The translations under genes were made by a program, and so were the position numbers. 64,000 nt of DNA. It comes from Selaginella tamariscina (taxonomy: Eukaryota > Streptophyta > Lycopodiopsida > Selaginellales > Selaginellaceae). Of the stretch, positions 1 to 64,000 are shown piece by piece. Where the stretch lies: NCBI GenBank assembly GCA_003024785.1, contig PUQB01000032.1, forward strand, positions 1 to 64,000, given 5' to 3'. The notes beneath the pieces are model-generated. The model was given only the letters and a program-made list of their open reading frames with translations, did no database searches and was not told where the DNA came from. The first letter of the stretch is position 1. Each line of letters starts with the position of its first letter.

Positions 1-300
1 AATAAAGTAGAGTATATGTAATAAGAGTTAACTAATTTAAAAGAGAATTTGTTATCCTCCTATTTGTACAAGTTAAATTTATGTCGTTAAAAGCACAAAC
101 TCTTTATTATGGTGCCATAACTTTTAAATGATAAGAGTATATCTCATCTTTGAGTTAATTCACCCTTAACATTGATATAATTCCAATACGTTGCATCCAA
201 GGAGTTAACTAACTCCTCTTGTTTAATGACCCATTCGTAATCTTAAAAGGCGTTGCTCGAGTTTACATTCAACAAGAATAATAGTTAAGGCCTTTACTCT
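1..300. repeat. LTR-related fragment
   Basis: This stretch matches, with many substitutions, the part of the long LTR at about 34715-34960. Shared blocks include the GTAGAGTATNTAATA-like start, the 'gtcgttaaggcacaa' block and the 'cttccaaatgata' block. It carries no open frame and is a decayed piece of the 33.5-38.8 kb LTR family. Confidence 0.6.
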
Positions 301-1390
301 AGTTGCTTCATCCATACCAAATTATAATTTAAATTAAAAATACGTGCAACTCGACTAACCCACGCATCATGACATGAGGTGAGCATTATTTATGGAGGGG
401 TGTGAGTTCATAACGTGGTTACTTTACCAGATTTCATGGGGTTTTTATAAATGGGGGTTTCAACGTTGACAATTGACAAGTTTTTGTGGTACTAAATCAA
501 AACTTTGATAATTGATTTTTTTGTTTTATATAGATTCAATATTGTTGATCTTCATTTTTTATGTTATAACTAATTAATTTTAAAAATTATAAAGACAAAT
601 AGTTTAATGAGTTGTAACTCTTTAGTTTCATTAGTTGCTAATTAATATAAAATCTCAAGCTGAAATAGATTATATATATATATATATATATACATAAATA
701 ATTATACTTATAAGTTATACATTACCTTCAACATCAAATTACAAAGCCTTTTTAATATATTAAAATTTAGATACGCTTCATTTTAGTGTATAATTAATTT
801 TCTTTTCTTATGTCAGTACGACTCGTTGTCCACGAGTAAATTACATAGCTTTACTTTGTCATTTATTTATTTTAATTTTAAATTTACATACATAATATAT
901 TAACATTAAAAATCATAAAACAAGAACCATAATATTTCATTTAAATTTATACATGTAATTCTTTCTTTTTTTAACTTTCTATTTTCATATTAATTTTTAA
1001 ATGCATATATAAATAAAAGTTTATACTTTGTTTTAATCAAGCAAACTACAAGTGTATCAACTTTAATAAATAGAGCATTAGATGTTAAAGTTGATAAACC
1101 TGTAATTTCCTCAGATAGTACAGAGTCTAGACTTTTACATACATTTAAACATTAATATATTTTATAAATCAGTTAGTAAATATATTAATTACTCTTATAT
1201 TTATATTAATATATTAAGAATTTTGACATTTGAGGGTGGTTAACAACCTTGCAGAGTCTATAGCATTGACGAATGAATAATGACAACATATATAAGTTTG
1301 TTATATGCAAATATATGGTGCATCGACTTTACACAAAGATTATGCAAAATATGCCATAAAGAATGGAGAACTTGCACCACATGGTATATA
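301..1390. other. AT-rich intergenic DNA
   Basis: No convincing coding sequence is visible. The stretch holds a short (TA)n run near 671-692 and otherwise unstructured AT-rich sequence. Confidence 0.6.
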
Positions 1391-1391
1391 A

Positions 1392-1574
1392 ATGCTGGGC
1401 TTACACAAACTTAAAAGGAAAAAGTATTGGAACATGAATTGGGTAGACCAAAGGCTAGAGTTCGCACTTGGTGATAAACACAAGCACAAGGCTGCAGCAA
1501 GATTTCTCAAAGAAGCCATAGCTATGGAGAACAAATTGCTTCAAGAACTGGCCCCAGATATCCCACAGCAGTAG
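1392..1574 (+). CDS. Unrecognised 60-codon ORF
   Basis: A short ATG-to-TAG frame encodes a charged, probably helical peptide rich in Lys, Ala and Glu that ends in PDIPQQ. I do not recognise it. Its composition is more protein-like than the AT-rich surroundings, so it may be the last exon of a gene whose upstream exons are lost or unseen. No similarity to the neighbouring genes is visible, and it could equally be a chance frame. Confidence 0.2.
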   Translation: MLGLHKLKRKKYWNMNWVDQRLEFALGDKHKHKAAARFLKEAIAMENKLLQELAPDIPQQ

Positions 1575-2118
1575 ATAGATAGAAGGATAGACAGTGGTGT
1601 GATTTGTAATATGCATATATGCGTATGCATTTCTGGTCTGAAGGGGTTGTTACGTGACGTTAAACAATATAACTAAGTTCCTTATTGTGATATAGTTTAT
1701 ATGTGCATACAAATATAATAATTAATAAGTCACGCTGGTTCAGCCTATTAAAGCACACCCATGCAAACTTAATTATATATAAAAAAACAACTTAATTATT
1801 AAATGTAGGAAGGGGGCAAAAAAAGCTTGAGGAAGCATAGCGTACAACTCGTGGTATAATGAACATATATTATATATGTTACATATAATATATATATATG
1901 TGTGTGTGTGTTACAAATTTTCGAGCGTGGTTCAGTCACAAATCTTCGCTGTTTGTTGACTTGATGTTTAAAAAAGACAGTTTTGGGCTTTTCAAGCACG
2001 CCAAATCCGGTGTGAGCCACCTGGTTATGTTTAATAGGAATGACAATATTACATTGTGAATTTCTACAAATAACGTGTTTTCTAAACTGAAGTTAATTGA
2101 AGTACAGTGCATAGAAAA
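1575..2118. other. Intergenic spacer
   Basis: AT-rich spacer between the small ORF and the glycosyltransferase 3' end, with a short TA/TG microsatellite around 1867-1910. No gene is seen. Confidence 0.5.
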
Positions 2119-3415
2119 TTATATTGCTCCAATGGATTCCAAGCATTTTTTGGAAGTAAAGAACTTAAAACAACCGTTTAAACATGCCTTTGGAGACCTA
2201 AACTTGGTACTTCTCCTATGGGACATGTACTGTGACCAGTCTTCTTTAACTAACTGCAGATCGGATATTTTAGCATCTAACCCTTTGCAGCAGTTTGCAT
2301 GCATGGTGCAAACCCTGTTAAAATTACTGCAGGCTGGCAAAACCCACTAAACACTTCAGTGGATAAGAGCCTAATCTGTGCGTTTATATTCTTAAACTCC
2401 CTATGATTCTTAATCCTCTTGAATGCATCTTGTTCATGGACGTCATAGTAAAACTTGGAGTGTCTATCCCAATACTTGAACAGACTGATTGTTCTCGGAT
2501 TTGTTTTCACTCTCATGAACCCAGCATTTATCTCATTATTCGTTCTCACCTGCATGAAACCTACACTTGAGTTACTTCGAAGATCCATGTCGTTGCCATT
2601 GAAAAAATCGCATGCAATTTCCATGTCTGCTTTCTCTGAGAAAGCTGGAAACGGGTTTCTCAACCACATGACATCTGCATCCTGCAAACGTCTAAGTTTA
2701 GCGTGCGTGTGTGTGTGTATGAAAGAGAGAGAGAATGCTAGTACCGTATATACAAAGTTGTAACCCATTTGCAACACAATACTAAGGAAGGATATCTTCT
2801 TCCTCATCATGGAGCGATGATCCTCTGAGTTAAACGCTTTCTCAGCAGAGAAATCCAGTCCATCGGTTTTGAGAACAAAGCATCGGCCATGTACAGTCGT
2901 ACACTTCTTATATGCAGCTTTGTCCAGGGCAACAATTACCAGGTTTTCCAGCAAGTGACTTGTATTTTCACCTGTACAGTCAGATTATATATATAATTCC
3001 ACGTGCACGTATATCTTAGGGACCTGTGCGAAAGCTGTCCAGAAAGTAATCAAGCATTGGACTTGTTGTCCAGGCCTTATTTACCGCAGTAAGAACGACA
3101 GTGTTATCAGAGTTGGATGATGAGTTCCACAGGATTTTGCCCAGTCTTTCAAGCTCATAATCTGTCTGGAACAGAACAGAATTGTATATGCATACAAATA
3201 TGTGCGTGCGTGCGTGTGTGTTTGACATAGAGAGATGAACTTACAAAGGTTTTGGTAGTTTCAGCAGGTATCCATGGGAGGACAAAGGCACGAGCAGAAT
3301 CATTTAGTGGCCAAGCTCTGAGCCAGAAAGTGACCATGCTATATAACACAAATGTATACAGTAACAGCATGATTAAACCAGCTTTTGCCATATATGAACT
3401 TGCATAGTATCTCAT
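2119..3415 (-). CDS. GT77-like nucleotide-diphospho-sugar transferase
   Basis: Four exons are readable on the minus strand: 3415-3245, 3165-3024, 2971-2745 and 2681-2119. The start is MRYYASSYMAKAG, followed by a hydrophobic segment at about residues 11-32, which fits a type II Golgi membrane protein. Exon 4 opens with DADVMWLRNPF, the DxD sugar-nucleotide/metal site of the plant Nucleotid_trans (PF03407, GT77-like) family. Later it has QDAFKRIKN and the conserved VCTMHANCC near the C-terminus. Known members are Golgi glycosyltransferases acting on wall polymers or arabinosylated proteins; the substrate here cannot be read. The exon 2 donor is weak (GTCCCT). One base is missing near 2335, so the reading frame breaks just before the HANCC block and continues open in the next frame to TAA at 2119-2121. 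This is either a recent pseudogene or a sequence error. Confidence 0.75.
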
Positions 3416-3490
3416 CTCCCTTGCTCTGGGGTTACAGCTTAACCGTCACACTGTCTAACCTAACTGTCCCTATACTTCAAGTTTTACCAA

Positions 3491-3543
<53 letters not shown>

Positions 3544-4435
3544 TATTATGGTTTATGTGTATAAGCTACAACATGTTTCCTTCACCCAGCCTGCTCTCCT
3601 ACCGTTGATCTTGTGTAGAAATCCTATACAGTTAATCTTCACTAAATACAAACGTCCCATTTAAATAATTAGCATTTGTTATTTAAATAATGATTTCGAA
3701 CTCAAAAGCATATCTTACTTAACACTAGGATATTCTACTTTTGATATAATTAATAAAACCGAAGTGATTTAATTGACGCGTGCGGGCATGTGTTTGCATA
3801 TATGTGTATCCTTAATATATATTTTACCATTGATACATAGGATCTTCCATATTTTTATGATTAAATTTTTAATCAAATTTGATATTAAACTAAAATTTAA
3901 ATCATAAATATACTTTCTTTATCTTATATATAAGATATAAGATAAGAATGATGTAAATTTTATTTCAGCCAGGTAACGACGTTGCTTTTTGTGTGGTTAT
4001 TTACGACCCTTAATAAACTCACTCAAACTCAATAGAAAATTTAGTTAAGAATATAATTATTTAAATATTTAGTTTTTAATTAAAATGAAATTTAAGATTA
4101 AAATAAATTTTTAATTATCTATTATTAATATATAACTAGGTGTAAAATAGGTGTAAAACAATAAATAGAGTACACATGGAACCTTACAAACTTAATATAG
4201 GCTATAGGTTGTAGACTTTGAGTCGTATTTATCTACATAGTAAATGTTTTTGAACTTCATTATGATTTATTTTCTATTAACCCTAGTATTGATCGACTTA
4301 ACGGAGTTGTTATGCTAATATACAAATATATATATATTATATATATATATATATAACCACAACTAAGCTAAAGAAAATTATTATGTATATATTATATACA
4401 AAATTGTGTATACGTATTCAATATTTGACTAGTGT
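3416..4435. other. Intergenic DNA with (CT)n(TA)n microsatellite
   Basis: The sequence upstream of the glycosyltransferase holds a compound microsatellite at about 3494-3543 (CT repeats, then TA repeats), then AT-rich sequence and another TA tract near 4325-4355. No coding region is seen. Confidence 0.6.
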
Positions 4436-6510
4436 TACGACCCGTATAACGAATCAAAGAATATTCCTAGAAAGGTATAAGTTAAATATTTTAAAGAGCT
4501 ATACCTAAATCTAAGAGAATAAGGGCACCCTAAGATTGGAAGCCTTTTTGGGAGAGCAATGTGTAGAGACTAGAGACAGCTCGGGGAGTCGGTGGTTTTG
4601 TGAGGGTCTCTAGTTTGTATGTAGTGTGCCTAACAATTGGTATCGGAGGAAGGTTCGAGATGAGTGCCTGGTGGGAAGGGATAATACCACCTGTGTGGAG
4701 ACGTTGGACACTAAAAAACAAATTGTCCAAGGAGAAGCAAGCCCAAGGGCAAAAGTTTCAATGTAGCAAGAACAAGTAGATGCCTAAGAAGCTTTAGGAG
4801 ATGGAGCGTGGAGAGGAGCACAAAGGAGACTTCTCTAAACCACAAGGTAAATTTTATTTGTTCTTGCTCAATAGGTAAACTACATGGCACGGGAGGAGCC
4901 ACACACACGTGCTATTGTGGTGGAGGGACAACTTGGTGAGCATCCAGTGGAGTCCTTGTGGATAGCGGAGTAGCAATAACTTTGTGTCAACAAAGTTAGT
5001 GGAGGAGTGCAGCTTGTCCATGAAGATTGTGCCTCAATACAAGATTGAGGGCTCAGCTATCACACAAAGCTACGTGCTTGTGTGGAGGAGTACAGTTGTA
5101 AGTTGGCAAAACCCAGCTGGTGGAGATGCGCGAAAATGTGCCTCAATACGAGATTGAAGGCTTAGCTATCACACAGAGCTATTGCTTGTGTGGAGGAGTT
5201 ACAGCTGTAGGTTGGCAAAACCCCAGCTGGTGGAGATGCGTAAAGACTGTGCCTCAATACGAGATTGCTATCACACAGAGCTACAATGCTTGTGTGGAGG
5301 AGTTACAGTTGTAAGTTGGCAAAACCCCAGCTGGTGGAGATGCGCGAAAACTGTGCCTCAATACGAGATTGAGGCTTAGCTATCACAAGAGCTATAGTGC
5401 TTGTGTGGAGGAGTTACAGCTGTAGGTTGGCAAAACCCAGCTGGTGGAGATGCGAAAGACTGTGCCTCAATACGAGATTGCTATCACACAGAGCTACAAT
5501 GCTTGTGTGGAGGAGTTACAGCTATAGGTTGGCAAAACCTAGCTGGTGGAGCTGCACGAAGACTGTGCCTCAATACGAGATTGAGGGCTCAGATGTCACA
5601 GAGCTAAATTGCTTGTGTGGAGGAGTTATAGCTAGAGGTTGGCAAAACCCAACTGGTGGAGACTTTCTTTCTTGCGGAGCTGGAGTGTGTGGATCCTAAG
5701 ATTTAGTGGAGCACCAAGCGCATAAAGCTTGAGTACGGTGAAGTGAAAGACACTTGGTTTGGAACAAAGCTTGAGTCTCCAAACAAGTTCTTCTATTGTC
5801 ACACACGAGCGAAGCTGTTGTGCGAGGAGTTGTTGACATATTCCCTCATGAGCTACCTCATGGCTTACCACCTGCAAGAGGTGCGGAGCATGAGATTGTG
5901 TTGGAACAAGGTACAAAACCATTTACCGTAAGTCGTTTCGACTGAGCCATGCTAAGGAGCAAGAGGTTAAGAGACAAGTGATGGAGCTATTGGAATATGG
6001 CTTCATACAACTGAGCAAGTCTCCATTTGGTGCACCAATATTGCTTGTCAGGAAGAAAAATGGCACCATGAGGATGTGCATAGACTACAGAGCTCTCAAC
6101 AACAAACAGTGAAGGACAGGATGCCTATGCCATGTGTGGATACTATCATGGATCATCTCGGTGGAGCCAGAGTGTTCACCAAGATAGTTGGGCATTTCGA
6201 GTTCACTATTATGCCATTCGGCTTAACAAATGCCCCAGTCACATTCACTCGGTTGACAACTGAGGTGTTTGGTGACTACTTGCACGACTTTGTGGAGTTT
6301 TCTCAACGATTCTTATTTACAGTAAGAATAAAAGAGCATGTGCAGCATTTATGAAGAGTTCTTCAGTTATTGAGGGAGAACAAGCTTATGTAAAGAAGAG
6401 CAAATGTGCATTTGCTCAGTGCAAAGTGGAGTATTTGGGTCACATTGTGATGCCAAGTGGAGTGAAGACTGATCCACAGAAGGTGGCAGTGGTGGAGCAA
6501 TGCTCATAAT
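4436..6510 (+). mobile_element. Decayed Ty3/gypsy retrotransposon
   Basis: A short 5' LTR-like block starts with TGTTACGACCC at 4436 and ends near 4634. A primer-binding-site-like TTGGTATCGGAGG follows, matching the 3' end of initiator-Met tRNA as in many plant gypsy elements. Downstream are a lysine-rich gag remnant, an aspartic protease with LVDSG at about 4955-4970, a tandem-repeat zone (separate entry), and reverse transcriptase pieces. The RT pieces include [20 protein letters not shown] near 6030-6085 and the MPFGLTNAP motif near 6210-6240. Many stops and frameshifts are present and the RNase H and integrase regions are missing, so the element is dead and internally truncated. Confidence 0.8.
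5020..5665 (+). repeat. Tandem repeat, about 103-111 bp unit, in the gypsy protease region
   Basis: The block GCCTCAATAC recurs at 5031, 5140, 5251, 5355, 5464 and 5567, so there are six copies with spacing 103-111 bp. Each unit also carries 'gcttgtgtggaggagttacag' and 'ggcaaaacccagctggtgga' type blocks. The first unit is continuous with the retropepsin-like frame (VPQYKIEGSAITQSY), so the array arose by duplication of a protease-region segment. Unit lengths not divisible by three destroy the frame in later copies. Confidence 0.85.
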
Positions 6511-6990
6511 TCTCATCTAGATAACCTAATTAATATATGTGATGGAGGGTCTTTTCTTGTCTACGAAATGGGTTGGCACCGAAATGTGTTAGTGAATTTA
6601 ATTAATATTAACCCTAGGGGTTAGGGCAACCCTAAAGTAACTTGACACACTAAAACTCACCCATACATTTATAGGGAGCACAAAGTGGAGAGGAGTTTCT
6701 AAAAGGTTAGTTGCAAGTTCATTTAGAATCTCTAAGATATTTAGTGGCAACTAATAGAATTACTTTAAAGAATTAAATGCATTAAATATGGTTATTTTAA
6801 CTAAATATAGAGGTACAAAGCCGAATTCAATATGTAACAATAATCAAAATTCAAAATAAAAATTAAAATCATAATAAAATTGATGACACTCCTTGTAACA
6901 ATAATCAACATGTAACAATAATCAATATTATTTTTAAAAATTAAAATTATAATAAAAATTATGACACTCTTTAAGAGTAAGAGTTTTTTA
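6511..6990 (+). repeat. LTR-like repeat, inverted partner of 17930-18390
   Basis: About 480 bp, including 'aacctaattaatatatgtga', 'ttaaccctaggggttagggc' and 'aacaataatcaaaattc' blocks. It is found again on the minus strand at about 17930-18390. It has no coding content and fits a solo LTR or LTR end of a retroelement. Confidence 0.7.
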
Positions 6991-7788
6991 AATGGAAGTG
7001 TTAGCTTTGCCTAGAGTTTCTATATAATACCTAATACACCCGACCAGACCTATCCAAGTGACTAAGTAGGCTTATTTCTTCTATACCTAAGGCTTATTAA
7101 CATAATTCGATAGGTAACAATAATAATCAATGTACAAAGTAAAGAGAAGTCATAGTAAAAACTATAACATCGAGTGTTACAGCTTATATGACCATAAGTT
7201 TATGAGGTTTAGCACAGAACACTTAAAGCATTTCATATAATGAGATCAAGAACAAGTAGTGCCACCTATAAATCCACTGGTGCCTACTCCTGATGTTTCA
7301 CTAGATCTAGGCCCGTATACTAGAGAATCCTAACCATTTTCATCTTTTCAAGAGAAAGGGATGATATAAAGTCCATGTGTATGACTACAAAGCCAGATAT
7401 TATTATTAGATAATAAAATTTAAATACCATCATATTAATTTTAATTTGAACCAAAAACCAATCTAATCAATCATTTATATAATCTAAGGTTTTGGGCTAA
7501 TAGAATATACACATTTCTATATTTTGAGCAATCACAACATTTATTTTTTATATATCTATATATCAATGGTAATAAGTTATTTAGCTTATAATTACTCCTA
7601 GAAATGTACAATAAATATATACATAGAAATATACTGCAGATATTGTATATGTTCGTTTATAAACTATGAATCAACAGAAAGAACACTACATTAAACAAAA
7701 AATACTCATATAATTTAATAAAAAAGGAGAATATTAATTAAAATTTAACCCAAACAACTATACATAACCATAATTTATGAAGACCTAA
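6991..7788. other. LTR-related fragment then AT-rich DNA
   Basis: About 7000-7180 matches the minus strand of 34260-34440 in the long LTR (shared block 'agtcatagtaaaaactat'). The remainder to the SUA 3' end is AT-rich with no gene seen. Confidence 0.5.
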
Positions 7789-9660
7789 CTACAGCATGTC
7801 GTGAAACCTTGCATAGGATTTCTTCTGTATAATCGCCCGATAAGAATCACCTGGTAGTCAATAATGTTGAGCTAGTTTAACACACACACACACATACGCA
7901 CGCAACACGCACACACACATGTAATATGCGTATGATATATGTATATATACCTGGCTGAGCTTCAAATCTCTCATCAAGCTTCTTGTGACTGCCCAAACCT
8001 GCCCTTTCACTGCCCCTTTGTGCCTGCACGGGCTCCACAATCCCTGTCCTCCTCTTCCAAGCCCCTACAGACACATTTAAACGTTCAGTAATCTCTATCT
8101 CGCTCTCTCTCTCTCTCTTACCGATCCTTCTTGCCACCCATATTTCGTAGCATTCTGTTTCCAATATTCTTCTCGTCTATAGCCCTGTCCGTTCTAATGA
8201 CTTCGTATGAATCCGAGCCACCACCGTTTACCGGGGCCTCATGTACGGCCATCTGCTCCATTTCTTCGGATCCAGGAACACTCAATCCGTACAAGCTTCT
8301 CCTGTAATAAAAAGAATAGGCGTTGTATACGTCTCTCTCTCTCTCTAGTGCAACGCATATATATATATATATATATCTTCACAAGTGATATCCACAACGG
8401 GCATTCACAATTCTACAAACATCATTTCAAACAAATATATGCACACACATTTTATATATTTACATATGATATATACCCCACAGAACAGATGCATACCTTT
8501 CTGCAGCTCGGTCTCTATAGACCTGTTGTGGAGCTGCTTCTGTAAATCTCCGTTTCCGTGAAGGACCATGCGTAGAATTCCAATTCTCCGCCTTAGACGC
8601 TACTTCAGGTTCCCGGATGTCCGCATTCCGTACTTTGCCGTTCGTATTTTGCCGGCCTCTATTTACGTCCTCATCCCCTATATACAAAAACATGAAAGAT
8701 TATATACATACACACACATACCATATAGAAAGTAACACCGTATTATGCAAATACCTGTGGGTTCCGGTACATAGTCTTCGTTTTGCCTTTTGTTTCCATA
8801 AATTAAAAGCATTGGCCATCTTCTTCTTGTTCGAGCCAGGATTCTTCAATGAATACGGAATTCCTTCTTTTCCTTCTCCTTCTTAATTGTTGCTGTAACA
8901 AAATATAAACATATAACATATAACAAGAACAGGAGTAATACATATACTATGTCAAGTATGTTACACCTACACACTCATAAACAAATTACATGTGAGTGAA
9001 CTTTGACACGCAAACGATTTACATGCCTCCATCTATGTGATTCATACAAAAAATCTAACCACAAAAAACAATACTTACAGATGCACTGATTCAAAAACAT
9101 TTAAATCAGAAATACAATGTACACACACATATATATTCACACACATTTATACCATCAATATACAAAATAGCTTACGTGGTTCTGGTGATGGGTTCTTCTC
9201 AGAGACATCGTTATGAACAGCTGGTGCTGATATAACTGCATTCGGACGGGCTTTCTTCTGTGCGGGCTTGGGTATATTCTCCTGTTATGCTTCGGCATAT
9301 TCTCTTGTACTGTAGAAGAGTCCATATACGGTTCGTATTTCTGTAATTCCTGATCGTATGTATACCAAATACCGCTGTTTCCATCGTAGTACAGGTTCCT
9401 GTTAGGATCGTAGTAGAATTGGTTGCTGCGTCGTAATAATACCCAGAAGCCTCGTCCCATACAAACCCTTGGCTTATACCTGATAAACACGCTAATAAAC
9501 ATCCATGGGTCTGTGTGGCTCTAAATGTCTACAAAGAAAATACCTTGCTCATTTCCTTCTTGCTGTTGCCTTGAGTCGTATTCCTTAGGCTCCCACCCAG
9601 CAGCATCGTACTGTGTAATTGAAATATCAGCCATTTCATCTGTGTGTTGTGTGTGTGTGT

Positions 9661-9693
<33 letters not shown>

Positions 9694-11887
9694 TATTAGC
9701 TAAAAGCATTGTAAATAAAGTGAATTCAACACTACACAATACACTACCCATTATATTATATACAAACCTGTTGTGCAGATGCTGTTGGACCGATAGCAGA
9801 TGAAGGTCGACCGTTTGGGGGAGGTCCACCATGTAAACCATAAGGGCTTTTGCAAATGTCACTCGTAAAACCTGTCCACTCTTGTCTATGGCAGTATTGT
9901 TCGTAGCTTCCAATGCCTTTGTTTGCATCTTCCACCTATAGTGTACAGTTATTATATAATTGTATACAAGATTAAACAAGATTAAATAACTTACCGAACT
10001 ATAATGTATAAATGCATAGCCTCGAGAAACATGTGTGAACTTGTCACGAATCAACCGCAAATCCTGCATATTCCCATCACATACATCTATGGACATGTGT
10101 ATATATGTGTATGTATATGCATACCTTGATGGGAGCATATTTGGAAAACTCATAATGCAGTATTTCCTCATCAATATTCTCCTCTAGTCCACGAATAGCA
10201 AGAACGTTTGATGGAGCAGCTGTGATTAAAATAAATAAATAAATCACTAGGCGTCCTATAATAAATCGTGCCACACATGAATTATTATACATTGTATTGA
10301 TTTAGATTCAACTTTGCATACCTGGCTCTCTCTGTCCAAGATCACCAGCCTCTTCTCCACGAGATTCATTACACTGTTATAAAAGAAGATGTTACACGTA
10401 CATACCTATCAATATGACATGTCTGTTTTTCTTAAATTATAAATACCCAAAAACTACCATGTGTCTACATATCAACAAACACACAACGACACGCACATAC
10501 CCATCATACCTGGAGACACACTACACGTCGAGCAAAATTCAGATATCCGCAAATTGCACATATCCAATCCGTTGCTAAACCAGGTGCAAAGAATCTGTGG
10601 TCTGAAAAAGCCCCTCCCGTTGGCCTACTGCTATATTGAGCTGAATAAGAACCAGAACACGCAAGCGACAAAGAAGATTACCTGTATTCAAATAGACTCG
10701 TCGACCATTTACAATCACACCATCATCGCTAATAGCTTGCATTAGCTGTTCTGCCGCGTCCTGAAACACAAATTTGTTAAGCACCATGTGTATATGGATA
10801 TAAAGACACATTGAAAACTTACAACAGAGGGGAAGTCGATAAAGGCAAATCCACGTGAAGCTCCCGTAGCTTTTTCCTTGATCACACGAACATGCTTCAA
10901 AGGACCCCATGCTCCCTGCAGATATTTAGCAATAAAATGCGGTTTAGCATTCGTAAAGGCCATTAGCATCCACTAAGTACCAGTGCCCTATATAAGTCAT
11001 CTTCAACCGTTTTCTGTGATAGACCCTTCACCACCAGCGTTCCTGAAGGCACCTACAACCACCACAGCAATGATATATTCTATCTGTACATATATAATAT
11101 TTGTATGTGTATGTATGTATATACTAGGTTATACCGTAATACAAGTTTATATTAAGATTTTCCACAGGAAGCTGTTCTGTTTGCTGAGGAAACTCTTGGC
11201 TATGCCTGTCCGCGTACGGAGAGCGTGAATCATCGTGTAGATCATCCCAGAACCGTGTGAATTCGAATGCTGAGCACGACCATATTTCTCATACCGTCTG
11301 TCTCTCCTGTATCTCTCCCTGTCCGAATCGTAGTAATCGTCCTCCCTGCTTCTAGAACTGTGCCTGTAGTCGCTCCCATCGTATTTATCATGCTCCCAGC
11401 CATCATTCCGTTTGTGATTGTGTCCTCTTTGTTCTTCCATGTAATGCCTCTTTGAAGATGCATTGAATTGCCTGTCCCTATCCCTTTCATGTCTTCGGTA
11501 TCCCCTATGAGCTCCAGCACTGTCAATAAGAATATATAAGCGTCACGCACACCAGCTTAAGTAAACGAAAAAACGTGTAAATCATACAGTATATAGTTGC
11601 ATGGATAGACACACACACACACACACATATGATCATATAAGTGTTTAACTAATATATCATGATCTTACCCAGGCTCTGGATCGTGATGATGCGATTCATA
11701 ATCGTCCGGAGCCTGTGCATAAAGAACAAAGGGAAATCAAAACCAACGAAAGAATATTAGATATTTGTGAGAAACACAGATCCCATATCTGCTTCTTCAG
11801 GAATCAAAAGCTGTAAAATAGGAGGCATACATTGTTCTTTTCCCAGCGAGTGTCGTGCTGATGATGATGCACAGCAAAGCGTTCCAT
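7789..11887 (-). CDS. SUA: SUA/RBM5-type RNA-binding splicing factor
   Basis: Eighteen exons follow on the minus strand: 11887-11831, 11712-11669, 11519-~11166, 11052-10981, 10915-10823, 10760-10682, 10601-10510, 10373-10322, 10219-10125, 10063-9995, 9935-9768, 9610-9544, 9479-9176, 8892-8755, 8677-8497, 8301-8122, 8064-7951 and 7850-7789. Domain order matches Arabidopsis SUA and animal RBM5/10: an N-terminal Arg/Asp/His-rich region, RRM1 (GFAFIDF), a RanBP2 zinc finger (DWICAICGYLNFARRVVCLQ, with its last Cys in the next exon), RRM2 (FTHVSRGYAFIHY), an OCRE aromatic repeat (LYYDGNSGIWYTYD), a KRRF/YRDRAAER block, a G-patch start (NIGNRMLRNMG), and the C-terminal DSYRAIIQKKSYARF. These proteins regulate alternative splicing in the nucleus. 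The roughly 740 codons are shorter than Arabidopsis SUA (about 1100, from memory), mainly in linkers. At least six one-base indels interrupt exons 3, 11, 13, 14, 16 and 17, while splice sites are intact. An AACCCTAG telo-box-like motif lies upstream at about 12116-12125. Confidence 0.88.
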
Positions 11888-13822
11888 ATTATATTCTGCT
11901 CTCTACAAATTTCCTTCACAGAATCACCTGTCGATTATTTGCACTTCCCAGAAACAGATGCAGTCCTCAAAGAAATCGATCAATTTGTGAAAATTTGAGT
12001 GCAGAATGTAGCTGTAATTGCTTCCTAGCTATGGCGCTCGTAGAAACAAGAAGATTGGCTTCCACGACCTACCTCGTTCTAAGCGATCGCCTTCCGATGC
12101 TTTGCCCTAGCTGGACTAGGGTTATCAAAGAGCCTCTGTTTTTAGGGTCCGTCCTTCGTGGTCATTTAAGAATAATAACAATTACATTAACGTTGAGGTT
12201 CAAGAAAATTAGGGTATAATATTTTTAGTATTACTCTCTATATTAAATAAATTGATTTTAAATAAAATTTATAATTAAATAATAATTATAGAAAGCTAGA
12301 ATAACTTAGATACACCTTATTAAAGGATTTAAATTAATTTTTGTTAAAGAAATATAATTTGAAAATACTTGATTATTTTAATAATGTTTTATGTTTAAGA
12401 TGAGGGGCTTAAATACCAACCGTGTAATGTTAAAGATATATTTTAATTAAATTATTTAAACTACTTTAATTTTAAATTTTCTTTAAAAAGTAATAAGTTA
12501 TACTTCATTTTGCTTATGTTAAACAAAATTTTTATTTTATTTAGTTAGTAATGTTTCTGAAATTAAAATAAATGTAAACTATTAATGGGACATCTTAACT
12601 TTTTATAATTAATATTATTTCTAAATAATCATTGTTAATATCATATTATTATTATTATTATTATTATTATTTGTGAGCATAGGATATGGAGTATCTTAAT
12701 TCATTATCTATTCTAAAGTTTTGTAAATATTCTTTATCAAAACAACATTAATGTTGATAAGTTACTATTACTTTGTAAGGTATACTAGTTATAGAAACAA
12801 ACTTAAAAGCTTCATGTATTTCAAAAAATATATATACATATATATATATTCTTATAAATGTTTATATATTTTGGACTATTTATAAATGTTTATTTATTCT
12901 ATACTTTAAATTAAATTATTTAATAGTATCCTTGATCTTATATGATTAATATTTCTTAAACAGAATTTGTGCACATATAATATATTTTAAGCACACACCA
13001 TTTTAATACATACATTTTATGTTTATATATATATGTAAGTATGTATGTGAAATAAAGTACACACATATGTTAACTTTATTACACATAATTCAATTCAACA
13101 GAACCTAAATCATTCAATTGAAATATTATTTTTTAATATAGTGCCCTTTGATATGAAATTTTTTAGTAGTTTCTATAACTATAATTTTAAAATAAGTTTT
13201 TAAACTTTTTATTTAATATGATTAAAATATTTTCTTAACTTATGCAACACTGTTGATATTGAAATCAAATGAAGGATCCTAGTATATTTTAACTCTTATG
13301 ATTACACTTAAAGTATATTTAATATATGCTACATTAATAAAAACTATATTTTGTTTAAGCTTAAATTAATCAATTAGAACATATTATTTTAAAAATAAAC
13401 ATTACTAATATATTTTAATTTTTTTCTTAAAGAAGGTTAAGTAAATAAATTAAACCTCCCATCTCAATATATATAGTATATACTCCATCACTAGTTTCTA
13501 TTAAAAAGTGTAATATTCCTAATCAATTGAATCTTTTCTTTAACTAAATAAATATAACATAATTTACATAAATATATTCATATGCCAGTATGTGTATAAA
13601 AGAATATATAAAAATTATTATTTAATAATAATATTTGCATATACACACATTTTTTTATAAATAATTAATAATTACAAATTATAAAATTAAAATGTTGATC
13701 TTATCAAAAATATATATGTTAATTTTGAAATTTAATGTCCAGGAATATTAAATAAATCAAAGCACGAATTGTATATACACTCGTTAAAATTTAATATAAA
13801 CCCTTGTGAACCCTAGCGGGAT
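11888..13822. other. Divergent intergenic region between SUA and the pseudouridine synthase
   Basis: About 1.9 kb separates two divergently transcribed housekeeping genes. The first 330 bp upstream of SUA is less AT-rich and probably holds its 5' UTR and promoter. From 12220 the sequence is AT-rich, with an (ATT)n run at about 12640-12670 and TA tracts. A second AACCCTAG motif sits at 13808, just upstream of the synthase start. No further gene is seen. Confidence 0.55.
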
Positions 13823-17172
<3,350 letters not shown>

Positions 17173-17929
17173 ATCGTAACTCCGTGTGTATCATTTTAAC
17201 AGGTATGTTTAATTTTATAATAGATATTCAACATAACAATGCTGATATATACGATTAGATCGTAACCCTGTGTGTGTATTATCATATTAACAGATAATGT
17301 TTCTAATTAATAATAGAAATTACAGCATAATATAGATTAAAATGCTGATATATATGTGCTTTCTAAGAACTCCGTTTCGCACACACGTATTTTCGGAATA
17401 TACCACAATGTTGGCATATACTGTGATTAATTAATTAATTAAGCATGGATTGTTTATGACGGAAGAACTAGTAAATTTCAGACTTAGTGAGAGAGAGGTT
17501 GTCTTGTGCTTGCTTGTACACCCAAAGGAGGCGACTGGTGACCAAGGCCCTAACATTCCAACTTATCAGAGATCGACTCGCACTAAGTATTGGCAAATTA
17601 GATTTTGCCTATCTAGTATATTGTCTTCGTATTGAGTGCTCGACGTTGGTCCCCAACAAACTAGGGTTTGGTATGTCCAAGAGCGGCATTTGGTGGTTCA
17701 CCCAACACGATCCTTGAGAGAAGATCCATGTGCCTCCTCCCAACCTTGGGCACAATACTACTATGAAATCAAACTTTGGTAAGGTTATAACATGGTGGAT
17801 GATCCATTGGAGTCGTTAGCTAGCTTGCATAGGTAATCAATTAGACCATAAGCGTTGTTCTTTTACGATTGTAAGAATACTATCTTTTTCCATTTGGTTA
17901 CAAAATATTAACAATGACCAATTGGTGTT
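17173..17929. other. Intergenic DNA
   Basis: Downstream of the synthase, 17173-17300 contains two short partial copies of its 3' end ('agatcgtaac' and 'tgtgtgtatt' blocks). The short open frames at 17450-17717 show no recognisable domain. Nothing else is seen. Confidence 0.4.
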
Positions 17930-18390
17930 ATAAGGAGTGTCATAATTTTTATTATGATTTTAATTTTTATTTTGAATATTGATTATTGTTAGAAGGAGTG
18001 TCATTAAGGATTTTTAATTTTTATTTTGAATTTTGATTATTGTTACATACTGCTTTATATTTAGTAAGAAATAACTATATTTAATGCATTTAATTCTTTA
18101 GGAGTAATTCTATTACTTGCTTAGAGATTCTAAATGAACTTGCTCTAAATGAACTTGCAGCTAACCTTTTAGAAACTCCCGCGCTCCACTTTGTGCTCCC
18201 CACACATTAAGATTCGTAAATGTATGGGGTGAGTTTAGTGTGTCAAGTTACCTTAGGGTTGCCCTAACCCCTAGGGTTAATGTTAATTAAATTCACTAAC
18301 ACATTTTGGTACCAACCCATTTAGGTAGACATGAAAATACCCTCACATATATTAATTAGGTTATATTTAGATGAGGATTATGAGATCTTA
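17930..18390 (-). repeat. LTR-like repeat, inverted partner of 6511-6990
   Basis: Read on the minus strand, it aligns along most of its length with 6511-6990. The two copies flank the SUA/pseudouridine synthase pair in opposite orientations and differ by several small indels, so they are old. Confidence 0.7.
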
Positions 18391-18399
18391 TCATCCCTA

Positions 18400-18720
18400 T
18401 CAATGCAAGTTCTAATTTGTTTTATTAAGGCACACCCTTACCCCCTTATCTTTCAATGCACGTGGATTTAAGGGTTCTCCAACTTTTATTATTAGTGAAT
18501 GTGGTTTCTAGAGTGTTAGCTGATTCCTTTCATTAGATAAATTGCTTATAAGCATGAGAAATATTGCCCCAAGTACATCTACAAGACTAGTGACTAAGGC
18601 CTTGTTCTTGTTCAACCTAGATCAAGTTTGGATTCTACATTTAGTGCTCATATGCAAGTTGTAACTAAAATGGGCATGGCTATAGTCCCATTTCCTAATA
18701 ATTAGCAATTTTAGCTATTT
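18400..18720 (+). repeat. Fragment of the 33.5-38.8 kb LTR element
   Basis: About 18460-18660 matches 38360-38543, the internal sequence just before the 3' LTR of the element at 33.5-38.8 kb. Shared blocks are 'ttagtgaatgtggtt' and 'attctacatttag'. It is non-coding. Confidence 0.6.
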
Positions 18721-19158
18721 AATTAGCATTTTCTAATATTAAAGGAATATTCTTTAGAATATATGTTTGAAAAGAGAATATTCTTTAGAATATTCTATTT
18801 TGTATTCTACCCTTTAATAAATTATAGCATTCATTGAACAAAAATTAATAACATTATAAAAGTAGAAGGTATTAAATTATATAATATATTGCCTAATATA
18901 ACAATTAAGGAAGAGCATAAGAGGTACATTATATAAATATTGATGTTGTTATTAAAATATTAATATTTAAATATAACATTATTAATTAAAAATTTGTAGT
19001 AGTAATAATATATATATAAAATCCTATAATAATATAGTCAATCTTCCATATCATTTTTTAAATTTATATAGTTAAGTATACAATTTGGTACTATTATTAA
19101 AGAGTTTATAATAATTATGAATATTAAATATATGATATTTTATAATTTTGTAATTGCT
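18721..19158. other. AT-rich spacer
   Basis: AT-rich DNA at the 3' side of the transposase-like gene. No gene or clear terminal repeat is seen. Confidence 0.5.
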
Positions 19159-22100
19159 TTAAGCTTCAGAAAACATACATTCCCTTGCAGTTTTGTTAAT
19201 CGTGACTTTATCAACGCTTCTTGACATCCACCCATATCGAATGGATTTAACATTTATAAAACATGCTGGGTCTTTTTGATTGGGAGACCATGTTTTCTCT
19301 AGGCATCCATTATATCTTTCGCTCTCCTTCTCGTGTCGCCTTTTTTGTGGTTTGAACCATGCAACCTTAACAATACTATTTTTGTGATTACTTCAGGTGT
19401 GTCGATAATTTGACCCATCCAAATAGGCTGATTATATGACGCATCTGGAGTAATGAGAACCATCATTAGTTTTTGAAGATCCTGCAGCAATCAAAGTATG
19501 CTTTAGGTTTTTGGTTCCTTTGTCCAACAAAGTGTGGGGTTTGCACTTCCACATCACTACTGGCTTCTATGTCGTCTGTGCTCAGTGATGTCATTTCAAT
19601 CTCCTCTCGCCACCTTGTTTTAGGCCAGAAAGGGTGTTGCAATTCTGTACTTGTGACAGTAGGCCCTTCCAACTCTCGAACAACAGTCTCCCAATAGACC
19701 ACATGCTTATATAGTTCTGAGTAACCAGTTGCCTTATCAGAATTCTTTGGCATCGATTTTTGAACCCATGCCACATATTTTTTGATGCCATCAATAATAA
19801 CCTCTTGTTCCTTGAGCTGGGCACTCAATGGAATAGGGTCTGGTTGTCCTTCTGGGAGAAGTGGCTTTCCATCCTCTCCACTTTTGAAGAGCATTAAGCC
19901 CTCTTTCGGTAACCACTCCTGCTCTGATGGCCGTAACTTGTACTGCATAATAGGTATACCATCTCGTATGGAGAAAAAGAATTGTAGCGGCACAAGGTGA
20001 CCAACTAAAGAATCACTCCCTTCTTTTATATACTCCTTGAGAAATTTTTTGAAGTCTGGCACCTCAGTCACAAGCAAAGCACAACTTTTTTTGGAGATGC
20101 AATTTTCAAAAAGATTCATCATATGGTAAGGTAAGTGCACTTGTCCTTTTTGTAGAGTTGGAGACCTTGCTGAAGAACGCATCAATATCTTCATGAGTGT
20201 GACCAACCATAAGGAAACTGAGCGTGATTGTTTCAAACACACCTTTGGCAACAAGCATTGACAAGTATGCTAGCACATATCTAGAAAATAAAAGTAAGTA
20301 TGAGCTTGAGAAACCCTTAAGTAAAATGATTTACCTATTTTTGTTCTCGCCTGCACAATTATCCATCTGTAAAAGCAAATGACGAGGAAGCTTATTTGAT
20401 GTTGAGGACACATGTACACTATTTGAGCTAGATCCCTCCACTGAACCTGAACTCTCAACAGGGCCATTTTTTTTGTGCAGGTTGCTGACAATGCCTCTCA
20501 TATTCCCAAGTAGCCTCAAGTGCAGACGTGTTCATGAGAGCATTATGTAAAGGTTGAAGGTGTTGTTTCTTCACTTTGAGATCACTGATAGGACTTGTCT
20601 GTGAGTGGGCTTCAAGGTTTCTGAAACACATGGCTAACGACCCAATAGTGAAATTGGAGTCGCTAGACCAATGTGGAAGTGAAAAGTGTCCATATGACTC
20701 ACAACCGTGTCCATGTGTTAGCACACCTGTCAATGAAATCGGAAGTTTCATGACATTTCCAAGGCACTTTGGTGTTGCAAAGAGCTTTGGAATGCTGGTC
20801 TTTGAATGATCCATCTTGTCATGGATCAAGCACAGGTACTCTGATGGGCGTGACACAGAAAGCATGCGGTGTGCATAGTACTGAGACCGGCAAGTTTGTT
20901 GTGCAATCATGTGGGCCTCCATCTTCTTTTGAATGGTAGTGATCTCCACCAAGGTTTTTGCACAAGCCTCTGCAGCCTTCAATGATGTACAAGTGTCACA
21001 CTTGGAAAAGCTAGAGTGTTTTGCAATCTCCACATCCTTAAAATGAGTATTCCATATGTTGTTGAAGGTACCAGTGCAGATTGCTTGGAGCCCCATCAAA
21101 CTGAGGCACTTGTTCACATGTTCACACAGCTTCAATTGAGTGTAGATTGAAGGCAAAACCTTGAGATTTTCCCTGACCCCTGCATTTGTGGTTCGGCATT
21201 TGTGAGGCATCCTGTCTGCATTTGCTTCCACAAAAGCCTTGAGTATCTCTATGGCTGCCATGATGTGAGAGCGGGTTTTGACCAAGCGAGTGTTCCCATG
21301 AACTGAGGTTCGCGCTCCATCTAGCCACTCATCCCTCCGACGGTAGAACGTGGTCTTTGGGATCCCGTATATACTGTACCAAGCTTTGAAGCAGATGGCC
21401 ACCTTATTAAATACCATGGATGTACTCTGATAACCTGTGTCCGAGGCCATTCCATCAATACACCCAGTTAGTGCAGCATATACAAACTCATGCCTTTGCT
21501 TTTGGGTGAGCATACGAAAGACATGTCTACATTGGGTAATTTCATTCCGGTCTGCCATCTGACAACACTTCTTCTTGCAACAGTCAATCGTGGAAATGCT
21601 CGTAACACTTTCGGAAGATGTAGGATCCATCTTTACCCTCTTGCTGAAACTTGCAGGGGAAGATCTACAACCCATGAATCGCCTTTTTCTTACAATAGGA
21701 CCAATGCAAGGAACCTCTTCAAATATGAGTTGTTCTTCCGGGTTGTTATTATTGAAATCCAACCCAGAATATGTTGAACCATCTTGCCGTCTTAATTCAG
21801 ATGTTCGCCACCTCACGAGGGATCCAGGATACAATGTGCCATTAGGTGAAACCTCTGTCACAACTACACCCACGAAGTCGGACCCTAGTTTCTCTTCTGA
21901 CACTGCTTCCATTGGATTTATAGCTGTGATGATGCCTCTTCCGACTTCAATCTCACGAAGAAAGAGAATCACCTCATCCATCACAGCAGGCAAGCCATCA
22001 TCTGGTAAACTCGTGCTACTATTTGTTTGTGACTCTGCATATTCTGTGTCAGCCTTGACTTCATCCAAATTCCACAATACAGGAGAACCCTCCTCAAATT

Positions 22101-22281
22101 CCATTCCCAGAACCTCAACATGCTTGTAAATGGTGTTCACCCATACGTACACACAAGATCCTTGGGCAATATTGTGACATGATGCATTATTATCTCGAAC
22201 TTCCACAGTTCCAGTGCCAACTATCTCGTTGTTCCGAAGAAGACATACTTTATCTCCAGTATTAAACATATTGTCCTGCAC
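19159..22281 (-). CDS. DUF7869-type transposase-like protein
   Basis: The first large coding exon runs from a splice acceptor at 22281 for about 608 codons. A GTAAAT donor near 20333 and an acceptor near 20279 join the rest, which ends with TAA at 19159-19161. In order, there is an N-terminal domain around TGDKVCLLRNNEIVGTG; an HTH-like GIPKTTFYRRRDEW (about residues 304-318); FSKCDTCTSLK; and three conserved acidic blocks. These are IHDKMDHSKT (about 480), LQMDNCAGENKNR and FLMVGHTHEDIDAFF. From family knowledge this is the DUF7869 architecture, expanded in mosses, lycophytes and some protists and animals. The acidic blocks look like an RNase H-fold DDE/DDD catalytic core, so a transposase or integrase role is inferred. 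Frame breaks occur in an A8 run near 20467, near 20155, and near 19355. The missing 5' exon would lie toward the palindrome array. Confidence 0.65.
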
Positions 22282-22422
22282 ATAAATAATTGTATTATTT
22301 ATGATATCTGTTTATGCAATATTTCTAAGAAATCTGAATTACGGTTACTTAATAATATGCATATGCAATAATACATAATTATGTTTAGAGATAATATCTC
22401 ATGTTTGATTAATACAACTGAT

Positions 22423-22975
22423 GGGCGGGATTAATCCCGCCCACGAATCCCTCCGACGAGGAACGGTCGGCGGGATTAATCCCGCCGCCGACTCAACCCC
22501 TTCGGAGAGAGTCGGCGGGATTAATCCCGCCGGACTCCCCCGAGGAAGAGCGGCGGGATTAATCCCGCCGCCTCTTCCTCGGGGAGTCGGCGGGATTAAT
22601 CCCGCCCACAATTCTTACGACGGGGAATGGGTGGCGAGATTAAACCGCACATAACTCTTCCAAAACTATGATTTCAAAGAGATCTCGGGATAAATCCTGT
22701 CCCCAAATCCTTAAAACAGGGAAGTGGTGGCGAGATTAATCCCGCCACCCCTTCCCTGCCTCCTAAAATGTTGCGGGATTAATCCCGCCGACAACTCTTT
22801 CTAATAAATTCTGGTAACTCTTCATCAGTTGAGAAGGTTATCGACGGGATTAATCCCGCCACTCTTTTTCAGTGGCGGAGAAGCATTGCCCGAGAGATGG
22901 TGGCGGGATTAATCCCGCCATCTCTTCGAAGAGGCAAAAAGAAATGGCCGGATTAATCCCGCCGCCCCGGTTAAC
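22423..22975. repeat. Palindrome array 1 (GGCGGGATTAATCCCGCC)
   Basis: About 12 copies of the perfectly self-complementary 18-mer GGCGGGATTAATCCCGCC lie in 550 bp, with starts near 22424, 22469, 22514, 22551, 22589, 22632, 22684, 22729, 22773, 22844, 22902 and 22948. Some copies are degenerate. Spacing is 37-45 bp in the first five copies. Flanking bases are often self-complementary too; the copy centred on 22560/22561 extends to 30-base arms. GC content is far above the surroundings. The array lies just upstream of the transposase-like gene. Confidence 0.95.
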
Positions 22976-23560
22976 CTAGAATATTAAGTTAAAAGGATAT
23001 TTAAACGGGATAAATCCCTAACGGAATATATTATAATCCTAATGCATTCCTAAACAGAGAATGTAAGAGAGTGAATCTTTATAAGTATTTTTAAATTTGT
23101 TTATAATACTTACTTGTAAACAGCACTGAAGGCGCCGTGCTTTCCTATAAAGAATAGCACCAATTTAATCTCGCTCTGAGATGATCACTATGAAGAAAAA
23201 AGAAGATCTAAAGAGTGAAAAATACAGAAATGAAGAAACCCTTGCTGGAGAAAGAACCAGATCTGAATTTGAGTGGGAAATTAAATGCATTTTCAAATTT
23301 ACATGTCAGACCGACAATATATATGTCAGAAATTCAAATTTTTTAAAAAGAACAGAAAATAAAAAGATGAGTTGACACAAATATCCGACACTCTGACATA
23401 TATACTCTCCAAGTTCCAATGAGTATTTTAAAATTGCATTTAATGTTATTCAAGTGATTCAAGCTGTTTAATATTACGAAATTTTAGACTATATTCTACA
23501 TTCTTAGTATTCAAGTATATTTATATTATATATATATAAATATATACTTATACAATAAAT
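22976..23560. other. Spacer after palindrome array 1
   Basis: A degenerate palindrome remnant is followed by AT-rich DNA. A 64-codon open frame at 23181-23375 is Lys/Glu-rich with no recognisable domain and is probably chance. Confidence 0.45.
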
Positions 23561-23569
23561 AAATTGATA

Positions 23570-24300
23570 TATTATTATGTATCATTTAAAATATATTCAT
23601 AGTCTGTTTATTATTATTATTTTCTTAATTACTCGAGTATTTAGTTTTCATTTCCTAGTATCAATGGGATATTCTTTATTATTTTATTAATATTTGAAGA
23701 ATATTCTAATATTAAACCTGATTATCATAATTAAATTAGTCTTGTTCTTAATTATTGCAGTAATTATTCTACATTTGTATATATTAATGGGATTTTCTCA
23801 ATTAATTTGTTATTATTTCAAGAATATTCCTGTGTTAAACCTTATTATCAATATTAAATTAATATATATTATTAAAACTATATATGACTATATATTAGAT
23901 AAAATGATGTATTATATGTATAATTTAAAATATGTTCATAGTGTGTATATTAATATCATTTCCTTAATTACTTGAGTAATTAATCTTCTTTATATTAATG
24001 GGATATTCTTTATTATTTTCTTATTATTCCAAGAATATTCCAATATTAAACATGATTATGATAATTAATTTAGTTAATTATTTGAGTACTTAATTTACAT
24101 TTGTATATATTAATGGGATTTTCTCAATTAATTTCTTATTATTTCAAGAATATTTCAATGTTAAACCTTTTTATCAATATTAAATTAATATATATTATTA
24201 AAACTATATATGGCTATATATTAGATAAAATCATATATTATTATGTATAATTTAAAATATGTTCATAGTGTGTTTATTAATATTATTTTCTTAATTATTC
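23570..24300. repeat. AT-rich tandem repeat, about 332 bp unit
   Basis: The block 'atgggatattctttattatt' occurs at about 23667 and 23998. Its neighbours ('aaaatatgttcatagtgtg', 'ttaaacctgattat') repeat with the same offset, giving slightly more than two copies. It is not coding; the open frame at 23694-23975 is a by-product. Confidence 0.75.
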
Positions 24301-24519
24301 GATGTTTTTTTGCACACATATATAAACACAATCATAAATTTACACACGCATTACAAGAACTTACAAAAACACATATGCACACACATGCACAACCCTAAAC
24401 CAAACTGAAGAAATATGTTGCTTCTTTATTGAAAACATCATGTTAACGCATGTATGATATATGTACTCAATCTGTGTGTATGTAACACATTGAATTTACA
24501 TGTGTAATATTTATATTAA

Positions 24520-25090
24520 GCTTGTTGGGAGCAAACCCTAAACCCTGTGTATACATGTGTGTACAAAAATAATTTTTCAACACTCTCTCTTCACACCATG
24601 CATGATCCATCCTAAACCCTAAACCCTAAACCCTAATATGTAACACAATGAATTTACTCATGTAATATGTATGTATGTCTGTGTGTATACACGTGTGTAT
24701 GTATATATGTGTACTTTCTCTCTTCTCTCATACATACACACCATGCATGATCCATGTTAATATGTACTGTTTCTCTTCTCTCAAACATACACACCATGCA
24801 TGATATATAATATGTACTCGGTCTCTCTAATATTATGTACTAATATGTATGTATGTCTGTGTGTATAATACACACCATGCATGATCCATAATATGTACTG
24901 TCTCTCTTCTCTCATATACTATGTATGTATATCTGTGTATAATATGTGTAAGTATATATGTGTACTAATATATGCAATGTGTACAAAAATAATTTTTCAA
25001 CACTCTCTCTTCTCTCATACATACACACCATGCATGATCCATCCTAAATCCAAAACCCTAAACCCTAAACCCTAAACCCATGTAATATGT
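24520..25090. repeat. Interstitial telomere-like repeats in a duplicated about 410-bp block
   Basis: Short runs of the plant telomere motif (CCCTAAA) occur at about 24528-24542, 24611-24636 and 25046-25080. The surrounding block 'aataatttttcaacactctc' plus 'caccatgcatgatccatc' occurs at about 24568 and 24980. This is a direct duplication that carried the telomere-like tract with it. A 'ttagggtttaag' motif also recurs near 25320-25410. Confidence 0.8.
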
Positions 25091-25449
25091 ATGTATGTCT
25101 GTGTGTATACACGTGTGTATGTATATATTATGTGTATTAATATATGCAATGTGTATGTATGTATTGATACACATGAAACTTTAACACTCTCATGGACACA
25201 CACATGTTAAATCCCTGCGATTTATATTTTTGGGGTGTATGTGATACACCCACGCACACGCACGCACTAATAATATAATGAAAGAATATTCGTTTAGGGC
25301 GAATCTATATTTTATTCTTTTTAGGGTTTAAGTATATTCTCAGAAGGAATATTTATTAGGGTTAATATATATATTTAATTCCTTTAGGGTTTAGGTATAT
25401 TCTTAGGGTTTCAAGAGGCGGCGGCTGTGAAATCGGCGGCGGCGGCTGT

Positions 25450-25765
25450 GCACACAGGTGAGATGTGTGTGTGTTGTGTGTGTGTATATGTATGTATGTA
25501 TATATGTATAGGAGTGTGCGTAAATTTATTTATTGATCTATTTCTCGCACACACACGCACACTCCTGTGTATATATGTGTGTGTGGGTGTGTGTTTGTTT
25601 ATCTGTATGATTTTATTTGTTTCGCTCACACACACATACACACGATATACATATACACATATATATATATATACCTATATACATATATACATACATATAT
25701 TATGTGTACCAGTATCTATAAATTTTTTTTTATTGATCTATCTCTCCCACACACACGCACACTGC

Positions 25766-25797
<32 letters not shown>

Positions 25798-26146
25798 CAA
25801 TGCATATTAACAAATAGTATACAACACTAGTTTATATATATGCTTATATATTCATATGGGTTATATATTATATACACACATATATATGTGTGTGTGTTTA
25901 TCTGTATAATTTTATTTATTTATTAGTTTTATCTCTCGCACACACACGCACACTCCTGTGTATATATGTGTGTGTGTGTGTTTGTTTATCTGTATGATTT
26001 TATTTGTTTCGCTCACACACGCATACACACAATATACATATACACATATATATATACCTATATACATATATACATACATATATTATGTGTACCAGTATCT
26101 ATATAATTTTTTTATTGATCTATCTCTCCCACACACACGCACACTG

Positions 26147-26182
<36 letters not shown>

Positions 26183-26539
26183 CAATGCATATTAACAAAT
26201 AGTATACAACACTAGTTTATATATATGTTTATATATTCACAGACTCTCTCTTTCTCTATGGGTTATATATCTATATACACACATATATGTGTGTGTTTAT
26301 CTGTATAATTTTATTTATTTATTAGTTTTATCTTTGCACACACACGCACACTCCTGTGTATATATATGTGTGTGTGTGTGTTTGTTTATCTGTATGATTT
26401 TATTTGTTTCGCTCACACGCATACACACGATATACATATACACACATATATATACCTATGTACACACATATATTATGTGTACCAGTACTGTATAATTTTA
26501 TTTATTTATTTATCTCTTGCACACACACGTACACTCCTT

Positions 26540-26603
<64 letters not shown>

Positions 26604-26690
26604 ATATACACACACATATATATGTGTGTGTTTTTATTTGTATAATTTTTTTATTTATTAATTTTATCTCTCGCACACACGCTAAGCCCC
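25450..26690. repeat. Microsatellite-rich tandem repeat, about 395 bp unit
   Basis: The block 'cacacacgcacactcctgtg' recurs at about 25547, 25940 and 26338, with a partial copy near 26520. Between these, TG, CA, TA and ATAC microsatellites and the phrase 'tattatgtgtaccagtat' repeat in the same order. The open frames in this stretch are only microsatellite translations. Confidence 0.85.
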
Positions 26691-26693
26691 TCG

Positions 26694-28335
26694 AGCAGTG
26701 GGATTAATCCCGCCACTATAAGTTTATGGCCTGGCGGCGGGATTAATCCTGCCGCTATATGGTTGGGGCCATGGCGGCGGGATTAATCCCGCCGCTCTAG
26801 GACAAACCGAAGAGCAGCGGGATTAATTCCGCCGCCCATGGCCTGCGTGAGGGGCCTCGGCGGCGGGATTAATCCCGCCGCCCACCCATGCCCTGCGCGG
26901 AATGCGGCGGGATTTATCTCGCCGGCAATGGCCTGTGTGAAGGCCCTAATGGGCGGGATTAATCCCGGGGATTCCGCGCAGGGCATTTACAGGGGATGGG
27001 CGGCGGGATTAATCCTGCCGCTCATGAGGCTAACCAAAGAGCCTGCATGAAAGATCCTGCACAGAAGGCTAATCGAAGAGCCTGCATGATATGTCCAGGG
27101 AATTCACGCAGGACATGAACGGCGGGATTAATCCCGCCCCATGCTCATGCCTTCGCAGAGGGCGGCGGGATTAATCCCGCCGCTCAGGCACTTCCGCAGG
27201 ATATAAGCGGCGGGATTAATCCCGCCCCACCCATCCCTGTTCAAAATGCCGCAGCCAATATATATGTGTGAGCGCATGATTTACGAGAGGGCGGCGGGAT
27301 TAATCTCTCCGAACCTTCATTGCCCGGTGGCGGGATTAATCCCGCCACCCTTCTTTTTTTCCTCCATTGGTATGTTGAATCAATCCCGACTAACTCTGTC
27401 TGAGACGGAGAAGGTTTACAAAATACCAATGGAGGGAACTGAGAAGGGTGGTGGGATTAATTTCACCATCCCTTACATGGGCGGGATTAATCCGCGCCTT
27501 TTCGGAGCCCCTGAAGGGGTGTGAGAAATAAATCCTGCCCAATTCTCTCTGAGAACGAGAAAGGTGGCGTCCAGCGGGATTAATCCCGCCGCCTATGGCC
27601 AAAGTGAAGGGCCTGGGCGGCGGGATTAATCCGCCGCGTACGCATCCCTGCGCGAATCGGGCGGGATTTATCCCGCCGCCATTGGCCTGCCTGAAGGGCC
27701 TAGGCGGCGGGATTAATCCCGCAAGATTTCGCACAGGGCATTGGCGTTCGGCGGGATTAATCCCGCCGACTAAGGCCCGAGTGAAGGGCCTGGGAGGCGG
27801 GATTAATCCCGCCGCGTACAATGCCCTGCGCGAATCGGGCGGGATTTATCCCGCCGCCATTGGCCTGCCTGAAGTGCCTAGGCGGCGGGATTAATCCCGC
27901 CCGATTCCGCGCAGGGAATTGGCGTCCGCGGGATTAATCCCGCGCGAGTAGGGATTAATCCCGCCGAGTCTTCAATGCCTGTTGGAGGAATGAATCCCGC
28001 CACCCTTCCTTTTTTCTCCATTGGTGAGTCGGACCAATCCCAAACGTTTCTGTCTGAGACGTAGAAGGTTTACAACATACCAATGGAGAGAATTGGGAAG
28101 GGTGGGGAAATTCATTTAACCATCCCTTACATGGTGGGCGAGATTAATCCCGCCTCCTTTCTGGAGTCACTGAAGGGGTGTGAGAAATAAATCCTGCCCA
28201 GTTCTCTCTGAGACCGAGAAGGGTGGCAAGATTAATTCCGCACTCCCGTTCAAGGCCTCCAGAAAGGTGGCGAGATTAATCCCGCCCACTCTTTCAGGAG
28301 GCATTGAAGGGGTGGCGAGATTAATCCCGCCGCAC
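26694..28335. repeat. Palindrome array 2 (GGCGGGATTAATCCCGCC)
   Basis: About 30 copies or variants of the 18-bp palindrome lie in 1.6 kb. In the best-ordered part the starts are near 27572, 27616, 27659, 27703, 27749, 27796, 27838, 27881 and 27927, a spacing of 42-47 bp. Spacers alternate between a GGCCTGNNTGAAGGGCCT-like hairpin and TGCCCTGCGCGAAT or its reverse complement. A four-palindrome unit of about 180 bp is repeated at about 27597 and 27777. A hairpin of about 75 bp with arms 'cctccattggta' / 'taccaatggagg' occurs at about 27360 and 28014, indicating a larger repeat of about 655 bp. Confidence 0.95.
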
Positions 28336-28445
28336 CTTCCATGTGAATATATATGTGTATTAGTATATATAAGTTGCATATCTCATTTTATTTACTTTTA
28401 TCATCTTATCATAATATTTCGAGTAAAAGCTAGGAATCTATGTAA

Positions 28446-28532
28446 AACTGTCCAGAGCTCACATTTGTGGTGGTTCTAAAACGAAATGTTATCTTTCTTT
28501 TGCACTAACACAAATGTGAGCTTCGGACAGTT
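28446..28532. repeat. Long-armed hairpin (MITE-like or small-RNA-like)
   Basis: The arms at 28446-28470 and 28508-28532 are complementary over about 24 bases with one or two mismatches, around a loop of about 37 bases. The hairpin sits between palindrome array 2 and the ParB/methyltransferase-like gene. It could be a miniature inverted-repeat element, or a foldback transcript in the 5' region of that gene. Confidence 0.7.
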
Positions 28533-28634
28533 AATTACGTCTACTTCTCTCTGTGTATTATTTTTGTATATTCGGGTTTATACAAGTGTGTGTGCGTTTT
28601 TATATGATTTGTATTATAGTGTATTATTTTGCAG

Positions 28635-31600
28635 AAGGACGATTTGATCAAACAAGGAGATCGAGTCATTAGTATGGAGTCGTCGTCAAATTCTGGGTAA
28701 GAATTAAAATAAAATCTGTTATACTCGGATACTTGAACTAATCATTTTTGTATTCAGATGTGGAATTGAGGTGACATTAAAGACAAGAGCAGGAGAAGAG
28801 ATGGGCAGGGGGATTCTGGAATCAACTTGGCCATATTTTAAGATAAATGGGAAGCGCATTGGAGCAACCATGGTTGCTGTCAAATTAACCTCTGTCACAT
28901 CTCATGGACAAGCAAAACAATGGAAAGTAGATTCGCTAGTCAAGCACCCGAAAGCAGGCTGCGAACCCAGATTGGACGATGCTCGACAGATATGCCTTGT
29001 TCCATCCAATGTCACGTTCTCGGATCCAGAGGTCGTCAGTTACAACATTAATTTCGGGTGGTTTTGTCGACTTGTGGATAATGACGTTCACGTGTTCACT
29101 AATGATGTTGACCTTGGAGTTCTTCTTCAACTCAACGAAAGCCCATCTATGGAGGGGATCCATCTGGATGTCTACTTCGAAGATCTTCAGACTCATCGAG
29201 TAGGTGTATTGTCAGGAGATATTGCTTCACAATACAGAAAATCAGCAAGTGGAGCAATCTTCCCTCTTCACATTGAAGAAGAACACAGCGACATCATAAG
29301 GAGATTGAGAGGGTGGCTCGGTCTCAGGTTCTCTACAGATCACGTTCAATTTGCTTAGGAAGCTTCGGGAGCTGGAAGAGTGTGCCGAGAACACTAGAAC
29401 AGCTGCAGTCGGGGATCACACATGTTGATTCGGATCGCAAAAGAAAATCATCAATCGTTTTGTCAGCTGCACCTGTGGCATCTCATGCTGCAATAAGTCA
29501 CAAGGAAATGATGTTGGATGATAAGATTTATCCTTGTAGGGTTAAATATTGCAGCGTCAACCCAAACTTCAATTACAGGCCACTCAACCAGGAACGTGTA
29601 GCTGAGCTCATGGAGAAGATGAAGGACGACAATTCTTATACCGTTCCACATAATGCTGTTTTGTGTCCATACTATGAAAGAAGGAAGGGCGCTGACAAAG
29701 TCTGGATCACAACACCAGAACAACTCATGAAGATTCAGACGGAGAATAAAATCTATCAAGTACTACATCATTAGTGGCCAGCACACAATAACGGCAGCCC
29801 AACGACTTCTCGATGAACACAACAAAGGAACGATGGCAACAAAACTTTCCGAGCATACCCGTGAGAAGCTGACAAAAAGATCGGCGTTTTTAGCTAAGCC
29901 GAATCTCACAATCGAGCAGTACCATAAGTTATCGGCGGAATGGGACGCTGCCGACACCAACCACTACAACAGCAAAATATGGGAGAAGTTTAAACACACG
30001 CGAGCCGTGTGGGAATCTCTTCAGCGACCACAAAGAGCTACCGCAGGGAATACACAATCTGCGGAATACCGGGTAAGCAAATTGTTTGGGCGGGATTTAT
30101 CTCGCCGGTATATTAATCTGTCTTTTTCCTCAGAGAGTTGAAGAAATTGCAGCAGTTGATTTTGCCCAGGTGGGCGGGAAGGAAACATCCTTTCTGATGA
30201 TGTTGATTTCTTGCCCCGAAGATAGGATCTTTGCCAAATGGTTGGGGATTATGGAATCCTTTTCAAAAGGAACACTGAAGAAGAAGCAGACAAGTGAAGG
30301 GGAGCCCTCAGAAAAGTCTGCAAAGAAACCCAGTAAGACGCCGAAGGCTAAGTCTGTTCAATCTACAAAGGATGTAGACAACGATTTCAAGCTCACATGG
30401 TTGAAGCCTTTAAATGGAACAACGATGGAGGAGATGGAAGTCTTGGCTGATTTGGTGATCGATGGCAAACTACAAATTAATAACAGCAGCCCAACCTCTC
30501 CTTTTCATCTCAAGGCAATGGAGTTGAAGACGGTCAGGCATTTCAAGGAGTGGTTGGGAATACACTGCCACAAACTGGGTTGGACCTCGACTTCAACATA
30601 TGAAGAGGTCAGCAAATATTTGCATGTGACGAACGATGATATGCTTGTCGAATGGGTGAACCAATCGGAAGATCTAGGCAAGAATCTATTGCACGCCAAC
30701 GCCAAAAAGGAGAACATTGGGATGACGCCTTCTCTTATGGCAGTCCTTCAGCAGCGGAGAACCGAATTGAACCTTATAAAGGAGGATGCTACGAATCACG
30801 ACAAGCCCTACAGATGTTTGTTGTTAGATTCGGAGACTTTATGGGGTAACATCACTGCTTGTAGGAAACCGTTTCAATTGTTCGTGATGGATCGGCGGGT
30901 GTCAAAAAATCTTTCGACAGATAGGGCACTAGAGGATCTGGTGGAGAAACTTAGCCGTGCAAGCATATACATAGAAGGTATTTATTATTGAATTCATGCT
31001 TGCGCTCTTCACTGATACCTACTTTTTCAGGTATTTATTTCTTGATTCTTGCTCATGTCACCGATACTTTTGCCTTCGCCTTCGCCAAGAAGAATAGACA
31101 TCGTTGGACAGGATTTTATATGAACGATGCTAATCCCAAGTGCATTGATACGTTGTTCACTTGGTTGTTAGGAATGCGCCAAACAATTTCAAGCTTCCAA
31201 ATGACTGGCCAGGCATCTGTTTGCACTCCAACGGCCCTGAACCTCCATCCGATACACCGATAGGTATGAGTGACGTATTCGGCAATGTACGTTATCCAAA
31301 CATTACAAGTCAAGCGGCACGGAGCATCGTCAACTTGATCAGGGGTCCTCACAGTGATGCGTGGGTTTTTGACTACTGCACTAGGGGGTCCGTCTTGAAG
31401 GAGTGTTACCTTCGGCATACATGTGTGTTTGCCGTTGAAAAGGATAAGACCATGGTTGAGGACCTGAACAAGTGGATAGATGGGTCTCAACTGAGTACCC
31501 CAACGAATCCATAAAGGCGTATTTGAGAAAGTTCCCTCCAGATAAGTGCGATAGCTCTGAAGGTGAATCTGGTTCAATCTCGGAGTCTGAGAACGAACTT

Positions 31601-31774
31601 CAATCAGATATTAGACCGGAAGTTATCTCGAGGAGTACAGAACATTCGCACACTCCAGGACCCATGGAAACATCAATAGAAGATGCAGAAGATCTTGAAC
31701 CATCTCACAAGCGGCTTAGACCTTCTTCGCCTCACTCAGAAGGTAATAGCGAAGAAGAATTGATAATGAATTGA
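28635..31774 (+). CDS. ParB-like / DNA-methyltransferase-like fusion protein
   Basis: Coding begins after a TTTTGCAG acceptor at 28634 (exon 28635-28696) and resumes at 28758. The N-terminus (QGDRVISM, then VTLKTRAGEEMGRGILE) resembles the start of the transposase-like protein at 22.3 kb. A ParB-like segment follows, with NPNFNYRPLNQERVAELM at about 29560-29615 and ISGQHTITAAQRLL at about 29772-29813. After introns at 30073-30133 and 30978-31030 comes VFDYCTRGSVLKECY / VFAVEKD at about 31365-31440. This looks like methyltransferase motif I followed by the acidic SAM-binding strand. A canonical DPPY catalytic motif is not seen; LFVMDRR near 30880-30900 may be its altered remnant. The C-terminal tail is acidic and Ser-rich. 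In bacteria and phages, ParB-like and N4/N6 DNA methylase domains are often fused. Frame changes occur near 29340, 29420, 29755, 31170 and 31490, so the present copy is frameshifted. The domain assignment rests on motif memory only. Confidence 0.5.
30089..30108. repeat. Single palindrome copy inside an intron
   Basis: The 20-mer GGCGGGATTTATCTCGCCGG is identical to an array-2 variant at 26906-26925, including its departures from the consensus. It occupies one third of the 61-bp intron at 30073-30133. Confidence 0.9.
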
Positions 31775-32029
31775 TAGAGTGATGAATAGTTGTAAATGAG
31801 TGTAACATAAGGCATTTTTGTATATTTTTTTATATTTGTACAGAAAATAAATTCTCAAGGATTAATGAAGCTTTTAGTTCAAACATGGGTCACACATTAA
31901 CAAGGTAAATAATATACCTTGATAATTTTAAGGTCAGCTAATTATCATTTTGCAGATGTAATGAAATAATTGAGAACATGGATTTTCAGCATTGCATGAG
32001 GTAAGAGAGGGGTTTGGCGACAATTTCTT
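31775..32029. other. Short spacer between the ParB/MTase-like and HAD-like genes
   Basis: About 250 bp of AT-rich DNA between genes on the same strand; it probably holds the 3' UTR of the first and the 5' UTR of the second. The segment from about 31960 is also present in the duplicate at 45040. Confidence 0.5.
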
Positions 32030-33186
32030 GTGCCACATGTCAGAATGACAGAGTTCATGCAGGAAATGGATAATAATGCAGCTCAAAACATCGTTACCAT
32101 GGGGGCCACTTCATCATCATTTTTATTGGCTTCAGTTCCGAAATCAATTTCTTCAGCGCATGCAATATCTGAATCTTGTAAGGATGATGTACAATTAAAT
32201 GATGAAGGGATAGGCAACGAGATAGTGGCAACGGATAAATGTGAAAGGGAGCAAACAAGTGATTTGCAAAGTATTCAAGAGGCAACGCTATCTCATGTTA
32301 CTCATGGCCATATTGTGTTGTTGGATGTCAATGGTGTTCTGCTTCATCGACAAAGGCCCGAGGATAGAAAAAAGAAATCAAACAAGGAGATTTCATTCCT
32401 TGTCATGGTAAATTTCGATATGATATTATTTTTCGTCCAGGGTTGGATCGTCTCTTTCAAAAGCTTAAGGAGATGGGTGCGCTTGTGGGGATTTGGTCAT
32501 GCATGCAGATTCATAACTTAACACCGCTGTTGAATTTACTTAAGAAACATTGTAGTGTTGCAGAAGAGGTGATTCGTAAAGATTGGATTTTTGACCAGCG
32601 AATATGTTATAAACCTCTCGAATTTCACAATATAAGAAAGGAAAGCAAGCCATACTTCTTCAAGAATGAAAGAATAATTGGGACTCATGGGGAGATCAGT
32701 CGCTTAAGGATAATGAAGAACGCACATTTAGTAGTAGACGACTCTCCTCAGAAGGCTATGCTCAACCAAAACATTGCTTGTATTCATCCAATCACTTTCG
32801 ATCCATATTCTGATACCGATATCATGGATGAGCTAGTGAACTACTTGGATACGTGCCTCAGAAAGAAGAATCTCGAAAATTTTTGTGAGCAGTATCCACC
32901 GTATCATACATTTCCTGAAGCTTTTCTTTCTCGTGATATTGAATTTTATAAAATGAAGGATAGCAACCGGGCGCTTTATAATATTATTCTTAAGGAACGT
33001 CAGTTTTTAGATGAGCCTTTATGCAGACCTTCTCTTATCACATCTTATGTATTAACAAGGATGGCAACTCCCAATTGCATTCGTGAGAGTGTTAAGTGGT
33101 GGCAACAACATCAAGATATTGACCAAAATGATTTGATTAATCCGGAGAGTGATGATTTAGACAAAATAAAAGATTTCTTTGTATGA
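32030..33186 (+). CDS. FCP1/NIF-type HAD phosphatase-like protein
   Basis: A low-complexity N-terminal region leads to HIVLLDVNGVLLHR, the HAD motif I position (canonical DxDGTL). Here it reads D-V-N-G-V-L, so the second catalytic Asp is replaced by Asn. After a frame change near 32400, FRYDIIFRPGLDRLFQKL and GIWSCMQIHNL (motif II region) follow, then HLVVDDSPQKAMLNQ (motif III/IV) and YSDTDIMDELVNYL. These are the FCP1-homology (NIF) elements found in CTD-phosphatase-like proteins. The frame change lies between SFL and CHGKF and looks like a missing base; no plausible intron covers it. The C-terminus to 33186 is open. The Asn at the acid/base position suggests reduced or altered activity, if the base call is right. 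It lies 250 bp downstream of the ParB/MTase-like gene and was duplicated to 45.1 kb. Confidence 0.7.
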
Positions 33187-33494
33187 TAGAAGAAAGTATT
33201 TATAAAAAATTAACATGTTGATAAGAAAATGATTTCATTTGTAATTATGTTTGATAGTATTTCTTCATTATTGTAAACTATTTTTAGAATAATATGAATA
33301 TTCTAAGATATTTTAGGAATATTCCTTACTAAGTAAGGTTATTGAAGGATTAATTAATTAATTAATTAATATTTAAGGCTTAATTACATATTAATTAAAT
33401 GATTAATTAATAATTAAAACTTAAGTATTAATTAGTAATTTATTTTATATTCCCATTTTCACGTATCATGCCCACTTTAGTTACAACGTGCATT

Positions 33495-36400
33495 CATGAT
33501 ACAAAGTAAGATGGAAAATTACAACATATGTCTCTCTCTCTTTGACTTATTATATGACCTTCATTTGTTTTAGGAGTAGATGTGGCTAAACATTCTAACT
33601 CATCTAGTAAGTAATCAAGGATATCTTTCTTTCTCTCCCACGCACATGCACATGCACACGCACAAGTTGTCTCTCTAACTACCTCATCCATGCTAAGCTA
33701 GGAGCAACACTTGTAACTTGCTAGTCATGCATCCTAACTCACTAGGTAAGCATTGTTATGTGCACTTAATTAACTGAATTTCTAAAAATCAAGTGGGTTA
33801 TCTTGTGAATTTTCTAATAAAAGTTTCTAAATTTGGCATGTGCACATGGCATCATATAAAAACTTTAATAAGTAAGACGTACTACTTAATTAAACGACAC
33901 ATGATTTACATGTGACTCTCACTAAGTAAAAATTATAACACATCACCTCACATCCACAAACTCAAGAGTTGCTACTATCACTTTTCTTTAATGGTCATTC
34001 TTAATAGGGGCATCTAACCAGTTCATAGTAATTGGTACCATCACGATTGTATCATCTTGGGTACCTAATTGTTCTCGTATCAATAAATTAATGAAACCAA
34101 AGGCGATTCTAGTGGCCAATAGTTATGCACATGTATATGAGAGGGTCTCATCACACAAGGATTAAACTTATATTAGTTATACACTAGTGAAAATGAAATT
34201 CAAGTCACTTCCAAAATCAAATGTCAAAGTTTTTACCTAATGCCATGTGTGTAACTTATCAAATGTCATAGTTTTTACTATGACTCGACCCTTTACTTTG
34301 GAGATTGACTGTTGTTACCTACTGTACTATGTTGATAGACCCTAGATGTAGTAGGAAATAGGCCTGCTTAGTGCACTTAGGTATTTGGTGATGATCCGGC
34401 CGAGTGTCATTAAGTATTTGTAGGAAACTCTAAGCGAAGCTAGAACTTACCTTCTAAAAATCCATCCCCAATTTTGACGTTCGAATTAGGTTGATTGGTT
34501 AATGTAAATGAGTTCGGCGTGTTTAGTAGGGTTAGGAACACCCCTAGGGTCGCGCTAACCCACACCCTAAAAAAACCCCACCCCCTTAGGTAGGGTTTTA
34601 GGGTTAGAGTTAAGCTAAGTTAAACACTCTCTCATTAACTTAATAAGGGCTAGCTAATTTTGTGCTAGCCCACTTACACATTCAGGAACAGAGGGGGGGG
34701 GGGGGCTCCGTCACATAAATAAGGTAGAGTATGTAGGAGTGAGGGTTCTTGGGTTCATGATTGAGCTCATTACTCTTCTCCCGGTGCAAGCTCTAGCTTG
34801 TGTCGTTAAGGCACAACCCTTTGTTGTGCCGCCCTAACTTCCAAATGATAGACCTTCGGGGTAGTTCACCTTTAACGTTGGCAAATCCATGCCTAAAAGG
34901 TCTTGTCAAAATGCACGTTCCAAGAGGCAAAGGTTGAAGCTTGTCTCCAGCTTCCTCCTCCACGTCAAGCTAGGTGTAGCACTCATGGCCAAGCAAGGCA
35001 CATTCGTGTCCTTGTTCAACCGTGGGCGTGGGATCTTGTTTAACGGGTTCACATTACCCAGTTCCTGAGGATTCACTAAGGGATTCTAGAGTTGGCATGT
35101 AGGAGCCATGTTTGTGGCACTTGGTGCAACTTTTGAATCTAAGGGTTATGGCATGATAGCCCACATCGGGGAAGGCAGTGTCGTATAGAGATGTGACACT
35201 GGGCTAAACATCACACAATACAATGCCCAAGGCATGCCCTTTGAGGTTGTGTCATGGGCTTGCCGCCAGGGGGTTGGATACTCTGACAACAGGCATGCTT
35301 GTGCTCGCGCTAGGGTACTAAGCCTTGGGCATTTGCTCAAGGGAGGTTAGGTCTCGTAACTAGGTGTGCTTAGGCACACTTGACTAGGAAAGTGTCCTCC
35401 TTGGAATTCAAGGGTTGAACAACCTAAGCTTGTTAGCACGAGCCTTTTTGTGAAGCACTCGCAAGGTCATGTACTTAAGGTTATCCAAACCTAGCCTTAG
35501 GGAGTTTACTTAGTAGAACACTTGTGTCCGCCTACGGTGCACACTCGTGTCTTCATTAAGTACTAGCCCTAAGTCTAGGGTATGACTTGGCCACCCAAAC
35601 CCTTAGGGGTTAGTCGTGATTTAGAGTACCCCTTGTCGCTCTAAAGGGGTTGTACTCCCGAATGAGGGTGATTTCTTCAAGGGGTAAGTGACGATGCCTT
35701 AGCTCTGTCACGGGGGTATGTGTGAGACACATCTCCTTTGTGGGGTTAGGGCATGAGCCTATTTAAGTTTAATGGGACAAGATCTTAAAGTCTACTCGGG
35801 TTATCCTCTAGGGTTTAGGGGATGGTCAATCTAGGGGTAGGGTAGGACTCTAAGTCTTTTGCCTAATTGGGCCTCTGAGTCAAACTCTTAGGGTTATCTT
35901 GGAAGACTTAGCGTTACTCACATAGGGTGATGATGCCGAATGACCACTTGGCAGCCATGTGTTGCCACGTTTTGGCTCTTTGGGTTAAAACTCTGACAAT
36001 TAGTATCGAAGCTATTCTCTACAGTCAGTAGGACGGCCTAAAGTGTGGTGTGTTTTAGGGTTTAGTTAGTTCTAAATTCTTGAAATACTTTATCATTTTT
36101 GGCTTACATCTGAATTATACGTGGAGAGCTGGTCCTGAGATTTATAACTATTCAGAGTACACGTTATGAACTCAAATGTCAAAAGTAACACTTGGAAGTC
36201 AACTTCCAAGTTGTATGCCAGGTTTTTTACCTTGTGGTCGTCTTAGTTACTTTACCTTATACTCTACAAGACATGGCATGTTAGTTTGTTCTGGCTTACA
36301 AATTAAAGTCTTGTGAGGTGGGTCTTGTGATATCCTAAGTCTACACATTATTGAAAATTTTTCTTTTTCTTTAAAAGTGTTTGAATTTAGGATAACACGT

Positions 36401-38830
36401 GATTTGGAAACAAACAATGTCCATTGAGTTTTAACTTAGGGCAAGATTTAATATCAGATTCAGCAATAGTGTTCAAACGAGGAAAGACTTATGTTCAAAT
36501 GTGGGTCTTTGACTTCAAAAGAAGGGCATATTCAAACATAAAATGAACACTACATTTTGACATAAAGTGTAAAATAAGCTCTCATTATAGTGCGTGTTTT
36601 CTAGAGTGTAACTCCAAAAGTAGACTATGGTGATGAACTTATAATACAACGAAATATCAAATATTAACATATAATGAATATGTTAAGCAGTTGGTTCGAA
36701 GATTCAATATAATTAAAGTATTGTCAGACATTCACAATATTTTGATGACGCTAGTTACAAGTAACATTAGGTGAAATAGTTTACTAAGTTTAAGTTACTT
36801 AATTTGAACAAAGTACAACTTAAAACCTTAGTTGGTTGTAAGTGCGCACTTTGTATTCTAGCTCGACTAACTTAATTATAAAGTTATCTCATGTGGGATC
36901 ATAAGAATGAATAGAATAATAGATTTTGACAGTACACGAATTTAATGTTGCATCGCTATCAATGCAGCTTTTGGATGGATGGCGTGATTTATCATAAAGA
37001 GTAATGTTGGAAACATACATTTACATTTTCAATTTACTGAGTGATGAAGGATGCATAGTGAAGGCGTTTGGTGCACACTTGTGCATTTCCATTGTTAATT
37101 CTTTAATCTTAGAATCTATAACGTTGTTGCAATGCAGGATAAGCTCTTTAACAAGGGTGATTCCTTGGTTAAGAAGAGCATGATTTGGGATTCTCCACTT
37201 GTTTATCGACTAAGGAAACTTGCTAAGTTTGATAACTTATGTTGAGAATTACTAATGAGTTAGTAACAGTCGGATTTCCATTGAAGATTTAAATGCATGT
37301 ACTTCCTCAGAGAGTCAGTATTCGATAAGAATTAGAAGTTAATATTGGTTTCCAATATCGATTTCATTTTAAAGTCGAATACGATTATTCAAAGACGGTT
37401 TCTTGACTTTGCATCATGGTCGAAAATGTGGGCACTCAAAGAACTTATCAAGTAGGTATCTTCAATTCTTTAAAATATTGAAAAATAGAATTATTCTTGA
37501 CTCAAGGTTTGATTGTATTCCTTAGGTTAATCGTTAGTTTTATCTCAAGATTTAATGGTGTTCCTTGAGTTTGGTTCAATATCCTTAAAGGTAAGATATC
37601 TAGTGGTTAGATACGTTCAAAAAGATGATCTCCCTTCTTGATGATTATGATACAATGTCCCTAACGTATGGTCCAATATTCAGTCAGTACAAAATATGAG
37701 GTTTCCATCACCTCATTCATTAAGATATTCATATCTTAAACTTTGAAAGTATTTAATATGATAGTCTTTTAAGATTGATTATAAACGACTTGTTAAAGTA
37801 TAGTATGGTATCTCTTGAATATTAAGTTTGAAGCGCTCAATATTAAGACTTGGTTATGATCACATGAGGTGGCCATAATCTTGAAATATAAAGACTCAAG
37901 CGGATTTTGAGTTTGATACTTTGGTAAGGCAGTACCTTAGTGTAATAACTGAAACGTGTTTTCAAGTTAGTTGAGAAATGAGGAGTTTCTTAATACATTA
38001 CTTGAGGAGCAATGTGGTACTTTAATAATTGCTAGATGTCTAAGAATGAATAGTATATCTTAGTTGAACATACTAAACTAAATATGTTATTCATGTTTGG
38101 GGAGATCTGCTGAAATATGAGATATGACTAAAACATGAAGTTGATATGACTTTAGTATTATGATAACATTTATGTGAAAGTTGATATCTTACTAAATCAG
38201 TTAGATGAACCAGATACTAGTTCATGATTCCTCTTAGTCTCTGAACAAAAACCTCGGACATTATATTTCTATCTCAAAACTGAAGTCAGTTCATGTAAAC
38301 TAAGACCATGTCTATATTCGCCTCCTTTGGGTGTTCGTCAACCCATGTATGTAAAGCTTTGACTAGGTCCAAGGGTTGTTCGACTCTATTACTAGTGAAT
38401 GTGGTTGGATACGTTCAACTTGCATCTAGAGTTAGCTGACTCCTTCCATCGCATAAATTGCTCACAAGCCTAGAAAGGTATTGCTCAGGTACAAGAATTA
38501 GTGATTAAGGCATTGTATTGGAACTCTACATTTAGCAACTTATGGTAACAAAGTAAGATGGAAAGTTATAACCATCTCATCCATGCCAAGGTAGGAGCAA
38601 CACTTGTAACATGTTGATTACTCATCCTACCTCACTATATAAGCATTGTTTGTGCACTTAAATAACTATGACAGTGAATTTCTAGAAGTCAAGTTTATGA
38701 TATGGGTTATCTTGTGATTTTTCTAATAAAGATTTCTAAATTTGACATTTGACAAGTCACACACATGACACCATGTACAAACTTTAATAAACAGGAATGA
38801 CATAACAGTCTATATGCGACTCTCTCTAAG
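33495..38830 (+). mobile_element. LTR retroelement with about 2.5-kb LTR and no coding core
   Basis: The 5' LTR runs from TGATACAAAG at 33495 to CTGACA at 35998. A primer-binding-site-like ATTAGTATCGAAGC follows, a degenerate initiator-Met tRNA match. The start of the LTR recurs as a direct repeat at about 38544-38830 (TGGTAACAAAGTAAG and 'tagaagtcaagt' type blocks), giving a truncated 3' LTR. The internal 36.0-38.5 kb has no frame resembling gag or pol, only many short stops. This fits a non-autonomous large retrotransposon derivative, or a very decayed gypsy element. Related fragments occur at 1-300, 7000-7180, 18400-18720 and 46790-47100. Confidence 0.7.
34692..34705 (+). repeat. Poly-G run
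   Basis: A run of about 14 G residues within the long LTR. Runs of this kind are unstable and prone to sequencing error. Confidence 0.9.
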
Positions 38831-39489
38831 ACTATGTGCAGTATATATTTAGGAAATGTAATCGCTTAGAGAACGTTTAGAAATGCAGAGGTTGTTGTAT
38901 ATGTTGTTAGTGTGAGAGCATTTATGACATAAAGAGTTTATTGTGGGGATTGGCATAGTAGAGTCTTTTAAGAGTTTAAAATTATTTTTAGAGTTTTAAA
39001 AATTATTTTTGAGTTAAGAGAGATCGGTGTTGGAGGTGGACACTTATATGTTCATTAACATCTAAGGCAGTGGAGTCTTTATAAATTAAGGTATCTACTA
39101 ACAAGCACTTGCACATAATACTTATCTTTACATTAATGTAGAAAATTGACTAATGAAGATGATTAAATAACTTTCAATGATAGAGAATGAAGAATATGCT
39201 CAACTTGACTACATCCGTACCAAACTGGCAAAGAAAGGTTAACATTCCTCATGTGTGTATGTAAATGTATTGGGTATGTGTGTTTAAGTGCACTAGGGTG
39301 ATACATAATTATAGATAATATTTACATGTGTGTAACCATGGAAGTTATAAACTTATATTCATATAAATTTTATATGTGAGATAATGTTTGTTATTTATTA
39401 TGTTGACATCGTTTTGAAGGGTGTCAAATGTCATCCACCAATCCATCAAAGCAACTAGTTATTAAAAATCAACCCACCACATCCATAAA
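38831..39489. other. Intergenic DNA between two retroelements
   Basis: No coding sequence or clear repeat is recognised. Confidence 0.4.
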
Positions 39490-40160
39490 AGAAGTTTAAT
39501 ATGTTATTAATGTTTATAATTAGTTTCAGGAGTTCCAAATTTTTACTTCACAAGGAGCAATGTACATATGACACATGAACTTTTCTTTGATTCATAACAT
39601 ATCTATAATGAATTACAAAGAGAGTTCAAATAATAATACTCGCAGCACATCTTCACAAAGGCAGTGAGGCATAAAATATTCTTAGCATAAATGTTCTTAT
39701 ACATATTAATTCATCTTTACAATATATATACAATAACATGCAAAAAGAACATAAAGTGATATTATACAAAAGTAGCAATCTTATTAGTGAGGGTATTTAA
39801 TAATTATACACGTTGCAAATCCGGTCGTCACAATCGAGAGGTTAGAACGATAACATATGATTAAAAGTGATATTATTTTATATAAATTTAATTATTTCAA
39901 AATTTTATATATCACATATCAAATTGTACACGATTGGAGATGCAATGAAGTTATATGTGACAATGTTATATTGGCCTCAAGACATCATGACATTGTATAT
40001 ACAATTGTATTTTATTGTAAATTGTTTTACTTGTTTATATGCATATGTATGTACTCATTATTTACATGTAAATTGTGTGTACAACAATGTTGTATACAAG
40101 TTTTCACATATGTTTTATTTAGGAATACATTAACTAGCATGAATGCAAATCTACACGAAG
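39490..40160 (-). repeat. Direct repeat A of the gypsy 3' region (partner 61436-62125)
   Basis: About 670 bp aligns in the same orientation with 61436-62125. Blocks include 'atgttattaatgtttataat', 'tatctataatgaatta' and 'tatgcatatgtatgtactca'. Both copies lie 3' of minus-strand gypsy pol sequence, so they are probably LTR or 3' untranslated sequence of that family. Confidence 0.75.
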
Positions 40161-40859
40161 AACCTAATACAGAACAAATAAAAAGGATTGAAATAAGAGG
40201 TATGCACATGTCATAAAACTAGAAAGAACTTGTATAAGTTGAAGAAGGAGAAGACAAGGACAATAAGAAAAAAAAAGAACAATGAGTTTTGCACTCCCTG
40301 TAGATGGCAAGAAAGCTAAAATGGCTGAAATAAGAAAATCGACACTTATTTACGAAAGTTATGTATTCATTAGAACCAGTTATAATAATTATGAATACCC
40401 TTCTTAAAAGCTTTTGTAATTACATAAATAAATCACATAGTTATTTCTTTTCCTAATTAAGTAATAAGATTAGAAATAAAGCTCTTAAGTTCAAGAGAAT
40501 ATGACACTTATTAGAGGGGCATGATTATTAATTAAAAAGTCAACTTATGATAAAATTATTCTTAAACATTAGAAATAAAGAATTACATTGTACATAAGTA
40601 ACACATTTAAATAGATATTAATGTCACAAATAAATACAAATCTAATACATTGAATTATAAATAAAAATAGTTATAAAACTTATATCATATTAACGTTTAT
40701 AAGTTATAGTAATTAAATGTGTACTTACACATTTGATATACACTTTCAATGTGTGTGTACATGTATATATATGTGTGTGTGTGTGTGTGTTGTTAAGTTT
40801 ATTGAATTTAGGATTAGTATTAAAGCTGTATAAAATTTTCTTAAAACACAAATTTAAAA
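40161..40859. other. AT-rich DNA
   Basis: AT-rich sequence with a TG/TA microsatellite at about 40750-40790. No gene is seen. Confidence 0.5.
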
Positions 40860-41490
40860 TACAGGTATTCTAAGTTTTGAAAATCTTGTGAATACTTTAT
40901 GTACACCACAAGAAACTCTCCTGCAAATGAATATTGAAATACTCACTAGTTTATTATGTAATGAATCAAGGAAACAAACAAAATGATATTTAATATTAAG
41001 AAAAATGTGAGTCAAGGTCCAATCCATTGTGTCTAATAGTTATGTTTGCACTGTGAAGGCTAACCTGCAATTGTGAAAAGGGAGGTTAAAAAACTAGTCT
41101 TATGTGGTTTGGAACATCTTTACTTTGTATATTTAATGAGTTTGTTACATAATAAATAGGGACATTCATATCCATCAAGCAGTTTTAACATGTTTAAAAG
41201 TTGTTAAAATGTTTAAAGAATAATTTAATAATAATTATTTGTTTAAACAAATTTCTTTATAAAATAAGCATTTTAAAATTAGTACATTTTCCATGTTTCT
41301 TCATGAATATTAATATATAAGTTTTGTAAATAAAATACGTGAGGTTTGTATTGAACTTCACTTAACCATGAATATTAAAAAGTATGATCAATTACAATAG
41401 TTACCCACAAGTTTTAACACATAGTGCCAGCCCCTTTAGTTTCTATACAGAAACAGCGTGACTTCATTTTAAATGCAAAAAGAAATTTGA
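40860..41490 (+). repeat. Inverted repeat B (partner 60290-60960)
   Basis: About 600 bp matches the minus strand of 60290-60960 with good conservation. Blocks include 'gtctaatagttatgtttgca', 'tttaaaattagtacattttc' and 'gatcaattacaatagttac'. It has no coding content. Confidence 0.85.
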
Positions 41491-41499
41491 AAGTGACTG

Positions 41500-44275
41500 C
41501 TACATAATTGCCTTCCAACAACGTTCGTGAATCATGCAAGTATGCATGGAGTTCTCAAAACCCCAAACTACTATTAGACCACTCCTTTTCTATCGTGAAG
41601 TATTTCACATCTACTAGCTACAATGTACGGTTGATGTACGTAATGGGATGTCGTTGGCCAAGGACACTCGTACTCTCTTGCATCAATACGCCCCCGAGAC
41701 CGATGTTAGAAGCATTTACACACAAGATGAAAGGATGAGTGTAATTAAGGTACGCCAAAACTGAAAGAGTCGTTAACATCTCTTTAAGATTTGCAAATGC
41801 CTGCTTGCCAATCCTTAAACCAAACAAAAGAAGATATTGACAACTTCATCAACGCCCACAACGATGTAGTACAATCAGAAAGATGATCCACAACACGGCC
41901 TAGATATTGTACCTTGCCAAGAAAGTATTGCACATGTTCACACACTTCAACATAGGGAACTTCAACTGTAACAAGTTTGTCAGGATCGACTTGCAAACCT
42001 TCATGGGAAATGCAATAATCAAGATAAGTGTCCTTGGATCCAAACACACACTTAAATAGTTTCAATTTCAAACCAACTTCTCGCATCCGATTCAAAACCT
42101 ACCAACATACTCCTCCCAAATCCCATCCGAGTGGATTAAAACATTGTCAATGAAATCGACAGTTACTTTGGCATATTTGCAAAGAACCTCTTCCATCACA
42201 CGTTGGAAAGTCACTGGAGCATTGCTCAAACCGAAAGGTCACCAAGAACTCGTACAAGCCAAATAGTGTTCGAAAATAGTCTTGGGAATGTCCACATTAG
42301 CCATCAGAACTTGTCAATATCCAGAGGCGAGATTTAACTTGGTGAATTAATGGTTCTGCCCCAGTCGATCCAAAGATTTGCAGTATGAGGAAGTGGATAC
42401 ACATCTGAAATGGTTACATCATTTAATGGGCAATAGTCAATGTAGAATTGAATGCTCCCATCGGCTTTGTCATAAGATGCGGTTCGCATGCCTAAGGACT
42501 TCGAGATTTTTGAATAACACCCTTCTTCAACATCTCCTTAATATCGTTCGTAAGATCTTGAGCTCCTTTGGTGACCAATGCCGAATAAGTACCTTGATCG
42601 GCTTAGCATCCCTAGTTGAATAGGTGACATGTCGCAATCTTGGCCCAGATGATAAGTCGAAGTTGAAAAAGATCAGCATACTCCTTCTTGAGTTGATAAA
42701 CGACTACCGCACGACGATCATCTGATGGATCTAGAAAGGGAAAGGAAGAACATGAAGGGAAGATGGTTGGAAGTAAGGGTGAAAAAAATGATGGAAACAA
42801 ATGAATGAAGTGGAATAGAAGTAAGAGGAATGAAAGAAAGATGAGGAGAGTCAAACATGGAGGAGACTTTTCAAAATCACACTTGGCATGATTGCGAGTC
42901 AACCAATCCATACCAAGAATAAGATGAAAAGCTTGACTTGGCACCACTCATAAAGATTGAAGCTCAAACTCATGATCATCCACACGAACAACAATGTTAA
43001 CTTCATCCCATGAACAAGCATGAGTGTGTCCATTGCTATACAGAATGAAGACTAGTTCTTCCACGACGCAAGTGAAGGTTGCAACATGTAGTAACAGACC
43101 GAAAAAATAAAGGACAAACTCAAACATGTATCTACCAACACTGAAAGGAAAATAGGATGTGGTGTATGATTAAATTGAGCTTAAAAAGTGAAGACCGGTT
43201 GAACTGGTGCCGAGTGAACCCCTTGATGATACTCCCGAAAGAAAGATGGAGGGGTTACTAATTTATTCGCATGAGGACCCTTCTTTACTTGTGCAATTTG
43301 TTGTTTCCTGGAAGATCCACCGCATCAAGACCTTCCACTGCCACGGCAATACCTCATCCACACTTAGGTCAACTCTTTAGATACCAAACCAAAGCCTCGA
43401 ACGCAAGGCAGCAATCCGAGCCCAAGGCAGACACTCCGGAAAATGGGGACGCCAATTGGGAAACTGTTGATAACGCCGATACGTGTGTCCAACCTCATCA
43501 CACGCCTAACAACGAATTGCACGTCCACATCCTCGTCCATGGGCCCAACCTTGTGCTGATACACGAGCAATAACAACATCAACCTCCATTGGAGCAATCC
43601 ATCCCCAACATGAAGTGGAACGAGAGAACTAAAGGTGCAAGTGGGAAAGGTGACGACTCATATCATTGTGCCAGCCTCAAAGCATCGTCAAGTCACTGGA
43701 GCTAGTGCATGCACAAGCCCCACAAGGTCTTGATGAAGTGCTAGTCACAACATACTTAACTTGATGCATTCCGATATGTTAGGTTCTGCATGTAGCAAAA
43801 GGCTTCGAAAGCGAACACTAAACTGCATCACTAACTTAGATGGCTCCTGACGAATACGATGCAATTGCTGAAAAGCATCGTCACAGTCGTCTGCATGCCC
43901 AAATGCACGTTTGAAGATCTCTGAAAGAATACTCCAATCTCCACGAGTTGCAACATCCAGACCATTGTACCACTGCAATGCCATCCTTGAAAACAAGTAG
44001 GAAACTCACGCAAACACTAAGCACCATCCCATGAATGATATGTGGCAACCACAGTGAAATCGTCAAACCAATGGTACACATCATCTCCAAGATTTCCGTG
44101 AAAGAAATCCGGCCAGACATGAGGGTTTGCAACAGGAGCAGGAGAAGTACTTGGGCTGTGAATACTGCCATCAGCTGAGAGTGATTATTCATTTGCATCC
44201 ACATGGCATCCAACAACTGCATGAGTAGTTGCTCCACATATAAATTTGCTTGTTGTGGATTCATGAACAAAGAAG
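41500..44275 (-). mobile_element. Ty3/gypsy gag-pol relic
   Basis: On the minus strand, gag comes first (43745-44270: ALQWYNGLDVATRGDW and an EPSKLVMQF segment). A degenerate zinc-knuckle-like Cys/His stretch follows near 43500-43440, then protease (LILGMDWLTRNHAKCDFE near 42920-42860). Reverse transcriptase comes next (FGLSNAPVTFQRVMEEVL near 42240-42185; the YxDD box reads FIDN), then connection and RNase H sequence (42095-41618, with FILCVNASNIGLGGVLMQ). Order and motifs are classical gypsy. Stops and frame changes separate nearly every domain, and integrase is missing. Confidence 0.85.
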
Positions 44276-44690
44276 GATAAAATCTATAAGAAAGAAATAG
44301 ATTTAGACAATGGAAAAGTTAGATCTAAGAAGACAGAAAATCGACAAAAAAAGCCACAAATCTTAGCACTCCGTAAGAACAATTAGAGGTGCCCCTCACT
44401 TCCACCAATGTGAGAACTCAAAATATAAAAATGTGTATATCATTCCCAAAAACCCTAACTTATATACAAAAGCGAGTGATCCAGATTGAATTTAATTCTA
44501 CAGCTATCAAAATCCACTACGCTAATAATAGTATGTGCATATACAACTGTAAACGTGGATCTTACAACTGTATAATGAAATACACTATAGTCAACAAAAT
44601 GTTATGGATTAATAATTAAATTAAATTAATAATAAGTTAAATGGTAATTTAACTTTCCGTAGCATTTTCCAACTGCGGCATATTTCATTA
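44276..44690. other. Non-coding spacer
   Basis: No supported gene. The block 'gttatggattaataattaaa' near 44600 recurs near 53015. Confidence 0.45.
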
Positions 44691-45020
44691 CATGGATGTG
44701 CGAGAGAGAGTGTGTACATTGCAGTAGTCTATTTTTTAACTTTATCACCAATATATTTAAGTTTAAATAGGAGGATTTAAATCTGTCTAAGCTTAAGGGA
44801 GGTCTTCAAACCCTAAACCCTGTTAAACCCTAAACCCCCATAGATGTGTGATACATCTTATACCATTCAAAGTTTTCTATATATTGAAAATAATAAGTAT
44901 TATATATATTCTATTGTTTGAAACCACCTAGTTCTTGTAAAAATGAAGTCTACAATGCTCTGGTGTCACATCACTACAAATACCAATTGCTTATCTAATT
45001 CCTCTTTATTCAATGCATTT
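44691..45020 (+). repeat. Orphan 3' flank of an F-box gene
   Basis: This segment is an inverted copy of about 58770-59065, the sequence downstream of the intact F-box gene. Shared blocks are 'gcagtagtctatttttta', 'gtttgaaaccacc' and 'gtcacatcactacaaat'. No F-box coding sequence accompanies it, so it marks a deleted or rearranged copy. Confidence 0.7.
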
Positions 45021-45104
45021 TACATATGTAATAAAATAATCGATAACAAGAATATTCAGTAGTGGCATAAGGTAAAATAGGGGTATGACGAAAATTTCTT
45101 GTTG

Positions 45105-46296
45105 TATATTTCTTGCATAAACTCTATCATTCTAGTAATGCAACTCAAAACATCATTAGTGTGGGAACACTTGTCTTGGCAAATTTCAAAACGAGTTTAT
45201 TGTTAAGGTTTTTAAACCACCATCTTAAGCTCCTTCAATTTCTGCATCATTATTTTTATTGCCTTTAATTCCTGAATCACTTTTTCAATGCATGCAATAT
45301 ATGAATCTTATAAGGACAATGTACAAGTAAATGTTAAAGAAATCGGTAATAATATAGCATCAAAAAATAAATGTGAAAGGGACCAAACAAGTGAGTTGCA
45401 AACCATTTAAAAGGTAACGTTGCTTCTTGTTACCCATGGCCATATTATATTGTTGGTGTCAATGTCATTCTGCTTCATAAACGAAGGCTTGAGAACAGGA
45501 AAAAAACAATTCATTTATTATCATGATAAATTTTGACATAATATTATTTTTTGTTCAGGGTTTGATCGTCTAGATGAGTGCACTTGTGAGGATTTGGTTA
45601 TGCATGTAATTTCACACATGACATTGCTATTGAATTGCTCGACAAGCATTCAATTTGTAATGTTGCAGAAAAGATGACTCGTAAAGATTGGATTTTTGAC
45701 TAACGATGTGTTATAAACCTCTCAAGTACTATAGTGTAAGAAAGAAAAGTAAACCATATTTCTTTAAGAATGAAAGAATAATTAAGCTTCATTGAGAGAT
45801 TAATCAGTTAAGGATAATGAAGAACACACATATCTTAGTGGTAAATGACCCTTCTAAAAAGGCTATGCTTAATCAAAACATTACTTGTATCTATCCAATC
45901 AATTTCAACACATATTCTGATATTAATATTATGAATGAGCTAATGAACTACTTGGACACCTGCCTCAGAAAGAAGAATTTTAAAAACTTTTACGAGTAAT
46001 ATCCACCATATAAAGCATATCCTAATGCTTTTCTTTCTCATGATTTTGAATTTTTATAAATTAAATAAGAGCAACCGAACACTTTACAATGTTATTATTA
46101 AGGAATTTCATTTTTTAGATAAGTCTTTATCTACTCCAGATGTTATCACAAATTACATATTAACAAAGATGATAACTCCTAACTGTATTTGTGAGAGTGT
46201 TATGTGGTGATAATAACATAAAGATATTGACTAAAATAATTAATTAATCCAGAGAGTAATGATTTAAACAAAATAAGAAGATTTCTTTGTATGGTT
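45105..46296 (+). pseudogene. Decayed copy of the HAD phosphatase-like gene
   Basis: It parallels 32030-33186 along its length. It has a broken motif I region near 45430-45470, the VVNDPSKKAMLNQN-like counterpart of VVDDSPQKAMLNQ at about 45840-45870, and the NELMNYLDTCLRKKN segment at about 45930-45980. It contains many stops and indels and a strong AT shift. The flanks are duplicated as well. Confidence 0.9.
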
Positions 46297-47110
46297 AAGG
46301 AGAAAATAATTATAAATTATTGACAGATTGATAAAAAATTGATTTTATTTTTTATTATGTTTGATAATATTTTTCAATTATTATAAAATATTTTTACACT
46401 GAAGAATAATATGAATATTCTAAGATATTTTAATAATATTCTTTACTTTATAATAATTAAAAAATATAATAATTATTTTATCATATAAATATTATGTCTA
46501 TGTATTTCAGGTTGCAACGTTTATTAAATGTATATTGACATGATGATTATATTTTTATTCATTTCTTTGTCGTTTATTAGTGTAAAATGAATAAAGATAT
46601 ATTTTTTAATAATGATAAAATTGAAGATTAATTAAGAATTAATTAGTTAATTAATTAATAATTAAGACTCAAATATATATTTATTAAATAATTAATTAAT
46701 AATTAAAACTTAAGTATTAATTAATAATTTATTTTATATTTTCATTTTCATGTATCGTGCCAATTTAGTTACAATGTGCATTTAAGTATATGGTATGGCT
46801 TGACTTAAATTTTAGATTTAGTCACTTTAAAGAGGTTGATCGAGATGCTAGGTGATGCCTTGGATTTGTCACATGGATATATATGGAACACATATTTCTT
46901 TGGGTAGGGTTTGAGCATAAGCATGTTTAAATCTCATGTTAGAGATCCTTGACTAATGATTTGGGGTATTGACTTTAAAAACTGTAAATCTTTTATCTAC
47001 TTAGGTATTTAATTCAAACTCTAAGGTTATATTAAAAGATTTAGTGTTACTTATACAATTCTCAATCGACAACCACACGTTGTCACTTTTCATTCAGGTC
47101 AAAACTTTAA
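46297..47110 (+). repeat. Duplicated flank of the HAD gene plus LTR end
   Basis: From 46297 to about 46790 the sequence follows 33187-33490, including the 'aattaataattaaaacttaa' block. It then jumps to the equivalent of 35575-35998, the last part of the long LTR. The copied unit therefore contained both gene and LTR, with about 2.1 kb of LTR now missing. Confidence 0.75.
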
Positions 47111-48544
47111 TAAATATACTCCACTATAGGAGTGTCAACCGTTTCCACCTAAATTGTGGCTCACCTTACTAGTAGATTATACCATCACTTTACATCATAA
47201 ATACGATGTCAAGAAATAGTATGTACTATTAAGTGACCAATGAGTAGGATCCCTTAGTAAGTACACACACAATAACCCAACGTGGCCACCCATTTCATTT
47301 CTAATAGATAATCTCATTAGGACTCAACTTTGATATATTTAAGACACAACCAACTTATTTCTTTAACAATTATATTTTCAACATACTACCAAATGAACAC
47401 TTCAGGATGAAGTTGAACAAGTTCATGAAATTTTTTCACATATTCAACGTGTATTTATGTACTTTGTATAATGTAAGTATAATTCTCAATTTAACATAAG
47501 TACATATAAGATGAACATGTTACTTAAAAGTAGTGTGGCCATTGAAGGTTTGGATGCTAAACATATTAACATTCTTAATGTTGAAGACACCACATGTTCA
47601 AAGTATTATGGACCCATAATCACATCTAATACAATGTTAATTCAAGCCTAAAGAATTTTAAATTATAGTAGACCAAAATAAAGCTACTGTATTATAAAAA
47701 AATCGATGAATAGAGTTATAAGAATAGTAAAGGATACCTAAATAATATGGAAAAGTTACCATAACAGAAGATGAATGTATAAATAAGACAACAATTTAGA
47801 AAAGAGGGCCGTATTCACTATTGTATCTTTATGCTAATTATATGAATAATATGAATGATATTACTCATATTTCTAATTACTAGTAATATCGTGTTTAGGT
47901 TAATTAAAACTTATATTTTTTGATTCTGTTTGCATTCTCTAGGTTTACCCATTTTTACCCTCACCCTCATCAAATTTAACCATCCTCGTGTGTATTTCTT
48001 TATATTTCTTATGAATATATAGTGTTTAGGTTGTGTCTCACTGCACGTCGAATCTCTAGGTTTAATCATCCTTACCCTCCCGGTGTGTATTTTTCTATCA
48101 TAATTTTTATGAATGTTATGGTATGCAGGACTTTGTCCGGATCTGTAACGATGACAATATTTGACGAGCGGGTTTGCATTCCCTAGGTTTAACCATCATT
48201 ACACTCGTGGTCTTGTGTGTATATTTCTATATGATTCACGTTGGTTAATGTTATCATAATAGGTGTACTTTTTTACATGATTCGCGTTGTTAATTAATGT
48301 TGACCATGTGTATTAAAAAACAGACTAATGCAGGATTTAGGGTTCGAATACCTCCTGTTTAAACATTAGATCCTCGTGTTCAAACGTGGGATAAAAGAAC
48401 AGATTATTGCAGGGTTTAGGGTTTGAACACCTCCTATTTAAACATTGGATACTGGCGATAAAGTTAAAAAACAGACTGTACGCACGTTGCCTCACTCTCT
48501 CTCCCACGCACACACCAAAACCATGTAGATCTATATAGCACCAC
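47111..48544. other. Non-coding DNA with a degenerate repeat
   Basis: A loose tandem repeat of about 115-125 bp occurs at 47930-48290; the phrase 'ctaggttta' plus 'atccttaccctc'-like blocks appear three times. 48330-48540 resembles the 3' flanks of the F-box copies. No gene is seen. Confidence 0.5.
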
Positions 48545-49604
48545 TTAACTTGAAACATGTTAACCATTTTTCAATTAGTAATTTGTGCACCAAACAAATT
48601 CTTGAATCTTCGTGCACCAGTCAAATTCTTCATTCGAATGTACGTGGTTTGTTCCAAGTTGAGTCCAGCGGTTAAAAGTCACAGTTATAATTCAACATGG
48701 TGCGGTATCAACTCAAAATCCATATGTTGTCTATGACATCTGAACAGAATAGGAGAGAATCCTATATAAAATCAATTTCATAAAGAGATATAATCTTCAG
48801 CCATCATCATTCTCATTAACTAACATAACTCTTTGCATCTCATTTTCCACAATGTAACAGAGAATGCAGGTGCCACGCTCGTCAAACTGCAGCAGATAAC
48901 TGAAAAAAGCATTTATATCTAGATCTAACATTTCCTTTAGATTCCAGGTATCATTCCAGACATTATAAATTGCAATTCCTCGTCTGCGATACATAACGCA
49001 ATCAGACCGGAGCGACGTACAGGATGCATGCCACAGTTATATGCCCAGTTATATCACCTTTAGGTGCGCAACTGCCAGCTAACCACACTCGTGCTTTTGA
49101 ATCGTACAAATGAAAATGACGATTGATTTCATCAAAGCATGCAATCTTGAAGTTGCTTAGGAGTGAAAACTCATGAGTGAACACTTTCCAACACATCGGT
49201 CTGTGGCATATATTATTAGTATCGACATCAAAGGGAGGCAGTGGCACATGAGCAACAGCAGGAGCACAGAAGAGTATGTACAGTTCTCCTTTTCTCTGTG
49301 AAGCACAGAAACCTTTCACCCCACACACGAGTGTCACTCTGGGGGGCAGGTCATAGAATCTTACTCAATCTGTGTTCTCCCCTGCAATCTCTTTCATGTA
49401 TAGTGTTTGATAATGCTGCATGCAAAGATGGGGAGAACAAACCCACATCTTTCCATATCTGTCACAAAAGCTCTTGTCTTCAATCAGTCCTTTCCACTCC
49501 TTACAAACTGACCTCAAATGCTGCAGATGCACAAGTGGGATCTTGAAGAAGATATATTCCAAACAGTCCTTATTCAGCTCCTTCTTGGGCCGCTTGAACA
49601 CCAT
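48545..49604 (-). pseudogene. F-box pseudogene copy 1
   Basis: The start is MVFKRPKKELNKDCLEYIFF, an F-box helix, then HLQHLRSVCKEWKGLIED. A TGA replaces the Trp codon after GENTD (near 49365), an early nonsense change compared with the intact copy at 60.1 kb. Further down, a block of about 16 residues is missing after KGEL, and a frame change follows CAPKGD. The C-terminal part (GIAIYNVWNDTWNLKEM, YLLQFDERGT) is recognisable. The intact family resembles plant F-box/kelch-like substrate receptors. Confidence 0.85.
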
Positions 49605-50379
49605 TTCTTCTAAACTAAAATATTATATAACTATTAGTCATCCATGGAGCCCTTTATGTAATACTAAATGTTGACTCTTCCTTCCCTCTCAACTATTAGA
49701 CTATTCGTTTCATTTCGGAATTAACCCTTAAAATTAAGTCGCGTGTGAAAAGTTACAACATACACACAGGTATGTACTCTTAGCTCTTTAACTCTCTTCA
49801 TTAGAAAAAGAAAAAAAGAAAAGAAAAAAACACTTGATTTAAAAAGAATACAATTCAAATCCAGGATTTAAAATATAAATTTAATTATTATAGCTATATT
49901 TAAATATAAATTTAATTATTATTACTATATTTAACTTTTTTAAATGTATCACAAACTTTATATCATTTAAAATGAAAATTTAAATGCATCACAAATTTCA
50001 TACCAAGGTACAATATCATTTCATTAGATTTACTTAAAATAAATCAAATATTAAATCTTATGAGTTCACTAAACTCTTAATTCTCTTGAGTTTAAATTTA
50101 CTTAACATAGGTAGTAAACTCTTTATTTCAAATATAATTAGAGCAACAAATATTAAAACAATACTAAACCTTTATTTTAATTAAGTTCGAATCTACTTAA
50201 TAAGTTTGGTTTTAGATGATATTTTGATTTGGCTTTCGGAGAATTCATGAAAAGAATATTCATGATATTATCTCTCAGACTACCTTGTCAAAACGGCATT
50301 TAGTTCAGATCTGCAGCATATTGTTTTTGTCTAGATTCAATATCTGCAGCATTTAATTTTGTCTGGATTATCATTTAAG
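49605..50379. other. F-box 5' flank and AT-rich DNA
   Basis: The block 'cgtttcatttcgga' and the 'gcgtgtgaaaagttac' block near 49705-49755 are shared with the upstream regions of the other F-box copies (53750, 58005, 60245). The rest is AT-rich with no gene. Confidence 0.55.
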
Positions 50380-51300
50380 ACATGAAATTGTTCCGGTTGA
50401 TGCACTACATAGGAAAACTGGTTGTCAAGTCTCACGAACTTTGAGATTTCTTTCGATAGTATGTAAAATCAATACATTATAGACAAAACTTTTAAGGATG
50501 TAATCTTTCTATATAAAGATGGATACTTCATTTAAAACACAAACATAGTTGTAAAATTTGGATTTGTGCCGGTGGGTAAAGCAGGTAGAACTCTTATGTG
50601 CTTCTTCCGCAACCTCCTGGTTCTGCGCGGCTTTTCTCGTGGCTACGTGCAGCAATTCAAGGCATCGGGATAAGTTAAACCAATTTAGAGGTGTGTTGCT
50701 CAAAGAAAATCCGTGAAGTACCTTATACTGGACAGAAAGGGGCTGGCTGCAACTTTGGCTAAGTTTGGAGCCATATTTTGATATTTATCTTATATAAAAT
50801 TGTGTAAGGTCTCCTAGATCTGTAAGAGGCAAAGTGATTCCCTTACGAGTACCAAAGAGGAGGATTTTATTGGTGATTACCTTAAGTGCTTTGGGCAGAA
50901 TCTACAAATATGAATAGTAGTAACTAACTAGTAAGCTTATGCGAACCAAAAATTTCCTTATAAATAATTTAATTTGTTGCCTCCCATGAAGTTAACTTTT
51001 CTGGACATTATGCCTGTCAGTGGATAGTTGCCACACAAGAGGCTTGTAGGAGATGAAGTGGCCGAGTACTACAGACCGCCCTACTTCCTTGAATTAGACT
51101 AGTTCCTATAAGGTAATTCATGTAAGTAACATGTGTATAGGAGAGAAACGTCAGATTCAATTAAGAATGGAATTAAGGTTTTCGATTATATTTTGCCCTT
51201 ATACTAATGGTCAGTCAGAAGTTGTAAATAAGGTTCTTAGCTTGAAACATATCCAAAAGTTATGTACAAGAGAGGGAGATTGTAATAGTTAGTTAATTAT
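50380..51300 (+). mobile_element. Gypsy pol relic (RNase H end to integrase)
   Basis: PVDALHRKTGCQV near 50395-50435 resembles the end of the gypsy RNase H/connection region. PYTNGQSEVVNKVL near 51200-51240 matches the integrase core motif (HPQTDGQSE-type). The frame is broken throughout. A sub-block at 50580-50700 occurs inverted at 52696-52820. Confidence 0.5.
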
Positions 51301-52424
51301 GGTGCTTCGGAAAGATTAAAATTAGCTAGAATAGTTTTTTTAATTTAGAATATTCTTGAAATATTATTAAGGGACAAGTTGTATATTGCTGAACGTTTTT
51401 GAAAAGTAATCTTTAATGTGAAAAACCATGGGTTGAAGAGCCATTTTAATGTTTCAGAAGTACCACACACGTTAGTAAATATGCTAATATATTTTAATTA
51501 TGTTAAAAAACACAACAATAATAAATATCGTTCTATTTATACATTATATACCATATGTTTTTATTTATATGTTTTAAAATCTATATATAATATATTATAT
51601 TCATTAATATATATTAAAAACACATTACTATTTTAAAATTAAAATATAAAATTTTGTCACACAAGAATTTATAAATTTATAAACATTTATTATATAGTTG
51701 CTTTTAGTGTATTAATTGAAAATAATTTTTAATCTAAATCTAATATAAATTATTAATTAAATAGCTATATTTATAAACTTTTAACAAAATAAGTAAGTCA
51801 ATTGCTAACTAAATCCCTAATTAAACTTTAATTAAATTGTTAAGTACATTATTAATTATATTATTGATTAATTAAAACTCTAGCTAAACTTTAATTAAAG
51901 AAGCTTAAGAGTTAGATTAATTAAATATTTTGATTTTTTTCAAAGTTAGCCTCTCACTACTTCCTCTATTTTTTGATTTATAATCACAAATTTAGTACGG
52001 AAGGTTCTTTTTCATAAATCACGTATCTAATGTCAATGATGTCCTAATCTTTATGTGGGGTTTTCATATCATTTCTTTATTCACCACTTAAAATATTAGT
52101 TACTATATAGCTCATTAGCTTGTACCATTGCACAGCATTTGTTAATCATTTAAAATTATGATCTATTGAGCCATACTGTATATACCTCGTAAGCTTTAAA
52201 ATCTGTTGGAGTTCATACAAGTATAAGCATGTTTTTTGATTAAGATTATTCAACATTGTTTGGGCTTATATATAAAGAGAAAAGTTCGACTAAGCCGTTA
52301 GATTATAGAAACATCACCGAATCAAGAAATGATTACAATATTAAGCATGTATTTTTTTTAACATAAACTAGTGAGCGGTGAGAATTTTGTAGGCAGTCAA
52401 ATGTCACTTTAAAAGAGCCGCTTG
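51301..52424. other. AT-rich DNA
   Basis: No convincing gene. Short open frames are AT-driven. Confidence 0.5.
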
Positions 52425-52429
52425 TTACC

Positions 52430-52640
52430 AAAGAACTAGCAAGCACTCAATTAGTGATGTACCCAACGTTTCAGTCAAGGAATTAATAAGTATTCTAGTT
52501 AGTGTTACAACTGAGGAACTAATAAGCAGTCTAGCTAGTGCTACAACTGAGGAACTAATAAGCATTCTAGCTAGTGCTATAGCCAGTGATGAACCAGCAA
52601 GCACTCTAACAAATGTCACAATCCATTATTCCAAGAGTCT
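52430..52640. repeat. 36-bp minisatellite
   Basis: A unit close to 'tagctagtgctacaactgag' plus 'gaactaataagcagtc' (36 bp) is repeated about five to six times with substitutions. Because 36 is a multiple of three, it leaves an open frame on the minus strand (ISSSVVALARL-like repeats), which I regard as a by-product. Confidence 0.8.
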
Positions 52641-52695
52641 TCAACTAAGCACTCCACCTCCTGCATTTTCTTTGAGCAACACACTAAAGAAAATG

Positions 52696-52820
52696 CAACA
52701 CACTTCTAAATTAGTTAGTTAAACATAACTTACCCCAATGGTGCATATAGCCACCGGAGGAGCTCTAACGATGCCGCAGAACCAGAAGGTCATGCAAGAA
52801 GCACATAAGAGTCCTAACAA
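52696..52820 (-). repeat. Inverted partner of 50580-50700
   Basis: Blocks such as 'agaagcacataagagt' and 'gcaacacacttctaaatt' match the minus strand of 50580-50700. It is probably another piece of the same gypsy element. Confidence 0.65.
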
Positions 52821-53915
52821 AGTGCTCTATCTAACCCAGCTTGTGCTGTTTATTTAGAATTATATAGATAATATGGAAAGAATTCTTGGAAACCCTGTTT
52901 AAGGTTGAAGTAGATATCCTTAAAAGTTTAGTCTAGTATAATGTATTGATCTTTCATACTATTGACAGAAAATCTCCTAATTTATAACCAGTGATATATG
53001 CTGTAGTAAAAAAATGTTACGGATTAATAATTAAATTAAATTAATAATTAAACATTTCCATAATATTTTTTAACTACAAATTTAATCACTGGTTATAACC
53101 AGTTTTCCTACTTAGTGCATCAGCAACAACATTCTCATGTCTTAAATGAAATATAAAATTAAATTAAATGACGCGTATGAGATATCATGTAATGAATATT
53201 CTTTTCATCGGTCCAGATATCAAAGTACCAAATAAAATTCTAACAGGAATAAAAACATCATCGCAATTTTACTTTTGGATTTTTATTAAACATAGATTTT
53301 GACCCTTATGTTCTTTATTTATAAACCTGACTTATAATAAAAATAATAGTAATAGTAATAAAGAAATTTTATTTTGCTAAGAATGTTTAAACCGGGTTAA
53401 TTAATGGTATCACCCATGGTAATTTATGATTAAACTATTTATAAAAACTTTTTTTATTATTATTATTAATAAGTAGATTCCAAATTAAATAAAAGAAGTG
53501 TTTTAAGATTGTTTTAAATATGATATTTGTCTATTATATTTATATTTGAATTAAGAGTTTACTACCTATTTTAAACTCTGTCAAGATTTAGTGAACTCAT
53601 AAGGTTGAAAACTTATATGAAGTTTGTGATACATTTAAAGATTTTAAATATAGTTTTAATATTTAAATTTATATTTTAAAATACATTAAAAATTTAAATA
53701 TAATTATAATAACTAAATCTATGTTCTAAATCCTGGATTATTATGTAACTTTTCACACGCGACTTAATTTTAAATGTGAAAATAAATAATAAGGGAAATG
53801 AAACGAATAGTTTAATAGCTGTGAGGGAAGGGAGAGGCAAAAGTTAAGCATTTAGTACTACATAAAGAGCTCCATGGCTGGCTGAACAATTATATCTTGT
53901 TTTAGTTTATAGAAA
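52821..53915. other. AT-rich DNA and F-box 5' flank
   Basis: No coding sequence. The last 170 bp share the family's upstream block ('acttttcacacgcgactta'). Confidence 0.5.
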
Positions 53916-55018
53916 ATGGCATCCCATAGGCCGAATAATGAGCTGAATAAGGACTGCCTGAATATATCTTCTTCAAGATCCCACTTGTGCGTCTGCAGCA
54001 TTTGAGGTCGGCTTGTAAGGAGTGGAAAGGGCTGATTGAAGACAAGAGCTTTTGTGACAGGTATGCAAAGCTGTGGGCCTGTTCTCCACATCTTTGCTTC
54101 CAGCATGATCGAACGCTATACATGAAAGAGATTGCAGGACAGAACACAGAATGGGTGAGAGTTTATGACCTGCGCCCACAAGTGAAACTCGTGTGTGGGG
54201 GCGAGAGGTTTCTATGCTTCACAAAGAGAAAGGAGGACGGTACAGACCCTTCTGTGCTCGTAATGAGTCTCATGAGTTTTCCTGCTATTGCTCATGTGCC
54301 ACTCCCTCCCATCGATAATCCTGATATATGTTGGATATCAACGTATTGGAGAGTGTTCACTCCTCATGGGAACGATGGACTCGTGCTCCTAGGCATGTAT
54401 ATGGACTTCAAAATTGCATGCTTTGATGAAATCAGTTGTCAGTTTCATTTGTACGATTCAAAAACACAAGTGTGGTCGGCTGGCAGTTGCGCTCCCCCAG
54501 GATGTAGTTTATATGGGTGTGGCACCCGTCCTATACGTCGTTCGGGTCTCACTGCGTTATTTCGGATCGTCAATGATGACTATGACTTGGGAATTGTAAT
54601 TTATAATGTCTGGAATGATACTTGGAATCTTAAGAAAATGCCACACCAAGATATAGATGCTCTGCCCTTGTATCTGCTGCAGTTTGATGAGCGTGGCACC
54701 TACATTCTCTGTTACATTCTTGAAGATGATATGGAAGATGATTTGCATGGAGCTATGTTAGTAAAAGAGAATGATGATGGCTGGAAGATTGTATATTTAC
54801 ATAATTTTACGGGGGATTCTCGCATTAATTGCTGCACAGATGCCATGAACAACATATGGACTTTGAGTCGTTCATGTGGTTCTCGCCACTGGACCATGTT
54901 CAATTATAACTGTGATTATCAAAGCTGGACTCAACTTGGAGCACCCCCGCCCTACATCGAATTCAAGGATTTACTTGGTGCACCAAATACTAGAATGTTT
55001 TCACGTGTTTCAAGTTAA
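53916..55018 (+). CDS. F-box/kelch-like protein copy 2, single early frameshift
   Basis: ATG at 53916 gives MASHRPNNELNKDCL. One G is then missing near 53959 relative to the sister copies, which breaks the F-box, and the frame continues open from about 53965 to TAA at 55016-55018. The long frame contains LQHLRSACKEWKGLIED, the family core VAHVPLPPID-like segment (IAHVPLPPIDNPDICW), and beta-propeller-like repeats (IYNVWNDTWNLKKM, YLLQFDERGTYILCY). If the missing G is a sequence error this is a normal gene of about 368 residues; otherwise the F-box is lost. F-box proteins recruit substrates to SCF ubiquitin ligases; the target is unknown. Confidence 0.75.
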
Positions 55019-55239
55019 GTGGTGTTCTACATGCTTTTGGTGTGTGTGTGAGAGAGAGAAGAGCGTGTGTACACACTGCAATAGTCTGTTTTTTAACCTA
55101 TATACAAGGAGGTCTTCAAACTAAACAAGCTAAACTCTACACCCTTTTGAGGCAGAAAAATGTGTATATGTGTCTGCGCGTGTTTGTGATACATGCGTGC
55201 ATGAATATGACTCTCCCTTCCCTCACGACCACTACACTA

Positions 55240-55325
55240 ATTTATCTATATAAACATGGCTTCAGATTAGTGAGGTCCACAATAATAGCCGAGGTTAATT
55301 CTGTGAGTGTTATCATTTGAACAGA
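55240..55325 (+). pseudogene. Captured fragment of the pseudouridine synthase 3' end
   Basis: The sequence 'tatataaacatggcttcag' followed by TTAGTGAGGTCC and then a 'ttatcattt-aacag' block repeats 17088-17210, including the last intron's acceptor and the start of the last exon. Most of the last exon is deleted. It lies about 220 bp after the F-box stop. Confidence 0.7.
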
Positions 55326-56027
55326 TAATATGCAATTCGACGGATGGTAACATCTTTTATATTGTTTGGGCACTTTTCAGTGTGTTAATAGGAAATGAGC
55401 TCGTTTATGTGGGTGTCTTTAGTTTATTTTTCTTTTGGTCTTTTAGGTATCTGTGTATGTATTGATTTTCCACTTGCGTTGTGGAACCCTGAAGGATGAG
55501 GATATTTCTAATATATGCTACACAAAATATGTGCTGCATACGCAAACAATATTTATGGCTTGTAATTATATTTGTTTTGATTTTCTTAATTTTCCTTTTG
55601 GTCTTTTAAGTATTGTTATCACTTGCGTTGTGGATCCCTGAAGGACAACGATAGTCTATTCCTAATATATGCTACATAAAATATGTTGTTGGATTAGGCA
55701 AACAATATTTATGGCTTATAGCTATAGTTATTGTGTAGACAATGGGCTAGGCAGTTATAGTGCGGTTTCATATGTGGTTGCTGTATGTTAATTAACTTGT
55801 ACTGAAATAATGCACCGGATTATGACCATAAAGGTTTAAGACATGGTAAAATTTTAAGAACAAACTATATAAAATACTCTTATGTGTCTTTTTAATATTG
55901 TCAATACAATTGAGATAGTAACTTAATAATTAACATACAATATAATGTGCATTTAACTTAATATTAGTGTAATAGTATAATAATTTTTGTTTTATTTATT
56001 TATGCAGGTGTGCGTGCATGTGCGTGC

Positions 56028-56066
<39 letters not shown>

Positions 56067-56936
56067 AGAGTGAGAGTGTGAGTGTGTAGGATTGCAAACA
56101 CATCCACACACACATGCATCTACGTATGTGTAGCATAAACTACCAATGTACAGGATATTCTTGGTTTTAGATAAGAAGAAAGTATCATGGGAACGAGAGT
56201 AATAATAGTTATCATTCAGTATTTGTTTCATCTTCTAACTACCATGGGGATGAGAGTATAATTAGTTTCCATTTCATGTTTTATATTTAACATTTTTGTT
56301 GGTTTAATATAATTATTGAATTAGAAAGTTCAGTGTACTTATATGTAATACAAGTTACAGACGTTAGAACTGGGAGGTTTCAAACAATATAAATATATAA
56401 TACCCTTTTTTTCCAATAACATTTTGAACCACATATGATATAAGGTTGAGAGCAATAATTTTGTTTTAAGTGTAATTTAACGTTGAATCTTCCTAATAAC
56501 TTGTATGATATTGTCTATGTATATATAAATGCACGCGCATGCTTACACTATATAGGTGAGTTATGTCAATTATACAATGGCATAATATGCACATTTACAT
56601 GTATGAACAACACGTGGACCGAAATTGCCCCTTGTTGTTTGTTTTTCTTTAAATTAAGCTACAAGTTTAGAAATGAAATTAACAGTCTAATAAGTGTGAG
56701 GGAAGGCATGTATCACATATGCACGCGCCCACACACACACACACACATTCCCCCCCCCCAGTTGTTGATATATATGGCGGTGTATACGTTTACATATACA
56801 TAACATATAAAAGTTTTTAGGGTTTAGAGTTTGAGTTACTGTTTTAAACTAAAAGAACAGACTACTGCAGTGTGTGTACTGTCTCTAACACACATACACA
56901 CACACCACACCAAAACGATGTATAGCACCACTTAAC
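55326..56936. other. Intergenic DNA with microsatellites
   Basis: A weak duplication occurs: 'acttgcgttgtgga' plus 'ccctgaagga' near 55470-55495 and 55620-55645. A (TG)n(AG)n microsatellite lies at about 56015-56090, CA repeats near 56730, and a C9 run at 56751-56759. No gene is seen. Confidence 0.55.
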
Positions 56937-57925
56937 TTGAAACACGGTTAAACATTCTAGTACTTGGTGCACCTAACAAATTCTGGAATTGAAAGTATAG
57001 GGGGTGCGCCAAGTTGAGTCCAGCGTTGAGAATCATAGTTTATAATTGAACATGGAACAGTGTTGAGAAACAGTTATAATTGAAGACGGCGTGGGAACAA
57101 CTCAAAATCCATATGTTGTCCATAGCATCTGAGCAGCATAGGACAAAATCCCATTGAAAATTGTTTAAATAAGGAGATACAATCTTCCAGCAATCATCGT
57201 TTTCTTTAACTGGCATAACTCCACCTTCAGGAATGGAACAGAAAGTGTAGGTGCCACGATCGTCAAATTGCAGCAAATACATAGCAGCTATATGTAGGTC
57301 TTAACGCAATGAGACCCAACGACGCACAGGATGCATGATACATTTATACCACATATACCACGTTGAGAAGCACAGCTACCAGCCGACCACACTCGTGTTC
57401 TTGAATCGTACAAATGAAACTGACGATTGATTCCACCATAGCATGCAATCTTGAAGTCCATATGCAAGCACGAGTCCATCGTTCCCATGAGGAGTGAACA
57501 CTCTCCAATACGTTGATATCCAACATATATCAGGATTATTGATGGGAGGGAGTGGCACATGAGCAACAGCAGGAAAACTCATGAGACTCATCACGAGCAA
57601 AGAAGTCTCACTTTCCTCTGTGAAGCACAGAAACTTCTTGCCCCCCACACGAGTGTCATTCGCGGGGGCAGTTCATAAAATCTCACCCATTTTGTGTTCT
57701 CTCCTGCAATCTCTTTCATGTATAGTGTTTGATCATGCAGGATGCAAAAGTGGAGAGAACAAACCCACAGCTTTGCATACCTCTCAAAAAGCTCTTGTCT
57801 CTAATCAGCCCTTTCCACTCCTTACAGACCGGCCTCAAATGCTGCAGATGCACAAGTGGAATCTTGAAGAAAATATATTCCAGGCAGTCCTTAATCAACT
57901 CATTCTTCGGCCTGTGGGACGCCAT
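56937..57925 (-). pseudogene. F-box pseudogene copy 3
   Basis: It starts MASHRPKNELIKDCLEYIFF and keeps the F-box (HLQHLRPVCKEWKGLIRDKSF). It then changes frame several times (near 57780, 57660, 57470 and 57300). Later pieces are recognisable: VAHVPLPPINNPDICW at about 57550, the YLLQFDDRGTY segment at about 57270, and an LLGAPSTRMF end near 56950. Compared with copy 2, about 150 bp in the NVWNDTW region is missing near 57295-57300. Confidence 0.85.
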
Positions 57926-59115
57926 TTCATTTCCTCTATATAACTATTCAGCCAGCGTTGGAGCTCTTTTACTTACCCTTAATATTTATTTTCATATTTT
58001 TAAATCGCGTGTGAAAAGTTACATGATAATACGTACACACTTGTATGTACTCATAGCTCTTTTCTTCTTTAGAAAAGAACATGATTTAAAAAGAATACGA
58101 TTCAAATCCAGGATTAGATTAAAATTTAACTATATAATTAATTTACATTTTTAAAATGTATTAAACTTTTAGAATATAAATTTAATTATTCTAACTATAG
58201 ATATCAAATCGAACAACAAATATTATATTTAAAACAATATTAAATCCTTATAATAGTAATATACAGTTAGTAGACATTTTATAAGAAAGTCTACATTTCT
58301 CGTATTTGTATTTTTTTGAAAAAAAAAATCTATATATAACAAACATTGATCATGTTTTTGTTCTTATTAAAATTTTCTGTGGTTCTTTGAACTCTGGACA
58401 GATGAAAAGAATATTCATTATATTATCTCTCAAATGACCTTGTCAAAAAGACAATGAAGTAGATTCAAATATTTGTATACTTGCAAATAATAATATTGTA
58501 AAAAGCATATAAAATCCCTTTTTTTCCAGTTTCAACACTTTGTCACCATAGTAGTTATACTAAACATTGAAAGTACACACACAGTTTCTTTATTATTCTC
58601 TATCGACACACCATACTCACACAGGATAGACTAGTCTTTCTAAGTATATTTTGTATTCATTGTCAACCTATTCATTATATGTTCTTTAAAAAGATTGTTA
58701 ATTACATATATATTGAGAGTGTGTTTGTGTGTGTTATGAATGATGTATTTTCATATGACATTTTCATGCACTAAATAAAGAGGAATTAGATAAGCAATTG
58801 GCATTTGTAGTGATGTCACACCAGAGCATCGTAGACTTCGTTTTTACAAGAACTGGGTGGTTTCAAACGATAGAAATATATAATACTTGGTATACGATGT
58901 ATCATATATTTATGGAACATATAAAAGGTTTGGGATTTAGCAGGGTTTAGAAGGTTACAAAACAGACTACTGCAGGATTTATTTAAGACCTCGATTTCTT
59001 AAATATATATTGGTGATAAGGTTAAAAAACAGACTACTGCAGTGTACACACTCTCTCTCACACGTCCATGTAGATCTATATACAGTCTATATAGCACCAC
59101 TTAACTTGAAACATT
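57926..59115. other. F-box flanks and AT-rich DNA
   Basis: 57950-58110 is the shared 5' flank of copy 3. 58770-59060 is the 3' flank of copy 4 and is duplicated in inverted form at 44691-45020. No gene is seen between them. Confidence 0.55.
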
Positions 59116-60138
59116 TTAGTACTTGGTGCACCAAACAAATTCTCGAAGCGAATGATTTAAGGGGGGTGCTCCAAGTTGAGTCCAGCATTTTGAATCACAA
59201 TTATAATTGAACATGGTGTCCCCCAAAGTCCATATGTTGTCCATGGCATCTGAGCAGAACAGGAAAGATTCCCATATAAAATCATTTTCATAAATAGATA
59301 TAAGCTTCCAGCCATCATCATTATCATTAAGTAACATAACTCGCATCTCATCTTCAACAGTGTAACAGAGAATGTAGGTGCCACGCTCGTCAAACTGCAG
59401 CAGATAGAAGAGTATAACATCTATATCTAGGCGTGGCATTTTCTTGAGATTCCAAGTATCATTCCAGACATTATAAATTGCAATTCCCTCGTCGTCATCA
59501 CCCGCGAAACATAACGCAATGAAACCCGAACGACGTACAGGATGCATAATACACGTATATGGACTATAATCTCCTTCAGGAGCGCAAGTGCCAGCCAACC
59601 ACACTCGTGTTCTTGAATCGTACAAATGAAACTGACGATTGATTTCATCAAAACATGCAATCTTGAAGTCCAGATGCATGCCTAGGAGCACGAGTCCATC
59701 CTTCCCATGAGGCGTGAACACTCTCCAACACATTGGTTTCCAGTTTATATAACGATTATCGATCGGAGGGAGTGGCACATGAGCAACAGCAGGAAAACTC
59801 ATGAGACTCATCACGAGCATAGAAGAGTGTGTACCGTCCTCCTTTTTCTCTGTGAAGCACAGAAACCTCTCGCCCCCACACACGAGTGTCACTCGCGGGC
59901 GCAGGTCATAGAATCTCACCCATTCTGTGTTCTCTCCTGCAATCTTTTTCATGTATAGTGTTTGATCATGCTGGATGCAAAGATGGGGAGAACAAACCCA
60001 CAGCTTTGCATACATGTCACGAAATTCATTGTCTTCAATCAGTGCTTTCCACTCCTTACAAACCGACCTCAAATACTGCAGACTCACAAGTGGGATCTTG
60101 AGGAAGATATTTTCTAGGCAGTTCTGGTCGACAATCAT
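59116..60138 (-). CDS. F-box/kelch-like protein copy 4 (intact)
   Basis: A single uninterrupted exon of 340 codons starts MIVDQNCLENIF. The N-terminal F-box is CLENIFLKIPLVSLQYLRSV, followed by CKEWKALIED. After it come repeated aromatic/Gly-rich segments (WVRFYDLRPRV, FKIACFDEINRQFHLYDS, GIAIYNVWNDTWNLKKMP, YLLQFDERGTYILCY, DNIWTLGDTMFNYN) spaced like beta-propeller blades. The length is near the lower end for plant F-box/kelch-type proteins. It lacks the MASHRP-like N-terminal extension of the sister copies, so the F-box starts almost at the Met. It is presumably a substrate receptor of an SCF E3 ligase. It is the only fully open member of the four-copy cluster. Confidence 0.88.
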   Translation of the reverse strand: MIVDQNCLENIFLKIPLVSLQYLRSVCKEWKALIEDNEFRDMYAKLWVCSPHLCIQHDQTLYMKKIAGENTEWVRFYDLRPRVTLVCGGERFLCFTEKKEDGTHSSMLVMSLMSFPAVAHVPLPPIDNRYINWKPMCWRVFTPHGKDGLVLLGMHLDFKIACFDEINRQFHLYDSRTRVWLAGTCAPEGDYSPYTCIMHPVRRSGFIALCFAGDDDEGIAIYNVWNDTWNLKKMPRLDIDVILFYLLQFDERGTYILCYTVEDEMRVMLLNDNDDGWKLISIYENDFIWESFLFCSDAMDNIWTLGDTMFNYNCDSKCWTQLGAPPLNHSLREFVWCTKY

Positions 60139-60289
60139 TTCCTCTAAACTAAAAAATAATATACCTATTTAGCCAGCCATGTAGCCTTTTATGCAGTATT
60201 AAATGTTTAATTTTTAACTCTTCCTTCCCTCACAACTATTAGACTGTTCGTTTCATTTCGGAATTTAACCCTTAAAATTTCTTTTCGCA

Positions 60290-60960
60290 TTTAAAATGAA
60301 GTCACGTGTTTCTGTATGGCCGGCACTACGAGTTAAAGTCGTGGGTAACTATTGTAATTGATCATACTTTTTAATATTCATGGTTAAGTGAAGTTCAATA
60401 CGAACCTTAAACGTATTTTAATTTTTTTTTTTTATGTTTTGAAATAAAAAAGGTTATGGTTATTTACAAAACTTATAAATTAATATTCATGAAGAAACAT
60501 GGAAAATGTACTAATTTTAAAATGCTTATTTTATTAAAGCAATTTGTTTAAACAAATAATAATTATTAAATTATTCTTTAAACATTTTAACAACTTTTAA
60601 ACATGTTGAAACTGCTCAGTGGATATGAATGTCCTTATTTTGATTACGTAACAAACCCGTTAAATACACAAAGTAAAAATGCTTCCTAGCCACATAAGAC
60701 TTGTTTTTACATTCTTTTTCACAATTGCACATTGGTATTTGTGTAGCCTTCACAGTGCAAACATAACTATTAGACACAATGGCTTAACTCACATTTTTTA
60801 TTATCTCAATATCAAATATAATTTTGTTTGTCTCCTTAATTCATTACATAATAAACTAGTGAGATACTTGCTCAATGTGGTCACATTTTCATATGCATTG
60901 TGAGTGTACATACTCCTTCACTCAGCTTATTAAAGATTTTTTATGTAGAAAATTCTTTTT
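60290..60960 (-). repeat. Inverted repeat B partner (40860-41490)
   Basis: This is the minus-strand copy of 40860-41490. It begins about 150 bp upstream of the intact F-box gene and reaches 60960, so it probably contains part of that gene's promoter region. Confidence 0.85.
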
Positions 60961-61435
60961 AAAGCAAGAAATAATTTTGGTTGAATTCATTACTTACAAT
61001 AGCTTTGAAAATTATGTTTAATTTGTGAATCAGAGTGCTATAACTATAGTTGGTTGTACTATTAAGGTCCAATCCCTTTCCCCTTAGTCAGAAAGGCAAA
61101 GGGTAAATTGGTGCTATTAAATATTTTAACTCAATACTACTTAATTTTTATTTCACATATCTCATAAATTTTTATATAAGTGATCAACTCACCATAATTG
61201 TGACACCACCATCCCACTATTTCCCTATAATTGGTCACTTATTCATTTTCATATCAGCATGTCAATCGAGTCAAATGCTAACCTTGGTGAATAAACTTTA
61301 TATACAAGTTCACCTTTGATAAATATCAAATTGAGATTGTTCTGATACCAAATTTCAAGCTTTTATCCCTTTTTCTTTAGTCAGAAAGGTATTTAACTAA
61401 TTAATGTTTATGAGATGATTCTTAGACATTTTGAG
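60961..61435. other. Non-coding spacer
   Basis: No gene. The short phrase 'agtcagaaaggta' recurs at about 61085 and 61380. Confidence 0.45.
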
Positions 61436-62560
61436 TTTTAATATGTTATTAATGTTTATAATTGGTTTTAGGGGTTGTCCAAATTTCCACCTCACAAAGA
61501 GGAGCAATGTACGTATGACACATGAACTTTTTCTCCGATTCATAGCATATCTATAATGAATTAAAAAGAGAGTTTGAATGATAACACTTGCAACACATCT
61601 TCATAGAGGCAGTGAGGCACAAAATGTTCTTAGCATAAATGTTTTCATATATACTGATTTCATCTTTACAATATACATGACAATAACATGCAAAAAGAAC
61701 AGAAGGTGATACTACTTGACAAAAGTAGCAATCCTATTAGTGAAGGTATTATAATAATTATACACGTTGCAAACTTGGCCGCCACAATCGAGAAGTTGGA
61801 AACAATGACATTGGATTATAAGTGATGTCATTTTATTTCAAGATTTCATATATCACATATCTAGATTGTAACACACTTGGAGATGCAATGAAGTTAATAT
61901 ATGTCATAGTGTTGTGTTGGCCTTGAGAAATTGTGACATTGTAAATATAGTTGTATTTTATTGTAAATAGATGTGTTTTACTTGTTGTCTCTCAATATAT
62001 GCATATGTATGTACTCATTATTTACATGTAAATTGTGTGTACAAGCAATGTTATACATAGATTTTCACATATGTTTTGTTTAGGAATACATTAATTGGCA
62101 ATGAGGAGAAGAAGAATGAACCAACAAAAGAACTTGCAAAGGAACAAGAGGTAAGGATAGAAGAAGTATTGGAGAAGCATGATAAGAACCTACTACAAAA
62201 CTAAAGAAGAGGATTGTGTTAAGTCACGACCTAAGAGTATGATAAAAAAAGGAGGCTTGATTCAAAAGTAAGGCAAAAGCAAGGAACAAGACAAGAACAA
62301 GAAACATAACAATAATGATTGTAAATTGTACAACAATTAAGTCGGAGCTTTAATACTCACACTCCAAGAGCTAATCTAGGCATATGCTAAAAATGATACT
62401 TCAAAAAACTAATTTAGGCATGAACTAAAAATAATGTCCATTATCCTATAGGTATATAGGCATATCATGTATCCTATATCCTGTATCCTATATTTTATAA
62501 GTTGTATCGTGTAAGCATATTTTGTATTCTGTATCGAGTCGTGACAACACATCCTCCCTA
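61436..62560 (-). repeat. Direct repeat A partner and probable 3' LTR of a gypsy element
   Basis: 61436-62125 aligns with 39490-40160. On the minus strand TGTTGTCACGACTCG near 62555 is a typical LTR start, about 45 bp from the end of the chromodomain frame. The LTR therefore plausibly extends leftward from there. Confidence 0.6.
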
Positions 62561-62605
62561 AGAACGAGTTTCACGAGTCTTGGGACCTAGTTTAGCAGGA
62601 TAACA

Positions 62606-64000
62606 TTAATGAAAGGCAACAACCTTAAAAGAAGCATAGAGTAAATTGAATACAGATTCCCAAGTGCGATCAATAGGCAAATAACCTTTCCAATTCACCA
62701 AGTATTGAAATTGGCGGTGATGAAGATGAGAATCAAGAATAGCTGTAACTTTGTACTCAGGTTCATCGTCAATGACTACAGGAGGGAGAGGAGAAGAAGC
62801 ACAACCAAAAAGAGAAGAAGGATGATATAGTTTCACAAAGAGGTGTGAAACACAAGATGAAATTTCATAGTAGATGGTAGCTCTAGTCGGAAAGCTATAG
62901 GATTGACCTCAATTACAATCCTGTAAGGGCCCAATTGTTAAAAATCCAACTTAGAAGAAGGCTTTGGTTGAACGGTGGTCTGACACCGTCAAACTACCAG
63001 CCGGTGCGGACGAGCGACGGGACAAAGCACCGGATAAGGAAGGTACCACAGGTATGGACTGATGGCAACATATGTCAGGCAGCAGTGTAACCAGTCGTAG
63101 ATCCAATCGTCCAGATCAACTACCTAGGGTACGCAGGACATCATGCGTGAGGGAGGCGCATAAATGAGACAGATAGGACTCTGTCATAGGGCGACAGACT
63201 GGTAAGAAAGTGCCACTTGTACCTAGGGTTTAGCACTAGATGACCCACTATATAAGCAGGAAGGCAGGTAGTGGGTCGGGGTCTTTTTGGAGTCAAGTCT
63301 GTGTCTTATATCTTGCTCCTCTGTTGGAGATAGTTTGTACTTAGGTAGGCACTATATTTATAAATGCATACTCCTATTCACCATCTTATTAGTGATTCCC
63401 CGCTTGCTCCACTCCTAGGTTGAGCAACGCACTTTGCTAACCACCATAGTGATACCCTAGGAGAACTCCCCCATCCCTGTACACGGACCCTTGCAGCGTC
63501 CAGGTAAAGGCTATTCAGCACCTTCCAGTACTCCCGAGGTAAGACTGGCTTGCCAGTTCGGACCACCGGGATTGGATGCTATCCACAGCGTCCTGGCGAC
63601 CACGAGGCTTCCTAAGAAACACCACATCTAGCCTGTGGAGTCCCCAACGACCAAGCTTGTTGGTGTGAATATGTCGACAAAGAAGCCACACAAGATCACT
63701 AACCTTGTATGTAGGTGCCAGCTAACGATGAGCATCAGCGTGTTGCTTGTACCATTTCTATGCCTATTGAAGATGAACTCGAAGATCATCCTGTACCTAA
63801 CAAAGATGTTGGAGACGATTCTGTACTGCAAGAGTGGAAGAAGGAGAAGCAAGAGGAGCAAAGTCAAAATGTGGATGGTAGCCTGTAAGAGTGAAGAAAG
63901 GTGTTTGGCATGTAGATGCGTGAACGGAGTTGTTATAAGCAAACTCCACCATAAGAAGAAGGTTCAACCAATTGTCCTGTTGGTAATTGATGAAACAACA
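62606..64000 (-). mobile_element. Chromodomain Ty3/gypsy element, 3' part of pol
   Basis: Integrase C-terminal motifs are readable on the minus strand. These are NWLNLLLMVEFAYNNSVHAS and FTLTGYHPHFDF at about 63980-63850, KVSDLVWL near 63690, and [20 protein letters not shown] at about 62935-62875. The end is a chromodomain (EYKVTAILDSHL, FQYLVNWKGYLPIDRTWES) at about 62750-62640. This order defines the chromovirus branch. Stops and frame changes are present, and the frame is interrupted at 62937-63640 by another insertion. The element runs off the window. Confidence 0.85.
62937..63640 (+). mobile_element. Probable solo LTR inserted in gypsy integrase
   Basis: About 700 bp of GC-richer sequence separates integrase segments that are adjacent in intact elements. 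It starts with TGTTAAAAATCC and has a TATA-box-like CACTATATAAGCAGG at about 63246. It lacks coding frames. The exact ends and target-site duplication could not be fixed by eye. Confidence 0.55.

Follow-up and report, generated by a model that had tools for sequence, protein, structure and literature searches.

Both palindrome arrays in a 64,000-nucleotide stretch of the Selaginella tamariscina genome (hereafter the window) lie inside a single DNA transposon of 14,842 bp, in which a DUF7869 transposase-like gene and an orphan accessory gene are divergent, pointing away from a shared central region, with an array directly upstream of each. These are probably promoter-proximal binding-site arrays controlling the element's own promoters, resembling VANC targets, a reading that we hold at somewhat better than even strength. 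The element is delimited by terminal inverted repeats (TIRs) and a target-site duplication (TSD), and its features are as follows.

18648..18651, + strand: left TSD, TCAT, from end-pair comparison
18652..33493, no strand assigned: DNA transposon holding both arrays, from similarity limits, TIRs and TSD
18652..18678, + strand: left TIR, 27 bp, ATGCAAGTTGTAACTAAAATGGGCATG, from the TIR pattern
19466..22311, - strand: DUF7869 transposase-like gene, frame-shifted here (ORFs 22311-20455 and 20269-19466), from Pfam, relatives and alignment
22424..22963, no strand assigned: left palindrome array (10 sites, up to 3 mismatches); distance to the 5' limit of the transposase ORF, 113 bp
22964..26696, no strand assigned: AT-rich central spacer with simple repeats and telomere-like CCCTAAA tracts, matched in other copies
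26697..28331, no strand assigned: right palindrome array (28 sites at up to 3 mismatches, 30 at up to 4); the orphan gene ATG lies about 340 bp downstream
28674..31774, + strand: orphan accessory gene, four exons by eye, frame-shifted here, from in-frame pN/pS
30073..30133, + strand: 61-bp GT-AG intron of the orphan gene, carrying one palindrome at 30089-30106
32000..33186 (start approximate), + strand: NIF/FCP1-like phosphatase gene, from Pfam PF03031 (E 9e-9) in ORF 32368-33186
33467..33493, - strand (reads inward): right TIR, ATGCACGTTGTAACTAAAGTGGGCATG, two differences from the left TIR
33494..33497, + strand: right TSD, TCAT, from end-pair comparison

DNA similarity to other copies of the element ends on the left between 18642 and 18666, with seven of nine limits at 18649-18653, and on the right at 33493 or 33497. 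A TIR pattern allowing up to 2 mismatches identified 3,901 ends genome-wide, compared with 0 for the control. Among 21 end pairs, the 4-bp TSD was exact in 12, against 0.15 expected from mismatched pairs; of the others, one carried a single mismatch in the four positions, one matched over only 3 bp, and seven were unmatched. Testing other TSD lengths, 1 of the 21 pairs matched at 3 bp (0.60 expected) and none at 5 bp or more. The 46-bp intron segment bearing a palindrome occurs in 1,487 genome copies (up to 3 mismatches), and arithmetic from the end and intron counts places the element at about 1,500-1,950 copies, roughly 7-10% of the 300.7-Mb genome. The preliminary description of this DNA had not recognized that the two arrays and the two genes are parts of a single transposon whose ends can be defined.

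The two dense arrays reported there are real, with 39 matches to the 18-bp palindrome in the window at up to 3 mismatches, 15 of them perfect, compared with an expected mean of 0.00 and none in 100 dinucleotide shuffles. Thirty-eight of these form two blocks, one of 10 sites (22424-22963) and one of 28 (26697-28331), which in this copy lie 3,772 and 5,162 bp inside the element ends, while the lone match outside them is the intron palindrome at 30089-30106. Across the genome, the 18-mer was found at 46,888 places with up to 1 mismatch. In the window and 160 kb from other copies, the pitch was 44-46 bp for 189 of the 338 neighbour distances shorter than 200 bp. Spacers between palindromes recur in both orientations. 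Furthermore, 16 of 18 arrays in the window and other copies adjoin the 5' end of either the transposase-like gene or the orphan gene, in agreement with the co-location anticipated for a DUF7869-type gene and a so-called ParB/MTase-like gene; of the remaining two, one is truncated and in the other a nested copy intervenes between array and gene. At up to 1 mismatch, the window and fetched blocks together contain 225 sites, of which 196 lie between paired TIRs and 29 in element copies cut by stretch limits or nesting, although these placement counts cover motif-bearing DNA, the blocks having been selected for presence of the motif. Satellite DNA unrelated to genes, the case named in the preliminary description as contrary to its reading, was rejected: the arrays lie within one element. 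A scan of the window and blocks for exact palindromes of 10, 12 or 14 bp revealed a single other clustered one, AGAATATTCT, present 13 times in one block. A literature search on the palindrome letters returned nothing but one unrelated match, and a connection of the palindrome with its occurrences in bacteria or viruses (49 and 1 stretches, all but one single-site) was also rejected.

Across 105 distinct contexts, core identity was 0.83 compared with 0.29-0.30 in the near-random flanks, the core figure being inflated because similarity to the core, at up to 6 mismatches, was the criterion by which sites were picked. With this reservation, the earlier observation that the core is far better kept than the spacers holds, as does its interpretation in terms of a selected dyad and not of drifting satellite DNA. 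A neutral tandem repeat, propagated by slippage and unequal exchange and with the core no more than a hot spot where exchange starts, would be compatible with the range of array sizes between copies (6 to 30 sites at up to 4 mismatches) and with the two orientations of the spacers. However, near-random spacers beside a core of such identity, and arrays occupying the same two places beside gene starts, both argue against it, and tandem exchange leaves unexplained the single intron palindrome repeated across the 1,487 segment copies, for which the youth of the family may account in part. We therefore regard a purely neutral origin as improbable.

Conservation within the 18-mer is symmetric and peaks near the dyad centre (A7 0.98, T8 0.99, A11 0.98, T12 0.99), the central ATTAAT being its best-kept part. 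As previously described, some variants preserve base pairing (GGTGGGATTAATTTCACC is one), yet overall they are not commoner than independent change predicts, with 12 double complementary pair cells against 16.65 expected among 363 sites, and 4 against 4.33 among 106 distinct contexts. Individually, pairs 6/13 (5 vs 1.92) and 3/16 (4 vs 1.96) exceed expectation and pairs 5/14 (1 vs 4.75) and 4/15 (0 vs 3.07) fall below it; in distinct contexts the excess at the former two drops to one site each. Together, the best-kept ATTAAT centre and the lack of overall arm compensation favour, at the sequence level, a site for a dimeric protein rather than a selected hairpin. Several observations nevertheless point toward structure, in which the palindromes would act as DNA cruciforms or RNA hairpins, for example by yielding dsRNA and small RNAs or by blocking read-through. 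RNA of 22424-22606 is predicted to fold strongly (-144.4 kcal/mol, z -14), some sites centre palindromes of about 40 bp (22552, 22729), flanking arms match their own partners somewhat more than permuted ones do (79 and 95 of 20,000 reach the observed value in two tests), and pairs 6/13 and 3/16 show the surplus of complementary double changes given above. Against these stand the absence of compensatory excess over the whole core, the location of the best-kept letters at or beside the would-be loop, and the origin of the weak arm self-match in few sites (7 of 105 scoring at least 6, compared with 4.25 expected). Selection for a hairpin in the core, one of the roles initially suggested, was thus rejected, and a structural role more generally appears distinctly improbable. 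Among the candidate roles put forward, sites for a transposase or other DNA-binding protein are best supported.

In the window, the transposase-like gene product matches Pfam PF25273 just below the curated cut-off of 26 (24.1 bits, E 3e-5), while that of another element copy reaches 94 bits (E 1e-26). Five relatives were found (P0001-P0005), two of which, P0001 and P0005, also show weak Transposase_23 matches below the curated cut-off. The motifs IHDKMD and GHTHEDID are common to the window transposase, P0001 and P0002, and LQMDNC, read by eye from the window DNA, corresponds to LQLDNC in P0001 and LQMDNC in P0002; catalytic roles for these motifs, considered with the DDD transposase of Sola elements in mind, are a guess. 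No paper mentioning DUF7869 was found in a literature search. The pN/pS of the transposase was 0.39 in frame, compared with 0.86 and 0.95 in the other frames, leaving out one piece (TPase_exonC) that was in the wrong frame and scored 0.45; because this piece scored low out of frame, frame and non-coding controls were run.

For the orphan gene, pN/pS by piece in its own frame was 0.31, 0.07, 0.20-0.21 and 0.20, compared with 1.17-2.88 in other frames where computable. Here as elsewhere the pN/pS values carry no significance test and count differences shared between related copies, and because small non-coding control stretches range between 0.09 and 3.37, the value of 0.07 for the 312-bp piece, based on 23 changes, carries little weight by itself. 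The gene nonetheless looks to be under constraint. Its intron palindrome is present in 7 of 8 gene copies, the eighth being masked before the intron. The NIF/FCP1-like phosphatase gave 0.62 both in frame and in a wrong frame, and constraint on it is therefore not supported.

Searches with the orphan protein identified no relatives among 5.8 billion proteins at E 0.001 or E 1, using a short-word method that can miss distant ones, and no recognised DNA-binding domain in Pfam, NCBIfam, PHROGs or PDB sequences, where the ParB and MTase labels applied earlier likewise found no support. A partition-like system, with parS-like palindromes serving as loading sites for a ParB-like protein that then spreads along the element, draws on YYIINGQHTITAAQRL, which by eye resembles a ParB-N motif. 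No ParB family or chain was returned by Pfam (E up to 10), PHROGs or NCBIfam (E up to 1), or PDB sequences (E up to 10), and we consider such a system highly improbable.

Taken together, we propose that a two-fold symmetric, presumably dimeric, protein binds GGGATTAATCCC, with many copies side by side at a pitch of about 45 bp. This putative binder would most likely be encoded by the element, with the product of the orphan gene as the leading candidate. Its binding may keep both promoters open against host silencing or, alternatively, raise transcription, a less certain step that would work much as VANC proteins do on VANDAL motif arrays, while tandem gain and loss would alter array length with the 18-bp core retained. 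The binder could instead be a host factor, such as a homeodomain or E2F-like transcription factor recruited by the palindromes, with host activation thus serving the element's two promoters. The position of the arrays directly upstream of both genes would suit this, and the half sites resemble known factor sites, as the preliminary description points out. Yet no such factor was identified, all 225 sites lie in the element or its fragments (in blocks chosen for the motif), and an 18-bp dyad exceeds the length of a single homeodomain or E2F site; recruitment of a host factor is accordingly rather unlikely in our view.

It is unusual for DNA transposons of about 15 kb to make up nearly a tenth of a genome. 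The element described here bears on how such large elements evade silencing: it provides a defined cis motif, present tens of thousands of times, together with few candidate proteins, and thereby a direct test of whether motif-array self-activation has been invented repeatedly by transposons.

Among known systems, the proposed control of the element's own promoters can be compared with VANDAL21, a MULE of Arabidopsis in which motif arrays lie upstream of VANA21 and also within VANB21 and VANC21 introns (PMC5735166). On the accounts of PMC5735166 and PMC10398659, both are plant DNA transposons with accessory genes, arrays that grow and shrink, and a short motif densely repeated in the non-coding DNA that precedes the transposase gene. 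In the same accounts, the VANDAL21 motif is a 9-mer, YAGTATTAY, in one orientation and forms arrays in accessory-gene introns, whereas the present motif is an 18-bp palindrome at a pitch of about 45 bp, with a single intron copy. Mutator TSDs, as given in PMC10741241, are 7-12 bp compared with 4 bp here; with no end pair of 21 matching at 5 bp or more and no MULE domain listed by Pfam in the transposase, membership of MULE/VANDAL was rejected. CACTA (En/Spm) elements are likewise large plant elements with motif arrays for an element-encoded DNA-binding protein (TNPA), such a binder being predicted here, and the weak Transposase_23 matches in P0001 and P0005 add to the likeness. As described in PMC2613891, however, CACTA arrays are subterminal, the TSD is 3 bp and the ends read CACTA, in contrast to arrays 3.8 and 5.2 kb inside the ends, a 4-bp TSD and ends reading ATGCA. 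Lacking CACTA/CACTG termini, a 3-bp TSD and arrays beside the TIRs, the element was excluded from this group. Ginger, characterized by TG...CA ends and a Gypsy-integrase-like protein, was also rejected: given the 4-bp TSD, the ends are A-TGCA...TGCA-T, with TG and CA one base inside, and Pfam listed no integrase domain.

Compared by description rather than by sequence, the element resembles Sola transposons, for which PMC10741241 gives a 4-bp TSD, variable TIRs of 11-1124 bp and lengths up to more than 15 kb, and places them in a moss while seemingly uncommon in flowering plants. The 4-bp TSD and 27-bp TIRs (two differences) fit this account, while palindrome arrays and accessory genes go without mention in the Sola descriptions considered there. 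Set beside these systems, it is conceivable, although we advance it tentatively and at less than even confidence, that a DNA transposon outside MULE and CACTA independently evolved sequence-specific self-activation or anti-silencing, through an orphan protein acting on 18-bp palindromes (pitch about 45 bp) at two divergent promoters, and that this helped nearly 15 kb of DNA to reach its present copy number and share of the genome. Should the binder prove to be the orphan protein, a further, apparently unrelated factor would join TNPA and VANC.

The repeated 18-bp palindrome GGCGGGATTAATCCCGCC (the 18-mer) has 39 matches in the window at up to three mismatches and none in 100 shuffles. Two arrays hold 38 of them, bearing out the two dense blocks of the preliminary description.

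Arrays and genes of the element (window coordinates)
18652-33493: DNA transposon containing both arrays
left of the arrays, - strand: transposase-like gene, Pfam DUF7869
22424-22963: left array, 10 copies of the 18-mer
26697-28331: right array, 28 copies of the 18-mer
28674-31774: orphan gene, right of the arrays, four exons
30089-30106: lone 18-mer copy, within a 61-bp GT-AG intron
beyond the orphan gene: FCP1/NIF-like phosphatase gene, PF03031

The window was compared with 160 kb of sequence in 16 stretches from six places on two contigs, chosen for carrying the motif; these blocks contained 16 arrays, and window genes were present in all six. The left limit of DNA similarity to the window fell within 18642-18666, and for seven of the nine comparisons within 18649-18653; the right limit was 33493 or 33497. 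A 27-bp terminal inverted repeat, ATGCAMGTTGTAACTAAARTGGGCATG, is located exactly at both limits. Of 21 end pairs drawn from the window, the blocks and the first 100 listed genome-wide ends, 12 show an exact 4-bp target-site duplication on either side (TCAT for the window copy), whereas mismatched pairs would give 0.15; in one such case (a copy at C1:3-17 kb) placing the end required a 1-base insertion to be allowed. The other pairs showed a 3-bp match (one), one mismatch in four (one) or no match (seven, which may reflect wrong pairing or rearrangement), and none of the 21 had a duplication of 5 bp or more. One copy (C2:121721-135520, duplication ATTA) is nested inside another, between its array and transposase gene. 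These similarity limits, inverted repeats and 4-bp duplications place the arrays inside a DNA transposon, whose copy in the window measures 14,842 bp.

Several further features were observed in the window. CCCTAAA telomere-like tracts lie in the central spacer of the element (24611-24636 and 25043-25079). Past the right array and ahead of the orphan gene start, an inverted repeat seen by eye at about 28445-28535, CTGTCCAGAGCTCACATTTGTG ... CACAAATGTGAGCTTCGGACAG, might fold into a hairpin within the leader. An earlier insertion has probably left the second, diverged version (77-87% identity) of the phosphatase gene and of the element's right-end region that lies at 45242-46782. Both strands of 48398-60309 carry a number of related genes or gene fragments with 68-84% similarity, one of them matching a Pfam F-box model; a tandem repeat of about 110/213 bp (5022-5662) lies near a weak reverse-transcriptase match (5971-6351).

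The DUF7869 match fell slightly short of the cut-off of 26 bits in the piece from the window, at 24.1 bits, and reached 94 bits in another copy. Databases yielded five relatives at 28-37% identity, two of them with Transposase_23 (TNP1/En/Spm) matches under the cut-off; IHDKMD and GHTHEDID are common to the transposase and the two full-length relatives (P0001 and P0002), and LQMDNC was read by eye in the window DNA. The ParB-like and methyltransferase-like character first assigned to the orphan gene, a likeness by eye, found no support in Pfam, PHROGs, NCBIfam or PDB sequences, and no relative of its protein was found among 5.8 billion proteins searched. For four orphan-gene pieces pN/pS between copies, a descriptive figure with differences shared among related copies, was 0.31, 0.07, 0.20-0.21 and 0.20; wrong frames of these pieces gave 1.17-2.88 (one was incomputable, having no synonymous change). 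The transposase gave 0.39-0.41 in frame versus 0.86 and 0.95 in wrong frames; the phosphatase gave 0.62 both in frame and in one wrong frame, and therefore no constraint is demonstrated there. Since non-coding control stretches of 200-500 bp scattered from 0.09 to 3.37 across frames, small pieces tell little by themselves; the case that the orphan gene looks constrained depends on its larger pieces, which hold 223 and 122 changes. Copies with as much as 99% similarity differ in their frame shifts, a hint of assembly indel errors or of fast decay.

Among the 18 arrays of the window and blocks, nine border the transposase gene at its 5' end and seven do so for the orphan gene, so that the proposed co-location with DUF7869-type and ParB/MTase-labelled genes held for 16; of the other two, one is truncated and the other has a nested copy lying between it and its gene. 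A single intron 18-mer recurs in seven of eight orphan genes, the eighth being masked ahead of the intron. In the window and these motif-chosen blocks, paired ends enclose 196 of the 225 sites with at most one mismatch; the remaining 29 belong to copies interrupted by nesting or by the limit of the stretch. Neighbouring sites most often lie 44-46 bp apart, as do 189 of the 338 with distances below 200 bp in the window and other copies. The core carries 1.14-1.95 bits per position and flanking positions at most 0.43, so the core is indeed kept better than the spacers.

Selection of the palindromes as structure, a hairpin rather than a protein site, would predict a free loop and compensated arms. 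Across 363 sites the best-kept letters instead lie at and beside the centre (A7 0.98, T8 0.99, A11 0.98, T12 0.99; T9 and A10 0.92), with arms at 0.84-0.93. Variants that keep base pairing, noted earlier, exceed expectation at position pairs 6/13 and 3/16 and fall below it at 5/14 and 4/15; over the whole core they show no excess (12 complementary double changes versus 16.65 expected under independence; 4 versus 4.33 in 106 distinct contexts). Counting against a protein site, longer palindromes are centred on some sites, and the flanking arms match their own partners better than permuted arms do (reached by 79 and again 95 of 20,000), although this excess comes from few sites. RNA covering the first five units is far more stably folded than shuffled RNA (z -14), but such folding is unavoidable for a palindrome repeat of this kind. 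We consider a hairpin role quite improbable. G-to-A and C-to-T are the commonest changes (155 and 129 of 588, all sites), a weak sign of methylated cytosines because C-to-G equals C-to-T in distinct contexts (36 each).

With a symmetric site, regular pitch, a position before two divergent genes and conservation while spacers drift, the arrays are best read as sites for a putative dimeric protein that would occupy them and control both divergent promoters. From two observations, the location of the examined arrays within the element and the apparent constraint on the orphan gene, we infer that the binding protein may be encoded by the element.

In the scanned genome (300.7 Mb, 1,391 contigs, window included), the 18-mer occurs at 46,888 places with at most one mismatch and a control pattern at none. 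Judging by the genes and the telomere-like repeats, this is probably a plant genome. The first 100 places listed lie in clusters, and the arrangement known from the window, a short array followed after some 4 kb by a longer one, recurs several times among them. With up to two mismatches allowed, the terminal repeat matched 1,995 times in one orientation and 1,906 times in the opposite one, against no match for a control pattern, and the dyad-bearing intron segment has 1,487 copies. By our own arithmetic (1,487 intron segments to 1,950 end pairs, times 14.8 kb, assuming mostly full-length copies), the element would make up about 22-29 Mb, or 7-10% of the genome. The 18-mer also appears once each in several short contigs of a Prevotellaceae MAG (Cus372_bin5), often near the contig end, which looks like a dispersed repeat with no relation to the element.

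CACTA, Ginger and MULE membership each fail on at least one defining feature. In its 4-bp duplication, short inverted repeats and size the element agrees with Sola, of which it would be a candidate member; a review (PMC10741241) reports Sola from a moss and describes it as apparently infrequent among flowering plants. The literature covered, without Repbase and most subscription papers, gave no account of comparable arrays in an element of this type. VANDAL21 offers a precedent: VANC21 binds YAGTATTAY arrays in non-coding regions, those upstream of VANA21 and in VANB21/VANC21 introns included, and induces methylation loss (PMC5735166, PMC10398659). CACTA elements provide a second precedent, with TNPA sites beside their ends (PMC2613891).
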